53,491 nucleotides of DNA from positions 1 through 53,491 of the forward strand of contig JAHEZQ010000031.1 of NCBI GenBank assembly GCA_023250955.1, read 5' to 3'. Origin of the DNA: Melioribacter sp. Lineage in GTDB: Bacteria; Bacteroidota; Ignavibacteria; Ignavibacteriales; Melioribacteraceae. Position 1 is the stretch's first letter, and each line of letters begins with the position of its first letter. The notes below the pieces were generated by a model. That model was not told the origin of the DNA, ran no database searches, and saw only the letters and a list, made by a program, of their open reading frames with translations. This document shows, piece after piece, positions 1-53,491 of this stretch. Position numbers and translations under genes: made by a program.

Positions 1-41
1 TTACAAGCAGAGGGTCGGTGGTTCGAACCCATCAGCCCCCA
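1..41 (+). tRNA. tRNA-Val(UAC), 3' portion, cut by window start
   Basis: The first 41 bases are the 3' half of a tRNA. The T loop TTCGAAC is closed by a GGTGG/CCATC stem (one G-U), followed by acceptor strand AGCCCCC and discriminator A. The window opens inside the anticodon loop at TTACAA, which places UAC at the anticodon, so it reads valine GUA. CCA is not encoded. The D arm and 5' acceptor strand lie outside the window. Confidence 0.88.
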
Positions 42-49
42 CAAATAAA

Positions 50-86
50 AACCCTTACAATCGATTACCTTGTAAGGGTTTTTTTA
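50..86 (+). terminator. Intrinsic terminator after tRNA-Val, probably bidirectional
   Basis: An 11-bp perfect stem (AACCCTTACAA / TTGTAAGGGTT) closes a 9-nt loop and is followed by a run of T. It lies 8 nt after the tRNA. On the minus strand the same stem is followed by TTTTTATTT, so it may also stop transcription coming from the phosphatase gene on the right. Confidence 0.85.
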
Positions 87-125
87 CAGATTTTTTTTTA
101 GAATCACCATGTATAAATATATGAA

Positions 126-151
126 ATGAAAAGTTTAATCCGACTTTTCAT
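126..151. repeat. 9-bp inverted repeat (hairpin)
   Basis: ATGAAAAGT and ACTTTTCAT flank an 8-nt loop, 45 bases past the stop codon of the minus-strand phosphatase gene. There is no clean T tract on either side, so it is at best a weak terminator or an RNA 3'-end stabiliser. Confidence 0.4.
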
Positions 152-196
152 ATACTCCGCATCTTCCAGCAATACGTCATCAATTGTAATAATTAT

Positions 197-2707
197 TTAT
201 TTTATTAAGATCAGCTTTTTTGTCTGCACAAATTCTCCTGTTTCTATTTTGTAAAAATATACACCACTGCTTAGATATCTACCGTCAAAAATGGTCTCAT
301 ATCGTCCTGCTTTTTTCACTTCATTTACTAATGTGACAATTTCATTTCCTAAAATGTCATAAACTTTTAATGTCACAAATCCGCTCAGTGGAATTTGATA
401 AATAATTTTAGTTTCAGGATTAAAAGGATTCGGGAAGTTTTGCATCAAATCGTATCGTGTTAGAATAGAATTGTCTGGAATATCTTGTGGTACATTGAAT
501 GAAACTACGTTTGACCAATTTGACCACTTCAAATTATGATCGCGGTATTGAACTTTGTAATAATATTTTTTTTCATTTAAAAAACGCAAACGGTTGAAAG
601 AAAGCTTTGTCAAATCAAGTCCTGCGTTTAAATTAATCGGACTAAAATCGGCGTCAACACCATAAATGTTTTTCCAATGAATTAATGTATCAACTGCATT
701 TCTACTAAAATTTACTTCATCTGATATTTGAATTCTTACTGTCATTATTGAGTCAGAATTTATTCTTGATGTGTTGAATTTGACATAACTATTACTAAAA
801 ACCGGCAATTGTGCAACCGGATCTAATGGTGCTGGTTGATTAATCTTGCGATACCATTTATCCATCAATTCGGAATCCCTGTCCTTACTTTCATTACCTA
901 AACTATACATAGATGATTCAAAAGTTTTGTTGGCAATATCAATCTCAATTATTTGATAAAAATAATGATCTAATGAAATTTGAATAGATTGAAAATCAAA
1001 ATTTTTGAAAGCACCCCAACGATCTGTTGGACCACCACCTCCGCCACCACAGACAATATAAAATTCTTTTTTCGCGTTTGATCCTTCTGATTCTAAAGTA
1101 CCTCTTTCATAACCATGAGTGTGCCCATAAGCAAGCTGGACTACTTTAGAATATTTTTGAAGAATAGGGATAATCTGATTTCTTACATAGACAGATCCGG
1201 CATCGGCAATACCTTCACCCCATAATTCTGAAATTGGTAAATGATGTACCATAATAAACACAAAATCTATTTGTTTGTCAGGTTCAACTTCTTCTAACTT
1301 TTTATCAAGCCAGATTAATTGTTGTGCAGCTTCAGAATTTGAGAGATTAGAGTTTAGACCTATAATTACCGTATTGGCAATAGTTAATGACCAGATTTTT
1401 TCATTTAAGGGATTCGAACTTGTGAAAGCTGAAACGTCATCATATTTCATGTACGAATAATAATTATTGTCTTCACCTTCATGATTTCCTGCTACAGTCA
1501 TAAAAGGAATGTTTGGAGAGATTGGTGACATCGGTGCGAAGAATTGATCTGTCCATTGAGTAATATCATAGCCTGTAACAACTAAATCTCCGGAATGTAA
1601 AACTAAATTAACCTTATTATAAAAGTCATCACCATAAAGTTGCTGCATCTTCTTTTTAGCTTCTTTAATTACTTTAACAGCCCAAGTAGTGTCGCTTGCA
1701 TGAGTATCACTCACTAACAAAAATCTGATTTTACCAGTATACCCTTGAGTCGGTAAAGTTTTAAATGAATAGATCTTAGATAAACCACTACCGCTTATTA
1801 ATTTATAATAATATTCTGTGTCGGGTAGAAGTCCGACCAATTTTACTGTATGCCATATATAGGGATCGGCAATAATTTCACTTGTCCCGGTTGCTGATGT
1901 TCCAAGAGATGGTGTTGTTCCATATTCAACTTTTGAAAAGGTTGAAATCGAATCATGCCAACAGATATAAATTGAATTTGCTGTTGGAGTTTGTAAATAT
2001 GGAACTAAAATTAATTGTTTCGGTGTATGACCATAGCCTCCTAAAGATTTAACTTCATTAGTTGTAAGGGCCTTATTCCAGATCGCTATTTCAGCACAAT
2101 CAATTTCACCATCTTCACCGTCATCATCAGCAAATAGAAGTAGAATTGTATCCAATGCGAATCTTCCATCTATGTTTTGAAAGAATCCATTAGTGATAAG
2201 TTGACCTTCTAAATAATAATTGTATTGTGAACCATTTTTGACTGAGATAACTAATCGGTACCATTCATTTGCCTTAACTGTACGTGTTGAGTAACCGGTC
2301 GATTGCACTCCAATATATCCGCTCGGATTTATGAAACAATCACCATCATTAGTATTGGCAGGAGATGTTTGCAAAAGATTATGCCAGACAGCAAGTTCTG
2401 GAATTCGAAAATCAATTTGAATTGTGTATTCATTGACCATAACACCGCCGCCATTTGGTGAAATGTTATGCCTCATTTTATAATAACTTCCTTTTCCAAT
2501 CTTGATTGCACCGTCACCTGCAACAGGTCCTGCAATAACTGCATGTGTACCTACAAGTTCAAGATCATTACCAATTTCTGCCTTAGTAAGGTTTGTATTA
2601 TCATCAAATTTCCATAATCCTTTTGGGGTTGGAACTTGCGAAAACAGTTGAGAGTAAAGAAAAATAAATACAATACTGCGTAAAACTATATTTAGTTTTT
2701 TTCCCAT
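197..2707 (-). CDS. Secreted LamG / purple-acid-phosphatase-like metallophosphoesterase with T9SS sorting domain
   Basis: A predicted phosphoesterase secreted through the type IX system. After a signal peptide there is a LamG/concanavalin-like domain (about residues 30-225), a fibronectin-III-like domain typical of purple acid phosphatases (235-320, ending in a TEYYYK motif), and a calcineurin-type metallophosphoesterase domain (327-600). The metal-binding blocks are VSDTH, HSGD, AGNHE, VHH and YGHTHGYERG, a full two-metal set. The last ~85 residues are a sorting domain opening with NFPNPFNPETKI, so the protein should be exported and attached to or released from the cell surface. An in-frame TTG lies two codons upstream, but the ATG used here gives a normal signal peptide; no strong ribosome site is visible for either. 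The substrate is unknown; phosphomonoesters or phosphodiesters are possible. Confidence 0.88.
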   Translation of the reverse strand: MGKKLNIVLRSIVFIFLYSQLFSQVPTPKGLWKFDDNTNLTKAEIGNDLELVGTHAVIAGPVAGDGAIKIGKGSYYKMRHNISPNGGGVMVNEYTIQIDFRIPELAVWHNLLQTSPANTNDGDCFINPSGYIGVQSTGYSTRTVKANEWYRLVISVKNGSQYNYYLEGQLITNGFFQNIDGRFALDTILLLFADDDGEDGEIDCAEIAIWNKALTTNEVKSLGGYGHTPKQLILVPYLQTPTANSIYICWHDSISTFSKVEYGTTPSLGTSATGTSEIIADPYIWHTVKLVGLLPDTEYYYKLISGSGLSKIYSFKTLPTQGYTGKIRFLLVSDTHASDTTWAVKVIKEAKKKMQQLYGDDFYNKVNLVLHSGDLVVTGYDITQWTDQFFAPMSPISPNIPFMTVAGNHEGEDNNYYSYMKYDDVSAFTSSNPLNEKIWSLTIANTVIIGLNSNLSNSEAAQQLIWLDKKLEEVEPDKQIDFVFIMVHHLPISELWGEGIADAGSVYVRNQIIPILQKYSKVVQLAYGHTHGYERGTLESEGSNAKKEFYIVCGGGGGGPTDRWGAFKNFDFQSIQISLDHYFYQIIEIDIANKTFESSMYSLGNESKDRDSELMDKWYRKINQPAPLDPVAQLPVFSNSYVKFNTSRINSDSIMTVRIQISDEVNFSRNAVDTLIHWKNIYGVDADFSPINLNAGLDLTKLSFNRLRFLNEKKYYYKVQYRDHNLKWSNWSNVVSFNVPQDIPDNSILTRYDLMQNFPNPFNPETKIIYQIPLSGFVTLKVYDILGNEIVTLVNEVKKAGRYETIFDGRYLSSGVYFYKIETGEFVQTKKLILIK

Positions 2708-3057
2708 TAGCAATAATTATAAGATAGAAAAAATCGTTTGTTTTAAAATAGGTATATACAATAATAATATTTTTTTAAGTGAATATTTCTGATAATCTCA
2801 GGTTGTTAATTGACTGCTTACTAAGTAACAGGTTTATTTTTCATTTGTTCTAAAGTTTTTCTTCGTTCATTTTACTATTTTCCCTACCGAAAAGCATCTT
2901 TGAATTATTTATTGTCTTAAAGCAAAACTCTTATTCTTAGAAGCCGGTTAATTTTTTCAACTCCTTCTTATTTTCCTAAAGGGACTAATCTTTTACCTTT
3001 CAGAAAAGCGGTTGGGGTATAATAACATAAACAATTTTGCAAATTATAACGTAATAC
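2708..3057. other. Divergent intergenic region, no gene seen
   Basis: This 350-base AT-rich spacer lies between two divergently transcribed genes and must hold both promoters. A TATAAT hexamer at 3018-3023 could be a -10 element for the rightward gene, but no convincing -35 box is placed 17 nt upstream. I see no RNA gene, repeat or ORF of substance. Confidence 0.5.
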
Positions 3058-5562
3058 ATGAAACGATCTTTTTCCCCCTTGCTAATTTTATTATCCATTT
3101 CATTGCTATTCATTCTTTTTAGTTGTCAAAAAGAGAAATCTCCTGTCGTTCACAAAAATCATAAACCGAAAATTAAAAGCCTAACAACTAACACTACTAC
3201 GTTATTAATAAATACAAAAACAACTTTCACATGCATTGCAATTGATGAAGACAAAGATAATCTTAAAATTTCTTGGTCATCTAAAAAAGGTAAATTTTAT
3301 GATGGCAATGTAGGAGAAGTAGTAAAATGGATTTCTCCCTCAACAACTGGCACCGATACAATAATTGTAACAGTTTCTGATGGAAAGGAGACTGTTCAAG
3401 GGGAAATTGAAATAATAGTTGGAACTGTACCAACAATTCCGTTATTAGTTAAACCAGCGAATGGTATTTCTGAAGTTGCTTTAACGACACAGCTAATTTG
3501 GGATTCAGTAAAAGATGCAAAAAGTTATACTTTACAAGTATCAACGAATAATTCATTCTCAAAATTTCCATTTCATCAATATGAATTGAAAAATAACAAG
3601 AAAAAAATAACCGGATTGATAAGCAATACAATTTATTATTGGCGTATTAAGAGTAAAAATAGTTTTGGCAGTTCTAGTTGGTCTAGTATTTTTTCATTTA
3701 AGACAGTTGCACCACCACAAGTACCAACATTATTATCACCAAATAATTCTACACAAGATATTTCACTTACACCAACTTTAATTTGGAATGCATTGAATAA
3801 TGCTTCAAGCTATACACTTCAAGTATCCGTCAGCAATTCATTCTCAAGTTTCATCTTCAATCAAAGCGGATTGACTAATACAAGTCAACAGATTTCAGGG
3901 TTAAATTATTTTACAACATATTATTGGCGTGTTAGCGCAACGAATACTTATGGAACATCTGACTGGTCAATTGTTTGGAACTATTCAACAATAGGAACAG
4001 TTCCTAATGCACCTTTTTTATTAACACCAAATAATGGTTTAACTAATGTATCACTCACTACAAAAATAAGTTGGGATGAAAGTACTTTTGCCACAAGCTA
4101 CACACTACAAGTTTCGGAAAATAGTTCTTTCACGAATTTTGTTTTTAATCAAAGTGGATTGACTACAACAAGTATTTCAATAAGTGGATTGAGTAATACA
4201 AAAATCTACTATTGGAGAATTAATGCAACAAACAGTTATGGCACTTCCGGTTGGTCTAATACATGGTCATTTAGAACACTTTTAACAGCTCCAGAATTAT
4301 CTTTACCAATTAACGAAGCAATAGACATCTCACCTTATCCAACATTTTCTTGGGACTCCATTGAAGAAGCAGAAAGTTATACTTTACAAATTTCTATGGA
4401 TAGTTCATTTTCTAGTTTCGTATATAATGAAAGTAAACTCACTGCTGTGAGCAGGCAAATAAGTGGATTAACAAGTTTTACTAAATATTATTGGCGAGTT
4501 AATGCTGAAAATTCTTTTGGTCCATCTGTATGGTCAGATACAAGGTCATTCACTGTTTCTTCATACTTTTATAAAGGACTTACTTATGGAAATCAAGCAA
4601 TTTATCATCCGCTGTATGTTATTCTTAATGGTGGATTCGATATGATACAAGTCGGAAATAAAAGAGATATTAAAAATTTTCCATATAAAATTGCAATTAC
4701 TAATATTTGGAGAAATATATCTGACCCTTTTACACCAATCAATAATTATGGATGGTGGGATTTTATTTCAGATCAAGTTTTGCCGCTTTCCTTAAATAAA
4801 AACAATGCTCAGTTCTGGCCAAATTATACTCTTCATTTAATTGGCGGTGGAATGGAGTATGCTGCATTAAAAGAATGGTATGAATTTCACAAATATCCTT
4901 ATCCGCAATGGTTGTCTGCGTTAACGGTAATGTCTTATCATTTTATTAATGAGGTAGCTGAGAATGGAAATCGAATAGGGGATGATGTAGACCCGATTGC
5001 AGATTTGTACATTTTTGATATAGGAGGAATTCTTCTTTTCACTTCTGAAAGTGTTAAAAGATTTTTTTCTGAAGATCTTAACTTAGCCGATTGGTCTCAG
5101 CAGCCATCTTTTTCCTTGAGAAATGGAGAACTTCACAATAACGGACAATTTTTTTCAGTGAAATGGAAATTGCCTTTCCTAAATTCATGGCATGCATTCT
5201 ATTATTTCGGTACTAATGGAGTAGGGGGTTTGTCGTATAAATTTGAAGATGGTTCAGCATTATCTGTTGGTGCAGGACTTGCTACGGGTGATTTAATTTT
5301 ACTTGATGAAAGAACTAACAAAAAAACATTAGGACTGGTTGGAAATTTTGGTGTGTTCTATGATAAAAATAATTCATTACTGGCAAGTTTATCTGTTACG
5401 ATTAAAACAGATTATATGATCAATATAAATATATATCCAGGAGTTATAAAATTGTGGGATGTTTCCCCCGGATTATGGGGCGCTTATAGTCAAGATGGAA
5501 ATGTAATCCTTGGATTTACTGTCACATGGTTTCCGTTTGGATTCGCTTATAGTGTTAAATAA
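3058..5562 (+). CDS. Surface lipoprotein with four fibronectin-III-like repeats and an unknown C-terminal domain
   Basis: An 834-residue predicted lipoprotein; the lipobox LFSC falls at about residue 23. A short Ig/PKD-like domain (about 40-125) is followed by four ~95-residue fibronectin-III-like repeats (about 125-510). Each has a conserved YTLQVS strand, a later YYWR(I/V) motif and a closing WS-phi-F strand. Repeats of this kind usually act as spacers or protein-binding arms. The remaining ~320 residues form a separate domain rich in aromatic and glycine residues, with alternating hydrophobic strands near the end that could be a small barrel. I do not recognise this domain. It contains a possible motif NEVAENGNRIGDDVDPIAD. 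It is transcribed alone and lies divergent to the phosphatase. Function unknown. Confidence 0.8.
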   Translation: MKRSFSPLLILLSISLLFILFSCQKEKSPVVHKNHKPKIKSLTTNTTTLLINTKTTFTCIAIDEDKDNLKISWSSKKGKFYDGNVGEVVKWISPSTTGTDTIIVTVSDGKETVQGEIEIIVGTVPTIPLLVKPANGISEVALTTQLIWDSVKDAKSYTLQVSTNNSFSKFPFHQYELKNNKKKITGLISNTIYYWRIKSKNSFGSSSWSSIFSFKTVAPPQVPTLLSPNNSTQDISLTPTLIWNALNNASSYTLQVSVSNSFSSFIFNQSGLTNTSQQISGLNYFTTYYWRVSATNTYGTSDWSIVWNYSTIGTVPNAPFLLTPNNGLTNVSLTTKISWDESTFATSYTLQVSENSSFTNFVFNQSGLTTTSISISGLSNTKIYYWRINATNSYGTSGWSNTWSFRTLLTAPELSLPINEAIDISPYPTFSWDSIEEAESYTLQISMDSSFSSFVYNESKLTAVSRQISGLTSFTKYYWRVNAENSFGPSVWSDTRSFTVSSYFYKGLTYGNQAIYHPLYVILNGGFDMIQVGNKRDIKNFPYKIAITNIWRNISDPFTPINNYGWWDFISDQVLPLSLNKNNAQFWPNYTLHLIGGGMEYAALKEWYEFHKYPYPQWLSALTVMSYHFINEVAENGNRIGDDVDPIADLYIFDIGGILLFTSESVKRFFSEDLNLADWSQQPSFSLRNGELHNNGQFFSVKWKLPFLNSWHAFYYFGTNGVGGLSYKFEDGSALSVGAGLATGDLILLDERTNKKTLGLVGNFGVFYDKNNSLLASLSVTIKTDYMININIYPGVIKLWDVSPGLWGAYSQDGNVILGFTVTWFPFGFAYSVK

Positions 5563-5683
5563 TTCAGAAATTTTATTTCACTTTCATAATAAATTAGGGA
5601 TTTAAAAAACATAAACTAAATTCATTCTTGAGCAAAACTATCCCAACCAATTTAATCAAACTTGAAAAATTAAATATGGCTTG

Positions 5684-5893
5684 CGAGTAAACGCATTAAC
5701 AAAAGTAATTATTTATGAATTTTAGGTAGGGGAATAAAAAACATTAGTAAATTCAGAATTAAATGACAGATACTATGATGCTGAGTTTAACGCAAGTAAT
5801 CTTTCTAGCGGTGTTTATTTTATTGAATACAAGCAGAGAGGCGTACGCTCATATCTTTCAGTCCATAATATAGTCGTTATTCAAAGCGAATAA
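5684..5893 (+). pseudogene. Decayed T9SS C-terminal sorting domain (gene remnant)
   Basis: No intact gene occupies this spacer, but one forward frame reads as the tail of a sorting domain. A stretch reading KVIIYEF is interrupted by two stops, then KTLVNSEL leads into AEFNASNLSSGVYF, with a stop at 5891. This matches, piece by piece, the end of the intact sorting domains in this window (for example the gene at 13304). No body for the parent protein remains upstream, so it is the stump of a deleted secreted-protein gene. Confidence 0.72.
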
Positions 5894-5958
5894 AGGCTTT
5901 TTCTTTTTATATTACCTATCAGAAAATCCATTAAGCTAATTATATCTTAAATTTGAAT

Positions 5959-6774
5959 ATGAAAAATCCAATTAAAATTATTTTACTTTTATTAATTATA
6001 TGTACTGTTTCAACAGCTCAAAATGGCATTGTTAAAACCTATTATCCGGATGGCTCAGTCCAATCAGAAATTTCTTACGTGAATGATGTGTTAGATGGAA
6101 GTGCCGTATTGTATTATTCTAATGGACAACTGAGATCTGAAAAAAATTATGATAAGGGAATATTAAATGGCTGGGTAAAAGAATATTATGAAACAGGATT
6201 ACTAAAAGAAGAATATTTTGTCAAAAATGGAATCAAAGACGGAACTCATAAAATTTATAACAATGATGGTGCACTGAAGAAAATATCAAATTATGCTAAC
6301 GGGATTCAAACTCGAAGCCAAACATTTGGAGATGATACTGGTAACAAAGTCGAGAATACTTCAATCAAAATTTTTGACACTACGAATAAAAATTCTATTA
6401 TTGATTCAGTAAAAGTAAAACCACAGCCGCAGAAATTTGTACGAAGCGGAATAAAGTACCAATGTAATGTAGAAGTTTGTCCCGAACCTGTTGGAGGATT
6501 AAAAGCAATTCAAGATAATCTGCTCTATCCGGATCATGCGTTACGTTATGGTTTAGAAGGAATGGTGACACTTTCAGCTAAGGTAGATAAAGAAGGGAAG
6601 ATTACGGATATTATTGTAACAAGAGGTATGGGATTCGGTTGCAGCGAAGCTGCTCAAGAAGCAGTTAAAAAAACTAAGTTTATACCTGGAGAAAACAACG
6701 GAGTAACTGTTGATTCAGAAATTATTTTAAATATTGAGTTCAAAATCTTTGGAAATGATTCTTCACCAAAATAA
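5959..6774 (+). CDS. MORN-repeat protein with C-terminal TonB domain
   Basis: A 271-residue exported protein. A cleavable-looking signal peptide (about 1-20) is followed by four MORN_2-type repeats (about 24-115), each with the pattern YYxNGxL and a later G, as in antitoxin-like MORN variants. A linker follows, then a C-terminal TonB-type domain (about 175-268) containing PVGGLKAI, a GxVTLSAKVDKEGKI strand and an A-A-Q-E-A helix. TonB-C domains contact TonB boxes of outer-membrane receptors, but here there is an apparently cleaved leader rather than a membrane anchor, and no proline-rich spacer. It may be a periplasmic adaptor rather than a true TonB. The ATG is chosen over a TTG two codons upstream because it gives the normal signal peptide. 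Confidence 0.82.
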   Translation: MKNPIKIILLLLIICTVSTAQNGIVKTYYPDGSVQSEISYVNDVLDGSAVLYYSNGQLRSEKNYDKGILNGWVKEYYETGLLKEEYFVKNGIKDGTHKIYNNDGALKKISNYANGIQTRSQTFGDDTGNKVENTSIKIFDTTNKNSIIDSVKVKPQPQKFVRSGIKYQCNVEVCPEPVGGLKAIQDNLLYPDHALRYGLEGMVTLSAKVDKEGKITDIIVTRGMGFGCSEAAQEAVKKTKFIPGENNGVTVDSEIILNIEFKIFGNDSSPK

Positions 6775-6968
6775 TTATTATGCTGATATAGCTTTTAGAA
6801 TTTCTATAATCGCGCTTTCTAAAAGGTTTAATTTGTCTCAAAAATTATAGCAATTGTCTTGTTGAATGAACACAATTCACATTATTAATATCATTTTGGG
6901 CAATTTTTATTAAAAATTGATGGCATATTACTTGTCTTATAATTAATAGATTTTTTGAGAGGTCTATC

Positions 6969-8189
6969 ATGAAAAAGACAATAATATTAATAACCGCGCT
7001 CTTTATTTTTATGAGCATAGAATTAAATGCAAAACCAAGCTTTGGGGTTTCATTTAGTTTCTTTTATTCTTCTTTGCGACCATACGGAGAATGGATTCAA
7101 TTAGATAATGATTTAGTAGCTTGGCGTCCTAATGGAATTCACAACCAATGGCGTCCTTATTCTAATGGAAGATGGAGTTGGACATCTGACGGCTGGTATT
7201 GGGATTCTTATGAACCATTTGGTTGGGCTACTTATCATTATGGACGCTGGTACAATGATGATTATTACGGATGGATCTGGATACCGGATTATGATTGGGC
7301 CCCGGCATGGGTAGAATGGCGTTATGATGATGATTATATTGGTTGGGCACCGCTACCTCCTTATGCAAGTTTTGAAATAAATTTTGGTATTCATTTTTCT
7401 ATCGGCTGGCATTCTCATTACAGTTATTGGAATTTTGTAACATATAATCGCTTCTGCGACCACAGAGTTAATAATTACTTACTTGATGACAGAAGAGTTT
7501 CTAGAATTTATGATAACACCAGGTATCGAAACAATTATTACTCAAACCGAGATAGAATTGTCAATGGCGGAATTGATAGATCATTTATAGAACGAAAAGC
7601 CGGATATAGAATTGCTGAAAGAGAAATTACTCCGATTGATAATTTCAGAGATTATGATCGTGTACGTTCAGAAAGAGGTGATAAGATTTATTCATATAGA
7701 CCATCCGACAGAGAAGTAATTAACGGACGAACTGCAGATAGATATGATATCAAACAAGGAGATAATCGCTCTACGATCGAAAGAGAAAAAGTAAGAATGC
7801 CAATGTCACGTGAATGGAACAGAGAGCAAAGTATTACTAATGACCGAAGTTCTGAAAGAGGACGAGATGTTATTACAGAACGTAATGCAACAAGAAATGA
7901 TGAGGGTAGGGTTCGTACCGAGGTAAATCGAAATAATGAAAGAGATCAAATAAGAAATAATTCTGAAAGAGAACGATCAAATGTTCCAAGAATTAGCCCT
8001 GAGACTCAAAGAGAAAGACAACCTGTTTATGAAAAACCAAGCAGAAGCGAACGCCCTCAATCTCAAGAAAGAAGAGTTGAACCTAAAAGAGAGCAAAATA
8101 ATGATAGACCTTCGCCAAGGGTTGAAAGCAGGGGGCGAAATGAAGAACGAAGTCCCAGCAGAGAAAGATCTTCTGAACGAAAAAGATAA
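6969..8189 (+). CDS. DUF6600-type aromatic-rich secreted protein with Arg-rich tail
   Basis: A 406-residue exported protein. After the signal peptide (1-22) comes an aromatic-rich region (about 28-135) made of W/Y/G repeats such as RPYGEWI, GRWSWTSDGWYWDSYEP and GWIWIPDYDWAPAWVEW; this is the hallmark of the DUF6600 family found in Bacteroidota and Proteobacteria. Residues about 170-406 are highly charged, low complexity and dominated by Arg, Glu, Ser and Asn, probably disordered and very basic. The family has no established role; the basic tail could bind nucleic acid, peptidoglycan or acidic polysaccharide, which is inference. A terminator follows directly, so it is probably a single-gene unit. 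Confidence 0.82.
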   Translation: MKKTIILITALFIFMSIELNAKPSFGVSFSFFYSSLRPYGEWIQLDNDLVAWRPNGIHNQWRPYSNGRWSWTSDGWYWDSYEPFGWATYHYGRWYNDDYYGWIWIPDYDWAPAWVEWRYDDDYIGWAPLPPYASFEINFGIHFSIGWHSHYSYWNFVTYNRFCDHRVNNYLLDDRRVSRIYDNTRYRNNYYSNRDRIVNGGIDRSFIERKAGYRIAEREITPIDNFRDYDRVRSERGDKIYSYRPSDREVINGRTADRYDIKQGDNRSTIEREKVRMPMSREWNREQSITNDRSSERGRDVITERNATRNDEGRVRTEVNRNNERDQIRNNSERERSNVPRISPETQRERQPVYEKPSRSERPQSQERRVEPKREQNNDRPSPRVESRGRNEERSPSRERSSERKR

Positions 8190-8195
8190 TTTATA

Positions 8196-8221
8196 AACCC
8201 CGCAACAGCGGGGTTTTTTTA
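8196..8221 (+). terminator. Intrinsic terminator
   Basis: AACCCCGC-AACA-GCGGGGTT is an 8-bp perfect stem with a tetraloop and is followed by a run of T. It closes the DUF6600 gene and overlaps the 3' end of the convergent peptidase gene. Confidence 0.92.
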
Positions 8222-9628
8222 TAATCCTTCTTCACTTAGTAAATAACTTATGATTGCAATTGCAGCAGAGCCAAGTTCCATTTCTCTTGGATGAACAGCA
8301 GAGTAAACATCATTATCCGAATGGTGAAGATCCATGTATCGTTGATCATCCGGTACATAACCTAAAAGAGCCTTTGCATTTTTTATTTGTCCGACATCTC
8401 CGCCACTTCCACCTTTGCGGATCCAATCTATATTAGCTTTATTTAATATGGGTAACCAGCTTTGCATTTTCATTAATGAAAGAGAATCTGTTGTTACGGA
8501 AAATCCTCTTGGAGTAAAAGCACCGCGATCTGATTCTATACCAGCAAGATGTTTCTCAAAAGTGTTTGATGAATATTTCCCATATTCAATTCCGCCACGC
8601 AAACCGTTTTCTTCATTAATAAAAAGAACACAACGAATTGTTCTTTTGGGTTTGATATTCATACGCTTTAATAACTCTAACGCTTCCATAGTTTGAAGAC
8701 AGGGGGCGCCATCATCATGAGCACCGCAGCCTTTATCCCAACTATCAAAATGACCGCCTACTACAATAACTTCATTCGGGTTTTCGGTACCGGTTAGTTG
8801 TCCAATTACATTGTATGATTGAACATCAGGATAACTTTTACAATCCATTTTAATTGTTATGTTAAGATTAGGTTCTGACTTAATTGCTTTACTTAGAAAA
8901 TCAGCATCCATCACACTTATAGCAGCACTTGGAATTTGCTTTACTCCTTCTTGATAGTTCATGACACCAGTATGTGGAACATTATCAAAACTTGCTTGAA
9001 CAGATCGAACAATTACCGCGACAGCGCCAACCTTTGAAGCTTCAATAGCACCATTAACCCTTTGATCAACAGCTCTTCCATATCCCTCAAATGTGTTTAG
9101 TAAACCGTTATCAAATGAACGGTTATAAAAAACAATTTTACCTTTTGCTTTGTCGCCAAGATTCTTTACTTCCTCTAATCCTTTTACCTCAATTATTTCC
9201 CCGTATATCCCTCTTTTAGAAGTACCTATACTTCCACCGTATGAAGCAATGGTTAATTTTTTATTTAAATACTTTTTTGATTTTGAGATGTATGCATTTT
9301 CAATTTTTCCTCTTACCCATTTAGGAACCATAACAGGCTGTAGCCAAACTGAATCAAATCCGCATTCACTCATTTTATTTTTAGCCCAGGTAATTGCTTT
9401 GGAAGAATTGTCAGACCCGCTTAACCTTGGACCAATCGCGCATAATTCTTTTAGCCAGCCGTAACCTTTTTTATCTAATAATGCAGAGCGAACAATTTTA
9501 CTAGCCAGTTCACTATATTTTTGTATTTCTTCTGAAGGTAATTGTTGAGCATTCAGATTAATTTCCGTGAATATTAAAAATGTGAAAAAGGTTAGCGTAA
9601 TAAGAAGTGAAAATATTTTTCGAGTCAA
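8219..9628 (-). CDS. Secreted M28-family zinc aminopeptidase/carboxypeptidase Q-like peptidase
   Basis: A 469-residue M28-type metallopeptidase resembling carboxypeptidase Q; it should remove residues from peptides in the periplasm or outside the cell. A signal peptide (about 1-27) precedes a PA (protease-associated) insertion (about 125-260) and the catalytic peptidase domain. Co-catalytic zinc ligands are visible in GGHFDSWDKGCGAHDDGA (His and Asp), the INEEN motif (catalytic Glu pair) and the late HHSDND segment (His). There is no sorting domain. The start is TTG, supported by GAGAGG five bases upstream and by the signal peptide it creates; the next in-frame ATG would remove the leader. 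Confidence 0.9.
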   Translation of the reverse strand: MTRKIFSLLITLTFFTFLIFTEINLNAQQLPSEEIQKYSELASKIVRSALLDKKGYGWLKELCAIGPRLSGSDNSSKAITWAKNKMSECGFDSVWLQPVMVPKWVRGKIENAYISKSKKYLNKKLTIASYGGSIGTSKRGIYGEIIEVKGLEEVKNLGDKAKGKIVFYNRSFDNGLLNTFEGYGRAVDQRVNGAIEASKVGAVAVIVRSVQASFDNVPHTGVMNYQEGVKQIPSAAISVMDADFLSKAIKSEPNLNITIKMDCKSYPDVQSYNVIGQLTGTENPNEVIVVGGHFDSWDKGCGAHDDGAPCLQTMEALELLKRMNIKPKRTIRCVLFINEENGLRGGIEYGKYSSNTFEKHLAGIESDRGAFTPRGFSVTTDSLSLMKMQSWLPILNKANIDWIRKGGSGGDVGQIKNAKALLGYVPDDQRYMDLHHSDNDVYSAVHPREMELGSAAIAIISYLLSEEGL

Positions 9629-9702
9629 TTTTGCCTCTCAATTTTTTGTTCGGGCAAAGTTATTAGTAGACTTCACTAAAATCAATACAATCTTTTTAAA
9701 AC

Positions 9703-9731
9703 AAAAAACCCCCATTTGCCAGGGGGTTTTC
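9703..9731 (-). terminator. Intrinsic terminator of rpmB
   Basis: AAAACCCCC and GGGGGTTTT form a 9-bp stem with an 8-nt loop, and the minus strand continues in a T-rich run. It lies about 18 bases past the stop codon of the bL28 gene. Confidence 0.88.
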
Positions 9732-9748
9732 TTTGGAATAACTAAAGT

Positions 9749-9988
9749 TTATCTAGCCTTAATCTTTTTCTCTTTAACAAGTTTTGCAATTTGAGATGTT
9801 CCGTTCTTCGATATAGTTCTCAGTGCACTTGCAGAAACTCTAACTGTAACGAATTTATTCAATTCTTTTACCCAGATTCTCTTTTTCTGAAGATTTGGCA
9901 GAAATCTCTTTTTTGTTTTGTTATGTGCGTGAGAAACACTATTACCAGCCACAGGACCAATGCCAGATACTTGACATCTTCTAGCCAT
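9749..9988 (-). CDS. rpmB: Large ribosomal subunit protein bL28
   Basis: A 79-residue basic protein with the bL28 signature: MARRCQVSG at the N-terminus, [20 protein letters not shown], then [11 protein letters not shown]. It is a component of the 50S subunit. A longer reading frame extends 38 codons upstream, but the ATG used here matches the family start and has AAAGAGG nine bases before it, so the extension is rejected. It is flanked by its own terminator and by the ferritin terminator upstream. Confidence 0.97.
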
Positions 9989-10064
9989 TTTAATAACCTC
10001 TTTAATTCGATTTTTGGTGGCGAAAAATAGTAAAAAATAACTTAACGAAAAAATTTTTGAATAA

Positions 10065-10090
10065 ATAAAAAAGGTGGCTAAAAAGCCGCC
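10065..10090 (-). terminator. Intrinsic terminator of the ferritin gene
   Basis: On the minus strand GGCGGCT-TTTT-AGCCACC (one G-T pair) is followed by a seven-base T run. It lies 20 bases downstream of the ferritin stop codon and upstream of rpmB, separating the two units. Confidence 0.85.
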
Positions 10091-10110
10091 CTTGTTGAAC
10101 AATTAAAAGA

Positions 10111-10602
10111 TTATTTAGCCCTCATTCCCAGCTCACGGTCGAGCAGAAATAGGGAAGTTTTGTTATCATTCAATAATTTGAATTTGTGAATGATCTGAGC
10201 GACTGTTGAGACTTCTTCTACTTGTTCAGTTATGAAATAATTTAGGAATAAACTTGTTGAATAGTCTTTTTCTTGTATGGCTAGTCCCGCAAGACTGTTG
10301 ATTCTATCGGTAATATAGAGCTCATGTTTATGTGATTCTTCAAAAACTTCAAGCGGTGATTTCCACTTTGACTTTGGTTTTTCAAGGCCATCAAGTAAAA
10401 CTCTTCCACCTACATCATTTAAGTATTTAACAAATTTCATTGCATGGCCATATTCTTCTTGTGATTGAACTTGCATCCATTTTGAAAAACCAAACCAGTT
10501 CTCACTTTCAAAATATGCTGACATTGATAAATATAAATATGATGAAAATAATTCAGCATTGATCTGCTCATTCAATGCTTTTTGCATTTTCTCGGATATC
10601 AT
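10111..10602 (-). CDS. ftnA: Non-haem bacterial ferritin
   Basis: A 163-residue ferritin of the FtnA type. Twenty-four copies normally form a cytoplasmic shell that oxidises ferrous iron and stores it as mineral. The ferroxidase ligands are visible at the expected spacing: the Glu of NAELFSSYLY (helix A), the QEEYGHA Glu and His (helix B), a Glu in the EVFEESHKHE helix (helix C), and the FITEQVEE segment (helix D). Length and start are standard, with CAGAGG upstream of the ATG. It is a single-gene unit with its own terminator. Confidence 0.96.
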   Translation of the reverse strand: MISEKMQKALNEQINAELFSSYLYLSMSAYFESENWFGFSKWMQVQSQEEYGHAMKFVKYLNDVGGRVLLDGLEKPKSKWKSPLEVFEESHKHELYITDRINSLAGLAIQEKDYSTSLFLNYFITEQVEEVSTVAQIIHKFKLLNDNKTSLFLLDRELGMRAK

Positions 10603-10794
10603 TTAGAACCTCTGATTGTTTATAAAATTGATTTCCTAATTTAAGTTAAATATTTGGTACTCATTGTTGGATCATCATTAAGCTAACAATTCTATTCTAG
10701 ATTAAGTTCTATTTTTAGCATCTTCCAATAATAAATTTTAAGAATGTTCATATTAAAGTCATTAAATTTATGATATTAAAAATCCATACTAGAA

Positions 10795-11502
10795 ATGAAA
10801 ATATTTTTTAAGGCCATCAAATTTTTAGTCTCACTATTTGCTTTATATACTGCATTTTCCATTTTTGTTATACTTTTCTTCAGAATAATTGACCCACCTG
10901 TTTCAGCATTCATTAATTCTAAATCAGATCCGTTTTTAGGATTGGTCTCTTTTTCAGATGTAAAACAAAAATCTGTTTCAATCCGAAATGTTTCCAAATA
11001 TGCGGCGTTAGCTGTTATTGCATCAGAAGATCAAAAATTCTTTGAACATTTTGGATTTGATTTCGATCAAATTGAAAAAGCAATGAAAGAAAATGAACAT
11101 AGAAAAAGAATTCGAGGAGCTAGTACGGTTTCTATGCAAGTTGCTAAAAATATGTTTTTATGGTCAGGTAAAAATATTATCCGAAAAGGATTTGAAGCAT
11201 ATTACACTTTGATGTTGGAATTACTTTGGAGTAAGGAAAGAATAATAGAAGTATATCTAAATATTGCTGAGATGGGAAATGAAATTTATGGGATTGAAGC
11301 AGCTTCAAAAATTTATTGCGGAAAATCTTCAATAAAGCTAAATCCTACAGAGTCCGCAACAATTATTGCAGTATTACCGAATCCAACAAAACGTGACCCT
11401 CGCAGGCCGAGTGGTTATCTAATACACCGTCGTGATAATATATTACAACAAATGAATTTCATTGGTGGGATTGATATTCTAAAAGAATATATTTCCTACT
11501 AA
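10795..11502 (+). CDS. mtgA: Monofunctional biosynthetic peptidoglycan transglycosylase
   Basis: A 235-residue membrane-anchored GT51 enzyme that polymerises lipid II into glycan strands. There is one N-terminal membrane helix (about 7-30), then the GT51 domain with the conserved blocks ASEDQKFFEHFGFD (first catalytic Glu), RGASTVSMQVAKNMFL, ELLWSKERIIEVYLN (second catalytic Glu) and EAASKIY. There is no transpeptidase domain, and the length is normal for MtgA. Transcribed alone. The start ATG gives the right anchor; no strong ribosome site is seen. Confidence 0.95.
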   Translation: MKIFFKAIKFLVSLFALYTAFSIFVILFFRIIDPPVSAFINSKSDPFLGLVSFSDVKQKSVSIRNVSKYAALAVIASEDQKFFEHFGFDFDQIEKAMKENEHRKRIRGASTVSMQVAKNMFLWSGKNIIRKGFEAYYTLMLELLWSKERIIEVYLNIAEMGNEIYGIEAASKIYCGKSSIKLNPTESATIIAVLPNPTKRDPRRPSGYLIHRRDNILQQMNFIGGIDILKEYISY

Positions 11503-11556
11503 TATTACATCATCTAATTGTTAATACTTTCTGGCTTAAAATATTCTAAGCATTTG

Positions 11557-11644
11557 CGGAAAGGGGGGGATTCGAACCCCCGGTTCCGAAATTCGGAACA
11601 ACGGTTTTCGAGACCGCCGCATTCAACCACTCTGCCACCTTTCC
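11557..11644 (-). tRNA. tRNA-Ser(CGA)
   Basis: This is an 88-base class II tRNA on the minus strand. The acceptor arms are GGAAAGG/CCTTTCC with discriminator G. The anticodon loop is CTCGAAA (anticodon CGA, decoding UCG), the variable arm is long (GTTCCGAATTTCGGAAC region), and the T loop TTCGAAT is closed by GGGGG/CCCCC. A 5-base GC-rich serine-type variable stem is evident. CCA is not encoded. Confidence 0.95.
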
Positions 11645-11832
11645 TTTTAGTTATTGATTTCTCTGCATTGATGATACAAATTTATTATAAAATTGTAAAA
11701 AATACTCACTTAATATTTGTGTTACGGTCAACATTTATTATAACAGTTTCATTTGAAGTTACTCAAGACTGAAAAAACTAAGCGTATAATCTGATTGAAA
11801 ACAATTAGTATAGTCATCATAATTATTTTTGC

Positions 11833-11861
11833 TTGACAATTAATTCAATGTAAAGTATGTT
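11833..11861 (+). promoter_or_regulatory. Candidate sigma-70-type promoter for the orphan lipoprotein
   Basis: A perfect TTGACA (11833-11838) is followed, after exactly 17 bases, by TATGTT (11856-11861). Transcription would begin near 11868, giving a leader of about 140 nt before the ATG at 12008. It is the best promoter match noticed in the window. Whether this lineage uses E. coli-like boxes is not certain. Confidence 0.5.
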
Positions 11862-12007
11862 ACACAAAAGTACAGATGGTTTTAAGGAAAATAACTTCGT
11901 AAATAAATAATTACTTAAAAAGTTTTCCTTTTCTCTGCTCTCCTACAGTCAGCCGAAAATAGAACTCAAATGAGTTCAAATATTTTTATAACATTTAAGA
12001 GGGTATT

Positions 12008-12568
12008 ATGAAAAACAAATTTACTTTTTTAGCATTACTTCCTTTAATTGGATTAATATTAATGAGTTGTCAGCAAAATTCAAATCCAGTTGACGAAAGT
12101 ATTTCTACAAATAACACAATTCAAAAAACAACACTGCAGAAGGACGTGGGATTTGATCAGTTTGGTTACAATAAAACTGCAAGAATATTCAATGGCACTG
12201 GGGAAAGTTGGGCGCTCGCAAAAGGCTTACCAGCAGACTACTTGGGGATTTACAGTAAAGATAAACTTGTAATGAAGTGGAATGCTGAATGGGATCGTGG
12301 TAATGCAGAAGGTTGGGTTAATCCACCATATGATGCATGGGAAAATAATGAATGGAATGGGAAAGTAAAAGGCGGCAGTGGTGCAGTTTGGAAATATAAA
12401 ATAGTTTGGGTAGGAGATTATGTTGCTAATCCAAACCTTATTCCTGATGGTGCATATGGAATCTGGGGACAGTTTGCAACAATAATGGATCAGGGACATG
12501 ATCCAAGTTTTGGTCCTGGTCATATATGGTTTGCACACGCCAAACCAACTGGTTATGGCTCCTATTAA
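12008..12568 (+). CDS. Orphan lipoprotein of unknown function
   Basis: A 186-residue predicted lipoprotein: the hydrophobic leader ends in LMSC, a lipobox, at about residue 21. The mature part is Trp-, Gly- and Asn-rich, with the motifs DQFGYNKTARIFNG, NAEWDRGNAEGW, GVGDY-like WVGDY and GHIWFAHAKPTGYGSY at the extreme C-terminus. It looks like a compact beta-rich secreted domain. I do not recognise the family. AGAGGG lies 5-6 bases before the ATG. It has its own candidate promoter and a strong terminator, so it is an independent transcription unit between two serine tRNA genes. Confidence 0.82.
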   Translation: MKNKFTFLALLPLIGLILMSCQQNSNPVDESISTNNTIQKTTLQKDVGFDQFGYNKTARIFNGTGESWALAKGLPADYLGIYSKDKLVMKWNAEWDRGNAEGWVNPPYDAWENNEWNGKVKGGSGAVWKYKIVWVGDYVANPNLIPDGAYGIWGQFATIMDQGHDPSFGPGHIWFAHAKPTGYGSY

Positions 12569-12588
12569 TTAGAATAATTATTAATTCT

Positions 12589-12622
12589 AAATCCCCCTGC
12601 AATAATGTAGGGGGATTTTTTT
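12589..12622 (+). terminator. Intrinsic terminator of the orphan lipoprotein
   Basis: AAATCCCCCT and AGGGGGATTT form a 10-bp stem around a 10-nt loop, with the T run extending to 12622. It lies about 20 bases after the stop codon. Confidence 0.92.
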
Positions 12623-12755
12623 GTGGGCTAATCATAGTCAGTCTGGCGATTTCTGTTTTCCCTAATTTTTTCCTTTTCAACAAAAAGTGTTAGATAATAT
12701 TGTAGCTATTTTTTTCTCCAAACGATTCTTGATATATTTACAATATAAATAAAAT

Positions 12756-12842
12756 GGAGAGGTGCAGGAGTGGTTTATCTGGCTACCCTGGAAAGGTAGT
12801 GTACCTGCAAGGGTACCGAGGGTTCGAATCCCTCTCTCTCCT
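12756..12842 (+). tRNA. tRNA-Ser(GGA)
   Basis: This is an 87-base class II tRNA. The acceptor arms are GGAGAGG/TCTCTCC (one G-U), and the anticodon stem CTACC/GGTAG encloses CTGGAAA (anticodon GGA, decoding UCC/UCU). The serine-type long variable arm contains GTACC-TGCAA-GGGTAC, and the T loop TTCGAAT is closed by GAGGG/CCCTC. CCA is not encoded. The discriminator reads T rather than the more usual G. Confidence 0.94.
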
Positions 12843-12853
12843 CATAGAAAAAT

Positions 12854-12896
12854 AAAACCTCGACCATGGCAAATGAATGCTGTTTTCGAGGTTTTT
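12854..12896 (+). terminator. Intrinsic terminator after tRNA-Ser(GGA)
   Basis: AAAACCTCGA and TCGAGGTTTT form a 10-bp stem around a long loop of about 22 nt, and T residues follow. It begins 11 bases after the tRNA. Confidence 0.78.
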
Positions 12897-13015
12897 GTTT
12901 TTAAAAACTATCACCATAGTCGGCTTATTAGAATGTATTTGGTGTAGTTGGTCATTTTTTGATCATCGCATTTTTTCAAATCATTTAATCAATTGATCAA
13001 AATAAATAGTTAGAC

Positions 13016-13156
13016 AATAAGTTATTCTCTGAAGAATATAATTTCATTGATTAATTCAAGTGTTGTGAAGTTCCAATTGTTTCCTTAGGAGAAAGATTTC
13101 CTGTTGTAGTTATGCCTTTGATTTGAGAAGACAAAAATAGAGTGAAGACTTAAGCA
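13016..13156 (-). pseudogene. Transposase N-terminus remnant, copy A (degenerate repeat)
   Basis: About 140 bases are similar (about 75-80% by eye) and in the same orientation to 16458-16605. Read on the minus strand, the translation keeps LKSK and then LLRKQLELH, which matches copy B and resembles the N-terminal FRSRxxLxxExLALRxQLxV block of integrase-core (DDE) transposases. The frame is broken by internal stops and a 6-base deletion relative to copy B. No transposase body follows. It lies in the 400-base spacer before the PL22-like gene; the rest of that spacer shows nothing recognisable. Confidence 0.6.
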
Positions 13157-13303
13157 CAGTGAATTTTACTATTTATTTCTCGGAGAGCAAAAATAGCGAT
13201 TCTAGTTTAGATGGCGGATAATGTTTTGAGTAGCCACATGAATTTAGTGAAAACTGTTATAGCTGAAATTGAATGATTAGCACAATCACAATAGTTATAT
13301 AAA

Positions 13304-14704
13304 TTATTTGATCAATACCATTTTCTTGGCTTCTATATAATATCCGGCTTGTAGTTTGTAGAAATAAATTCCACTATTTAATTTGGATGCGTCAAAATCA
13401 ATCGAATATTGTGCGTCAGGTAGTTTTTGATTTAGTAAAATTGCTATCTCTTGTCCAAGTGTATTGTAAACAGATAATTTTACGTATTCGGATTGGGGCA
13501 ACACAAATTGAATTTTTGTTGTCGGATTAAATGGGTTTGGATAATTCTGCAACAAGTAAATTTTGTTGTCAGGTATATGCGAACTCGATCGAATACCGGG
13601 TCCCGCTTTTTTCCTAAGCAAATAAATATTCCCGTTGCCATCTCGATCACTATTAAATACCAGGTCAGTTGAATTGATAAATGCCGCATGTGGATGCCAC
13701 GTTTCACTCGAAGAAGAACTACCGTGTCTAAACATTTTTTTGGCTGTTAAAGTACCGTCCGGGTTAATTATAAAATAAGTAATATCGGGTTTGTTACTGC
13801 TTCCATCACTTTGAAAGGTTGTCATTGTGCTATTTATTGCAAAGTGATTACCTGTAACAGGAACAGTAAAGCTTTTTTTATAGCCGGTACGCGTGTTATA
13901 AGTTTCTATAAATTCCTTATCGCTGGTTTTGAAAACCCATGCCGCAGTTATACCGTCTGGAAACCAAAATGGATGGACCACGTGTTCTTCTGATGTATTA
14001 TAACCAACTGTAATAAAATTAGTACCATCAGTATCAACGATAGAGATGTTCCCATCAAGCACATGATACAAAACTTTATTTCCATATATAGGATTTAAAT
14101 ATGCGTGATCAACTTCTCCGGCTGCTTTGTAAAACATTTTTGGAGGAGAGCCGTCTTTACTTCCAATTGTAGTTAGCCAGCCAAATGATTTGTTTGCTTT
14201 ATCCAGCTGAATGTATAATAACTTATTTCCGTCCGAAGAAATATTTATTGAGCCGCGGATATAATATTTAGTAAGATCAACTTTTGTGAGTTCGCGCTCG
14301 GAAAAAGGGAAAACCAATCCAACTGCCTTTATAGAACTACCTTGCGAATAAAAAGCTTCTTGAGTAATTGCGGAAACATTTGCATTCTGACCGTTAATAT
14401 TAATTCCGTCTGTGATCTGAGTAATTAGACCCGAATTCAAATCTACCTTGTATAAATTTTGTTCGCCCTTACGCTCTGAGGTGAACACAATACAATTCAT
14501 TTGTTCTATATAAGGGTTCACATTGAGATAGAATTTACAATCGTAATTTAGATCTGTTGTTAACTGAAGTACTTCATATGATGAATCTATTGCAGACAGT
14601 GTTTTTAATTCAGATGGTAATATGTGTCCCTTTTGCGCAATATTAATTATACTTGTTACCAAAAGTATTGGGATAGTTAGATAAAATGCCTCGAAAAATC
14701 TCAT
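13304..14704 (-). CDS. Secreted PL22-type oligogalacturonate lyase with T9SS sorting domain
   Basis: A 466-residue exported beta-propeller. A signal sequence (about 1-24) is followed by a seven-bladed propeller matching PL22 oligogalacturonide lyases (Ogl), which split short galacturonans by beta-elimination. PL22 blocks are seen at GEVDHAYLNP (His200), EEHVVHPFWFPDG (His244, at the proposed catalytic-His position), GNHFAIN (His287, metal site) and ETWHPHAAF (His336 and His338, metal site). From memory of the Yersinia enzyme, the fourth metal ligand is Gln in Q-x-x-H-P-H; here it is Glu333. The C-terminus is a sorting domain starting NYPNPFNPTTKI. PL22 enzymes are usually cytoplasmic, so surface export is unusual. 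The gene sits 13 bases after the delta-60 gene, probably as one operon. TolB-like propeller proteins are the alternative reading. Confidence 0.78.
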   Translation of the reverse strand: MRFFEAFYLTIPILLVTSIINIAQKGHILPSELKTLSAIDSSYEVLQLTTDLNYDCKFYLNVNPYIEQMNCIVFTSERKGEQNLYKVDLNSGLITQITDGININGQNANVSAITQEAFYSQGSSIKAVGLVFPFSERELTKVDLTKYYIRGSINISSDGNKLLYIQLDKANKSFGWLTTIGSKDGSPPKMFYKAAGEVDHAYLNPIYGNKVLYHVLDGNISIVDTDGTNFITVGYNTSEEHVVHPFWFPDGITAAWVFKTSDKEFIETYNTRTGYKKSFTVPVTGNHFAINSTMTTFQSDGSSNKPDITYFIINPDGTLTAKKMFRHGSSSSSETWHPHAAFINSTDLVFNSDRDGNGNIYLLRKKAGPGIRSSSHIPDNKIYLLQNYPNPFNPTTKIQFVLPQSEYVKLSVYNTLGQEIAILLNQKLPDAQYSIDFDASKLNSGIYFYKLQAGYYIEAKKMVLIK

Positions 14705-14717
14705 AAATATTTTATCT

Positions 14718-16343
14718 CTAATTAAGTGTTGGATTAAAACGCATAACTAACAGATCTCTACCGCGATTGCCGTCGGATTTTTTGGGTCCACTTTCCTCGG
14801 CGACTTTTGTAACATCACGGTAACCGACAATTACTACTCGCTGCTCATGATCGATTGTCATCCCGACTGGCCAATCTTGTCCTTCTTTTCCCAAACTCCA
14901 GTATCGACGCGGTTCTCCATTTGGAGTTAAACGAACTAAAAGAATTTGGTGATAATAATTTACTGGTATAGTTGCTGCGAACTGAGTACTTGGTCGCACA
15001 GCAGTTGCAAGACAGAGAACATCATCATTATAAGTCAGCACCCGCGAACCTTGATCTCCTCGTCCTCCAAGAAAACAAACACCGTCTTTTCCAAAAGTAT
15101 GATCGAGCTTTCCATTCTTTCCTACCTTGACCAATACTACGTCAAATTCTTTTACGGTATCAGGACGAGAGAATTCTAAATCCGACGAAGAAGTACGTCC
15201 ACATATGATATACCCTCCGTCTGATGTAGGTGTTATATCATAAAGTTTTTCCTGTCTACTTCCGCCCAAATAAACAAAACCATGATCTCCCCATTTCTTA
15301 CGCAAGCGTCCTTTTTCATCAAAGCGGAACATCCAGCCATCCATTTTATGATCTTGCACGCTTGGACTGGTGTTATCTCCAATATTAGTGTTACTACCAG
15401 GTGATAGAACCATTGTGCCATCTATGGGCAGTCCCATACCGAAATGAAAACCCGATGCAACAAAACCTCTTTCTGGATCAGCTTTTAGAGACCACGCAAA
15501 ATCATGCGGATGACGTTTACCCATATTTGGGCAAGGTTTATTTCCAATACGAAGTATGCCGCGATCACCAAAGTCATTAACAAAATCACCGTGCTCATCA
15601 ATTTTGAAGATCATCACATCCTGTGCTTCCTTCCATCCGATTGTGGAAATCCCTGCGAGATCTCCGTCATTGGAACGTGTAATACCTGAAATTACAAACC
15701 CGCCTGATGTTTGAACGAGATGGTCTCCTGGTTCTGAATAATTCGAATCATGAAATATGAGCATATCATCTTCTGAACCACCGTATAAACGAATTCCTTT
15801 ATGTCCAAAGCTAGATTTATATTGACCGGTAGTAGTGAGTCGACAAACGACAATGTCATTCTTACCATGATAACCGCACGATACAAAATCCCCATCTCCA
15901 ACCGTAGTATATCCAACAACAAGGTAACCGTCTGGCTCTCCATTCTGTTGCATCACTTCAATTGCATCAATTGCTTGGTCAACTCCAGTGGATCCCGCCA
16001 TCCATTTACCATCCTCTCCGAAAGCAGAATCAAGTGAAAGATCGGAACGCAATTTATAAACAACCATATCGCGACTTCGTCCTTGAGTTGTAATGCAGCC
16101 CGCCACTATGTATCCACCATCGGAAGTTACATGTATGTTGTAACCACCATCTTCTCCATCTCCACCCAATACCAAAGTTTCAAGATCAGGGGGGTTTAAT
16201 ATACGGTCTGCTTTCTGTGTCACAAGTTGATTTTTGCTTTTTTCGTCAAGGTTAAGATTTTTTATTTTTTTCTGTTGTGGGTAGGATAAAAATGATGGGA
16301 TTAAAATGGTAACGATAAAAAATTGCAAATAAAATTTTTTCAT
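14718..16343 (-). CDS. Exported delta-60-repeat beta-propeller protein
   Basis: A 541-residue exported protein with about six to seven repeats of roughly 60 residues. Each has a DGGYI-V-x-G strand followed by D-hydrophobic-V-x-K(L/V) and then a D-x-x-FG-x-x-G turn, the pattern of delta-60/SBBP beta-propeller repeats. Examples are SDGGYIVAG, GGFVISG and GGYIICG. Signal peptide about 1-22; no sorting domain and no catalytic motif recognised, so a binding or scaffolding role is inferred. AGAGGAT precedes the ATG. It is first in a two-gene unit with the PL22-like gene. Sampled lines of this gene look GC-richer (about 45-53%) than most of the window, which could mean recent transfer. Confidence 0.8.
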   Translation of the reverse strand: MKKFYLQFFIVTILIPSFLSYPQQKKIKNLNLDEKSKNQLVTQKADRILNPPDLETLVLGGDGEDGGYNIHVTSDGGYIVAGCITTQGRSRDMVVYKLRSDLSLDSAFGEDGKWMAGSTGVDQAIDAIEVMQQNGEPDGYLVVGYTTVGDGDFVSCGYHGKNDIVVCRLTTTGQYKSSFGHKGIRLYGGSEDDMLIFHDSNYSEPGDHLVQTSGGFVISGITRSNDGDLAGISTIGWKEAQDVMIFKIDEHGDFVNDFGDRGILRIGNKPCPNMGKRHPHDFAWSLKADPERGFVASGFHFGMGLPIDGTMVLSPGSNTNIGDNTSPSVQDHKMDGWMFRFDEKGRLRKKWGDHGFVYLGGSRQEKLYDITPTSDGGYIICGRTSSSDLEFSRPDTVKEFDVVLVKVGKNGKLDHTFGKDGVCFLGGRGDQGSRVLTYNDDVLCLATAVRPSTQFAATIPVNYYHQILLVRLTPNGEPRRYWSLGKEGQDWPVGMTIDHEQRVVIVGYRDVTKVAEESGPKKSDGNRGRDLLVMRFNPTLN

Positions 16344-16457
16344 AATATCCTCTGTAATGTCGAAATCAAAAATAGTGATTCGATTTTTTAATTCCTAAAA
16401 GTAGAGTTATACTATAAATAAAAACTAAGTATAATTCTAAAAAAAGGCTTGATGGGA

Positions 16458-16605
16458 AATAAGTTATTCTCTGAAGAATACAATTTCATTGATTATTTAA
16501 TGTGGCGTGAAATTCCAATTGTTTCCTTAGAAAACTGATATCAAGTTGTAGTTGTGGTTTAGATCTGAAGAAACAAAGACAAAACGATAAGAAAGATCTA
16601 ATCAT
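16458..16605 (-). pseudogene. Transposase N-terminus remnant, copy B (degenerate repeat)
   Basis: On the minus strand an ATG at 16605 opens 39 codons ending at 16486. The reading includes RSFLSF, FFRSKPQLQLDISFLRKQ and LEFH, closely resembling the first 30-40 residues of integrase-core transposases of the FRSRxxLxxExLALRxQL type. The frame then stops and no DDE domain follows. Similarity to copy A (13016-13156) continues past the stop to about 16458, so both come from the same element. It lies in the divergent spacer between the delta-60 gene and the GH105 gene, where promoters for both must also lie. Confidence 0.65.
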
Positions 16606-16723
16606 AATAAGTTTTTTCGTATTAATTTTAGAAATATAAAAATAAAGATTATAGATAAAAATAATCTTTTTAATAATGAATGAGGTTATGAATAGAGACA
16701 ATTATCATAAAAGGAAAAACAAA

Positions 16724-18079
16724 ATGAAAAAAACATTTTTAGTTGTAATAAGCTTGTTAATGATCTATGATTTGAATTATTCTCAGAACCAAAAGAATGA
16801 TGTAATACCGGATGAATCCGGATGTAATTACCCGGTCCCTTACAATATTCCTCAAGTGAAAGATATTAAAGAGGTGCTTGATAGAGTAAAGAATTATTTT
16901 GTCGAATCAACACCTTACAGGATTATTGATTCAAAAACTGGTAAGACAATTACAGATTTTTCCGAATCGAACAAAAACGCTGTAATTGACAACAGCAAGG
17001 GAGAGTTCAATCAATGGTCATACACGATGGGTGTTGTATATGCCGGTATGAATTTGGTTACTGAGGTAACCGGAGATAAATCTTTTGTTGACTATGCTAT
17101 TAAAAGTTATGATTTCATTTTTGATAGTCTTCCTTACTTCATAAAGATAGATAAAAAGTACGGTGCCAAAAAAGAACAATACAGTCAACTAATGCACATG
17201 GCGGCTTTAGATCATTGCGGTTCAATAGGCGCTGCATTAATAAGAACTTATGAAAAAAATAAAGATAAACGTTATCGCGATATGATTGATACGGTCGCTA
17301 ATTATATAAGTAAAAAACAGTTTCGTCTTGAAGATGGTACACTTGCTCGTGAGCGCCCTCAAGCTCAATCGCTATGGAGCGACGATTTTTATATGTCGGT
17401 CCCGTTCCTTGCTCAAATGGGAAAATTAACAGGAGACAAAAAATATTGGGATGATGCTGTAAAGCAAGTAATTCAATTATCGGAACGATTGTTCGACCGC
17501 GAAAAAAAAATATATGATCACGGATGGAATGCCTGCGAAGCAAAATACGATCCTAAATTTTATTGGTCACGCGCTAATGGATGGGCTATGATGGCTATGG
17601 CAGAACTGTTGACAGTTCTACCTCAAAATTACATTGGAAGGGAAAGAGTTGTAGACTTGATTAATTTGACCACACAGAAATTAGCAAGTTTGCAGGACGG
17701 CACAGGGTTTTGGCACCAAATGCTTGATAAAGAAAGTACATACATGGAAACATCGGGCACAGCAATGTTTGTATTCGCAATTGCACGCGGTATTAATAAA
17801 GGATGGATTGATTTTACATTTTCACCTATCGCATTGGCTGGATGGAACGCAATTGTTACAAAAGTTTTACCAAACGGTCAAGTCGACGGTACTTGCATCG
17901 GTACTACCTTTGCTAACGATAACGTATACTATTACAATAGGCCTACAAGCGTATATGCAATGCACGGCTACGGACCAGTTTTACTGGCAGGAGCAGAGAT
18001 GATCACTCTAATGAATAATCCAAAGTATGATGTAAAGCTTAACAAAGCAATTATGTATAGACTCAAAGAAAATAATTAA
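16724..18079 (+). CDS. GH105 unsaturated rhamnogalacturonyl hydrolase
   Basis: A 451-residue exported enzyme of the YteR/RhiN/YesR type. It removes the unsaturated galacturonic acid left at the non-reducing end of rhamnogalacturonan or galacturonan oligosaccharides after lyase action. Signal peptide about 1-20. The (alpha/alpha)6-barrel motifs include MHMAALDHCGS, RPQAQSLWSDDFYMSVPFLA (Asp at about 219-220 fits the catalytic acid position), YWSRANGWAMMAMAE and STYMETSGTAMF. The frame could begin 16 codons upstream, but the ATG chosen gives the signal peptide and has AAGGA upstream. It complements the lyase on the other side of the spacer. Confidence 0.93.
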   Translation: MKKTFLVVISLLMIYDLNYSQNQKNDVIPDESGCNYPVPYNIPQVKDIKEVLDRVKNYFVESTPYRIIDSKTGKTITDFSESNKNAVIDNSKGEFNQWSYTMGVVYAGMNLVTEVTGDKSFVDYAIKSYDFIFDSLPYFIKIDKKYGAKKEQYSQLMHMAALDHCGSIGAALIRTYEKNKDKRYRDMIDTVANYISKKQFRLEDGTLARERPQAQSLWSDDFYMSVPFLAQMGKLTGDKKYWDDAVKQVIQLSERLFDREKKIYDHGWNACEAKYDPKFYWSRANGWAMMAMAELLTVLPQNYIGRERVVDLINLTTQKLASLQDGTGFWHQMLDKESTYMETSGTAMFVFAIARGINKGWIDFTFSPIALAGWNAIVTKVLPNGQVDGTCIGTTFANDNVYYYNRPTSVYAMHGYGPVLLAGAEMITLMNNPKYDVKLNKAIMYRLKENN

Positions 18080-18466
18080 TAATTGTTTTGATTTATAAAC
18101 TTGTCCTTATCCAAAACTCTATACAATTTTATAAATGCACAAATACTGAAGGACAATTTGAAAATTTATTACTTATAGATCATTCGCATAATAGACAAAA
18201 AAAAATTCTTGTTAGATTTTTGCTATTAAATTTTCTAGGAGAATTGATTTTATTGGTGATTATGTTAAAGGAAGAGAATAAAAATTAAAGTATAATAAGA
18301 TTTTACATGTTAATTTATTTAGCGTAGAAAATAATTTTATTAGTTAAAAATCTTAATTTTACTAGTGCATGAGGCTTTGGATATGAACAAGCTTAGAAAA
18401 CAATAGTTGGTTTTATCTACATTATCAAAAAGAAAAAATAAGGATGATCTAGTTTAAAGAGAAAAC
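18080..18466. other. Intergenic region, no gene supported
   Basis: A 387-base AT-rich spacer between the GH105 and GH95-like genes. A 66-codon TTG-started frame at 18088-18288 has no ribosome site and low-complexity content, so it is not called. I see no terminator, and no palindromic operator I trust. Confidence 0.4.
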
Positions 18467-20791
18467 ATGTATAGAATTTTAAAAATATCTTGTATAATTT
18501 TTTTAGTGTTTTACAGTTTATCAGTTGCGCAGAACGATGGATACAAATTTAATGTTGATTGGAAATCGTTCCTTTCCAATCAAGATATGGTTTGGAAAGA
18601 TAAGCTTCCCAATGATTGGACAAACGGGCCATTCCTGGGTAATGGAATGTTAGGTAGTATGGTTTATTATATGCCGGATTCAAATGCAATTCGTTTTGAA
18701 ATGTGCCGTTCAGATTATGAAGATCACAGGGATTCAACTCAGGGGGAAACTCCATACAGAAAAGGCAGATTACCAATCGGTTATTTTTTATTAAAGCCTG
18801 TGGGAAAAATAATTACACAGAGCAATATGCGTCTCGATTTGCGGAATGCTGAATTAAATGCAAAGATAGTAACTGATAAAGGTAATATTATTTTCAAGTT
18901 TTATGTTCACACAAAAGAAATGTTAATTATTGTTGAGACGAATACGACCGGTGAAGAAGAAAAATTCAAGTGGGAATGGAAAGCTTTACCAGCAGTAAGT
19001 CCACGTCAGCAATGGGGGATAGCAAATAATGAACCGAATAGAATATTTATGGATTATAAAGCTAATCCTGATCCTATCATTTCAAAAATTGATGGAATAA
19101 AATATTGCGAACAAAAACTTCTTTTTGGAGGCCAAACAACAACTGCATGGAAGGAATTAATAAACGGATCGAAAAGAAATTTCCTAATAAACATAACTCA
19201 TTCATATCCTTCCAACACATCTACTCTAGATGCTGTGAAATATTTAAACTCATTTACAACCCTCGATTTTCAAAAACTGTCTACACAACATAAAACTTGG
19301 TGGAATAAATACTATCAAAGAAGTTTTGTATCACTGCCGGATGCAAAACTAGAAAGTTTTTACTGGATTCAGATGTATAAGCTTGCTTCTGCAACACGAG
19401 CAGATAGAGCATTAATAGATAATCAGGGTCCGTGGCTCGAAAAAAGCGCTTGGCCATATGCAACATGGAACTTAAATGTTCAACTTACATATTGGCCTGT
19501 TTATACTTCTAATAGGTTAGAAATAGGTGAATCGTTATTAAACACTCTGTGGAAGAATCGAGAGAATCTTAGAAAAAATATTCCACTACAATATCAAAAA
19601 GATTCATATGGTATTGGTAGAGCAACCGGAACGGATTGTGTTGCAAAGGTAGGTATTCCAGGTCTTGAAGGAAAAGGAACATGGATAGAGAACCAGCAAA
19701 ATATTCCCGAAGTTGGATTGCTTACATGGTCTTGTCATAATCTTTGGCTGCAATATCGGCATTCTATGAATAAAGAAATGTTACGGGAAAAACTTTATCC
19801 ATTATTAAAGGGTGCAATTAATTACTATTTGTATTTTCTAATAGTAGATGAAAAAGGTAAACTTCATTTACCACTAACATATTCCCCTGAATACAAAAAA
19901 ATGGCAGAGGATTGCAATTTTGATTTATCTTTATTGAAATGGGGATGCAGAACTTTAATTAAGATTACAGAAGAATTGTCTATTAACGATTCTCAAACAG
20001 AAAAATGGAAAAATGTTGTAGAAAATCTTACAGATTATCCTTCAGATGAAAACGGTTTTATGATTGGCAAAGATGTGCCTTATGATAAATCCCATCGTCA
20101 TTACTCTCACTTATTAATGATTTATCCTTTATATGAAGTAAATGTAGAACAAGTAGGCGGTGTAGAAATTATTGAAAAGTCACTCAAACATTGGCAAAGT
20201 TTAAGTGAACAAATGAGAGGTTTCTCTTATACAGGTGCTGCCTCAATTGCAGCTTCTTTAGGAAAAGGAAACGAAGCACTTTCTTATCTCAAAGATTTGT
20301 GGGAAGAGAAATTTTTATGTGCTAATACATTTTATGTTGAAAGCGGACCCGTAATTGAAACACCATTATCTGGAGCTCAGGCAATTCATGATATGCTGAT
20401 ACAAAGCTGGGGAGATAAAATTAGAATATTTCCCGCAATCCCGAATAAGTGGTATGATGTCAGTTTCGATAATCTAAGTGCTGAAGGTGGATTTCTTGTT
20501 AGCGCTTCAAGAAAAAATGGTAAGACGGAATTTGTAAAAATAGAGAACCGTGCTGGTGAACTTTGCATTATTAATCCAAACATTGAAGGGGAAGTTCAGA
20601 TCAAATCAACTGGCAATGTAAAGTTGGAAAAATCACAAAACGGTTTTTACAAACTCAAAATTAAGAAAGGTGAATCTGTAATACTTTATGAATCTTCCAC
20701 TAAGGATTTTTTAGTGCGACCGATTAATGTCGATAAAGAGAAAAATAATTATTTCGGTTCTGAAGCTATGAAACAAATAACCAATCAATAA
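18467..20791 (+). CDS. GH95-like alpha-L-fucosidase/alpha-L-galactosidase
   Basis: A 774-residue exported glycosidase related to GH95. It has a signal peptide (about 1-21), an N-terminal beta-sandwich (about 30-260, with WTNGPFLGNGMLGSMVYY) and an (alpha/alpha)6 catalytic barrel. The barrel holds WNLNVQLTYWP (about 334-344), where the N-x-N pair matches the catalytic asparagines of GH95; TYSPEY (about 471-476), where Glu matches the general acid region; and HRHYSHLLMIYPL (about 541-553). A C-terminal beta domain follows. GH95 enzymes are inverting and release terminal alpha-L-fucose or L-galactose. The overall match is to a divergent branch, so the sugar is uncertain. Near the 3' end the coding sequence looks normal. 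Confidence 0.75.
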   Translation: MYRILKISCIIFLVFYSLSVAQNDGYKFNVDWKSFLSNQDMVWKDKLPNDWTNGPFLGNGMLGSMVYYMPDSNAIRFEMCRSDYEDHRDSTQGETPYRKGRLPIGYFLLKPVGKIITQSNMRLDLRNAELNAKIVTDKGNIIFKFYVHTKEMLIIVETNTTGEEEKFKWEWKALPAVSPRQQWGIANNEPNRIFMDYKANPDPIISKIDGIKYCEQKLLFGGQTTTAWKELINGSKRNFLINITHSYPSNTSTLDAVKYLNSFTTLDFQKLSTQHKTWWNKYYQRSFVSLPDAKLESFYWIQMYKLASATRADRALIDNQGPWLEKSAWPYATWNLNVQLTYWPVYTSNRLEIGESLLNTLWKNRENLRKNIPLQYQKDSYGIGRATGTDCVAKVGIPGLEGKGTWIENQQNIPEVGLLTWSCHNLWLQYRHSMNKEMLREKLYPLLKGAINYYLYFLIVDEKGKLHLPLTYSPEYKKMAEDCNFDLSLLKWGCRTLIKITEELSINDSQTEKWKNVVENLTDYPSDENGFMIGKDVPYDKSHRHYSHLLMIYPLYEVNVEQVGGVEIIEKSLKHWQSLSEQMRGFSYTGAASIAASLGKGNEALSYLKDLWEEKFLCANTFYVESGPVIETPLSGAQAIHDMLIQSWGDKIRIFPAIPNKWYDVSFDNLSAEGGFLVSASRKNGKTEFVKIENRAGELCIINPNIEGEVQIKSTGNVKLEKSQNGFYKLKIKKGESVILYESSTKDFLVRPINVDKEKNNYFGSEAMKQITNQ

Positions 20792-21281
20792 TTAACAAAA
20801 ATGAGGTACCCTATACGAAAAGCAATAATAATTTTATCAGCGATTTATTAATGCTTGTGTTTTCCTATAAGGTTACGGCTCAGGAAAAATATTTTGAATG
20901 ATATTATATAATATTTTTATTTGATTGTTAGTACTATCGAAAGTTTTGAACGAGATAATATAAAATGTTTTGTTGATTGGACCGCACGATGTGATATTAA
21001 GATGTATGCGATTTCTAAAACATTTTTGGTAAAAACACGATCCGCAAATCATGACTCCAAATGCTCCATTCATGTAACAACTTACAAAGTGACCCCTTAT
21101 TATTTGAATACTCTATTATAGTATAGGAAATTTGTTTTTGAAATTTCTCTTAGTTCATTAAAAGCAGTTTTGGGATAAGATATGTTGATTTTATGAATCT
21201 AATAAAAAAGTCTTGTGTTTATTTTTTTTTTTTATTATTTACACGTGAAAGTTACCGAGTAAGTTGGATTTTTTATTAAGT
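20792..21281. other. Intergenic region upstream of the LacI-type regulator
   Basis: A 490-base AT-rich spacer with no supported gene; small opposing frames at 20873-21121 are spurious. A poly-T stretch precedes an ACACGTGA motif at 21241-21248, which could be half of a regulator operator, though such a hexamer is expected several times by chance in this window. The promoter for the sugar operon should lie here. Confidence 0.4.
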
Positions 21282-22307
21282 ATGGCACAAACAACACAAT
21301 CTGATATTGCAAAAAAACTTAATGTAACCCGTATTACAGTTTCAAAAGCCCTTCGAGATCATCCTGATATTTCAACCAAGATGAAAAAACTAGTGTGTAA
21401 GATGGCAGATGAACTTGGATATACCCCAAACCTTATCGCAAAAAATTTATCATCTAAAAAAACTTTTACTATTGGTGTTGTTGTCCCTGATTTGGAAAAC
21501 AGCTTTTTCGCTTATGTAGTCGACAGTATGATTGACGAAGCTTCAGAGAATAATTATCACATGATTCTCACGATCTCAAGAGAGAATGAACAGAATGAAA
21601 TTTCTAATATCCGAAACCTACTAGGAATGCGTGTAGATGGACTGCTCGTTTGCGTTTCTCAACAAACGAAAGATTCTCAGATCTATGATCAAGTAAATAA
21701 AATGAATATTCCTCTGGTTTTTTTTGATCGTCAAATAGAAGGACTCGGTTTCAACAATGTTAAGTTTAATGATAAAAAATGTGGAGAGCAGACTCTAGAT
21801 AAAATTATCCAGGAAGGATATGGAAGGATAGCCCATTTTGCAGGTTACACTAATGTAAGCATAGGAAGAGATCGTCTGGAAGCTTATCAATCTGCATTAC
21901 GCAAAAATAATCTCTCTATTAATAAGGAATGGATAATTGAAGGCGGCTTTGAAATAACAGATGGATACAATGCATTCATGAAAATGTATCAGAAAAAAGA
22001 TCTACCAGAAATTATTTTTACTGTAAACGACCGAGTAGCGTTAGGTGCCTATTCAGCTATAAAAGAAGTAGGCCTAAAAATTCCTGAAGACATTGGCTTA
22101 GTTGCATTTGGATTCAACGAAACGGCAAAAACTTTTATACCGCCATTAGCCATTATTAATCAAGACCCTCGGCAGATGGGTCATATTGCAGTCGATACTC
22201 TTATCAAGGTCATTAATCTAAATACAACAGAAAAGCCCCAAGAAATATTAATCGATGAAGAATTTGTATGGAATAGCTCAATTGTGAGAAAACAAAATAA
22301 AATTTAA
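21282..22307 (+). CDS. LacI-family transcriptional regulator
   Basis: A 341-residue sugar-responsive repressor/activator. The N-terminal helix-turn-helix and hinge (about 1-60: SDIAKKLNVTRITVSKALRD then GYTPNLIAKNLSS) are followed by a periplasmic-binding-protein-like effector domain (about 62-335; TIGVVVPDLENSFFA, GLLVCVSQ, FNDRVALGAYSA-like TVNDRVALGAYS, LVAFGFNE). An in-frame TTG six codons upstream is rejected because LacI proteins usually start one residue or so before the T-x-x-D-I-A motif. It is the first gene of a tightly spaced operon, so it probably controls the downstream sugar genes; the effector is unknown. Confidence 0.93.
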   Translation: MAQTTQSDIAKKLNVTRITVSKALRDHPDISTKMKKLVCKMADELGYTPNLIAKNLSSKKTFTIGVVVPDLENSFFAYVVDSMIDEASENNYHMILTISRENEQNEISNIRNLLGMRVDGLLVCVSQQTKDSQIYDQVNKMNIPLVFFDRQIEGLGFNNVKFNDKKCGEQTLDKIIQEGYGRIAHFAGYTNVSIGRDRLEAYQSALRKNNLSINKEWIIEGGFEITDGYNAFMKMYQKKDLPEIIFTVNDRVALGAYSAIKEVGLKIPEDIGLVAFGFNETAKTFIPPLAIINQDPRQMGHIAVDTLIKVINLNTTEKPQEILIDEEFVWNSSIVRKQNKI

Positions 22308-22330
22308 ATTGTAAACAAATAGGATCAATT

Positions 22331-23332
22331 ATGGGAAAAATTATTATCGCCGGTGCTGGAGGATTTATTGGGGGACATTTGACAAAAGAGTTAACAGTTC
22401 TGGGAAATCAAATCCGTGCTGTTGATATCAAGCCGCTTAATAAATGGTATCAGATAAATCCTAAAGCTGAAAATTTAGTACTCGATTTACGTGAAAAAGA
22501 AAATTGTTACAATGCTGTCAATGGCTTCGATGAAGTATTTAATCTTGCTGCCGATATGGGTGGAATGGGTTTTATAGAAACGCATAAAGCCGCTTGTATG
22601 TTAAGTGTTCTTATAAATACACATTTGCTGATGGCTGCACGTGACAAAGGAATAAAAAGATATTTTTATGCGTCATCGGCTTGTGTTTATAATGGCGAAA
22701 AGCAAAGTGATCCTAATAATCAAGGATTGAAAGAATCAGATGCGTATCCGGCATTAGCTGAGGACGGATATGGATGGGAAAAATTATTTAGTGAAAGAAT
22801 GTGTCGTCACTTTAGAGAAGACCATGAGCTACGGACACGAGTGGCTCGCTTCCATAATGTTTATGGACCCTATGGAACTTATGATGGGGGAAGAGAAAAA
22901 GCTCCAGCGGCTATATGTAGAAAAATTATTGAGGCTAAATTATTTGATAAAAAAGAAATTGTTATTTGGGGAGATGGACATCAAACTCGCAGTTTTATGT
23001 ATATAGATGATTGTATCAAAGGTATTCTTGATATAATGAACAGTGACATTGAAGAACCGATAAATCTTGGAAGTAGCGAAATGGTTTCTATTAATCAGCT
23101 CGTTGATTATGTGGAAGAGATTGCCTCCCATAAACTAAAAAGAAAATACGATCTCAATGCTCCTAAAGGTGTAAGAGGTCGTAACAGCGATAATACTTTA
23201 ATAAGAAAATACCTTCATTGGGAACCTTCAATTTCTCTAAAAACAGGATTGAAGAAAACATATGATTGGATTGAACAACAGGTAATTGCTAGTAAAGAAA
23301 ATGACAATAGAAAAATTATTTTTAATGAATAA
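22331..23332 (+). CDS. GDP-mannose 3,5-epimerase-like NAD-dependent epimerase
   Basis: A 333-residue short-chain dehydrogenase/epimerase. It has a Rossmann GAGGFIGG motif (residues 8-15) and the SSAC segment (Cys118) with the YGWEK motif (Tyr147, Lys151). The blocks NLAADMGGMGF, FYASSACVY, LKESDAYPA, RFHNVYGPYGT and GGREKAPAA are shared with plant GDP-mannose 3,5-epimerase, which turns GDP-D-mannose into GDP-L-galactose/GDP-L-gulose. Cys118 corresponds to the epimerase catalytic cysteine. It lies 23 bases after the regulator. Reversal (GDP-L-galactose to GDP-mannose) is possible in principle. The actual substrate could be another nucleotide sugar. Confidence 0.85.
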   Translation: MGKIIIAGAGGFIGGHLTKELTVLGNQIRAVDIKPLNKWYQINPKAENLVLDLREKENCYNAVNGFDEVFNLAADMGGMGFIETHKAACMLSVLINTHLLMAARDKGIKRYFYASSACVYNGEKQSDPNNQGLKESDAYPALAEDGYGWEKLFSERMCRHFREDHELRTRVARFHNVYGPYGTYDGGREKAPAAICRKIIEAKLFDKKEIVIWGDGHQTRSFMYIDDCIKGILDIMNSDIEEPINLGSSEMVSINQLVDYVEEIASHKLKRKYDLNAPKGVRGRNSDNTLIRKYLHWEPSISLKTGLKKTYDWIEQQVIASKENDNRKIIFNE

Positions 23333-23356
23333 TAATTTATTGTGGAAAATTATTGA

Positions 23357-24493
23357 ATGAAAAGTAAAAAGGTACTCGTTAGCGGTTGTTTCGATTTATT
23401 TCACAACGGACACATTGCTTTTTTGAAAACGGCCTCTTCTTATGGGAGACTATATGTTGCTGTGGGTAAAGATGCCAACCTTTATCTACTAAAAGGTAAA
23501 AAACCATACTTTAATCAAGAAGAACGAGTATATCTAGTAAACTCAATCAAATATGTTGAAGATGCATTTCTTGCCACAGGATCGGGCGTGCTTGATTTTG
23601 AACCTGATTTAGAAAGAATCAAACCTGATATTTTTATTGTTAATTCTGATGGGCACACATTGGGAAAAAAAGCTCTTTGTAAAAAAAATGGTATCAAGTA
23701 TATCGTACTTGAAAGAATTCCTGAATCAGGTTTACCTGCAAGATCAAGTTCTAGTGCAAAACAAGAATTAGGTTTTCCGTATCGTTTATGTATCGCTGGT
23801 GGATGGATTGATCAACCATGGGTTTCTAAAATTCATCCGGGTTCTGTTGTTGTTGCACAACTTTGGCCAACGATTGAGTTTAATGACCGCTCAGGAATGG
23901 CAACCAGTTCACGTAAAGTTGCAATTCATCTTTGGGGTGATAGATATCCTGATGGTGATCCAATTGAAAATGCGAAACTCTTATTCGGCGCAGAAAATCC
24001 TCCTGGGGCGAAATACATTTCCGGTTCGCAGGATCATATTGGATTATTAAATCCAGGCATCAGTCGCTTATACTATGATGGTGGGTATTGGCCAGTAAAA
24101 ATAGACTCAAACGTAAGTGCAGATATTTGTGATTGGTTATCAAATACACTTCAATTTATTCCGCTCAGACCACGTCCCGATCATTATGATCCTTTAAAAG
24201 AAAAAAAAATAATTATGAAATTTGTTAAAAAATTGGGTGAAGCGGGGGAGAAATGCTGGACAAGTATTTTACGAAAAGATGTTAAAGGATTAGGTGAATC
24301 CATGACAGAAACTTTTCTCGCTTGGAAACAAATGCTGCCATACACTATTCCCGACTATGTAATGAGAGAAATGGAAACTAAGTATTTTCCTAACTATCCT
24401 GGTGCGATCACGACAGGAAGCGGAGGTGGGTATATAGTAGTTGCTACTGAAAGCAAAATAAAAGGATCAATAGAAATAAAAGTAAAATATTGA
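23357..24493 (+). CDS. Cytidylyltransferase-like / GHMP-kinase-like fusion protein
   Basis: A 378-residue two-domain protein. Residues 1-130 are a nucleotidyltransferase of the TagD/RfaE-C class with SGCFDLFHNGH (G10-H19, the HxGH nucleotide site) and a later RSSSSAK segment in place of the usual ISSTxI. Residues about 137-378 look like a GHMP kinase: LCIAGGWIDQP resembles the AGGWxDxPP motif of fucokinase-type enzymes, GMATSSRK resembles the GLGTSSA ATP loop, and ITTGSGGGY resembles the C-terminal glycine motif. This domain is short for the family, so activity is unproved. The design would phosphorylate a sugar at C1 and load it onto a nucleotide. It follows the epimerase by 24 bases. I do not know a characterised protein with this order. 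Confidence 0.72.
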   Translation: MKSKKVLVSGCFDLFHNGHIAFLKTASSYGRLYVAVGKDANLYLLKGKKPYFNQEERVYLVNSIKYVEDAFLATGSGVLDFEPDLERIKPDIFIVNSDGHTLGKKALCKKNGIKYIVLERIPESGLPARSSSSAKQELGFPYRLCIAGGWIDQPWVSKIHPGSVVVAQLWPTIEFNDRSGMATSSRKVAIHLWGDRYPDGDPIENAKLLFGAENPPGAKYISGSQDHIGLLNPGISRLYYDGGYWPVKIDSNVSADICDWLSNTLQFIPLRPRPDHYDPLKEKKIIMKFVKKLGEAGEKCWTSILRKDVKGLGESMTETFLAWKQMLPYTIPDYVMREMETKYFPNYPGAITTGSGGGYIVVATESKIKGSIEIKVKY

Positions 24494-24524
24494 TTTATTC
24501 TTAACACTTATTTACGAGGTAAGA

Positions 24525-24923
24525 TTGGGGAAAATAATCAAGCGTTATTGTAAAACGATGCAATTAATTGATGACCCTCGACTGATAGCAGAATATATAA
24601 AGCTTCATTCCTTAGGATCTGCTTGGCCCGAAATCACTGATGGAATGAAAGAAGTGGGAATCATTGATATGGAGATTTATCTATATGGAACAACACTTTT
24701 CATGATAATGGAAACTAAAGAAGATTTTGATCACGATAAAGCAATGACAAAACTTGCATCTCTTCCTCGTCAGAAAGAATGGGAAACAACTGTTTCGCTA
24801 TATCAAAAAACATCTCAAGAATCATCAGCTAAAGAAAAATGGATTTTAATGGAAAGGATTTACAAGCTTTGTCAAAATAAAGAATATAATGCAGAAGAAG
24901 GATATTGTGAAGAGATTAAATAG
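24525..24923 (+). CDS. L-rhamnose/L-fucose mutarotase-type protein (RhaM family)
   Basis: A 132-residue protein of the RhaM/YiiL family, which interconverts alpha and beta anomers of 6-deoxy-L-hexoses after uptake. Family features are the YCKTMQLIDDP N-terminus, a His in YIKLHSLGSAWPEI, and the central IYLYGTTLFMIMET strands. The last ~25 residues extend beyond the usual ~105. The start is TTG with GAGG five bases upstream and agrees with the family N-terminus; the next ATG would cut off the first strand. It sits in the LacI-led operon ahead of the symporter, consistent with an imported sugar. Confidence 0.87.
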   Translation: MGKIIKRYCKTMQLIDDPRLIAEYIKLHSLGSAWPEITDGMKEVGIIDMEIYLYGTTLFMIMETKEDFDHDKAMTKLASLPRQKEWETTVSLYQKTSQESSAKEKWILMERIYKLCQNKEYNAEEGYCEEIK

Positions 24924-24964
24924 CCTGATTTAAAAAAGATCTTAAACATTTTAAGAGGATTAAT

Positions 24965-26644
24965 ATGGTATCAATACCGCTGACACTTTTTGACTGGGGG
25001 ATATTAATTATTTATTTCTGTTTTATAGCTTGGATAGGATTTTATCTAAAAAGATTTACTAAAACGGATGATGATTTTTTCCTTGCAGGTAGAAGGAACA
25101 GCATGTGGGTTTGCGGGATAGCATTCATGTCAGCAAACATGGGTTCGATGGAAGTTATCGGTTATGCTGGTCAAAGTGTTAAGTACGGATTGTACGCTGC
25201 ACACTTTTATTTAATTGGTGCAATTCCTGCAATGCTTTTCCTTGGTGTTTTTATGATGCCATTCTATTATCATAGTAAGATCAAATCAATTCCAGGTTAT
25301 CTCAAAGCTAGGTTTAACGAAGGTGCTAGAGTATTCAATGCAGCAATGTTTGTTGTAAATATGATTTTGGTTTCGGGTATAGCTCTGTATTTACAGGCGC
25401 TTATATTTCATACATTTCTTGGTTGGAATTGGGATTTAAGTATTTGGCTTTCGGCAGCTTTCGTTGCTCTTTATGTTACTTTGAGTGGATTACTCTCAGC
25501 AATGTTCACAGAAATAATTCAGTTCTTTCTTATTTGGGCAGGTATAATGATTTTACCAATCTTAGGTCTTATCGATATTGGTGGACCGGCAGAAATTTCG
25601 AAAAATCTTTCACAAGCGTACACGACGCTCTGGTCGACATCAGGAAATCCACAAAACAATGCGATGTATGTAACTTGGGGTGGCTTAATTTTAGGATTAG
25701 GATTTGCGATTGCATTCGGTTATTGGACGACGGATTTTTTAATTATTCAGAGAGCATTTTCTGCAAAGGACCTGCGCTCAGCAAGAATGACTCCAATCAT
25801 CGGTTCATATTTTAAATTGCTGCTGGGATTTGTTGTTGTTGGCACTGGCATGATTGCATTGGTATTAATGAATAATCCCTCTAGCGGATTTAGTTTGCTT
25901 GTAGAAAATGGGAAAGTGAATTACGATTCAGTGATGCCTTTGTTAATGAAAAGATATTTTACGCCAGGACTGATTGGAGTTGGAGTAACATCTCTTGTTG
26001 CAATGTTCATGGCAGGAATGGCAGGAAATATGAGTTCTTTCAATGCCGTTTGGACTTATGATATTTATCACTCAGTCATAAATAAAAAAGCTTCAAATGA
26101 AAAACTTCTTCAAGTCGGACGAATTGCAACAGTAGCAGGGATTATCTTGAGTGTTGTAGGTGCTTATATCGCACGCAGTATGCCGAGTGTCATTGATTAT
26201 CTACAGGCAATCACTTCAATGTTTTTAGCACCATCAGTAGCTGTTATTCTTCTTGGAATGTTTTGGAAATGGATTACACCCAAGGGTGGATTGTGGGGTA
26301 TGTTGATTGGGACTTTTTTAGCTGTTGGATTATTTCTTGCTCAAGAATTTGGATGGATAAGTGTAGGTGCAATTGTGCCCGATTTCAATGGAACTAATGC
26401 TCAATCTTACATGGCTGCGAATTTGTGGCGTGCTGTTTGGGCATGGCTAATAGCAGCAGGCTCAGCAATCGTGATTAGTTTATTTACAATTAAAAAAACA
26501 GATGAAGAACTGACTGGGTTCGTACATGGACTAGTTGAAAAAATCGATGTTGAAGAAGAAAAAATCGGATTTTTTCAAAAGCCTTCTTTCTGGGCTACTG
26601 TTACGCTAATCATTTTTGTTATTATTAATTTATTATTATGGTAA
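24965..26644 (+). CDS. Sodium/solute symporter (SSS family), probably sugar
   Basis: A 559-residue inner-membrane protein with about 13-14 predicted helices. The SSS (SGLT/PutP) pattern starts with TxxDFFLAGRR-like DDFFLAGRRNSMW after helix 1, and continues with ANMGSMEVIGYAG, SIPGYLKARF and the FNAVWTYDIYH loop. SSS carriers move sugars, amino acids or organic acids with Na+. The strong ribosome site AAGAGGA precedes the ATG. The gene follows the mutarotase by about 40 bases, so the cargo is probably the sugar processed by this operon. Confidence 0.93.
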   Translation: MVSIPLTLFDWGILIIYFCFIAWIGFYLKRFTKTDDDFFLAGRRNSMWVCGIAFMSANMGSMEVIGYAGQSVKYGLYAAHFYLIGAIPAMLFLGVFMMPFYYHSKIKSIPGYLKARFNEGARVFNAAMFVVNMILVSGIALYLQALIFHTFLGWNWDLSIWLSAAFVALYVTLSGLLSAMFTEIIQFFLIWAGIMILPILGLIDIGGPAEISKNLSQAYTTLWSTSGNPQNNAMYVTWGGLILGLGFAIAFGYWTTDFLIIQRAFSAKDLRSARMTPIIGSYFKLLLGFVVVGTGMIALVLMNNPSSGFSLLVENGKVNYDSVMPLLMKRYFTPGLIGVGVTSLVAMFMAGMAGNMSSFNAVWTYDIYHSVINKKASNEKLLQVGRIATVAGIILSVVGAYIARSMPSVIDYLQAITSMFLAPSVAVILLGMFWKWITPKGGLWGMLIGTFLAVGLFLAQEFGWISVGAIVPDFNGTNAQSYMAANLWRAVWAWLIAAGSAIVISLFTIKKTDEELTGFVHGLVEKIDVEEEKIGFFQKPSFWATVTLIIFVIINLLLW

Positions 26645-26662
26645 AGAGGTACAGGAGATAAA

Positions 26663-26884
26663 ATGGAAAAGAGTAACTATGGCTTAAGTTCAATCTGGTT
26701 TTTTGTTGGCTGGATTTTATTTTTGATTGGAATAATAGTTCTTACTGCAGGAGTTTATGGGATGTTTTCTGCTAATGATCCTAGAATATCTCTCTCGAAT
26801 TTGCACGCAAATCTTTGGTGGGGTGGGATTATTATGATTGTAGGATTAATCTATATTATCAAAAATAGAATTAAAAATAAATAA
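26663..26884 (+). CDS. Small two-helix membrane protein accompanying the symporter
   Basis: A 73-residue protein with two predicted membrane helices (about 10-32 and 49-66), a short loop with SNLHANLWWGG and a basic C-terminus. AGGAG lies seven bases before the ATG, and the start is 18 bases after the symporter stop, so they are almost certainly co-transcribed. It may be an accessory subunit of the carrier; this is inferred from position only. No family recognised. Confidence 0.8.
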   Translation: MEKSNYGLSSIWFFVGWILFLIGIIVLTAGVYGMFSANDPRISLSNLHANLWWGGIIMIVGLIYIIKNRIKNK

Positions 26885-27010
26885 AGCTATTCTCGGCAAG
26901 CAGCTTATAGTAATATTTAAAGTTGTTCATTCTTCTTCACAAACAATTTTGAATTAAACATTGAGACTAGGGTCAAATTTCATAAAAGAAAAAAATGGGA
27001 GTGATTAAAC

Positions 27011-28588
27011 ATGAAAAAGATTTCTACACTTCTCTTAATTGTTATGCTATTCCAGAATCAGATCTTTGGAAAAAATTATTCGACTAAAATTTACGATGTA
27101 CGTAATTATGGTGCTAAAGGGGATGGGAAAACATTGGACACACATAGTATTCAATTATCTATTGATGAGTGTAGTTCCGATGGAGGGGGCACCGTAATAT
27201 TGAGCAGTGGTAAGTTTTTGATAGGTACTATTTATCTTAAAAGTAATGTTACTCTTAGTATTTCTGCCGGGGCAGTTCTTTTGGGTAGCACCAAGATCAC
27301 TGATTATACTACCGATACGCATAAAAATATGTACAGAAATGAACCTCAGATGGATAGGTGTTTGATCTTTGCCAAAGACGCCAGTTCAATTTGTATTGAG
27401 GGACCAGGTGAGATAGACGGACAGGGCAACAGGAATAATTTTCCGAAATCTGGATTGAGACCAATGCTCATTCGTTTTTTGAATTGTAAAGATATCCACA
27501 TGAAAAATATCTCGTTGAAAAATCCTGCTGCATGGACTTCCGCATGGCTATACTGTTCTGACATTTTAGTTGACGGAGTTCGCATTCATAGTCGTGTTAA
27601 TGCTAATGGAGACGGTTTAGATTTTGATGGATGCCAGAACGTGCAAGTAAGTAATTGTACATTCGATACAAGTGATGATTCCATTTGTCTTCAAACATCC
27701 AGAACGGACAGACCTTGTAGAGATGTAGTTATCAGTAATTGCATTTTTAGTAGCCGATGGGCGGGTATTCGTATAGGATTACTTTCGCGTGGTGATTTCG
27801 AATCAGTGACAGTTAATAACTGTATATTCAAAAATATTGAGGATTCTGGTCTCAAGATACAAATGAATGAAGGCGGTAGGATGAAGGATATGATTTTTTC
27901 TAATCTGATAATGAGAAATGTTCCGAGACCTATATTTATGACTTTTTGCCAGCAGCGTGCATGTGTAGATGCCCCCAAAGAATTATTCCCAATGAAAGAG
28001 ATGCGGAATTTTATTTTTAAAAATTTCATCATTTCTTCCGACTCATGCGATAAAAATTCCGCAATAGTAATTTCAGGTTTGCCCAATCATCCCATTGAGG
28101 AAATAATACTAAGCGATATATATATGACTACTGGTGGCGGAGGTACAAAAGAAGATGCTGAAAAAAGAATACTAAGGGAATATACTCATGAAGAATTGGG
28201 ACGAGGATGGCCAGAATTTGGATTAATTGGAACGGTACCTAGTTATGGTATATATGCTCGTCATATTAAAAGCCTGACGATAAATAATATCAGAATTGAT
28301 GCCGCGAAAAAAGATGCCCGACCTGCAATTGTATTAGATGATGTAGCTGATGTAGAATTTAACGTCATACAGGCTAAAGTTGATCCATCAACTGAATCTG
28401 TTTTTAGGTTTCAAAATGTTCGGGACGCTAATATTCGTGATTGTAGCTTTAAGGAAAATTATAATTGCTTTCTTCGTATTGAAGGAAAGGATTCGAAGAA
28501 CATTAACATATTCAATTCATATTTCGAACAAACAATGTTCTCTCTTGGGAAGGAAGTAAAAAATGATGCAATTAAAATTTATAAGTAA
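27011..28588 (+). CDS. GH28-like pectin-active right-handed beta-helix enzyme, divergent
   Basis: A 525-residue exported parallel beta-helix protein of the polygalacturonase (GH28) type: signal peptide about 1-20, then the pectate-lyase-superfamily start YDVRNYGAKGDGKT. The GH28 motif NGDGLD and the later TSDDSICL (paired Asp) are intact. The canonical Gly-His-Gly is replaced by a RWAGIRIG segment, and the Arg-Ile-Lys motif reads GLKIQ. The acid pair is thus present while the His and Arg/Lys substrate-binding residues are missing. It may act on an unusual linkage or be a rhamnogalacturonan exo-hydrolase. GGGAGTG precedes the ATG. There is no sorting domain. Confidence 0.85.
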   Translation: MKKISTLLLIVMLFQNQIFGKNYSTKIYDVRNYGAKGDGKTLDTHSIQLSIDECSSDGGGTVILSSGKFLIGTIYLKSNVTLSISAGAVLLGSTKITDYTTDTHKNMYRNEPQMDRCLIFAKDASSICIEGPGEIDGQGNRNNFPKSGLRPMLIRFLNCKDIHMKNISLKNPAAWTSAWLYCSDILVDGVRIHSRVNANGDGLDFDGCQNVQVSNCTFDTSDDSICLQTSRTDRPCRDVVISNCIFSSRWAGIRIGLLSRGDFESVTVNNCIFKNIEDSGLKIQMNEGGRMKDMIFSNLIMRNVPRPIFMTFCQQRACVDAPKELFPMKEMRNFIFKNFIISSDSCDKNSAIVISGLPNHPIEEIILSDIYMTTGGGGTKEDAEKRILREYTHEELGRGWPEFGLIGTVPSYGIYARHIKSLTINNIRIDAAKKDARPAIVLDDVADVEFNVIQAKVDPSTESVFRFQNVRDANIRDCSFKENYNCFLRIEGKDSKNINIFNSYFEQTMFSLGKEVKNDAIKIYK

Positions 28589-28695
28589 TAAATGAAGATT
28601 AACAACTAATTTTAAATAAATTTAACAAGGTTTAAAAAGAAAAAATTTTATTTGCTGATCGGATTAAATCTTAATTATGAGTTTGGAGTGATATA

Positions 28696-29616
28696 ATGAG
28701 AATTTTGCAAAAGTTCAATTTTTTTATTTATACAACATTCTTCATTTTGTATTTGCTACTATCAATTTCAAATCTTATTGCACAACAAAAGATAAAAATT
28801 GCTATCTGGGGTGACTCCAGAGAAAACCTAGATAATGCCTGTGAAAATATTGCTGGTATTTTATTGAATGATATTACTGACTGGGATTTTCAAATCCATA
28901 CTGGAGATTTTACTCATGACGGAAGTGAAAAATCGTGGAAGAAATCTCTCAACTATAACGGGATAAACAAATTATTTGTAAAAGGTAAAATGTTTCTGTC
29001 CACAAGTAATCATGAATTCGAGGATGCTTATAGCAAGGATAACTGGGTTAAATATACAGCGGGAATTCTGCCGCAAAATTCAGCTGATAACACCACACAT
29101 TTTTACGCTTACCATATCGCTAATGTGCATGTTATTTTTTGTGATGCTTATGTCACGGATAAAACGGAAATGCAAAAATGGCTTGATAATTATTTGAATA
29201 AAGTAAAAGATGATGAATGGTTGATTGGAGTTTGGCATAATCCTTCATATGATAATCTTTCGTACAAAGAAAGTTATTTAGAAACATGTCTCCCGTGGTT
29301 GAAAAGTTTATATAAGCATAAATGTAAATTTGTTATTAATGGACATGCACATGTTTACATACGTTCAAAACCTTTGAATCCGGAAGGCGATATAGACAAC
29401 ATAAACGGAATTGTTCATATCGTTAACGGAACCGGTGGTGCAAGTTTTAAGGATCCAGTTGATAAAAGTTCTATTATAGATTTTTCTCCATCAGTAAAGT
29501 CTTTTCCTGTAATTACATTCTTGACGATTAATGGTAATAAGGCGCATCTAGAAACTGTTGATGCTCGCGATAAATCAAAGTTACAATTAATTGATAAAAT
29601 GGATTATGAAAAATAA
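28696..29616 (+). CDS. Exported calcineurin-type metallophosphoesterase
   Basis: A 306-residue exported phosphoesterase. After the signal peptide (about 1-30) the metal-binding blocks are IWGDSRENL (in place of the usual D-x-H, so Asp without His), IHTGDFTHDG, STSNHEFED, GVWHNP and INGHAHVYIRS. This is a nearly full two-metal site with the first D-x-H block altered. In a polysaccharide locus such proteins could remove phosphate from substrates; the substrate is unknown. It is downstream of the GH28-like gene. Confidence 0.83.
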   Translation: MRILQKFNFFIYTTFFILYLLLSISNLIAQQKIKIAIWGDSRENLDNACENIAGILLNDITDWDFQIHTGDFTHDGSEKSWKKSLNYNGINKLFVKGKMFLSTSNHEFEDAYSKDNWVKYTAGILPQNSADNTTHFYAYHIANVHVIFCDAYVTDKTEMQKWLDNYLNKVKDDEWLIGVWHNPSYDNLSYKESYLETCLPWLKSLYKHKCKFVINGHAHVYIRSKPLNPEGDIDNINGIVHIVNGTGGASFKDPVDKSSIIDFSPSVKSFPVITFLTINGNKAHLETVDARDKSKLQLIDKMDYEK

Positions 29617-29952
29617 TGAGAGAATTGATTCACTATTCCTCATGATATCAGATTGTAGAATTAGACTTACTTTCAAACTCTTAAAAATAAAGATTAATAT
29701 TTGTTTATTAGTAATTTTATTAAAAGTTATATCCGACAAAAAAGATAAAAAAAAATAAATATCTATTGACAATTAAGAGAAAAAAACTTAATTAGAAGTT
29801 ACTTTCAAATGTTAAGAAAGTATTCATCTAATTATTGTAATTTTTTCTTCATGGTTTACTTAAAAAAATACACATATATCTAAAAAAATATCAAACAAAA
29901 TTCTTTTAATTAATTAATTGCATTTAATTATTAAACTACAGGGAGGCAGGAA
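29617..29952. other. Intergenic region upstream of the TonB receptor
   Basis: A 336-base, strongly AT-rich spacer with no ORF. It contains TTGACA at 29766-29771 and, 17 bases later, TAATTA at 29789-29794, a fair promoter match that would give a leader of about 150 nt before the GTG of the receptor gene. Confidence 0.45.
29766..29794 (+). promoter_or_regulatory. Candidate promoter of the TonB-receptor operon
   Basis: TTGACA, a 17-base spacer and TAATTA. The -10 box is imperfect, and the consensus of this lineage is not established. Confidence 0.4.
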
Positions 29953-32922
29953 GTGAGTAAAAAATTTACGATTATATCGTTACTTTTTATGTTCTACAGT
30001 ACCTGGATCTTTGCTGGCACAACCGGAAAAATAGCTGGTAAAGTAGTCGATGCACAAACAAAGGAACCATTATTCGGTGCGAATGTAATGATTCTGGGTA
30101 CTAATATGGGGGCCTCAGTAAAAGTAGATGGTAATTATTTTATCATGAATGTTGCACCGGGTACTTATACAGTTGTCGCATCTATGGTCGGGTATTCAAA
30201 AGTCGAACAAACTCAAGTCGTAGTTAATATTGATAGAACGACTCAAGTAGATTTTCAGTTATCTGAAACCTCACTCTTAGGAAAAGAGCAAGTTGTAGTT
30301 GCTCAGAGGCTTGCTGTACAAAAAGATGTATCGCAAAGCGAGGTATCAGCTACTTCAGAACAAATCAATATAGTACCATTAGTTCAAGACCTCACTCAAT
30401 ATATGAGCTATCAGAGTGGTGTCCAGATAACTGGTGATCAAGAAAGTAAAGAGATGCTAATAAGAGGTGGTAGTGGAAATCAAGTTGGAATGGTTGTTGA
30501 CGGATTAACGATGACAAACAATAATCAAGGTGGTCCGATTGATATTGTAAATCTTAGTGCAATTAAGGAAGTGAGTATAATTAAGGGTGGGTTCAATGCT
30601 GAATATGGAAATATTCGTTCAGGTTTATTCAACGTTGTAACAAAAGAAGGATCACAAAAATATTCTGGTTCTGCCGATCTACGCTATGCATTTGCTCAAC
30701 AAAAACACAGAGGAGCGAATCTATATAGTTGGGATAATTATTGGGTTCGTCCCTATGTAGATCCCGCAGTATGTTGGGTTGGAACACAAAATGGTGATTG
30801 GGATGCATATACACAAGGGCAGTATAAAAAATTTGAAGGATGGAATGCATTTACAAAAAGATTAAATTCTGATACAGACCCGACAAACGATTTAAGTCCA
30901 GAACAAGCTCGTAATCTTTACTTGTGGCAGCATGCTTTACAAGGATCTAGTGCATTAGGGCAACCACATGAAGGAAGTTATGGTAATAAACCAGATTATA
31001 ATGTTGATGCGAGCTTTAGTGGTCCCGTGCCTTTTGTTAGCAATAGTCTGGGTGATTTGTCATTCTTTGCATCGTACAGATATAATGCAGAGCAATATAT
31101 TTATCCAGCACAACTTGATGCTATTACTACAGATAATTTTATGCTGAAAGTAAATTCTCAAATTTCTTCTAGCATGAAGTTCGGGATTGAAACCATGTTT
31201 GGTTCGCAAACATTAGCAGGTGGTAGTCCAGGGGGTAGGAATACATATTTCCTATTCGGTACTACTCCGATGGATATTTATACAAGAATGATCGGTTTAA
31301 CTTTCGATCATGTTTTGAGTCAGAATACTTTTTATAAAGTGAGAATTTCACAAGTTAGGGTTAAGAATGATGCAAATCATGCAAGAGTATTCAGAGATCC
31401 AACAATTCTTGCATCATTCGGTCAATATAATGTTGATGAACAACCATATGGTTTCTTAAATAGAGCAGGATACGTTTACGCTATAGCAGATCAACAGGTA
31501 ATCGGTGGAACTGGCGCGGAGGATTTAAATCAAGATGAGATTAAAACTATTAACGCAAAGTTTGACATTCAAAGTCAAATTGGTAACTATAATCAAGTTC
31601 AAGCTGGTGTTGAATTAATCTTTGACGATTATAATATATTAGAAGCAAATGAAGGATTTGATCCAACGGGTAATACGAGAAGTACTTGGCAGAAAAAACC
31701 ATTTAGACTCCAAGGTTATGCTCAGGACAAATTGGAATTCGAGGGGTTCATTGCAAATCTCGGTCTCCGTTTTGATTATAATAATCCTAATACCAATTGG
31801 TTTGGTGTTGATCCCTACTCAAGATATTTTTCTAGAATTTATAAATACGATATAGTTAATGCACCACAAGATCCGGCACAAAATCATCTAACAGTTTCTC
31901 CCAGACTAGGTATTTCACACCCAATTACGGAAAATTCCAAATTGTTTTTCAACTATGGTCATTTTTACAATCTGGCAAGTGCAAATACAATGTTTAACAT
32001 AAATTACGGTTATTCAAGTTCTGGTATTTTAAGACTTGGAAATCCAAATCTTCTACCCCAAAGAACAATTGCATATGAATTGGGGTATGAGCAAGAAATT
32101 GCTGATATGTTTTTAATAAGGCTTACCGGTTATTACAAAGATGTAACTAACGAAATTGGAAATGTTCAGTATGTGAATTACGATGAAAGCGTAAATTATC
32201 GGACTTATCAAAATGATCAGTATGCAGACATTCGTGGATTTGAACTTGAAATAAGAAAAGATTGGGGTCAATGGGTTTCCGGCTGGGTTAATTATACACT
32301 TATGGTTGCCACTAATGGATTAATTGGCAGAGCAATCAATTATCAAGATCCAAGAAAGCAAGTTGTTTATGGTTTAAGAAATCCAATTGTAGAAAAACCT
32401 TTACCAATGCCATATGCAAATGCCAACGTTAGAATTATGACTCCTGAAAACTGGGGTCCAACAATTGCTGGTTATCATATCTTTGACAGATTAGGGCTCA
32501 ACTTTTTACTCTCATGGCGCACTGGTGAATATTTGACTTGGGATCCAATACCACCATTTATAGAACAAAACAACCTACAGTGGAAGTCCATGTGGAACGT
32601 TGATCTGCGTATTAGCAAATTTGTTAAAGTTGACCAATTTGATTTGAATTTATTTTTAGACATTCTAAATGTTTTTGATTTTAATTATTTGAATGGGCAG
32701 GGTTTCGCTAATGATTCAGATTTTAGAGATTACATGAATTCCTTACACTTGCCAATATATTCTCAGGACAAATATAAGGCTGATCCTACGTTTGTAGCAG
32801 GGAACGATAAAGTTGGAGATGTAAGATCTGCTGATAAACCTTATATCAATATGCCAAATGTTGATTACCTTGCTTGGAATCAACCACGCAGTGTTGTATT
32901 TGGAATACGACTTGGGTTCTAG
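29953..32922 (+). CDS. TonB-dependent outer-membrane receptor
   Basis: A 989-residue receptor. Signal peptide about 1-21, then a carboxypeptidase-regulatory-like domain (about 24-105: GKIAGKVVDAQTKEPLFGAN), a plug domain (about 120-235; EMLIRGG, GMVVDGLTMTNN, GGFNAEYGN) and a long barrel ending in an aromatic-terminated strand (FGIRLGF). It should import glycans or oligosaccharides. The start is GTG with GGGAGG upstream; no near ATG gives a leader. It heads a cluster with a sorting-domain protein, a PorV-like barrel and a LamG lipoprotein, and no SusD homologue is seen anywhere in the window. Confidence 0.92.
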   Translation: MSKKFTIISLLFMFYSTWIFAGTTGKIAGKVVDAQTKEPLFGANVMILGTNMGASVKVDGNYFIMNVAPGTYTVVASMVGYSKVEQTQVVVNIDRTTQVDFQLSETSLLGKEQVVVAQRLAVQKDVSQSEVSATSEQINIVPLVQDLTQYMSYQSGVQITGDQESKEMLIRGGSGNQVGMVVDGLTMTNNNQGGPIDIVNLSAIKEVSIIKGGFNAEYGNIRSGLFNVVTKEGSQKYSGSADLRYAFAQQKHRGANLYSWDNYWVRPYVDPAVCWVGTQNGDWDAYTQGQYKKFEGWNAFTKRLNSDTDPTNDLSPEQARNLYLWQHALQGSSALGQPHEGSYGNKPDYNVDASFSGPVPFVSNSLGDLSFFASYRYNAEQYIYPAQLDAITTDNFMLKVNSQISSSMKFGIETMFGSQTLAGGSPGGRNTYFLFGTTPMDIYTRMIGLTFDHVLSQNTFYKVRISQVRVKNDANHARVFRDPTILASFGQYNVDEQPYGFLNRAGYVYAIADQQVIGGTGAEDLNQDEIKTINAKFDIQSQIGNYNQVQAGVELIFDDYNILEANEGFDPTGNTRSTWQKKPFRLQGYAQDKLEFEGFIANLGLRFDYNNPNTNWFGVDPYSRYFSRIYKYDIVNAPQDPAQNHLTVSPRLGISHPITENSKLFFNYGHFYNLASANTMFNINYGYSSSGILRLGNPNLLPQRTIAYELGYEQEIADMFLIRLTGYYKDVTNEIGNVQYVNYDESVNYRTYQNDQYADIRGFELEIRKDWGQWVSGWVNYTLMVATNGLIGRAINYQDPRKQVVYGLRNPIVEKPLPMPYANANVRIMTPENWGPTIAGYHIFDRLGLNFLLSWRTGEYLTWDPIPPFIEQNNLQWKSMWNVDLRISKFVKVDQFDLNLFLDILNVFDFNYLNGQGFANDSDFRDYMNSLHLPIYSQDKYKADPTFVAGNDKVGDVRSADKPYINMPNVDYLAWNQPRSVVFGIRLGF

Positions 32923-32958
32923 AAAATTAATTGATAAGAATAATTAAAGGAAAAAATA

Positions 32959-35121
32959 ATGAAAAATAAAAGTTTAACACTGCTATTAACCATCCTAACG
33001 TTCCTTATAATGTCTCTGGATCTAATGGCTCAGGGCATAAAGAAAGAAATGAACGTTGGCTACATTCGTTGGAAAGTAATTGATAGTGCTGACGAAGGTG
33101 AAGGCTCATTGGGCTGGGGAGTGAACACCGCTTTCTGGGATGGATATACATTTGGACTAAATTCATCTAAATCTGTTATGCTTGGGTGCAGAGATTGGAC
33201 AGATACTTTAGGAGTGCAATATTCTATAAAAATTTCCGGAAACGGTCAATGGGAAGTCGATGATAAGCATATTATGATGCCTGTTGTAGACAAGGAAGGA
33301 TGGACTATAAAACGTTATTACCGTGTAACGCCACCTGCAATAACAGTAGATGGGTTAAGGATGGACGATCCTTTCCCGATCAATTATGCAGATGAAATTA
33401 ATCCAAGTAAAATTCCGGGAACAGCGGATGGTTTAATAGAATCTGTTATTACTACAGATATGGGAGTGACTATTCATTATAGAACGATTGCATTCGCTCA
33501 GAAAAACCACAATAAATATTTAATCCGTGAATATATTTTTAAGAATACTGGTATTGTAAGTAATATTCCTGGAAGCAAAACACTAAACAAAACTATCAAT
33601 GGATTTTATTTCTTGAGACAATATCGTGGTAGAGAAGAACCTCAGAAACCTTGGTCTTCTTCGTACGGCGAAAAACCGGGTGAAGATATAAGAATATCTT
33701 ATGTTTATCCAGGCAGACAAAAAGGTAATACGTATGATGATTTTGCAGCACCGAATTTGGATAAGGGTGGCTTTTTAGAACAAACTTATTATGCTGGAGA
33801 GGCAATTCTTTTTGCCAGCAAAAGCCCAAGCCAATTTAATGTAGATGATGTAAATCAACCTCAAATGACCGGATACTTTAATTGTGACTTTCCGAGTTTT
33901 ACATTCCAACCTATGAATATGGAAGAAACTCAAAGGCAAACTTTATATCAAGTAATGAAAGAAGGATTAGTAAATATACAAGGTATTTTTTGGCCTGAGA
34001 TGACTGGCGCTAAACCAGGGCATCATGGTGTTAGGTTGGATGAAAGAGGTTTTAGTTATCCAGAAGAAATGGAAGATGCTGGATGGACTCAAACACCGGC
34101 GTATTCTGTTGGACCATACGATTTGGCTTTTGGTGATTCAATAAAAGTCGTAATTGCAGATTGTCTTGGGACTATATCTCCTGAGAAGGCATATGAAGTT
34201 GGACAGGCTTGGGCTAACAATACTTCAACTTGGGGAGATAATATCCCCGGTGGTACAACAGATAAATTACCCCCTCAATATAAAGCTCATCCCAATTTGT
34301 ATGCTGCTGATACTAGATCGCAAATTAATAATTGGGCAAAAGATAATTGGGTAGCTACTGGAAAAGATTCACTTTTTATGACAGCAAGGGCAGCTCAATG
34401 GGCGTTTCGAAATAATTATAATGTTCCTTCACCACCACCGCCACCATCTGTTACAGTTAAGTCATTACCTGAGTATATAGATATTAGTTGGGGCTCAGAA
34501 TCTGAATCAGCGAGTGATTTTGCAGGGTATAGAGTTTATCGATCTTTGGGTTCGTGGTATCCTACTGTACCTGAAAACGAAACTGCTCTGCTTGGTAAAT
34601 GGGAAAAGATATATGAAAATAGAGGAGCCGCAATTCATGACTTCCAAGATAATACAGCACAACGAGGTAATGCTTATTTCTATGCTGTAACTGCATTCGA
34701 TAATGGTACATCTAATGGTACTGATTTTAATGGGAAGCAAGAAAGTCTTGAAAGTAATTTCATTGCAAATGCCTCCACCAAAGCGGCATTCTTATTAAAA
34801 CCAGGTGGTACTTTAAGTGATATAGTAGTTGTCCCAAATCCGTATAACCTTGCCGCTTCCTCGTTGCAGTTTCCTGGTGAACCAAATAAAATTATGTTCT
34901 TAAATGTACCATCATTCTGCACAATTAGAATTTTTACGGAAAGGGGCGACCTGGTTAAAACAATTGAACATGCAGGCTCTGGAGATGCATCGTGGGGTGA
35001 TATTCCTGCACAACATATGGCAACAGAGACAGGCCAGATGGTTGTCAGCGGAATTTATATTGCAAAAATAGAAACGCCGGATGGTCAAAGTACGATTAGA
35101 AAATTTGTCATTGTTCGCTAA
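32959..35121 (+). CDS. Large secreted protein with fibronectin-like domain and T9SS-type C-terminal domain
   Basis: A 720-residue exported protein (signal peptide about 1-25). The first ~480 residues are an unrecognised Trp/Tyr/Gly-rich region. A fibronectin-III-like domain follows (about 497-605, with ISWG and YFYAVTAFDNG). The last ~90 residues are a T9SS-type C-terminal domain beginning IVVVPNPYN and ending SGIYIAKIETPDGQ-STIRKFVIV. It should be delivered to the cell surface and may play the glycan-binding role of SusD beside the TonB receptor, 36 bases upstream. I do not recognise the N-terminal domain. Confidence 0.82.
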   Translation: MKNKSLTLLLTILTFLIMSLDLMAQGIKKEMNVGYIRWKVIDSADEGEGSLGWGVNTAFWDGYTFGLNSSKSVMLGCRDWTDTLGVQYSIKISGNGQWEVDDKHIMMPVVDKEGWTIKRYYRVTPPAITVDGLRMDDPFPINYADEINPSKIPGTADGLIESVITTDMGVTIHYRTIAFAQKNHNKYLIREYIFKNTGIVSNIPGSKTLNKTINGFYFLRQYRGREEPQKPWSSSYGEKPGEDIRISYVYPGRQKGNTYDDFAAPNLDKGGFLEQTYYAGEAILFASKSPSQFNVDDVNQPQMTGYFNCDFPSFTFQPMNMEETQRQTLYQVMKEGLVNIQGIFWPEMTGAKPGHHGVRLDERGFSYPEEMEDAGWTQTPAYSVGPYDLAFGDSIKVVIADCLGTISPEKAYEVGQAWANNTSTWGDNIPGGTTDKLPPQYKAHPNLYAADTRSQINNWAKDNWVATGKDSLFMTARAAQWAFRNNYNVPSPPPPPSVTVKSLPEYIDISWGSESESASDFAGYRVYRSLGSWYPTVPENETALLGKWEKIYENRGAAIHDFQDNTAQRGNAYFYAVTAFDNGTSNGTDFNGKQESLESNFIANASTKAAFLLKPGGTLSDIVVVPNPYNLAASSLQFPGEPNKIMFLNVPSFCTIRIFTERGDLVKTIEHAGSGDASWGDIPAQHMATETGQMVVSGIYIAKIETPDGQSTIRKFVIVR

Positions 35122-35145
35122 GCTAAGAGACTAGGAGAAATAAAT

Positions 35146-36129
35146 ATGAAAAAATTAAAATCATTTATAGAAATTATTTTTGTTGTAATAATCTTTTCAA
35201 ATCAGGTTTTTCCTCAGATGAAAAAGGTTGCTCAAACTGGTCTACAATTCTTACAGATTGATGCGGGTGCAAGAGCATCTTCAATGGCAGGTGCAATGAC
35301 AATAGCCGGGTACGATGCAAATGCAATGTTCTATAATCCTGCTGGTATAGCTAGAGTATCATCAAACTTTGACTTTATGGCAAACAGTACTCAATGGTTT
35401 GCAGATATTAAATATAATTCAGCAGCTCTATCTTACTCCCTTGGTGATCTCGGTACAATAGGAGTGAATGCAATATTTGCAGATTATGGCGATATAGTAG
35501 GCACTAGAGTTGCGTCGAACGCGCAGGGTTATGAAACTACTGGTAATGTGGATGTAAATGCTTATTCAGTGGGTCTCTCATATGCAAAAAATCTTTCAGA
35601 CAAATTTACTGTTGGTGGAACTGTAAAAGTTGTCGGTCAGCATTTAGGTGCTAGTCTAATGCCTGATGGAAGTTTGAAAGATAATAAAATATCTGGTTAT
35701 GCTTTTGATTTTGGTACAATATTTTATCCAGGTTGGAAGAGTTTACGATTTGGAATGACAATTAGAAACTTTTCACGAGAATTCACATATGAGCAAGAAA
35801 GTTTTGAGTTGCCCCTTACCTTTACATTTGGAATAGCAATGAATGTATTCGATTTTATTGATATCCAAGACCAATCTTTGTTAATTGCTATTGATGCAGT
35901 CCATCCGAGAGATTTTAGTGAGAGAATAAATTTAGGAGCAGAGTATAATGTATTTAATATGGTTGCTATACGGGCCGGATATAAAACCAATAGCGATGTA
36001 GAAGGACTAACTCTGGGTATCGGATTATATTATAATCTCTCTGGTATAAAATTAAAAGTAGATTATTCCTATTCTAAGATGAACTACTTTGATAACGTTA
36101 ATAGGTTTACAGTGGGTTTTGCATTTTAA
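35146..36129 (+). CDS. PorV-like outer-membrane beta-barrel protein
   Basis: A 327-residue exported barrel. After the signal peptide come the UPF0164/PorV-type blocks TGLQFLQIDAGARASSMAGAM, ANAMFYNPAGIA and ALSYSLGDLGTIGVNA, with many alternating strands and an aromatic C-terminal end (FTVGFAF). PorV shuttles sorting-domain cargo to the surface in T9SS, so its place right after a sorting-domain protein suits a role in anchoring or exporting that partner. The barrel may also act as a channel. It starts 24 bases after the upstream stop, so it is co-transcribed with the receptor. Confidence 0.87.
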   Translation: MKKLKSFIEIIFVVIIFSNQVFPQMKKVAQTGLQFLQIDAGARASSMAGAMTIAGYDANAMFYNPAGIARVSSNFDFMANSTQWFADIKYNSAALSYSLGDLGTIGVNAIFADYGDIVGTRVASNAQGYETTGNVDVNAYSVGLSYAKNLSDKFTVGGTVKVVGQHLGASLMPDGSLKDNKISGYAFDFGTIFYPGWKSLRFGMTIRNFSREFTYEQESFELPLTFTFGIAMNVFDFIDIQDQSLLIAIDAVHPRDFSERINLGAEYNVFNMVAIRAGYKTNSDVEGLTLGIGLYYNLSGIKLKVDYSYSKMNYFDNVNRFTVGFAF

Positions 36130-36198
36130 GAATGGATGACTATAATTTGATATTAACTAGATAATTAATGTAATTAAATAATTAATGGAGAAAACAAT

Positions 36199-37170
36199 AT
36201 GAAGCGGTATTATTTGAAAATATTCATACTAATCTTGTCGCCACTTCTTTTGATATTGAACAGTTGCAAAGAAGATGTACTCGCCCCAGCTAATATTAAT
36301 TATGCTCTCCCTGAAATAAAACAAATTTCAGTTATTACTCCAATAATAAAAACTGGAGAACCAACAGTAGTGAGTGTTACAGCAGAACAAGGCTCTAGTT
36401 TTCAATGGAGTTGTGATGCTGGCTCATTTTCGAGTCCAACAACAAATCAAACAACTTGGACAGCTGGGGATCAAGGCGGAACATTTACATTAAAATGCAT
36501 CGTATCAAATTCGTCCGGATCCAGAATTGCTACCGCTCCCGTAAAAGTAATAAAAATAATTGTACCAACAGGTGTAATTGCTTATTGGCCTTTTGAAGGA
36601 GACCTAAAAGATTATGCCGGTAATGCAACGATGCAACCGAATAGTGCTATTAGTGCTGACTATGATGATGCAGCGGTTGGGTATGGCAGTGCATTGTTCC
36701 AAGGTGAAATTGGTGATATTTCGGGTGCGTTATATCCTACAGGTGGAGCTAACTTAAAAATGGGTCCTTCAGATGATTTTTCAATCTCGTTTTGGATGAA
36801 GACAACTTCTGAGGAAAACGGTTTTGTTTTTGGCAGGACCTTAAATGGCGTAACCAATAAAGGGGTTTACTTAAGCGGAGGACAAATTAGATTCAATGTT
36901 GGCACAAAACGAACAAGAGCAGATATGGCAGTTAACGATGATACATGGCATCATGTTATTATGGTAAAAACAGGCATAGCTGTTACAATTTATATTGATG
37001 GTAATGATGAGACTTCCGCTAATAGCATTACCAGTTTCAGTTCTGATGGTTCCTCGGTTTTAACTTTTGGCGCTTCTACTCTTGGGAACTATCTGGGTAG
37101 GATTGATGATCTACAATTTTATCAGAAAGCTCTTACAACTGGTGAATTAGATGCACTTTTTGGAAGATAA
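36199..37170 (+). CDS. LamG-domain surface glycan-binding-type lipoprotein
   Basis: A 323-residue lipoprotein: the leader ends in LNSC, a lipobox at about residue 22. Residues about 45-115 look like an Ig/PKD domain, and about 125-320 form a LamG/concanavalin-like domain (VIAYWPFEGDLKDYAG, FSISFWMKT, DDTWHHVIMVKTG, YIDGNDE, GRIDDLQFYQKALT). This architecture is typical of surface glycan-binding proteins. It follows the PorV-like gene by about 70 bases. Confidence 0.85.
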   Translation: MKRYYLKIFILILSPLLLILNSCKEDVLAPANINYALPEIKQISVITPIIKTGEPTVVSVTAEQGSSFQWSCDAGSFSSPTTNQTTWTAGDQGGTFTLKCIVSNSSGSRIATAPVKVIKIIVPTGVIAYWPFEGDLKDYAGNATMQPNSAISADYDDAAVGYGSALFQGEIGDISGALYPTGGANLKMGPSDDFSISFWMKTTSEENGFVFGRTLNGVTNKGVYLSGGQIRFNVGTKRTRADMAVNDDTWHHVIMVKTGIAVTIYIDGNDETSANSITSFSSDGSSVLTFGASTLGNYLGRIDDLQFYQKALTTGELDALFGR

Positions 37171-37213
37171 TTAATAATATTTTTTTGGTTTATGAGAACA
37201 AGTAACGGAAACC

Positions 37214-39304
37214 ATGTTGAAAGAGTTGGTTATAACAATATTTTATTTCTGTATTCTAGTTTTGAATACAGATCTCTTTGGACAGGAGAAACTAATAGCA
37301 TCGTGGAATTTTGATGATGTTCAATATCGATTAGTTAAAGATAATGTTACAAATTTAGTCGATACTATAAAAGGTAATTATAAAATTGTTGATGGAATTG
37401 TTGGCAAAGCTTTAAAGTGTGATGGTTTTACAACTCTTATCAATAGAAATTCAGGAAAAGCGCCGAAAGTTACCGGCGCTTTTTCCATTGAAGGATGGAT
37501 TGCCCCTCAAGCTTACCCATGGAACTGGTGTGCAATTGTAAATCAAGAATACGATCATCAGCGAGGATTCTTTTTCGGTATTGACGCTGAAGGAAGAATT
37601 GGTCTACATGCTGCAATAAATAGACAATGGAGAGAATGTATAAGTGATAGGAAAATTCCTTTTATGGAATGGTCGCATGTTGCCGCAACTTTTAATCCTC
37701 TTGATGGAATTACTCTTTTCATCAATGGCGTGAAAGCAGGATATCTAGATGTGCAAGGAGATTTGTTAGCAGATATTAAAATGGATTTGCAAATAGGGAG
37801 AAACCACAAAAAAATGATTCCCGCCTCTCTCAATCGAGCAGGCAAGGTAAAAATTCCTTCGTCTTATTCATTTGATGGATTGATTGATGAACTGAAAATA
37901 TATTCAATAACATTAACACAAGAAGAAATAAAAAATAGTTTTGAAAAATTCAAAGCGAATGAAAAACCAAAATTGAAATGGAGAAAGCTTCCTGAAATTT
38001 CTACACACAATTCAGAATTTGGGGGATTCTATACAAACCTTAAGTATGACGAAGATTGGGATGCACTTTGGAAAGATGATAAATTTCCGGATGTCGTTGT
38101 TACTTTCGATGATGCAAAATATTCGATGGTGTTTTGGAAAGGAACGAATTACAATCTTAACCTCGTAACTGAAAATGGCAAATGGATAGCTGATCAAAGC
38201 GCTGAAGGAGGTGGACCCGAAACTCAGGGTTGTTGTGAACATATGTCGGATAAACAGAATCGTTATAGTCATATTAGGATGATTGAAAATAGTAATGCAA
38301 GGGTTGTTATTCATTGGCGTTATGCGTTAACTGATGTTACTTATCAAATTGCTAATGTGGATCCAGTCACAGGTTGGGGCGATTGGGTTGATGAATACTA
38401 TTATATTTACCCAGACGGAATTGCTGTAAGACATTTTGCAATTCACGGGAAGAACGATGAATACAGTATAACAGAACCTACGGTTTTGAGTAATCCTGGT
38501 GAAAAAGCTGAAGATAATGTTGACTTGAAAGCAGTATCATTAGCTAATTTAAAAGGTGAAACACACACATATTCATTTGAGACCTGGCCAACAAATGGAA
38601 AAGCTGGCGCTGAATTTATAAATCCAATTTATAATCCCATCCTTTCAGTCGTAAATCTGAAATCAGATTTTAAACCTTTCTATATTTATGAATCAGGAAC
38701 AAGAATAATTCCCTACGGCGGGGGAATTAAAGAAATAGACTATGGATATTCACATTTTCACTCACGCAATCATTGGCCTATCACACAAATTCCGTGCGAT
38801 GGACGATTTGTTTTAGCAGCTGATCAAGTTACAAGTTCGGCCATTACATCTCCTGAACCTCCAATGATGAGAAGAGCTATAGACAATGCATTGGAAGGAA
38901 GATTTGTGATGGGATTGAGTAATAAACCAATTGATGAATTAATTCCGTTTGCAAGTTTTTGGATCAATACACCTAAGATAGAAATTATCAGTGATGGATT
39001 TTCATCAAACGGTTTTAACAGGAACGAAAGAGCTTTTGGGATTCATAAAAATATTGGATTAAAAAATACTCTTAATCTAAAAATAGCAGGCAGTAAAAAT
39101 TCTCCGGTTGTTAACCCGGTATTTATTATTGAAAATTGGGGAAAGAGTGAATTAGAATTATTAGTTGATGATAAAGAGTTATCAAATGGAATAAATTTCA
39201 GATACTCGATTAGAAAATCACTCGAGAAGTCGGATTTAATTGTATGGATAAAAATGAATTCTCAGTCAAATGTTAAGTTATCGTTTGTACCCTTGTTGAA
39301 TTAA
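37214..39304 (+). CDS. LamG + unrecognised conserved domain, paralogue 1
   Basis: A 696-residue exported protein: signal peptide about 1-23, a LamG domain (about 25-250, with YPWNWCAIV and WSHVAATFNPLDGITLFINGV), then a ~430-residue domain of a family repeated in this locus. Its fingerprints are FWKGTNY, EHMSDKQNRYSHIR, ARVVIHWRYAL, VDEYYYIYPDG, a LANLKGE segment and SHFHSRNHWPITQ. Their spacing is shared with the proteins at 39324, 44471 and 50720. I do not recognise this domain in any CAZyme family. Conserved His, Arg, Tyr and Asp suggest an active or glycan-binding site. No sorting domain, so probably periplasmic. It opens the tandem array, 44 bases after the LamG lipoprotein. Confidence 0.8.
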   Translation: MLKELVITIFYFCILVLNTDLFGQEKLIASWNFDDVQYRLVKDNVTNLVDTIKGNYKIVDGIVGKALKCDGFTTLINRNSGKAPKVTGAFSIEGWIAPQAYPWNWCAIVNQEYDHQRGFFFGIDAEGRIGLHAAINRQWRECISDRKIPFMEWSHVAATFNPLDGITLFINGVKAGYLDVQGDLLADIKMDLQIGRNHKKMIPASLNRAGKVKIPSSYSFDGLIDELKIYSITLTQEEIKNSFEKFKANEKPKLKWRKLPEISTHNSEFGGFYTNLKYDEDWDALWKDDKFPDVVVTFDDAKYSMVFWKGTNYNLNLVTENGKWIADQSAEGGGPETQGCCEHMSDKQNRYSHIRMIENSNARVVIHWRYALTDVTYQIANVDPVTGWGDWVDEYYYIYPDGIAVRHFAIHGKNDEYSITEPTVLSNPGEKAEDNVDLKAVSLANLKGETHTYSFETWPTNGKAGAEFINPIYNPILSVVNLKSDFKPFYIYESGTRIIPYGGGIKEIDYGYSHFHSRNHWPITQIPCDGRFVLAADQVTSSAITSPEPPMMRRAIDNALEGRFVMGLSNKPIDELIPFASFWINTPKIEIISDGFSSNGFNRNERAFGIHKNIGLKNTLNLKIAGSKNSPVVNPVFIIENWGKSELELLVDDKELSNGINFRYSIRKSLEKSDLIVWIKMNSQSNVKLSFVPLLN

Positions 39305-39323
39305 CGTTGGGATTAAAGATAGC

Positions 39324-40718
39324 ATGAGAAATAAAAGATCGCTTAATAAAATTTTATTATCATTTTTAATCTCTGTAACAATCATATTTCTTAATTCATG
39401 CAGTAGTTATCAAGAAATTATTATTCCTCATCTTCCTTCCGGTCCTTCAAGCCCCGCTAAGTTTGGAGCTTATTATACAAAACTTAATTACTATCCTGAA
39501 TGGGATAAACAATGGCGTGTTGGTGATTACGCAGATGTAGTTGTTCGATTCGATACTGGAGGAGAAAAATTTGTTTTTTGGAGAGGAACAAATTATATCC
39601 CTCATTGGGTTTCAGAAAACAATATCTGGTACAACAACGAGTTCACAGAAACGTGGGAAACAATTGGTTCAAGTGAACCAATGTCTGATAAACAATGTCG
39701 ATACTCTAATGTTAGAATAATCGAGAATAACGATGCCAGAGTTGTGGTTCATTGGCGTTATGCGTTGAATGATGTAAACTATAGAATTGCATTTCCGGAT
39801 TCATCAACGAGTTGGGGTGATTGGTGCGATGAATATTATATATTATACCCGGACGGAATTGGTACAAGAAAAGTTGTTCTGTTCTCTAATCATTTAGAGG
39901 ATAACCGAAGAGCTACAGCTGATGCAGGCCATGAATGGCAGGAGGGAATTGTTCTTTATCATGCAAATACAACTCCTGAAGAAGTTGTAAATATCGATGC
40001 AGTGCATGTCGCAAACATGAATGGAGAAGTTGGCAAATGGTCTTGGGAGATACACGGTAAACCTAAAACAGAAATTCCAAAAGAAAGCAATATCGTTTTA
40101 ATGAATTTAAAATCCGTTCTGAAACCATTTATCATTTCAGAGCTTGGATGTAATCTTGATGCATACGAAGGAAGTCAAGGAGGTTCTCATTTTCGCTGGC
40201 GCGATCATTGGCCAACAACAACGGAGCCTACCCCCGGGAGGAACGCATCCGGTAAACAAGCAGCACATGGTTCGTTTTTCCATTTGACGAATATTCCAAT
40301 TTATCAAAGAGAAAAAAATTCTATTACCAAAGTAATGCTTCATGGTATGACTGATAAAAAAATTGAAGATTTGGTACCGATTGCAAAATCATGGATTAAT
40401 TCTCCCGTGTTAAGTGATAATAAAGGATTTACGAGTAATGGATATGATATAGCACAGCGAGCATATATACTTACAGCGAACGAATTGAATCTCAATTTTA
40501 AAATAAATGCATCGGAAAAATCACCACTCATCAATCCTTGTTTTGTTATTAAGAATTGGGACGAAAATAAACCGTCGCTGATAATAAATGATCTACCTCA
40601 AATTGAAGGAAAAGATTATAGAATTGGAATCGAAAGAACACTGGAAGGGAATTATCTAATCATTTGGACAAATCTTAATTCGCATGACTTAACGAAAATT
40701 TCTCTTTCTAGATTATAA
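39324..40718 (+). CDS. Lipoprotein of the unrecognised family, paralogue 2 (no LamG)
   Basis: A 464-residue lipoprotein: lipobox LNSC at about residue 26, then the same conserved domain as paralogue 1 but with no LamG domain. Shared motifs: FWRGTNY, EPMSDKQCRYSNVR, ARVVVHWRYAL, CDEYYILYPDGIGTRK, SHFRWRDHWP and GMTDKKIEDLVPIAKSW. This is the minimal form of the family and defines the domain as about 430 residues. It starts about 20 bases after paralogue 1. Confidence 0.8.
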   Translation: MRNKRSLNKILLSFLISVTIIFLNSCSSYQEIIIPHLPSGPSSPAKFGAYYTKLNYYPEWDKQWRVGDYADVVVRFDTGGEKFVFWRGTNYIPHWVSENNIWYNNEFTETWETIGSSEPMSDKQCRYSNVRIIENNDARVVVHWRYALNDVNYRIAFPDSSTSWGDWCDEYYILYPDGIGTRKVVLFSNHLEDNRRATADAGHEWQEGIVLYHANTTPEEVVNIDAVHVANMNGEVGKWSWEIHGKPKTEIPKESNIVLMNLKSVLKPFIISELGCNLDAYEGSQGGSHFRWRDHWPTTTEPTPGRNASGKQAAHGSFFHLTNIPIYQREKNSITKVMLHGMTDKKIEDLVPIAKSWINSPVLSDNKGFTSNGYDIAQRAYILTANELNLNFKINASEKSPLINPCFVIKNWDENKPSLIINDLPQIEGKDYRIGIERTLEGNYLIIWTNLNSHDLTKISLSRL

Positions 40719-40929
40719 AGTAAAAAATTAACATGTAAAATTTTTCTATATAAATGTTCTTAGTCAATAAAACGAACGGGATATTAATTTAATTAGTAAC
40801 CTTTAGTAAGTAAGTTTTTTAGTGATGAAGAAATATACACGTGTCTCAATGAATTTCTAAATAGTTGTTTTTTTAGTAAGGAAAAACCGAGATGAGAAAA
40901 TAATTATTCATAAAACAGGAGAATGAAAA

Positions 40930-42726
40930 ATGTTACACAATTGTTTTAAGAAAGTCATGATGTTTTTACTTCTACTCTTAGCAGTAGTAATCATGACGAA
41001 CAGCATGAAAGCACAACCGTATAAACCGAATTGGGAATCATTAAAACGTCATCAAACACCCCAGTGGCTTCAGGAGGGTAAGTTTGGCATCTACACACAC
41101 TGGGGAGTTTATGCAGTACATGCATTTGGTTCGAACACTACATGGTATTCTAATCAATTGTACAACAACCCGAATAGCCCGGCCCGAAAGGACTTTGAGG
41201 AAAGATTTGGCAAGCTCACGCCTGAATTTGGTTATAAGGATTTGATCCCAATGTTCAAGGCAGAGAAGTTCAATGCAGATGAATGGGCTGAATTATTCCA
41301 GCAAGCGGGCGCAAAATTTGCCGGCCCAGTTGCAGAACATCATGATGGATTTGCCATGTGGGATACAAAATATTCAGAATGGAACGCAGCAAAAATGGGT
41401 CCTCATAGAGATGTAGTCGGTGAGTTGTCAAAAGCAATAAAGAAACGTAACATGAAATTTGTAACTGCTTTCCATCATGCTGAGAATTGGATATTCTTCC
41501 CGGTGTGGGATAAACGTTATGATACTGGAAACCCAAAATATTCAGGGCTTTATGGACAGTATCATGAACAAGGTGCTATGCCCCCTGCACAGGAATCTAT
41601 TGATGAATGGTATAACAAAATTATAGAAGTGATCGATAAATACGGACCTGATTTTATCTGGTTTGATTTTGGACTCGACTACATGCCTGAAGGTTATGAA
41701 AAAGATTTTCTTGCTTACTATTATAATTGGGCAAAGAAAAATGGAAAAGAAGTTGTAGTAACATATAAAGATCATGATATTATTCCGGGTGCTGGAATTC
41801 GAGATTTAGAACTAGGTCAGTCACCTGATCTAGCCTATAATGAATGGATCACAGATACTTCTGTTGATGACCGTGGTGCATGGGGTTATGCGAATGATCT
41901 TACGTTTAAACCAACCAATCGGCTTATCGATAATCTAATCGATAACGTAAGTAAGAATGGTTATTTACTTTTAAATGTAGGTCCGAAACCGGACGGAACT
42001 ATTCCAGATGGGGCCAAAAAAGTGCTTCTTGAAATGGGTGGTTGGCTCCGAACAAATGGTGAAGCTATTTATAATACCACACCATGGTTCCTCTGGGGCG
42101 AAGGGCCGACCAACGTCGGTCAAATAGAACGTCAAGGTTTTAATGAATCAGCCAAAGTTCATACTGCTGAAGATATTCGTTTTACTACCAATGGTGATGT
42201 ACTTTATGCAACAGTCCTGGATTGGCCGGGTGACAGAGTGGTAATTAAATCAATACGTGCCGTTGGTCCTGAGGCTGATAAAGTAGTTATACCGGATTGG
42301 GCAAAAGGAGAAAAAGTAAAATCACTTGCCGGAACCCAATGGGATCTGCCAGGTACAGGAAGAGATACTGCAAAATATCATTATACGTTTAAAGAAAATG
42401 GTGAATTCCACATTTCGGGTGGCCGCTGGACTGCTGCTGGGGTTGATGGAAAATATGAACAAGTTGGTAAGGAAGTATTTCTAATTTTAGCTGGACGTTC
42501 ATCTCAAGCGAGTTATGATGGCGTCAAATTTGCAAGAAGTACCGCTCCACCGACTTATCCTGGATTTTACAAGGAAGAAATAAAACGGATTACAATGCTT
42601 GGCGACGGAAAAGAACTTGAATGGGTCTTGACCAAGCTAGGTCTAATAATTAAAACTCCGGAGAAGAAAGGCGATTATGCTTATTCATTTAAGATCGAAC
42701 GATATCATCATCCGAAACTTAAATAG
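40930..42726 (+). CDS. GH29 alpha-L-fucosidase with an inserted domain
   Basis: A 598-residue exported GH29 enzyme that releases alpha-L-fucose by the retaining mechanism. Signal peptide about 1-28; the TIM barrel includes FGIYTHWGVYAV, AGPVAEHHDGFAMW, VTAFHHAEN and WFDFGLD, whose Asp246 is at the nucleophile position. The C-terminal beta-sandwich carries an insertion of about 95 residues (roughly 450-550) absent from the tandem copy. The insert reads WDLPGTG, YHYTFKENGEFHISGGRW and KYEQVGKEVFLILAG, suggesting a small lipocalin-like beta domain. AGGAG lies before the ATG. It follows paralogue 2 after a 211-base spacer holding ACACGTGT at 40837. Confidence 0.92.
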   Translation: MLHNCFKKVMMFLLLLLAVVIMTNSMKAQPYKPNWESLKRHQTPQWLQEGKFGIYTHWGVYAVHAFGSNTTWYSNQLYNNPNSPARKDFEERFGKLTPEFGYKDLIPMFKAEKFNADEWAELFQQAGAKFAGPVAEHHDGFAMWDTKYSEWNAAKMGPHRDVVGELSKAIKKRNMKFVTAFHHAENWIFFPVWDKRYDTGNPKYSGLYGQYHEQGAMPPAQESIDEWYNKIIEVIDKYGPDFIWFDFGLDYMPEGYEKDFLAYYYNWAKKNGKEVVVTYKDHDIIPGAGIRDLELGQSPDLAYNEWITDTSVDDRGAWGYANDLTFKPTNRLIDNLIDNVSKNGYLLLNVGPKPDGTIPDGAKKVLLEMGGWLRTNGEAIYNTTPWFLWGEGPTNVGQIERQGFNESAKVHTAEDIRFTTNGDVLYATVLDWPGDRVVIKSIRAVGPEADKVVIPDWAKGEKVKSLAGTQWDLPGTGRDTAKYHYTFKENGEFHISGGRWTAAGVDGKYEQVGKEVFLILAGRSSQASYDGVKFARSTAPPTYPGFYKEEIKRITMLGDGKELEWVLTKLGLIIKTPEKKGDYAYSFKIERYHHPKLK

Positions 42727-42736
42727 GTATTTACTC

Positions 42737-42777
42737 TCCCCAAGTTCCCTCCTTGCAAGTTTGCAGGGAGTGGGGGA
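42737..42777. repeat. Compound inverted repeat between the two fucosidase genes
   Basis: TCCCC/GGGGGA and TCCCT/AGGGA arms nest around a central TTGCAA-GT-TTGCA palindrome. It could be an RNA hairpin that trims or stabilises the transcript. A T tract is lacking, so a classical terminator is unlikely. Confidence 0.4.
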
Positions 42778-42876
42778 TAATAGTTGCGGGAGGATTTTGT
42801 TCGTAAATTATTTTAAAATTTACCATCTGTACCTGAAGATGTTTTTAATTATTAATAATAGAGTAGGAACAAAGCA

Positions 42877-44385
42877 ATGAGTATAAAAAAAAATAGCGGT
42901 TCAATCATTATTAATATTTTTGTGACAATCTTATTACTTCAATCTACGTCGTTCTCACAAAAATCAACTTACAAACCTACGTGGGAATCTTTGGGAAAAT
43001 ATCCTGTCCCTGAATGGTTTAGAGATGCCAAGTTTGGTATTTACACTCACTGGGGAATTTACTCTGTTCCTGCTTTTGGTAATGAGTGGTATCCTCGGAG
43101 GATGTATCTGAACGGTGATAAGATAAACAAGCATCACCAGGAAGTGTGGGGTGATCAAACAAAATTCGGTTATAAAGATTTTATTCCGATGTTCAAAGCA
43201 GAAAAATTTAATGCGGATGAATGGGCTGAACTGTTCGTCAAATCCGGGGCAAAATTTGCTGGACCTGTTGCAGAACATCACGATGGATTTCCAATGTGGA
43301 ATAGCAAATATGATTCTTACAATGCGTATCTAATGGGACCAAAGAGGGATGTAGTCGGTGAACTTGCGAAAGCCGTAAAAAAGAAAGGACTAAAATTAGT
43401 CACTTCGTTTCATCATGCCGAGAACTGGTTTTATTATCCCAAATGGAATGAAAAATTCGATACCGCAGATCCAAGATTTGTTGAATTATATGGGCCGGTT
43501 CATGATGTCGGTATGGATAATGATTCTGAAAAAAAATGGAAGAATAAACAAAAACCATCGCAAGAATACATGAAACTTTGGCACGATAAGTTGATTGAGG
43601 TAATTGATAAGTATGATCCCGATTTGATGTGGTTTGATTTTGGACTGGATTTTATTCAAGAATCTTTCATCAAGGATTACATTGCTTACTATTACAACAA
43701 ATCTGTAGAAAGAAAAAAACAAGTTGCTGTAACATATAAAGATCATGATTTACCGGCAGGAGTTGGCATAGTCGATTATGAAAGGGGAAGGGCAACCGAA
43801 CAAACTTATTTTGTTTGGTTAACTGATACTTCCGTTGGTGAAAGATCATGGTGCTACATCGATGGGGAAACATATAAACCTGTCAACACTTTGATAGATG
43901 TTCTGGTTGATATAGTAAGTAACAACGGATGTATGCTTTTGAATGTTGGACCTAAAGCTGATGGAACAATTCCGGATGAGGCAAAAGAAAGATTATCAGG
44001 TATGGGAGAGTGGTTAAAAGTAAATGGCGAAGCGATTTATGAAACCCGTCCGTGGACAACAATTGGAGAAGGTCCAACACGTTTGGAAAAAGCTGGATCC
44101 TTCAACGAGAAAAATGAAGTGACCTATACTGCTCAAGATATTCGTTTTACTACAAAGGGAAATGCATTATATGCAATATGTCTTGATTGGCCAGGTGAGA
44201 AATTGATTGTAAAATCATTAGCGCCTACCGGAACAACTGGCTCATTCGATGGTGAGATAAAATCAGTGATCCTACTTGGAGACGGAAAAGAACTTGAATG
44301 GCAACTAACAAAAGAAGGATTGGTTATTGTTCCACCAAAAAATAAACCATGTGATTATGCATTTACATTCAAGATTTCACGATAA
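42877..44385 (+). CDS. GH29 alpha-L-fucosidase, tandem copy
   Basis: A 502-residue exported GH29 enzyme, clearly homologous to its left neighbour. The sequence FGIYTHWGIYSV, the run FKAEKFNADEWAELF and the block AGPVAEHHDGFPMW are all shared, as is WFDFGLD (nucleophile Asp254). It lacks the ~95-residue insert and has an extra ~12-residue loop before the nucleophile (KKWKNKQKPSQEY). Signal peptide about 1-28. The pair could have different specificity for L-fucose or L-galactose positions; this is inference. Confidence 0.93.
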   Translation: MSIKKNSGSIIINIFVTILLLQSTSFSQKSTYKPTWESLGKYPVPEWFRDAKFGIYTHWGIYSVPAFGNEWYPRRMYLNGDKINKHHQEVWGDQTKFGYKDFIPMFKAEKFNADEWAELFVKSGAKFAGPVAEHHDGFPMWNSKYDSYNAYLMGPKRDVVGELAKAVKKKGLKLVTSFHHAENWFYYPKWNEKFDTADPRFVELYGPVHDVGMDNDSEKKWKNKQKPSQEYMKLWHDKLIEVIDKYDPDLMWFDFGLDFIQESFIKDYIAYYYNKSVERKKQVAVTYKDHDLPAGVGIVDYERGRATEQTYFVWLTDTSVGERSWCYIDGETYKPVNTLIDVLVDIVSNNGCMLLNVGPKADGTIPDEAKERLSGMGEWLKVNGEAIYETRPWTTIGEGPTRLEKAGSFNEKNEVTYTAQDIRFTTKGNALYAICLDWPGEKLIVKSLAPTGTTGSFDGEIKSVILLGDGKELEWQLTKEGLVIVPPKNKPCDYAFTFKISR

Positions 44386-44470
44386 AGGTTTCATAAAAGG
44401 AATTATGCAATGTTTTGTAATAAAATTTTTTGATCGGATTCTCAATATAATTGAATTGCCTGAGGTGTGA

Positions 44471-46552
44471 GTGAAAAAAATCTTTTTATGGTCTGGATTA
44501 TTGTCTATTTTTTTGTCGGGCTCAGTATATCAGCAAGAAATAAATAATAGACCTTTAGCATGGTGGAAATTTAACGAATCGAAAAACAATAAAACGATCG
44601 AAGAAATTAGCGGAACAACGGATAGCATTATGGGGTATTTCAAATATGCCAAAGGAGTAAACGGCTCATGTTTAAAACTCGACGGTTACACAACCAAAGT
44701 TTTACACAATTCGTTTGTTGTTTCGAAAATATCAGAAGCAGTTACTATTGAAGCATGGATTGCGTTACAATCCCTTCCCTGGAATTGGTCTGCCATTGTT
44801 GATCAGGGGGGAAAAGAATTATCGCGAATTTTTTTTGGAATTGACGCTTACGGTCATCTCGGATTTAAATTGAATGTGGATGGTAAAATTTACGAATGTA
44901 TTTCAGATCAAAAATTACCGTTGCTTAAGTGGAATCATGTTGCAGCAACATTCGATAAAAATAACGGGATGAAAATATTTATTAACGGAAATGTTGCTAG
45001 TGAACTAAAAGTGGAAGGATTGATTACACCGGCAAATGGTTCCGATCTTTTTATTGGAATGAGCCAGAAGAAATTGGGGCCCATAGGATCCGAGCGTAAA
45101 GCAAGCGGCGATATTTTATCAGCAATGGTCATCGACGGATTGATCGACGAAGTAAAAATATTTGATCGAGCGATTTCTTCTAACGATATTAAAGCACTAT
45201 TTGATTCTGAAAAACCAGATCAATTACAGCCGTTAAGTTGGAACAAAATGCCTTCCGGACCGGAGAAACTATCAAAACAATTTGATGCGGTTTATACACG
45301 ATTAAGATATTCCGATGAATGGGAAGCACCGTGGCGAGTAAGCGAATTTCCGGATGTCCTAATTCATTTTGACAAACTTCCAATCCGTTATATTTTCTGG
45401 CGTGGAACAAGTTACGGAGGTGCATGGATTACCGAGAATGGAATCTGGATGGGAGATCAGAGTCTTGAACGAGCTAACGAAGGAAAATCACCATGGGGCT
45501 GTTCCGAACATATGTCAGATAAGCAAGTTCGATATTCAAATGTCAGCATCATCGAAAAAAATAATGCACGGATCGTTCTCCACTGGCGTTATGCTGTTAC
45601 CGATATTATGTATCAAATCTTTGGAACCAATTCCGGTAATGGCTGGGGTGAATGGGCGGATGAATATTATTACATATATCCAGACGGCGTTTCAACTCGT
45701 CATCAGATTTTGTACACGAATTATTTGAGCCATGAATGGCAGGAAACTATTGTACTCAATCAACCAGGCACTTATCCAGAAGATAATATTGATCTAAATG
45801 CGATGACTCTTGCAAATATGAGTGGTGAATTCAAAACTTATTCATGGGAAAACGGTCCTCCAAAATCTTTTCCGCAACCTGAAAATATCAACATACAAAT
45901 GGTGAACTTAAAATCGAAATTCAAACCGTTCATTATTTTTGAACCAGATCCTAAAATCAAACCATTCAAAGGATCGGTAAGACCGGAGTATTCACATTTC
46001 CCATGGTGGAACCATTGGCCGGTTGCTCAACTTCCTAATGACGGACGAAATGCATTCGGCCCAGATCGTCCCTCGCATTCTTCGCTAAGTCAATCCGTTG
46101 AGGAGTCGCAGGTAATTCATAAACTTGATGATGGTTCATATTCTGTAATAACGTTAGTCGGAATGACCGATAAACAAGTTTCAAATCTGGCGCCGTTAGC
46201 ACGCTCATGGAATAATCCTCCTCACCTAAAAATTAATAACAGCGGTTTCGTATATAAAGGATATGATAAAAATCAGAGAGCGTATGTTCTGTCAGTGGGC
46301 AATAAAGATGTTCAATCAGAATTAAATTTTACAATAGATGCAAATGATCAATCACCAATTATTAATCCCGCTTTCGTTATTCAGGATTGGAGAATGGGCG
46401 ATGTTGGACTAGAAATTGACGGGGAAACTATAAATCAAGGTGAAACATTTAGACTTGGTTATAACAATCGAATGGAAGGAAGTGATCTAATTATTTGGAT
46501 TGAGCTTGAGGCGAAGAACCCAATAAATCTAAAAGTCATAACAAAAAAATGA
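44471..46552 (+). CDS. LamG + unrecognised conserved domain, paralogue 3
   Basis: A 693-residue exported protein of the same layout as paralogue 1. Signal peptide about 1-20; LamG (about 25-245, with LPWNWSAIVDQ and WNHVAATFDKNNGMKIFINGN); then the conserved domain with FWRGTSY, EHMSDKQVRYSNVS, ARIVLHWRYAV, ADEYYYIYPDGVSTR, ANMSGE and SHFPWWNHWPVAQLPNDGR. The start codon is GTG, supported by GAGG six bases upstream. It lies directly after the GH29 pair, about 85 bases away. Confidence 0.8.
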   Translation: MKKIFLWSGLLSIFLSGSVYQQEINNRPLAWWKFNESKNNKTIEEISGTTDSIMGYFKYAKGVNGSCLKLDGYTTKVLHNSFVVSKISEAVTIEAWIALQSLPWNWSAIVDQGGKELSRIFFGIDAYGHLGFKLNVDGKIYECISDQKLPLLKWNHVAATFDKNNGMKIFINGNVASELKVEGLITPANGSDLFIGMSQKKLGPIGSERKASGDILSAMVIDGLIDEVKIFDRAISSNDIKALFDSEKPDQLQPLSWNKMPSGPEKLSKQFDAVYTRLRYSDEWEAPWRVSEFPDVLIHFDKLPIRYIFWRGTSYGGAWITENGIWMGDQSLERANEGKSPWGCSEHMSDKQVRYSNVSIIEKNNARIVLHWRYAVTDIMYQIFGTNSGNGWGEWADEYYYIYPDGVSTRHQILYTNYLSHEWQETIVLNQPGTYPEDNIDLNAMTLANMSGEFKTYSWENGPPKSFPQPENINIQMVNLKSKFKPFIIFEPDPKIKPFKGSVRPEYSHFPWWNHWPVAQLPNDGRNAFGPDRPSHSSLSQSVEESQVIHKLDDGSYSVITLVGMTDKQVSNLAPLARSWNNPPHLKINNSGFVYKGYDKNQRAYVLSVGNKDVQSELNFTIDANDQSPIINPAFVIQDWRMGDVGLEIDGETINQGETFRLGYNNRMEGSDLIIWIELEAKNPINLKVITKK

Positions 46553-46706
46553 CGACAAATAAAACTGATAATCTGGATGAAAAATAATTCTGCTGAAAAG
46601 ACTATGATTAATCTTTCAGCAAAAAAATACTAGATGAATTGATTTATCACAAATTGATTTTTACTAAATAGTTAATAAATGAGTCATATCCGAGAGAGAG
46701 TTTATA

Positions 46707-48359
46707 ATGAGAGAAAAATCGTGCAGCAGATCATCATTTTTTCAAAAGAATAAATTTTATTATCTCTCAATAATTTTTGTTTTGCTAATTCCTGTGCTGA
46801 ACAATCTCTTTGCTCAGACCGAATTCAAATCAGGATTGGTAGGTGTCTGTTTCATCAATGCAGATTTAACAAAACCAAGAAGAGGAGAGTTGATTTACTC
46901 TTTGGATGAACTATGGAATGCTCAAAAAGGACATTCAAAAGAATTGTCTGCAAAATGGGAAGGATATCTAATTGCACCTGCAACTGGCGAAATGACATTT
47001 TCCGTCAGGACAAATAACCACTGCATTCTTAATATTGCAAACAAAAAAATTGCAGAAGCAATTGGTAAAAATTCGGACGGAGTGGGAAAGATAGAAATGA
47101 TCAAAGGGGATAAATATTTAATTACATTGATCTATAATCACAACGGAGAAGAGAACGGTTATCAAGAGATCAAATGGAAATGGGGTGATCAAGCTTTTGT
47201 CTCCGTGCCGGGAAAAAATACTGTCCATTCATTGGAACAGGAAAATTTTTATAATTGGATCGATGAACCGGATCTTGCAGCGATTGATTACTCGCAGTAT
47301 CTCAAAGTTACTTCAAAGAATTTAATTGTTTATAAAGAAGCCGGACGATTTGCCGGCTGGCCAGCTAACAACGGAATCTGGATGTGGGGAAATGAAATTT
47401 TAGTTGGATTTGAACAAGGGTATTTCAAGAAAAATGACAATGGACATTCGGTCGATACTAAACAACCAATATATAATGTTCTTGGAAGAAGTATTGACGG
47501 CGGAGAAACATGGACAATCGAAAATCCGGATAATTTTGTTGATGATGTAAAAAATCCAATTCCACTGACCGAAGAAATTAATTTTGCAAGTTCGGGATTT
47601 GCGCTGCGAAATAGCGATCAGAGTTTTTTCATCTCTTATGACCGCGGTAAAAAATGGAGCGGTCCGTATCCATACCCGGACTTTGGTAAAAAACTTACAT
47701 CCCGAACCGACTATCTCGTAAATGGAAAAAATGATTGCCAAATTTTCCTTTCTGCGAAAGAAGATAATGTTGTAACTGAAGCTTCATACCAGGATAGATC
47801 AATGTGTGTTAGAACAACTGACGGTGGAAAGACTTTCAAATTTCTTGGATGGATGACCGGTGAACCGATTGAAGTCAGATCGGTAATGTCGAGTACAGTT
47901 CGACTATCTGAAAATCAACTGGTGTCAATTATGCGCAGAAGACTTGATCAAAAATTTAATGACCGTCCATCGGCAATAAAAAATTGGATTGATGCATATG
48001 GTTCATCTGATAATGGAATTACCTGGAATTTTCTTAGTAAGGCTGCAGAGACTGATAGAGGAAACCACAACGGCAATCCTCCAAGTTTAGTTCGCTTAAA
48101 AGACGGACGATTATGTGTAACCTATGGATATCGATCGGTTCCATACGGAATCAGAGCTAAAATTAGCAACGATAACGGACAAAGTTGGAGTAAAGAAATT
48201 TTGCTTCGAGATGACGCTTTGACCTGGGATATCGGTTATACAAGATCGGTTGTTAGGTCGGATGGAAAAGTAGTAACGATTTACTATTACCATACAAAAG
48301 AAAATCCCGAACATTTTTTAGCGGCTACAATTTGGGATGCAAGTTCTATTAGTAAATAA
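46707..48359 (+). CDS. PA14-like plus Asp-box (sialidase-superfamily) beta-propeller protein
   Basis: A 550-residue exported protein. Signal peptide about 1-36; residues about 40-165 resemble a PA14 domain, often a carbohydrate-binding module. Residues about 190-550 form a six-bladed propeller with five Asp-box motifs (SIDGGETWTI, SYDRGKKWSG, TTDGGKTFKF, SSDNGITWNF, SNDNGQSWSK). Such folds include sialidases and pectin side-chain enzymes of the GH33-like group. No family-defining catalytic triad was confirmed, so the substrate is open. It precedes a GH141-like gene. Confidence 0.77.
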   Translation: MREKSCSRSSFFQKNKFYYLSIIFVLLIPVLNNLFAQTEFKSGLVGVCFINADLTKPRRGELIYSLDELWNAQKGHSKELSAKWEGYLIAPATGEMTFSVRTNNHCILNIANKKIAEAIGKNSDGVGKIEMIKGDKYLITLIYNHNGEENGYQEIKWKWGDQAFVSVPGKNTVHSLEQENFYNWIDEPDLAAIDYSQYLKVTSKNLIVYKEAGRFAGWPANNGIWMWGNEILVGFEQGYFKKNDNGHSVDTKQPIYNVLGRSIDGGETWTIENPDNFVDDVKNPIPLTEEINFASSGFALRNSDQSFFISYDRGKKWSGPYPYPDFGKKLTSRTDYLVNGKNDCQIFLSAKEDNVVTEASYQDRSMCVRTTDGGKTFKFLGWMTGEPIEVRSVMSSTVRLSENQLVSIMRRRLDQKFNDRPSAIKNWIDAYGSSDNGITWNFLSKAAETDRGNHNGNPPSLVRLKDGRLCVTYGYRSVPYGIRAKISNDNGQSWSKEILLRDDALTWDIGYTRSVVRSDGKVVTIYYYHTKENPEHFLAATIWDASSISK

Positions 48360-48390
48360 ATTTTTGTATTCAATTAAAAACGAGAGTACG

Positions 48391-50658
48391 ATGAACGGCA
48401 ACAAATTGATTAAACATTTTTTGCTATCAGCAACAATCTTTCTTTTCTGCGTGATTCTTCCGTTACAAGGGCAACAGTTGTACATTTCTCCTAATGGAAG
48501 CGATGGAAATCCTGGTACAAAAGAAAAACCTCTTGCCACACTTTTGAAAGCAAAAGAGATTGTCCGCGGATTGAAACAGTCTTCCGATAAATCAGTTGAA
48601 GTAATTCTTCTTGAAGGAACTTATTATTTAAATCAACCGCTGATTTTTCAACCTGAAGATTCCGGCTCAAAATTGTCTCCCATCATTTACAAAGCAGAAG
48701 AAAATAAAATTGTTACTATTAGCGGCGGAAGACGATTACAATGTGATTGGAAACCGTTTAAAGATGGGATATGGAAATGTGAATTGCCTACACAGCTAAA
48801 AGGTAAAATTAATTTTGATCAGCTTTTTATAAACGGAAAGCGAATGACCCGAGCGAGATTTCCGAATTATGATATGTCCGATCCGGGCAATTCCGGTTAT
48901 ACAAATGCGCTGAAACAAATTCCGATGGATTCAAAAATAGCAGATGAAGATTTGAATTCCGATATGACTTATTCCGGCGCATCATCAAAAGGGATTATCT
49001 TCGATCCAGCAACATTCACAAAAAAGAAATGGCAGAATCCCGATGAAGCAATTATTCACATCTACCAAGCAAACTATTGGGGAAATCTACAATGGCGCAT
49101 AAAACAAATTGATTGGGAAAAAAATCAAATTTGGTTTGGAGAAGGCGGCTGGCAGATAGGCGCTAAATGGTATAAGTCTCCAACCTCGGTAAATAAAAGA
49201 TCCAGATATTTTATAGAAAATGTTTTTGAAGAATTAGATACTCCGGGAGAATGGTATTTAAATAAGAAGGAGAATATTCTCTATTTCTTTCCGCCTCAAG
49301 GATTGGATCTGAAAAATGCTCTTGTTGAATACCCGGCTTTAAAACAAATTATTCAATACCAAGGGACGCAAAATAACCCGGTTCAATATATTACTCTTAA
49401 CGGATTCAGATTTACACATACACTTTCCACTTTCCTTGATGAGTATGAAATACCATCGCTAAGCGATTGGGCAATTCATCGCGGCGGTTCAATTTTCTTT
49501 GAAGGCGCTCATAATTGTGATATTAAAAACTGTTGGTTCGATGCTGTAGGCGGAACCGGAGTATTTATAAATAAACATAACAGAAATGTAAATGTTTACG
49601 GATCAAAATTTACAGGGATAGGAGAAAGCGGTGTTTGTTTAGTTGGTGCGCTTGAAACAACAAACGGAACACGAAAAGATTTTCCGTATGAATGCAAGAT
49701 CGAAAATAATTTGATGCACAATTTAGGTTACTACGGTAAGCAGGTCGCAGGTGTTTACATCTCAAGAACAAAACGGATTACGATCGGCCACAATTTAATT
49801 TATGATATTCCACGCGCGGCAATTTGTATCGGCGACGGAACCTGGGGCGGTCACATCATCGAGTTTAATCATACTTATAATACTTGCCGGGAGACCGGTG
49901 ATCACGGTCCGTTTAATGCATGGGGAAGAGAAAGATATTGGAGTCTGCTGCAATCGCATCCATATAAAACAAAATACTTGGCAGAACAGAGCATTGAAGC
50001 CGGCGATGTTTTACTTGATGCTATGGAACCAGTGATAGTTCGTAATAATTTTTTCGAAGATAAAAGAGGCTGGGGATTGGACCTGGATGATGGTGCATCG
50101 AACTATGAAATCTATAACAACATTTGTGTCGGCATCAGTATGAAGCTTCGTGAAGGAGCGTACAGAAATATTTACAATAACATTTGGGTTAATGGCGCCA
50201 ACTCTCCTTGTTTTCATGTAGGTAATGAATTTAACCACGATCGTTATCATCACAACATTACCGTTATGTCGGTAGCTAATATGATTCCCGAAAAAGATTT
50301 GAATTTTGATATGGACAAACCGCGAGGAGAAGTTTATACATTAATTGCGCCTCCGGCAAAAGGCCCTTGGCTTGAATATATCGATTACAATTTATTCTAC
50401 AGCAGCATTGGAAGATTTCTTGCGTGTGTTTATGAATTGCGTACCGATCCTAATGCAAAGCTAAATTTATCTTTGTCGGAATGGCAGAAGATGGGTTTTG
50501 ATGTGAATTCTATTTTTGCTGATCCAATGTTTGAAGATCCATCAAAGAACAATTATAAAGTTAAACCGGAATCCCCGGCGTTGAAATTGGGATTCAAAAA
50601 TTTTGAAATGGGAAAATGGGGGCTCAATGACGACTTCCCCCAAATGTGGAAAAATTAA
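48391..50658 (+). CDS. GH141-like beta-helix glycosidase
   Basis: A 755-residue exported right-handed parallel beta-helix enzyme. After the signal peptide it opens with LYISPNGSDGNPGTKEKPLATL and later has the helix repeats GVYISRTKRI and the active-site-region motif ETGDHGPFNAWGRERYW, which resembles GH141. GH141 has alpha-L-fucosidase and xylanase members; the fucosidase is known from rhamnogalacturonan II degradation by Bacteroides thetaiotaomicron. The frame extends 18 codons upstream and overlaps the previous gene, but ATG at 48391 has GAGAG upstream and gives the signal peptide. Confidence 0.82.
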   Translation: MNGNKLIKHFLLSATIFLFCVILPLQGQQLYISPNGSDGNPGTKEKPLATLLKAKEIVRGLKQSSDKSVEVILLEGTYYLNQPLIFQPEDSGSKLSPIIYKAEENKIVTISGGRRLQCDWKPFKDGIWKCELPTQLKGKINFDQLFINGKRMTRARFPNYDMSDPGNSGYTNALKQIPMDSKIADEDLNSDMTYSGASSKGIIFDPATFTKKKWQNPDEAIIHIYQANYWGNLQWRIKQIDWEKNQIWFGEGGWQIGAKWYKSPTSVNKRSRYFIENVFEELDTPGEWYLNKKENILYFFPPQGLDLKNALVEYPALKQIIQYQGTQNNPVQYITLNGFRFTHTLSTFLDEYEIPSLSDWAIHRGGSIFFEGAHNCDIKNCWFDAVGGTGVFINKHNRNVNVYGSKFTGIGESGVCLVGALETTNGTRKDFPYECKIENNLMHNLGYYGKQVAGVYISRTKRITIGHNLIYDIPRAAICIGDGTWGGHIIEFNHTYNTCRETGDHGPFNAWGRERYWSLLQSHPYKTKYLAEQSIEAGDVLLDAMEPVIVRNNFFEDKRGWGLDLDDGASNYEIYNNICVGISMKLREGAYRNIYNNIWVNGANSPCFHVGNEFNHDRYHHNITVMSVANMIPEKDLNFDMDKPRGEVYTLIAPPAKGPWLEYIDYNLFYSSIGRFLACVYELRTDPNAKLNLSLSEWQKMGFDVNSIFADPMFEDPSKNNYKVKPESPALKLGFKNFEMGKWGLNDDFPQMWKN

Positions 50659-50719
50659 TTTTAGTATAAGTACTTGACATACAGAAGAGAGTCTTAAGAA
50701 GTTTAATAAAGAGGTGAAT

Positions 50720-53299
50720 ATGAAAAAATTATTTATACTAATTATTTTTATAGCAATAAACGGTTCATCGTTCGCACAAAATTTTTACGCTTACTATACT
50801 AATGTTGGTTATGCTGATAGCATTAGCGGAAAGCATGCGGATATAGTGGTTTCGTTAGGTGAGAAAGGTCAGCTTATATTCAGCAGGGAAACAAGCTATT
50901 TGCCGGTATGGAAAACCGGTAAAGGTAAATGGACTGTCAAAGAAATTGTTGTAAGGCATGGTGACGGCGATGCGACTAAACCTGACCAATATAATTTGTA
51001 TTCTTACGTTCGATTGATCGAGAATAGCTCAACAAAAATTATTGTTCATTGGCGTTACATGCCGGATTTTGGAAATCTTGAATTCTCCGGTGTTGTCCAC
51101 GAACTTTTTACATTTACGCCGGACGGAAAAGTTGTTCGTCAAATCAAACAAGCTTCCGCTTCTCAAAATATTGATGAATGGAATGATCCTCAGAATGTTG
51201 TAACACAGGTTTTAGAACTTACTCAAAATGGAATCACTCAAAAATCTTTTACTCCTGCAGTAAAACAAAATTTACTAAATGAACCGGTTAAGGGTTCTCC
51301 GGTAAAATCTGAAATGATCGGATCACCGGTTGCAGTGTGGAAATTTGACGAAGGTCTCAATAAAAGTTTTAATGTAACAAAAGAAAATATCGGTAGTACC
51401 GCTTGTAAAATTGATGGTCCAAAAAGTTTTTGGAAGGCTGGCATTTCTGGTACAGCGCTAGCTTTCGACGGTTATTATTCCAAAGTCGTTTTTCCAGCAA
51501 CTAAAACACCGGATCTAAAAAACGGATTCACAATTGATTCATGGATTGCACTAAATTGTTATCCGTATGATTGGTGTGCGATAGTTCATCAATGTAAATG
51601 GGAAGAACAAGGATTCTTTTTCGGAGTTAACGAGAAAGGTCAACTTGCTTTAATGGTCGCAACAAAAAGCGGATGGGAAATTATTTCTTCAAATATAACA
51701 CTGCCGCTTAAAAAATGGATTCATGTTGCATGCAGCTTTGATGCTAGTTCAGGCAAACTATCTCTTTATATCAACGGTGAGCCGAAAGAAACTAAAAATA
51801 TTTCAAACGGAGATATGATTGAAGCAAATACTGATTTTCTGATTGGATTAAACAGTATGAAATTACCGGCATCGGGATTCCCAACAATTGTTGGTATCGA
51901 AGGATTGATTGATGAAATCAAAATTTATAATTCAGCACTAAGTGCAGATCAAGTATCACAATTATTTAAAAAGTATTTGCCGGAACAAAACATAATCAAT
52001 AACCCAGACTTAGAATCGGTGAAATTACCTGGTATGGTAGGAACTAGCGATAAGTTTGGTGCTCGTTATAAAAAAATTAAATATCATGATTTATGGGATA
52101 ACATGTGGCGCACAACAGATTATCCCGATATCGTTGTAAAATTTGATAAGATGCCAACGAGTTTAATTTTTTGGAGAGGAACAAATTATGGTCCAGGTTT
52201 TGTCACCGAAAATAATAAATGGATGATCGATCAAAGCGTTGAAACCGGTTATGAAGGTTTCGGATGCTGCGAACATATGTCTGATAAACAATGCCGCTTC
52301 AGTCATGTTCGATTAATTGAAAATACTGACGCACGAGTTGTTGTACATTGGCGGTATGCATTCATATCAACAAATTTGCAATTCCCGAATAAATTTCCTC
52401 CGCTTAATGAAGAGTGGCCCTGGTACAAAAGCTGGGTCGATGAGTATTACACAATTTATCCAGACGGTGTAATTATTAGGAAGGTGAATGATCATTCGGG
52501 AGCCTCAGTCTATTGGCAGGATGTACAATTTCTTGCACCTCCTGGAGAAACAGCAGAAGATCAACTGGAATTAAAAGCATTAACGCTTGCCAACGTTAGA
52601 TTTTGGTCGACTGTTAAAAGTGATTCTCTTGTTCTTGATTGGACAAATGGCACACCAACAAATACTCTTGAGAACGCAAACATGGAATTGATAAACTTCA
52701 AATCGCAATACAAACCGTTTCTTATTTTCCCGGAAGGAACGTTTATTAGTCCGTGGGGTGGTAAAGGTAAGTATTCACATTTCATGACATGGAATCATTG
52801 GCCGACTGCACAAATTCCAAGCGATGGAAGAAATGCTTTATTCACTGATAGAGTTACACATTCCGCACTTGCCGCCGCTGATAACGCGGTGTTTCATGGC
52901 AACAGAGCTATCTATGGTTTCACCGATAAAAGTGCAACATCGCTTATGCCTCTTTCCTTATCATGGAATTATCCTCCCGAAATTAGAAACACGAATGGAT
53001 GTAATAGCAAAGGTTACGATGCCGATCAGCGAGCATATTTGTTGGAATCGAATTCTACCAAACTTTCATTTGATTTAGTTGGATCAAAAATTTCTCCAAT
53101 TTATAATCCATGCTTTCTTATCAAAGGATGGAATGAAAAAGGAAAAGCAAGAATTGAAATTGATGGCAACACAATTCCAGAAGGAAAAGATTTCAGACAA
53201 GGGATTATTTACGATACTGATGGGAAGAGAACATTAGTCATCTGGATTAAAATTGAGTCTAAAGGGAAAAAATTATTTTCAATATACGCAGGTAATTAG
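50720..53299 (+). CDS. Unrecognised family paralogue 4: half-domain + LamG + full domain
   Basis: An 859-residue exported protein. Signal peptide about 1-20; a partial copy of the family domain (about 22-190: FYAYYTNVGYAD, RETSYLPVWK, YSYVRLIENS, IVHWRYM, TFTPDGKVVRQIK) lacks the MSDKQ block. Then comes LamG (about 205-420; YPYDWCAIVHQCKW) and a complete family domain (about 440-859; FWRGTNYGP, CCEHMSDKQCRFSHVR, ARVVVHWRYAF, VDEYYTIYPDG, SHFMTWNHWPTAQIPSDGR). The ATG with AAAGAGG upstream is chosen over a GTG two codons earlier that overlaps the ribosome site. It is the largest and only duplicated-domain member. Confidence 0.8.
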   Translation: MKKLFILIIFIAINGSSFAQNFYAYYTNVGYADSISGKHADIVVSLGEKGQLIFSRETSYLPVWKTGKGKWTVKEIVVRHGDGDATKPDQYNLYSYVRLIENSSTKIIVHWRYMPDFGNLEFSGVVHELFTFTPDGKVVRQIKQASASQNIDEWNDPQNVVTQVLELTQNGITQKSFTPAVKQNLLNEPVKGSPVKSEMIGSPVAVWKFDEGLNKSFNVTKENIGSTACKIDGPKSFWKAGISGTALAFDGYYSKVVFPATKTPDLKNGFTIDSWIALNCYPYDWCAIVHQCKWEEQGFFFGVNEKGQLALMVATKSGWEIISSNITLPLKKWIHVACSFDASSGKLSLYINGEPKETKNISNGDMIEANTDFLIGLNSMKLPASGFPTIVGIEGLIDEIKIYNSALSADQVSQLFKKYLPEQNIINNPDLESVKLPGMVGTSDKFGARYKKIKYHDLWDNMWRTTDYPDIVVKFDKMPTSLIFWRGTNYGPGFVTENNKWMIDQSVETGYEGFGCCEHMSDKQCRFSHVRLIENTDARVVVHWRYAFISTNLQFPNKFPPLNEEWPWYKSWVDEYYTIYPDGVIIRKVNDHSGASVYWQDVQFLAPPGETAEDQLELKALTLANVRFWSTVKSDSLVLDWTNGTPTNTLENANMELINFKSQYKPFLIFPEGTFISPWGGKGKYSHFMTWNHWPTAQIPSDGRNALFTDRVTHSALAAADNAVFHGNRAIYGFTDKSATSLMPLSLSWNYPPEIRNTNGCNSKGYDADQRAYLLESNSTKLSFDLVGSKISPIYNPCFLIKGWNEKGKARIEIDGNTIPEGKDFRQGIIYDTDGKRTLVIWIKIESKGKKLFSIYAGN

Positions 53300-53309
53300 A
53301 GAAATATAA

Positions 53310-53491
53310 ATGAGTAGAATTATTTTTAAAAATATGAAAATAGTTGTTGCATTAATTAGTTTCTTGTTGATCTTTGCTTCAGACAATCAGCCTATCCAAA
53401 TCTACAAAGAAAACCCAGTTCTTAAACCGGGACCAGCTGGTTCTTGGGATGCCGGAGCTCTCGGTTCAATGAGCGTTCTAAAGGTTGGCAA
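53310..53491 (+). CDS. Exported protein, probable propeller-type glycosidase, cut by window end
   Basis: The first 60 codons of a gene that continues beyond the window. A hydrophobic signal peptide (about 1-26) is followed by ENPVLKPGPAGSWDAGALGS, the typical opening of five-bladed propeller glycosidases (GH43/GH32/GH130-type proteins). It starts 10 bases after paralogue 4 and so belongs to the same operon. The family cannot be fixed from this fragment. Confidence 0.65.
   Translation, partial: MSRIIFKNMKIVVALISFLLIFASDNQPIQIYKENPVLKPGPAGSWDAGALGSMSVLKVG

Follow-up and report, generated by a model that had tools for sequence, protein, structure and literature searches.

In Bacteroides fragilis, the L-fucokinase/GDP-fucose pyrophosphorylase Fkp places a nucleotidyltransferase in front of a GHMP kinase (PMC11982464), and the same order is found in the protein described here (P0001), which is encoded in a stretch of 53,491 nucleotides from Melioribacter sp. 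(the window). The two proteins have the kinase fold and its sugar-binding and catalytic residues in common, but Fkp is 949 residues long with an N-terminal half of the NTP_transferase/beta-helix type, whereas P0001 starts with an HxGH domain of 130 residues and its kinase is about 86 residues shorter than that of Fkp between motif 1 and the phosphate loop. HldE also has an HxGH nucleotidyltransferase domain, but its kinase, of the PfkB/ribokinase type, comes first and the HxGH domain last, the reverse of P0001. The heptose kinases HddA and WcbL resemble the kinase half in their GHMP fold (Z 17-22), but they are single-domain proteins, the two HddA-type sequences compared have no motif-1 Trp, and they are without the deletion seen in P0001, the distance from the motif-1 Asp to the base Asp being 140 residues in 4n3o and 74 in P0001. 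TagD and ethanolamine-phosphate cytidylyltransferase share fold and HxGH motif with the first domain, but they use CTP with glycerol-3-phosphate or phosphoethanolamine and have no kinase attached. An earlier note on this DNA had held that known sugar-activating fusions use another domain order or kinase fold, which is right for HldE; the order of Fkp was misjudged, since Fkp likewise has an N-terminal pyrophosphorylase and a C-terminal GHMP kinase (PMC11982464), and only the nucleotidyltransferase fold differs. A Pfam scan of P0001 gave no match to PF07959 (Fucose_pyrophosphorylase), and by the N-terminal domain tested, which is PF01467, P0001 is not an Fkp; what sets it apart is the type of its nucleotidyltransferase and its trimmed kinase.

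In the Leloir pathway of D-galactose (GalK, GalT and GalE), the sugar is phosphorylated at C1, converted to a nucleotide sugar, epimerised in that form and released as a common hexose phosphate. The L-galactose route that we propose for P0001 follows the same logic of steps, but it handles an L-sugar, uses GDP and not UDP, depends on a 3,5-double epimerase and has the kinase and the nucleotidyltransferase in one chain. A gene set of the Leloir type (kinase, nucleotidyltransferase and nucleotide-sugar epimerase) is encoded together at 27 of the 29 loci of the P0001 clade, with a gene for GDP-mannose 3,5-epimerase (GME) adjacent. Oxidative catabolism of L-galactose has been described in Luteolibacter LG18, where LguA to LguH act by way of L-galactonate and tagaturonate (PMC12632266); it starts from the same sugar, and the text of that paper does not contain the term "GDP".

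Table 1. Features of the fusion gene and of its neighbours, with positions in the window
Feature	Position	Strand	Basis
Fusion gene, HxGH nucleotidyltransferase + GHMP kinase (P0001), 378 aa	23357..24493	+	ORF (bounds exact, ATG start, TGA stop), Pfam, model, structure match
Nucleotidyltransferase domain, residues 1-130	23357..23746	+	HxGH at 23402-23413; K46, R57 invariant
GHMP kinase domain, residues 139-378	23771..24490	+	Family profile, alignment, models
Motif 1 AGGWIDQP (W150, D152), residues 147-154	23795..23818	+	Aligns with Fkp AGGWTDTP
Phosphate loop GMATSS, residues 180-185	23894..23911	+	31 residues past D152
GSQDH, Q225 and D226 (predicted general base)	24023..24037	+	Motif, spacing
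Motif 3 TGSGGG, residues 353-358	24413..24430	+	Motif
GH88-family (GH88/105-type) hydrolase	16676..18079	+	PF07470 E 1.6e-81
GH95-type hydrolase	18467..20791	+	PF22124 E 1.5e-33
LacI-family regulator	21264..22307	+	PF00356, PF00532
GDP-mannose 3,5-epimerase (GME)	22331..23332	+	phmmer E 4.2e-95 to Arabidopsis GME 2c59; catalytic Ser, Cys, Tyr, Lys, Lys, Arg present
RhaM-family sugar mutarotase	24525..24923	+	PF05336 E 1.4e-25; far below TIGR02625 cut-off
Sodium:solute symporter	24965..26644	+	PF00474 E 2.5e-51; TIGR00813 above cut-off
GH28 hydrolase, rhamnogalacturonidase-like, below NCBIfam cut-off	27011..28588	+	Pfam, NCBIfam
GH29 L-fucosidase-type hydrolase	40930..42726	+	PF01120 E 2.1e-95
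GH29 L-fucosidase-type hydrolase	42877..44385	+	PF01120 E 1.6e-105
GH141-like beta-helix protein	48337..50658	+	PF21231 E 5.2e-9, over cut-off

The N-terminal domain scores over the Pfam cut-off for CTP_transf_like PF01467 (E 1.6e-11, residues 8-98), has its HxGH motif as H16-N-G-H19 and, in an AlphaFold2 model of the full-length protein (mean pLDDT 88.2, pTM 0.68), superposes on TagD 1coz with Z 18.2 over 125 aligned residues at 1.9 A (VIA-align). H16, G18 and H19 are kept in 50 of the 51 full-length family members, the remaining one being truncated, and K46 and R57 in all 51, so that motif, catalytic Lys and Arg, and fold all place this half among the HxGH domains. The C-terminal half had no GHMP match in the Pfam scan, even at E<=1. 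In the full-length model it superposes on the Fkp kinase 9iip (Z 20.1, 223 aligned, 2.9 A) and on WcbL (Z 22.1; both VIA-align), and when modelled alone (pLDDT 93.3, pTM 0.92) it matches WcbL (Z 20.8, 234 aligned, 3.1 A), Fkp (Z 19.7, 223 aligned, 3.0 A) and galactokinase 1s4e (Z 19.4). Among solved structures, a family-profile search picked up TagD-like proteins, Fkp at E 1e-5 and, at E 7e-5, a kinase of the HddA type; in the HMMER alignment motif 1 of P0001 falls on that of Fkp. Judged by these models, both halves are real domains, and the second is, in fold and motifs, a predicted GHMP kinase that lacks one segment. The earlier description of an HxGH nucleotidyltransferase (residues 1-130) ahead of a GHMP-like region with three named motifs is thus borne out.

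Beyond its fold, the first domain shows similarity to rfaE domain II (E 1.8e-12, at 47 bits against a cut-off of 181.5), and the HldE profile matches it only at profile positions 341-407 of 475, with 37 bits against a cut-off of 521. In the family-profile search its closest HxGH relatives were CTP users. We infer GTP as the most likely nucleotide of P0001 solely from its GDP-sugar partners: Gmd, Fcl and GME make a GDP product likely, although the domain itself looks like that of CTP users. P0001 has matches at E<=1e-3 in 56 of 57 relatives' genomes, most of them confined to residues 2-121, in separate TagD/HldE-like proteins, and six of the 57 have full-length matches. On plasmids, tblastn returned 57 records, none with a single place covering 80% of the query; the matches of the best 20 of these 57 stay within residues 1-153, in other words in the first domain.

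Within the kinase half, R143, W150, D152, G223, Q225 and D226 are identical in all 51 full-length members, as is S184 of the phosphate loop, and position 213 is Glu in 46 members and Asp in five. Residues R143, W150, D152, E213, G223, Q225 and D226 correspond to Fkp R592, W599, D601, E751, G759, Q761 and D762, motif 1 being matched by the HMMER alignment and the rest, including E213, Q225 and D226, by motif and spacing; the active-site residues of L-fucokinase are therefore present, with the exception of Fkp T602, which is Gln153. In Fkp, W599 stacks on the sugar, D601 reaches the 3- and 4-hydroxyls and Q761 the 4-hydroxyl, D762 is the base and R592 contacts the transferred phosphate; activity is not detectable in E751A and D762A, the Km for ATP is 1.8 mM, and L-galactose is taken about 100-fold less well than L-fucose (PMC11982464). 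With these sugar-binding and catalytic residues kept, it is plausible, as the earlier note had supposed, that one chain takes a free sugar through both steps to the nucleotide sugar.

Between the motif-1 Asp and the phosphate loop lie 31 residues in P0001; three ordinary GHMP kinases of two genomes (G000 and G700) have 88-90 there, and Fkp has 117 by the numbering in PMC11982464. The stretch that separates the phosphate loop from the base Asp has kept its length (43 residues, 44-48 elsewhere). The shortening is a property of the family, W150 and A182 lying 32 residues apart in 50 of 51 members and 33 in the other. The 57-86 residues that are absent cover the adenine contacts modelled in Fkp (D644, M645, P666 and I669, with L722), except for L722 (PMC11982464). 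The sample of ordinary GHMP kinases comprised 8 ORFs called by a longest-ORF rule. Four of them (L126, L127, L129 and L130) seem to be other proteins, L132 does not enter the spacing comparison, and the remaining three were used. Aligning ordinary GHMP kinases of the same genomes with the fusion family by hhalign gave nothing useful, the best probability being 6%. As regards fold and ATP site, on which the earlier note had let its reading depend, the GHMP fold and the phosphate loop are there and the stretch modelled to hold the adenine in Fkp is not, which means that the site has lost its base end and retains its phosphate end. The protein may nonetheless use ATP while contacting the base only weakly, it may get help from its other domain or from a second chain, or it may take a different donor; the missing segment invites the well-defined question of which parts a GHMP kinase requires. 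Two loci have kinase-only versions without the nucleotidyltransferase domain (L027:3941-4750, directly after GME, and L031:8994-9728), which argues against the attached domain being indispensable. In the genome of the former (2.5 Mb) no nucleotidyltransferase was found at E<=1e-5, and that of the latter has two weaker TagD/HldE-like matches.

A scan of genome contigs found 34 loci with relatives of P0001, of which 27 were taken as full length into alignment A1. In the class of the window, 24 of 391 genomes have a member (E<=1e-40), and in a sample of the phylum, with P0001 as the single query, three of 395 do (E<=1e-30), which makes the family patchy. According to record titles its members extend to Bacteroidales, Prolixibacteraceae, Phycisphaerales, Verrucomicrobiales and Oscillospiraceae, and the fusion is an old family. 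That it might be a chance join or an artefact of annotation was ruled out by the many full-length relatives in several taxonomic groups. A FastTree phylogeny of the 51 full-length members, split at its midpoint, gives clade 1 (n=29), which includes the window, and clade 2 (n=22). Eight fragments stayed outside the tree (L024, L027, L029, L031, L033, L034, L117 and L118), and GME is adjacent at five of these eight.

Neighbourhoods were compared at 61 loci, 59 of them with a called fusion ORF; in the other two (L106 and L109), which enter no tally, long antisense ORFs mask the fusion, and tblastn finds it in both. Labels for the neighbours come from phmmer against 20 reference genes (the tallies count matches of >100 bits), a selection of members was also scanned against family models, and some neighbourhoods end at contig ends; because related loci are not independent, we attach no p-value to the counts. 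GME is adjacent (same strand, <400 bp) at 27 of 29 clade-1 loci, L015 and L020 being the exceptions, compared with two of 22 clade-2 loci. Counting five genes to each side, the clade-1 loci have GH29 or GH95 (22/29), LacI (21/29), RhaM (8/29), FucP or an SSF transporter (8/29) and ManC (3/29), and neither FucI nor Gmd with Fcl at any of the 29. The same distance in clade 2 covers RhaM (11/22), FucP or SSF (7/22), GH29 or GH95 (5/22), Gmd with Fcl (3/22), FucI (2/22) and LacI (1/22). Across the class, GME-like matches of any kind (E<=1e-60) occur in 40 of 391 genomes, and GMEs at least 79% identical to that of the window in six; precisely these six carry a clade-1 fusion, next to the GME every time, and no other GME-like match exceeds 55% identity. 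Among 36 GME-like sequences aligned, 34 have all six of the residues (Ser, Cys, Tyr, Lys, Lys and Arg) named as catalytic in plant and bacterial GMEs (PMC6678494), the exceptions being the truncated sequence of L101 and the second epimerase of L105 (95 bits), which differs.

GH95 is a family of L-fucosidases and L-galactosidases, and the hydrolases of the window (GH95, two GH29, GH141-like, GH28 and GH88/105-type) suit pectin of the RG-I/RG-II kind. Side chain A of RG-II bears a terminal L-galactose (PMC8787198) and is acted on by a GH141 enzyme (PMC10154630). Telling L-galactosidase from L-fucosidase by the GH95 sequence was given up, as the single residue proposed for this is reported not to decide specificity (PMC8245568).

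The gene next door, GME, on which the earlier note had not drawn, is the strongest clue to what P0001 does. GME takes GDP-mannose to GDP-L-galactose and back, with an equilibrium described as unfavourable for ascorbate synthesis in the forward direction (PMC8787198). With a kinase and nucleotidyltransferase for an L-galacto-sugar beside GME in an operon of catabolic appearance, the simplest reading leads from L-galactose through L-galactose-1-phosphate and GDP-L-galactose to GDP-mannose. P0001 is thus probably, though by no means certainly, a bifunctional L-galactose kinase/L-galactose-1-phosphate nucleotidyltransferase, most likely GTP-using, for the first two steps of a Leloir-like catabolism of L-galactose; both the sugar and the direction we infer from the neighbours, and L-fucose and L-galactose were among the candidates that the earlier note had, by this reading, rightly guessed. 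GH95, GH29 and GH141-like hydrolases would release L-galactose and L-fucose from pectin-type glycans, the symporter would bring the sugar in, and the RhaM-family protein would interconvert its anomers. The GHMP domain would then put a phosphate on C1 of L-galactose, with W150 stacking on the sugar, D152 reaching its 3- and 4-hydroxyls, D226 as the base and R143 on the transferred phosphate, and the HxGH domain would couple the sugar-1-phosphate to the nucleotide. GME, in reverse, would turn GDP-L-galactose into GDP-D-mannose, from which a mannose-1-phosphate guanylyltransferase would use pyrophosphate to make GTP and mannose-1-phosphate, feeding glycolysis.

The later steps have candidates in these genomes. 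ManC-like proteins lie near the fusion in three relatives (L017, L018 and L025, with 328, 330 and 269 bits), and the genome of the window has one (348 bits) outside the locus, together with two PGM/PMM proteins; all four score below the TIGR01479 cut-off of 373, which models a longer, two-domain protein. At L018 the gene row reads GME, fusion, ManC, FucP (over the TIGR00885 cut-off), RhaM and GH29, and L017, which belongs to a cultured relative, Maribellus sp. YY47, has GME, fusion, ManC, a permease and RhaM. No FucI was found in the genome of the window. In titles and abstracts of the open-licence PMC literature, our search returned nothing on an L-galactose kinase, a catabolic route through GDP-L-galactose or an HxGH-GHMP fusion, and as far as this literature goes the Leloir-like route would be undescribed; one kiwifruit review uses the words "GDP-L-galactose pyrophosphorylase". 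The proposal would give bacteria that eat the rare sugar L-galactose from plant cell walls a nucleotide-sugar route, and bacterial GME, for which lipopolysaccharide and antibiotic synthesis have been proposed (PMC6678494, PMC8787198), a likely catabolic job. It also puts on offer a short enzyme for making GDP-L-sugars.

Several contexts of clade 2 point to L-fucose. Two of its loci (L059 and L060) lie in L-fucose operons with FucI, an aldolase, an FGGY kinase and a RhaM-type protein, to which L059 adds FucP; three others (L030, L103 and L105) adjoin Gmd and Fcl, the latter scoring 478-499 against a cut-off of 500, and many have no labelled partner besides RhaM or a transporter. In both clades, then, the partners handle GDP-sugars or L-fucose. 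PF07959 was over its cut-off in none of 10 fusion genomes and in one of 14 control genomes. From its sequence context, clade 2 would be the version for L-fucose, making GDP-L-fucose in place of Fkp, and it suggests a means by which bacteria without Fkp activate this sugar.

These contexts also lend something to the reading that both clades are Fkp analogues for L-fucose, with P0001 making GDP-L-fucose from the free sugar and the adjacent GME serving another purpose. The active-site residues are those of L-fucokinase, GH29 and GH95 include L-fucosidases, and clade 2 keeps the company just described; this reading is nevertheless rather unlikely, as GME adjacency marks clade 1, the genome of the window holds a separate clade-2 copy (L055) next to FucP and RhaM, and three genomes (G000, G517 and G542) each hold one copy per clade, suggesting divided labour. 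The L-galactose route itself has to accommodate L015 and L020, the nearest HxGH relatives that use CTP, the absent adenine segment and L023, a verrucomicrobial clade-1 locus that looks biosynthetic. At L023 (6346-15078), the fusion and GME lie, by eye, beside sugar-nucleotide, sulfate-activation-like and CDP-glucose-dehydratase-like genes in an apparent polysaccharide-synthesis cluster, where GDP-L-galactose may be used for polysaccharide. Were this general, GME and fusion would both supply GDP-L-galactose for the cell's own polysaccharides, by biosynthesis or salvage, in line with the roles proposed for bacterial GME and with the loci that pair clade 2 with de novo GDP-L-fucose genes (L030, L103 and L105). 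No glycosyltransferase was recognised among the scanned genes of the window, and it and most clade-1 loci come with LacI and hydrolases, for which reasons we regard such a role as distinctly improbable here.

Other alternatives concern the chemistry of P0001 itself. The loss of Fkp's modelled adenine contacts and the lack of a Pfam match would fit a GHMP-like half that is no longer a kinase and merely binds a sugar or sugar-1-phosphate for the nucleotidyltransferase, but the catalytic Asp, phosphate-loop Ser and Arg are kept in 51 of 51 members, and the kinase-only proteins would be hard to explain if the domain served only the other half, so this is very unlikely. A heptose enzyme of the HldE/HddA type is less probable still, to the point of being nearly negligible: the likeness of the first domain to rfaE domain II and of the kinase fold to WcbL and HddA speaks for it, but the rfaE score is far below its cut-off, two HddA-type kinases have AGGGTD or AGGGSD in place of the AGGW shared by the fusion and Fkp, and the GME and L-fucose contexts do not fit. 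There is also a slim chance that the trimmed kinase, holding no ATP by its base, uses inorganic pyrophosphate or the tail of any NTP and recycles the pyrophosphate of the first domain for the next L-galactose, with L-galactose and GTP giving GDP-L-galactose and Pi as the net reaction. ForT 6yqq, a GHMP-fold protein among the structural matches, is by its title a PRPP complex, which indicates that the fold can serve ligands other than ATP, and the kinase-only proteins count somewhat against the idea. If true, P0001 would be a pyrophosphate-cycling sugar-activating enzyme, with a donor chemistry new to GHMP kinases.

Some minor observations concern the clade-2 loci and the remainder of the window. 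A divergent GME, 43-46% identical to that of the window, adjoins three clade-2-type fusions (L104:7884-8837, L105:7285-8247 and L106:1518-2465), making GME an imperfect marker of clade; its catalytic residues were checked in L104 and L105, and in L105 it stands alongside Gmd and Fcl. Its substrates might be GDP-6-deoxy sugars, with the conversion of GDP-L-fucose to GDP-D-rhamnose as one example. In the L-fucose operon of L059, positions 9723-10484 encode a protein of 254 residues that begins like a leader peptide and matches RhaM over residues 40-140 by Pfam; it may be an exported mutarotase. In the window, four large proteins (37214-39304, 39324-40718, 44471-46552 and 50714-53299) look alike by eye; a LamG-like domain was found by Pfam in the first and the third, and the second had no Pfam match. 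The part that the four share is without a Pfam name in the three that were scanned, and they are perhaps hydrolases or lyases of the locus.
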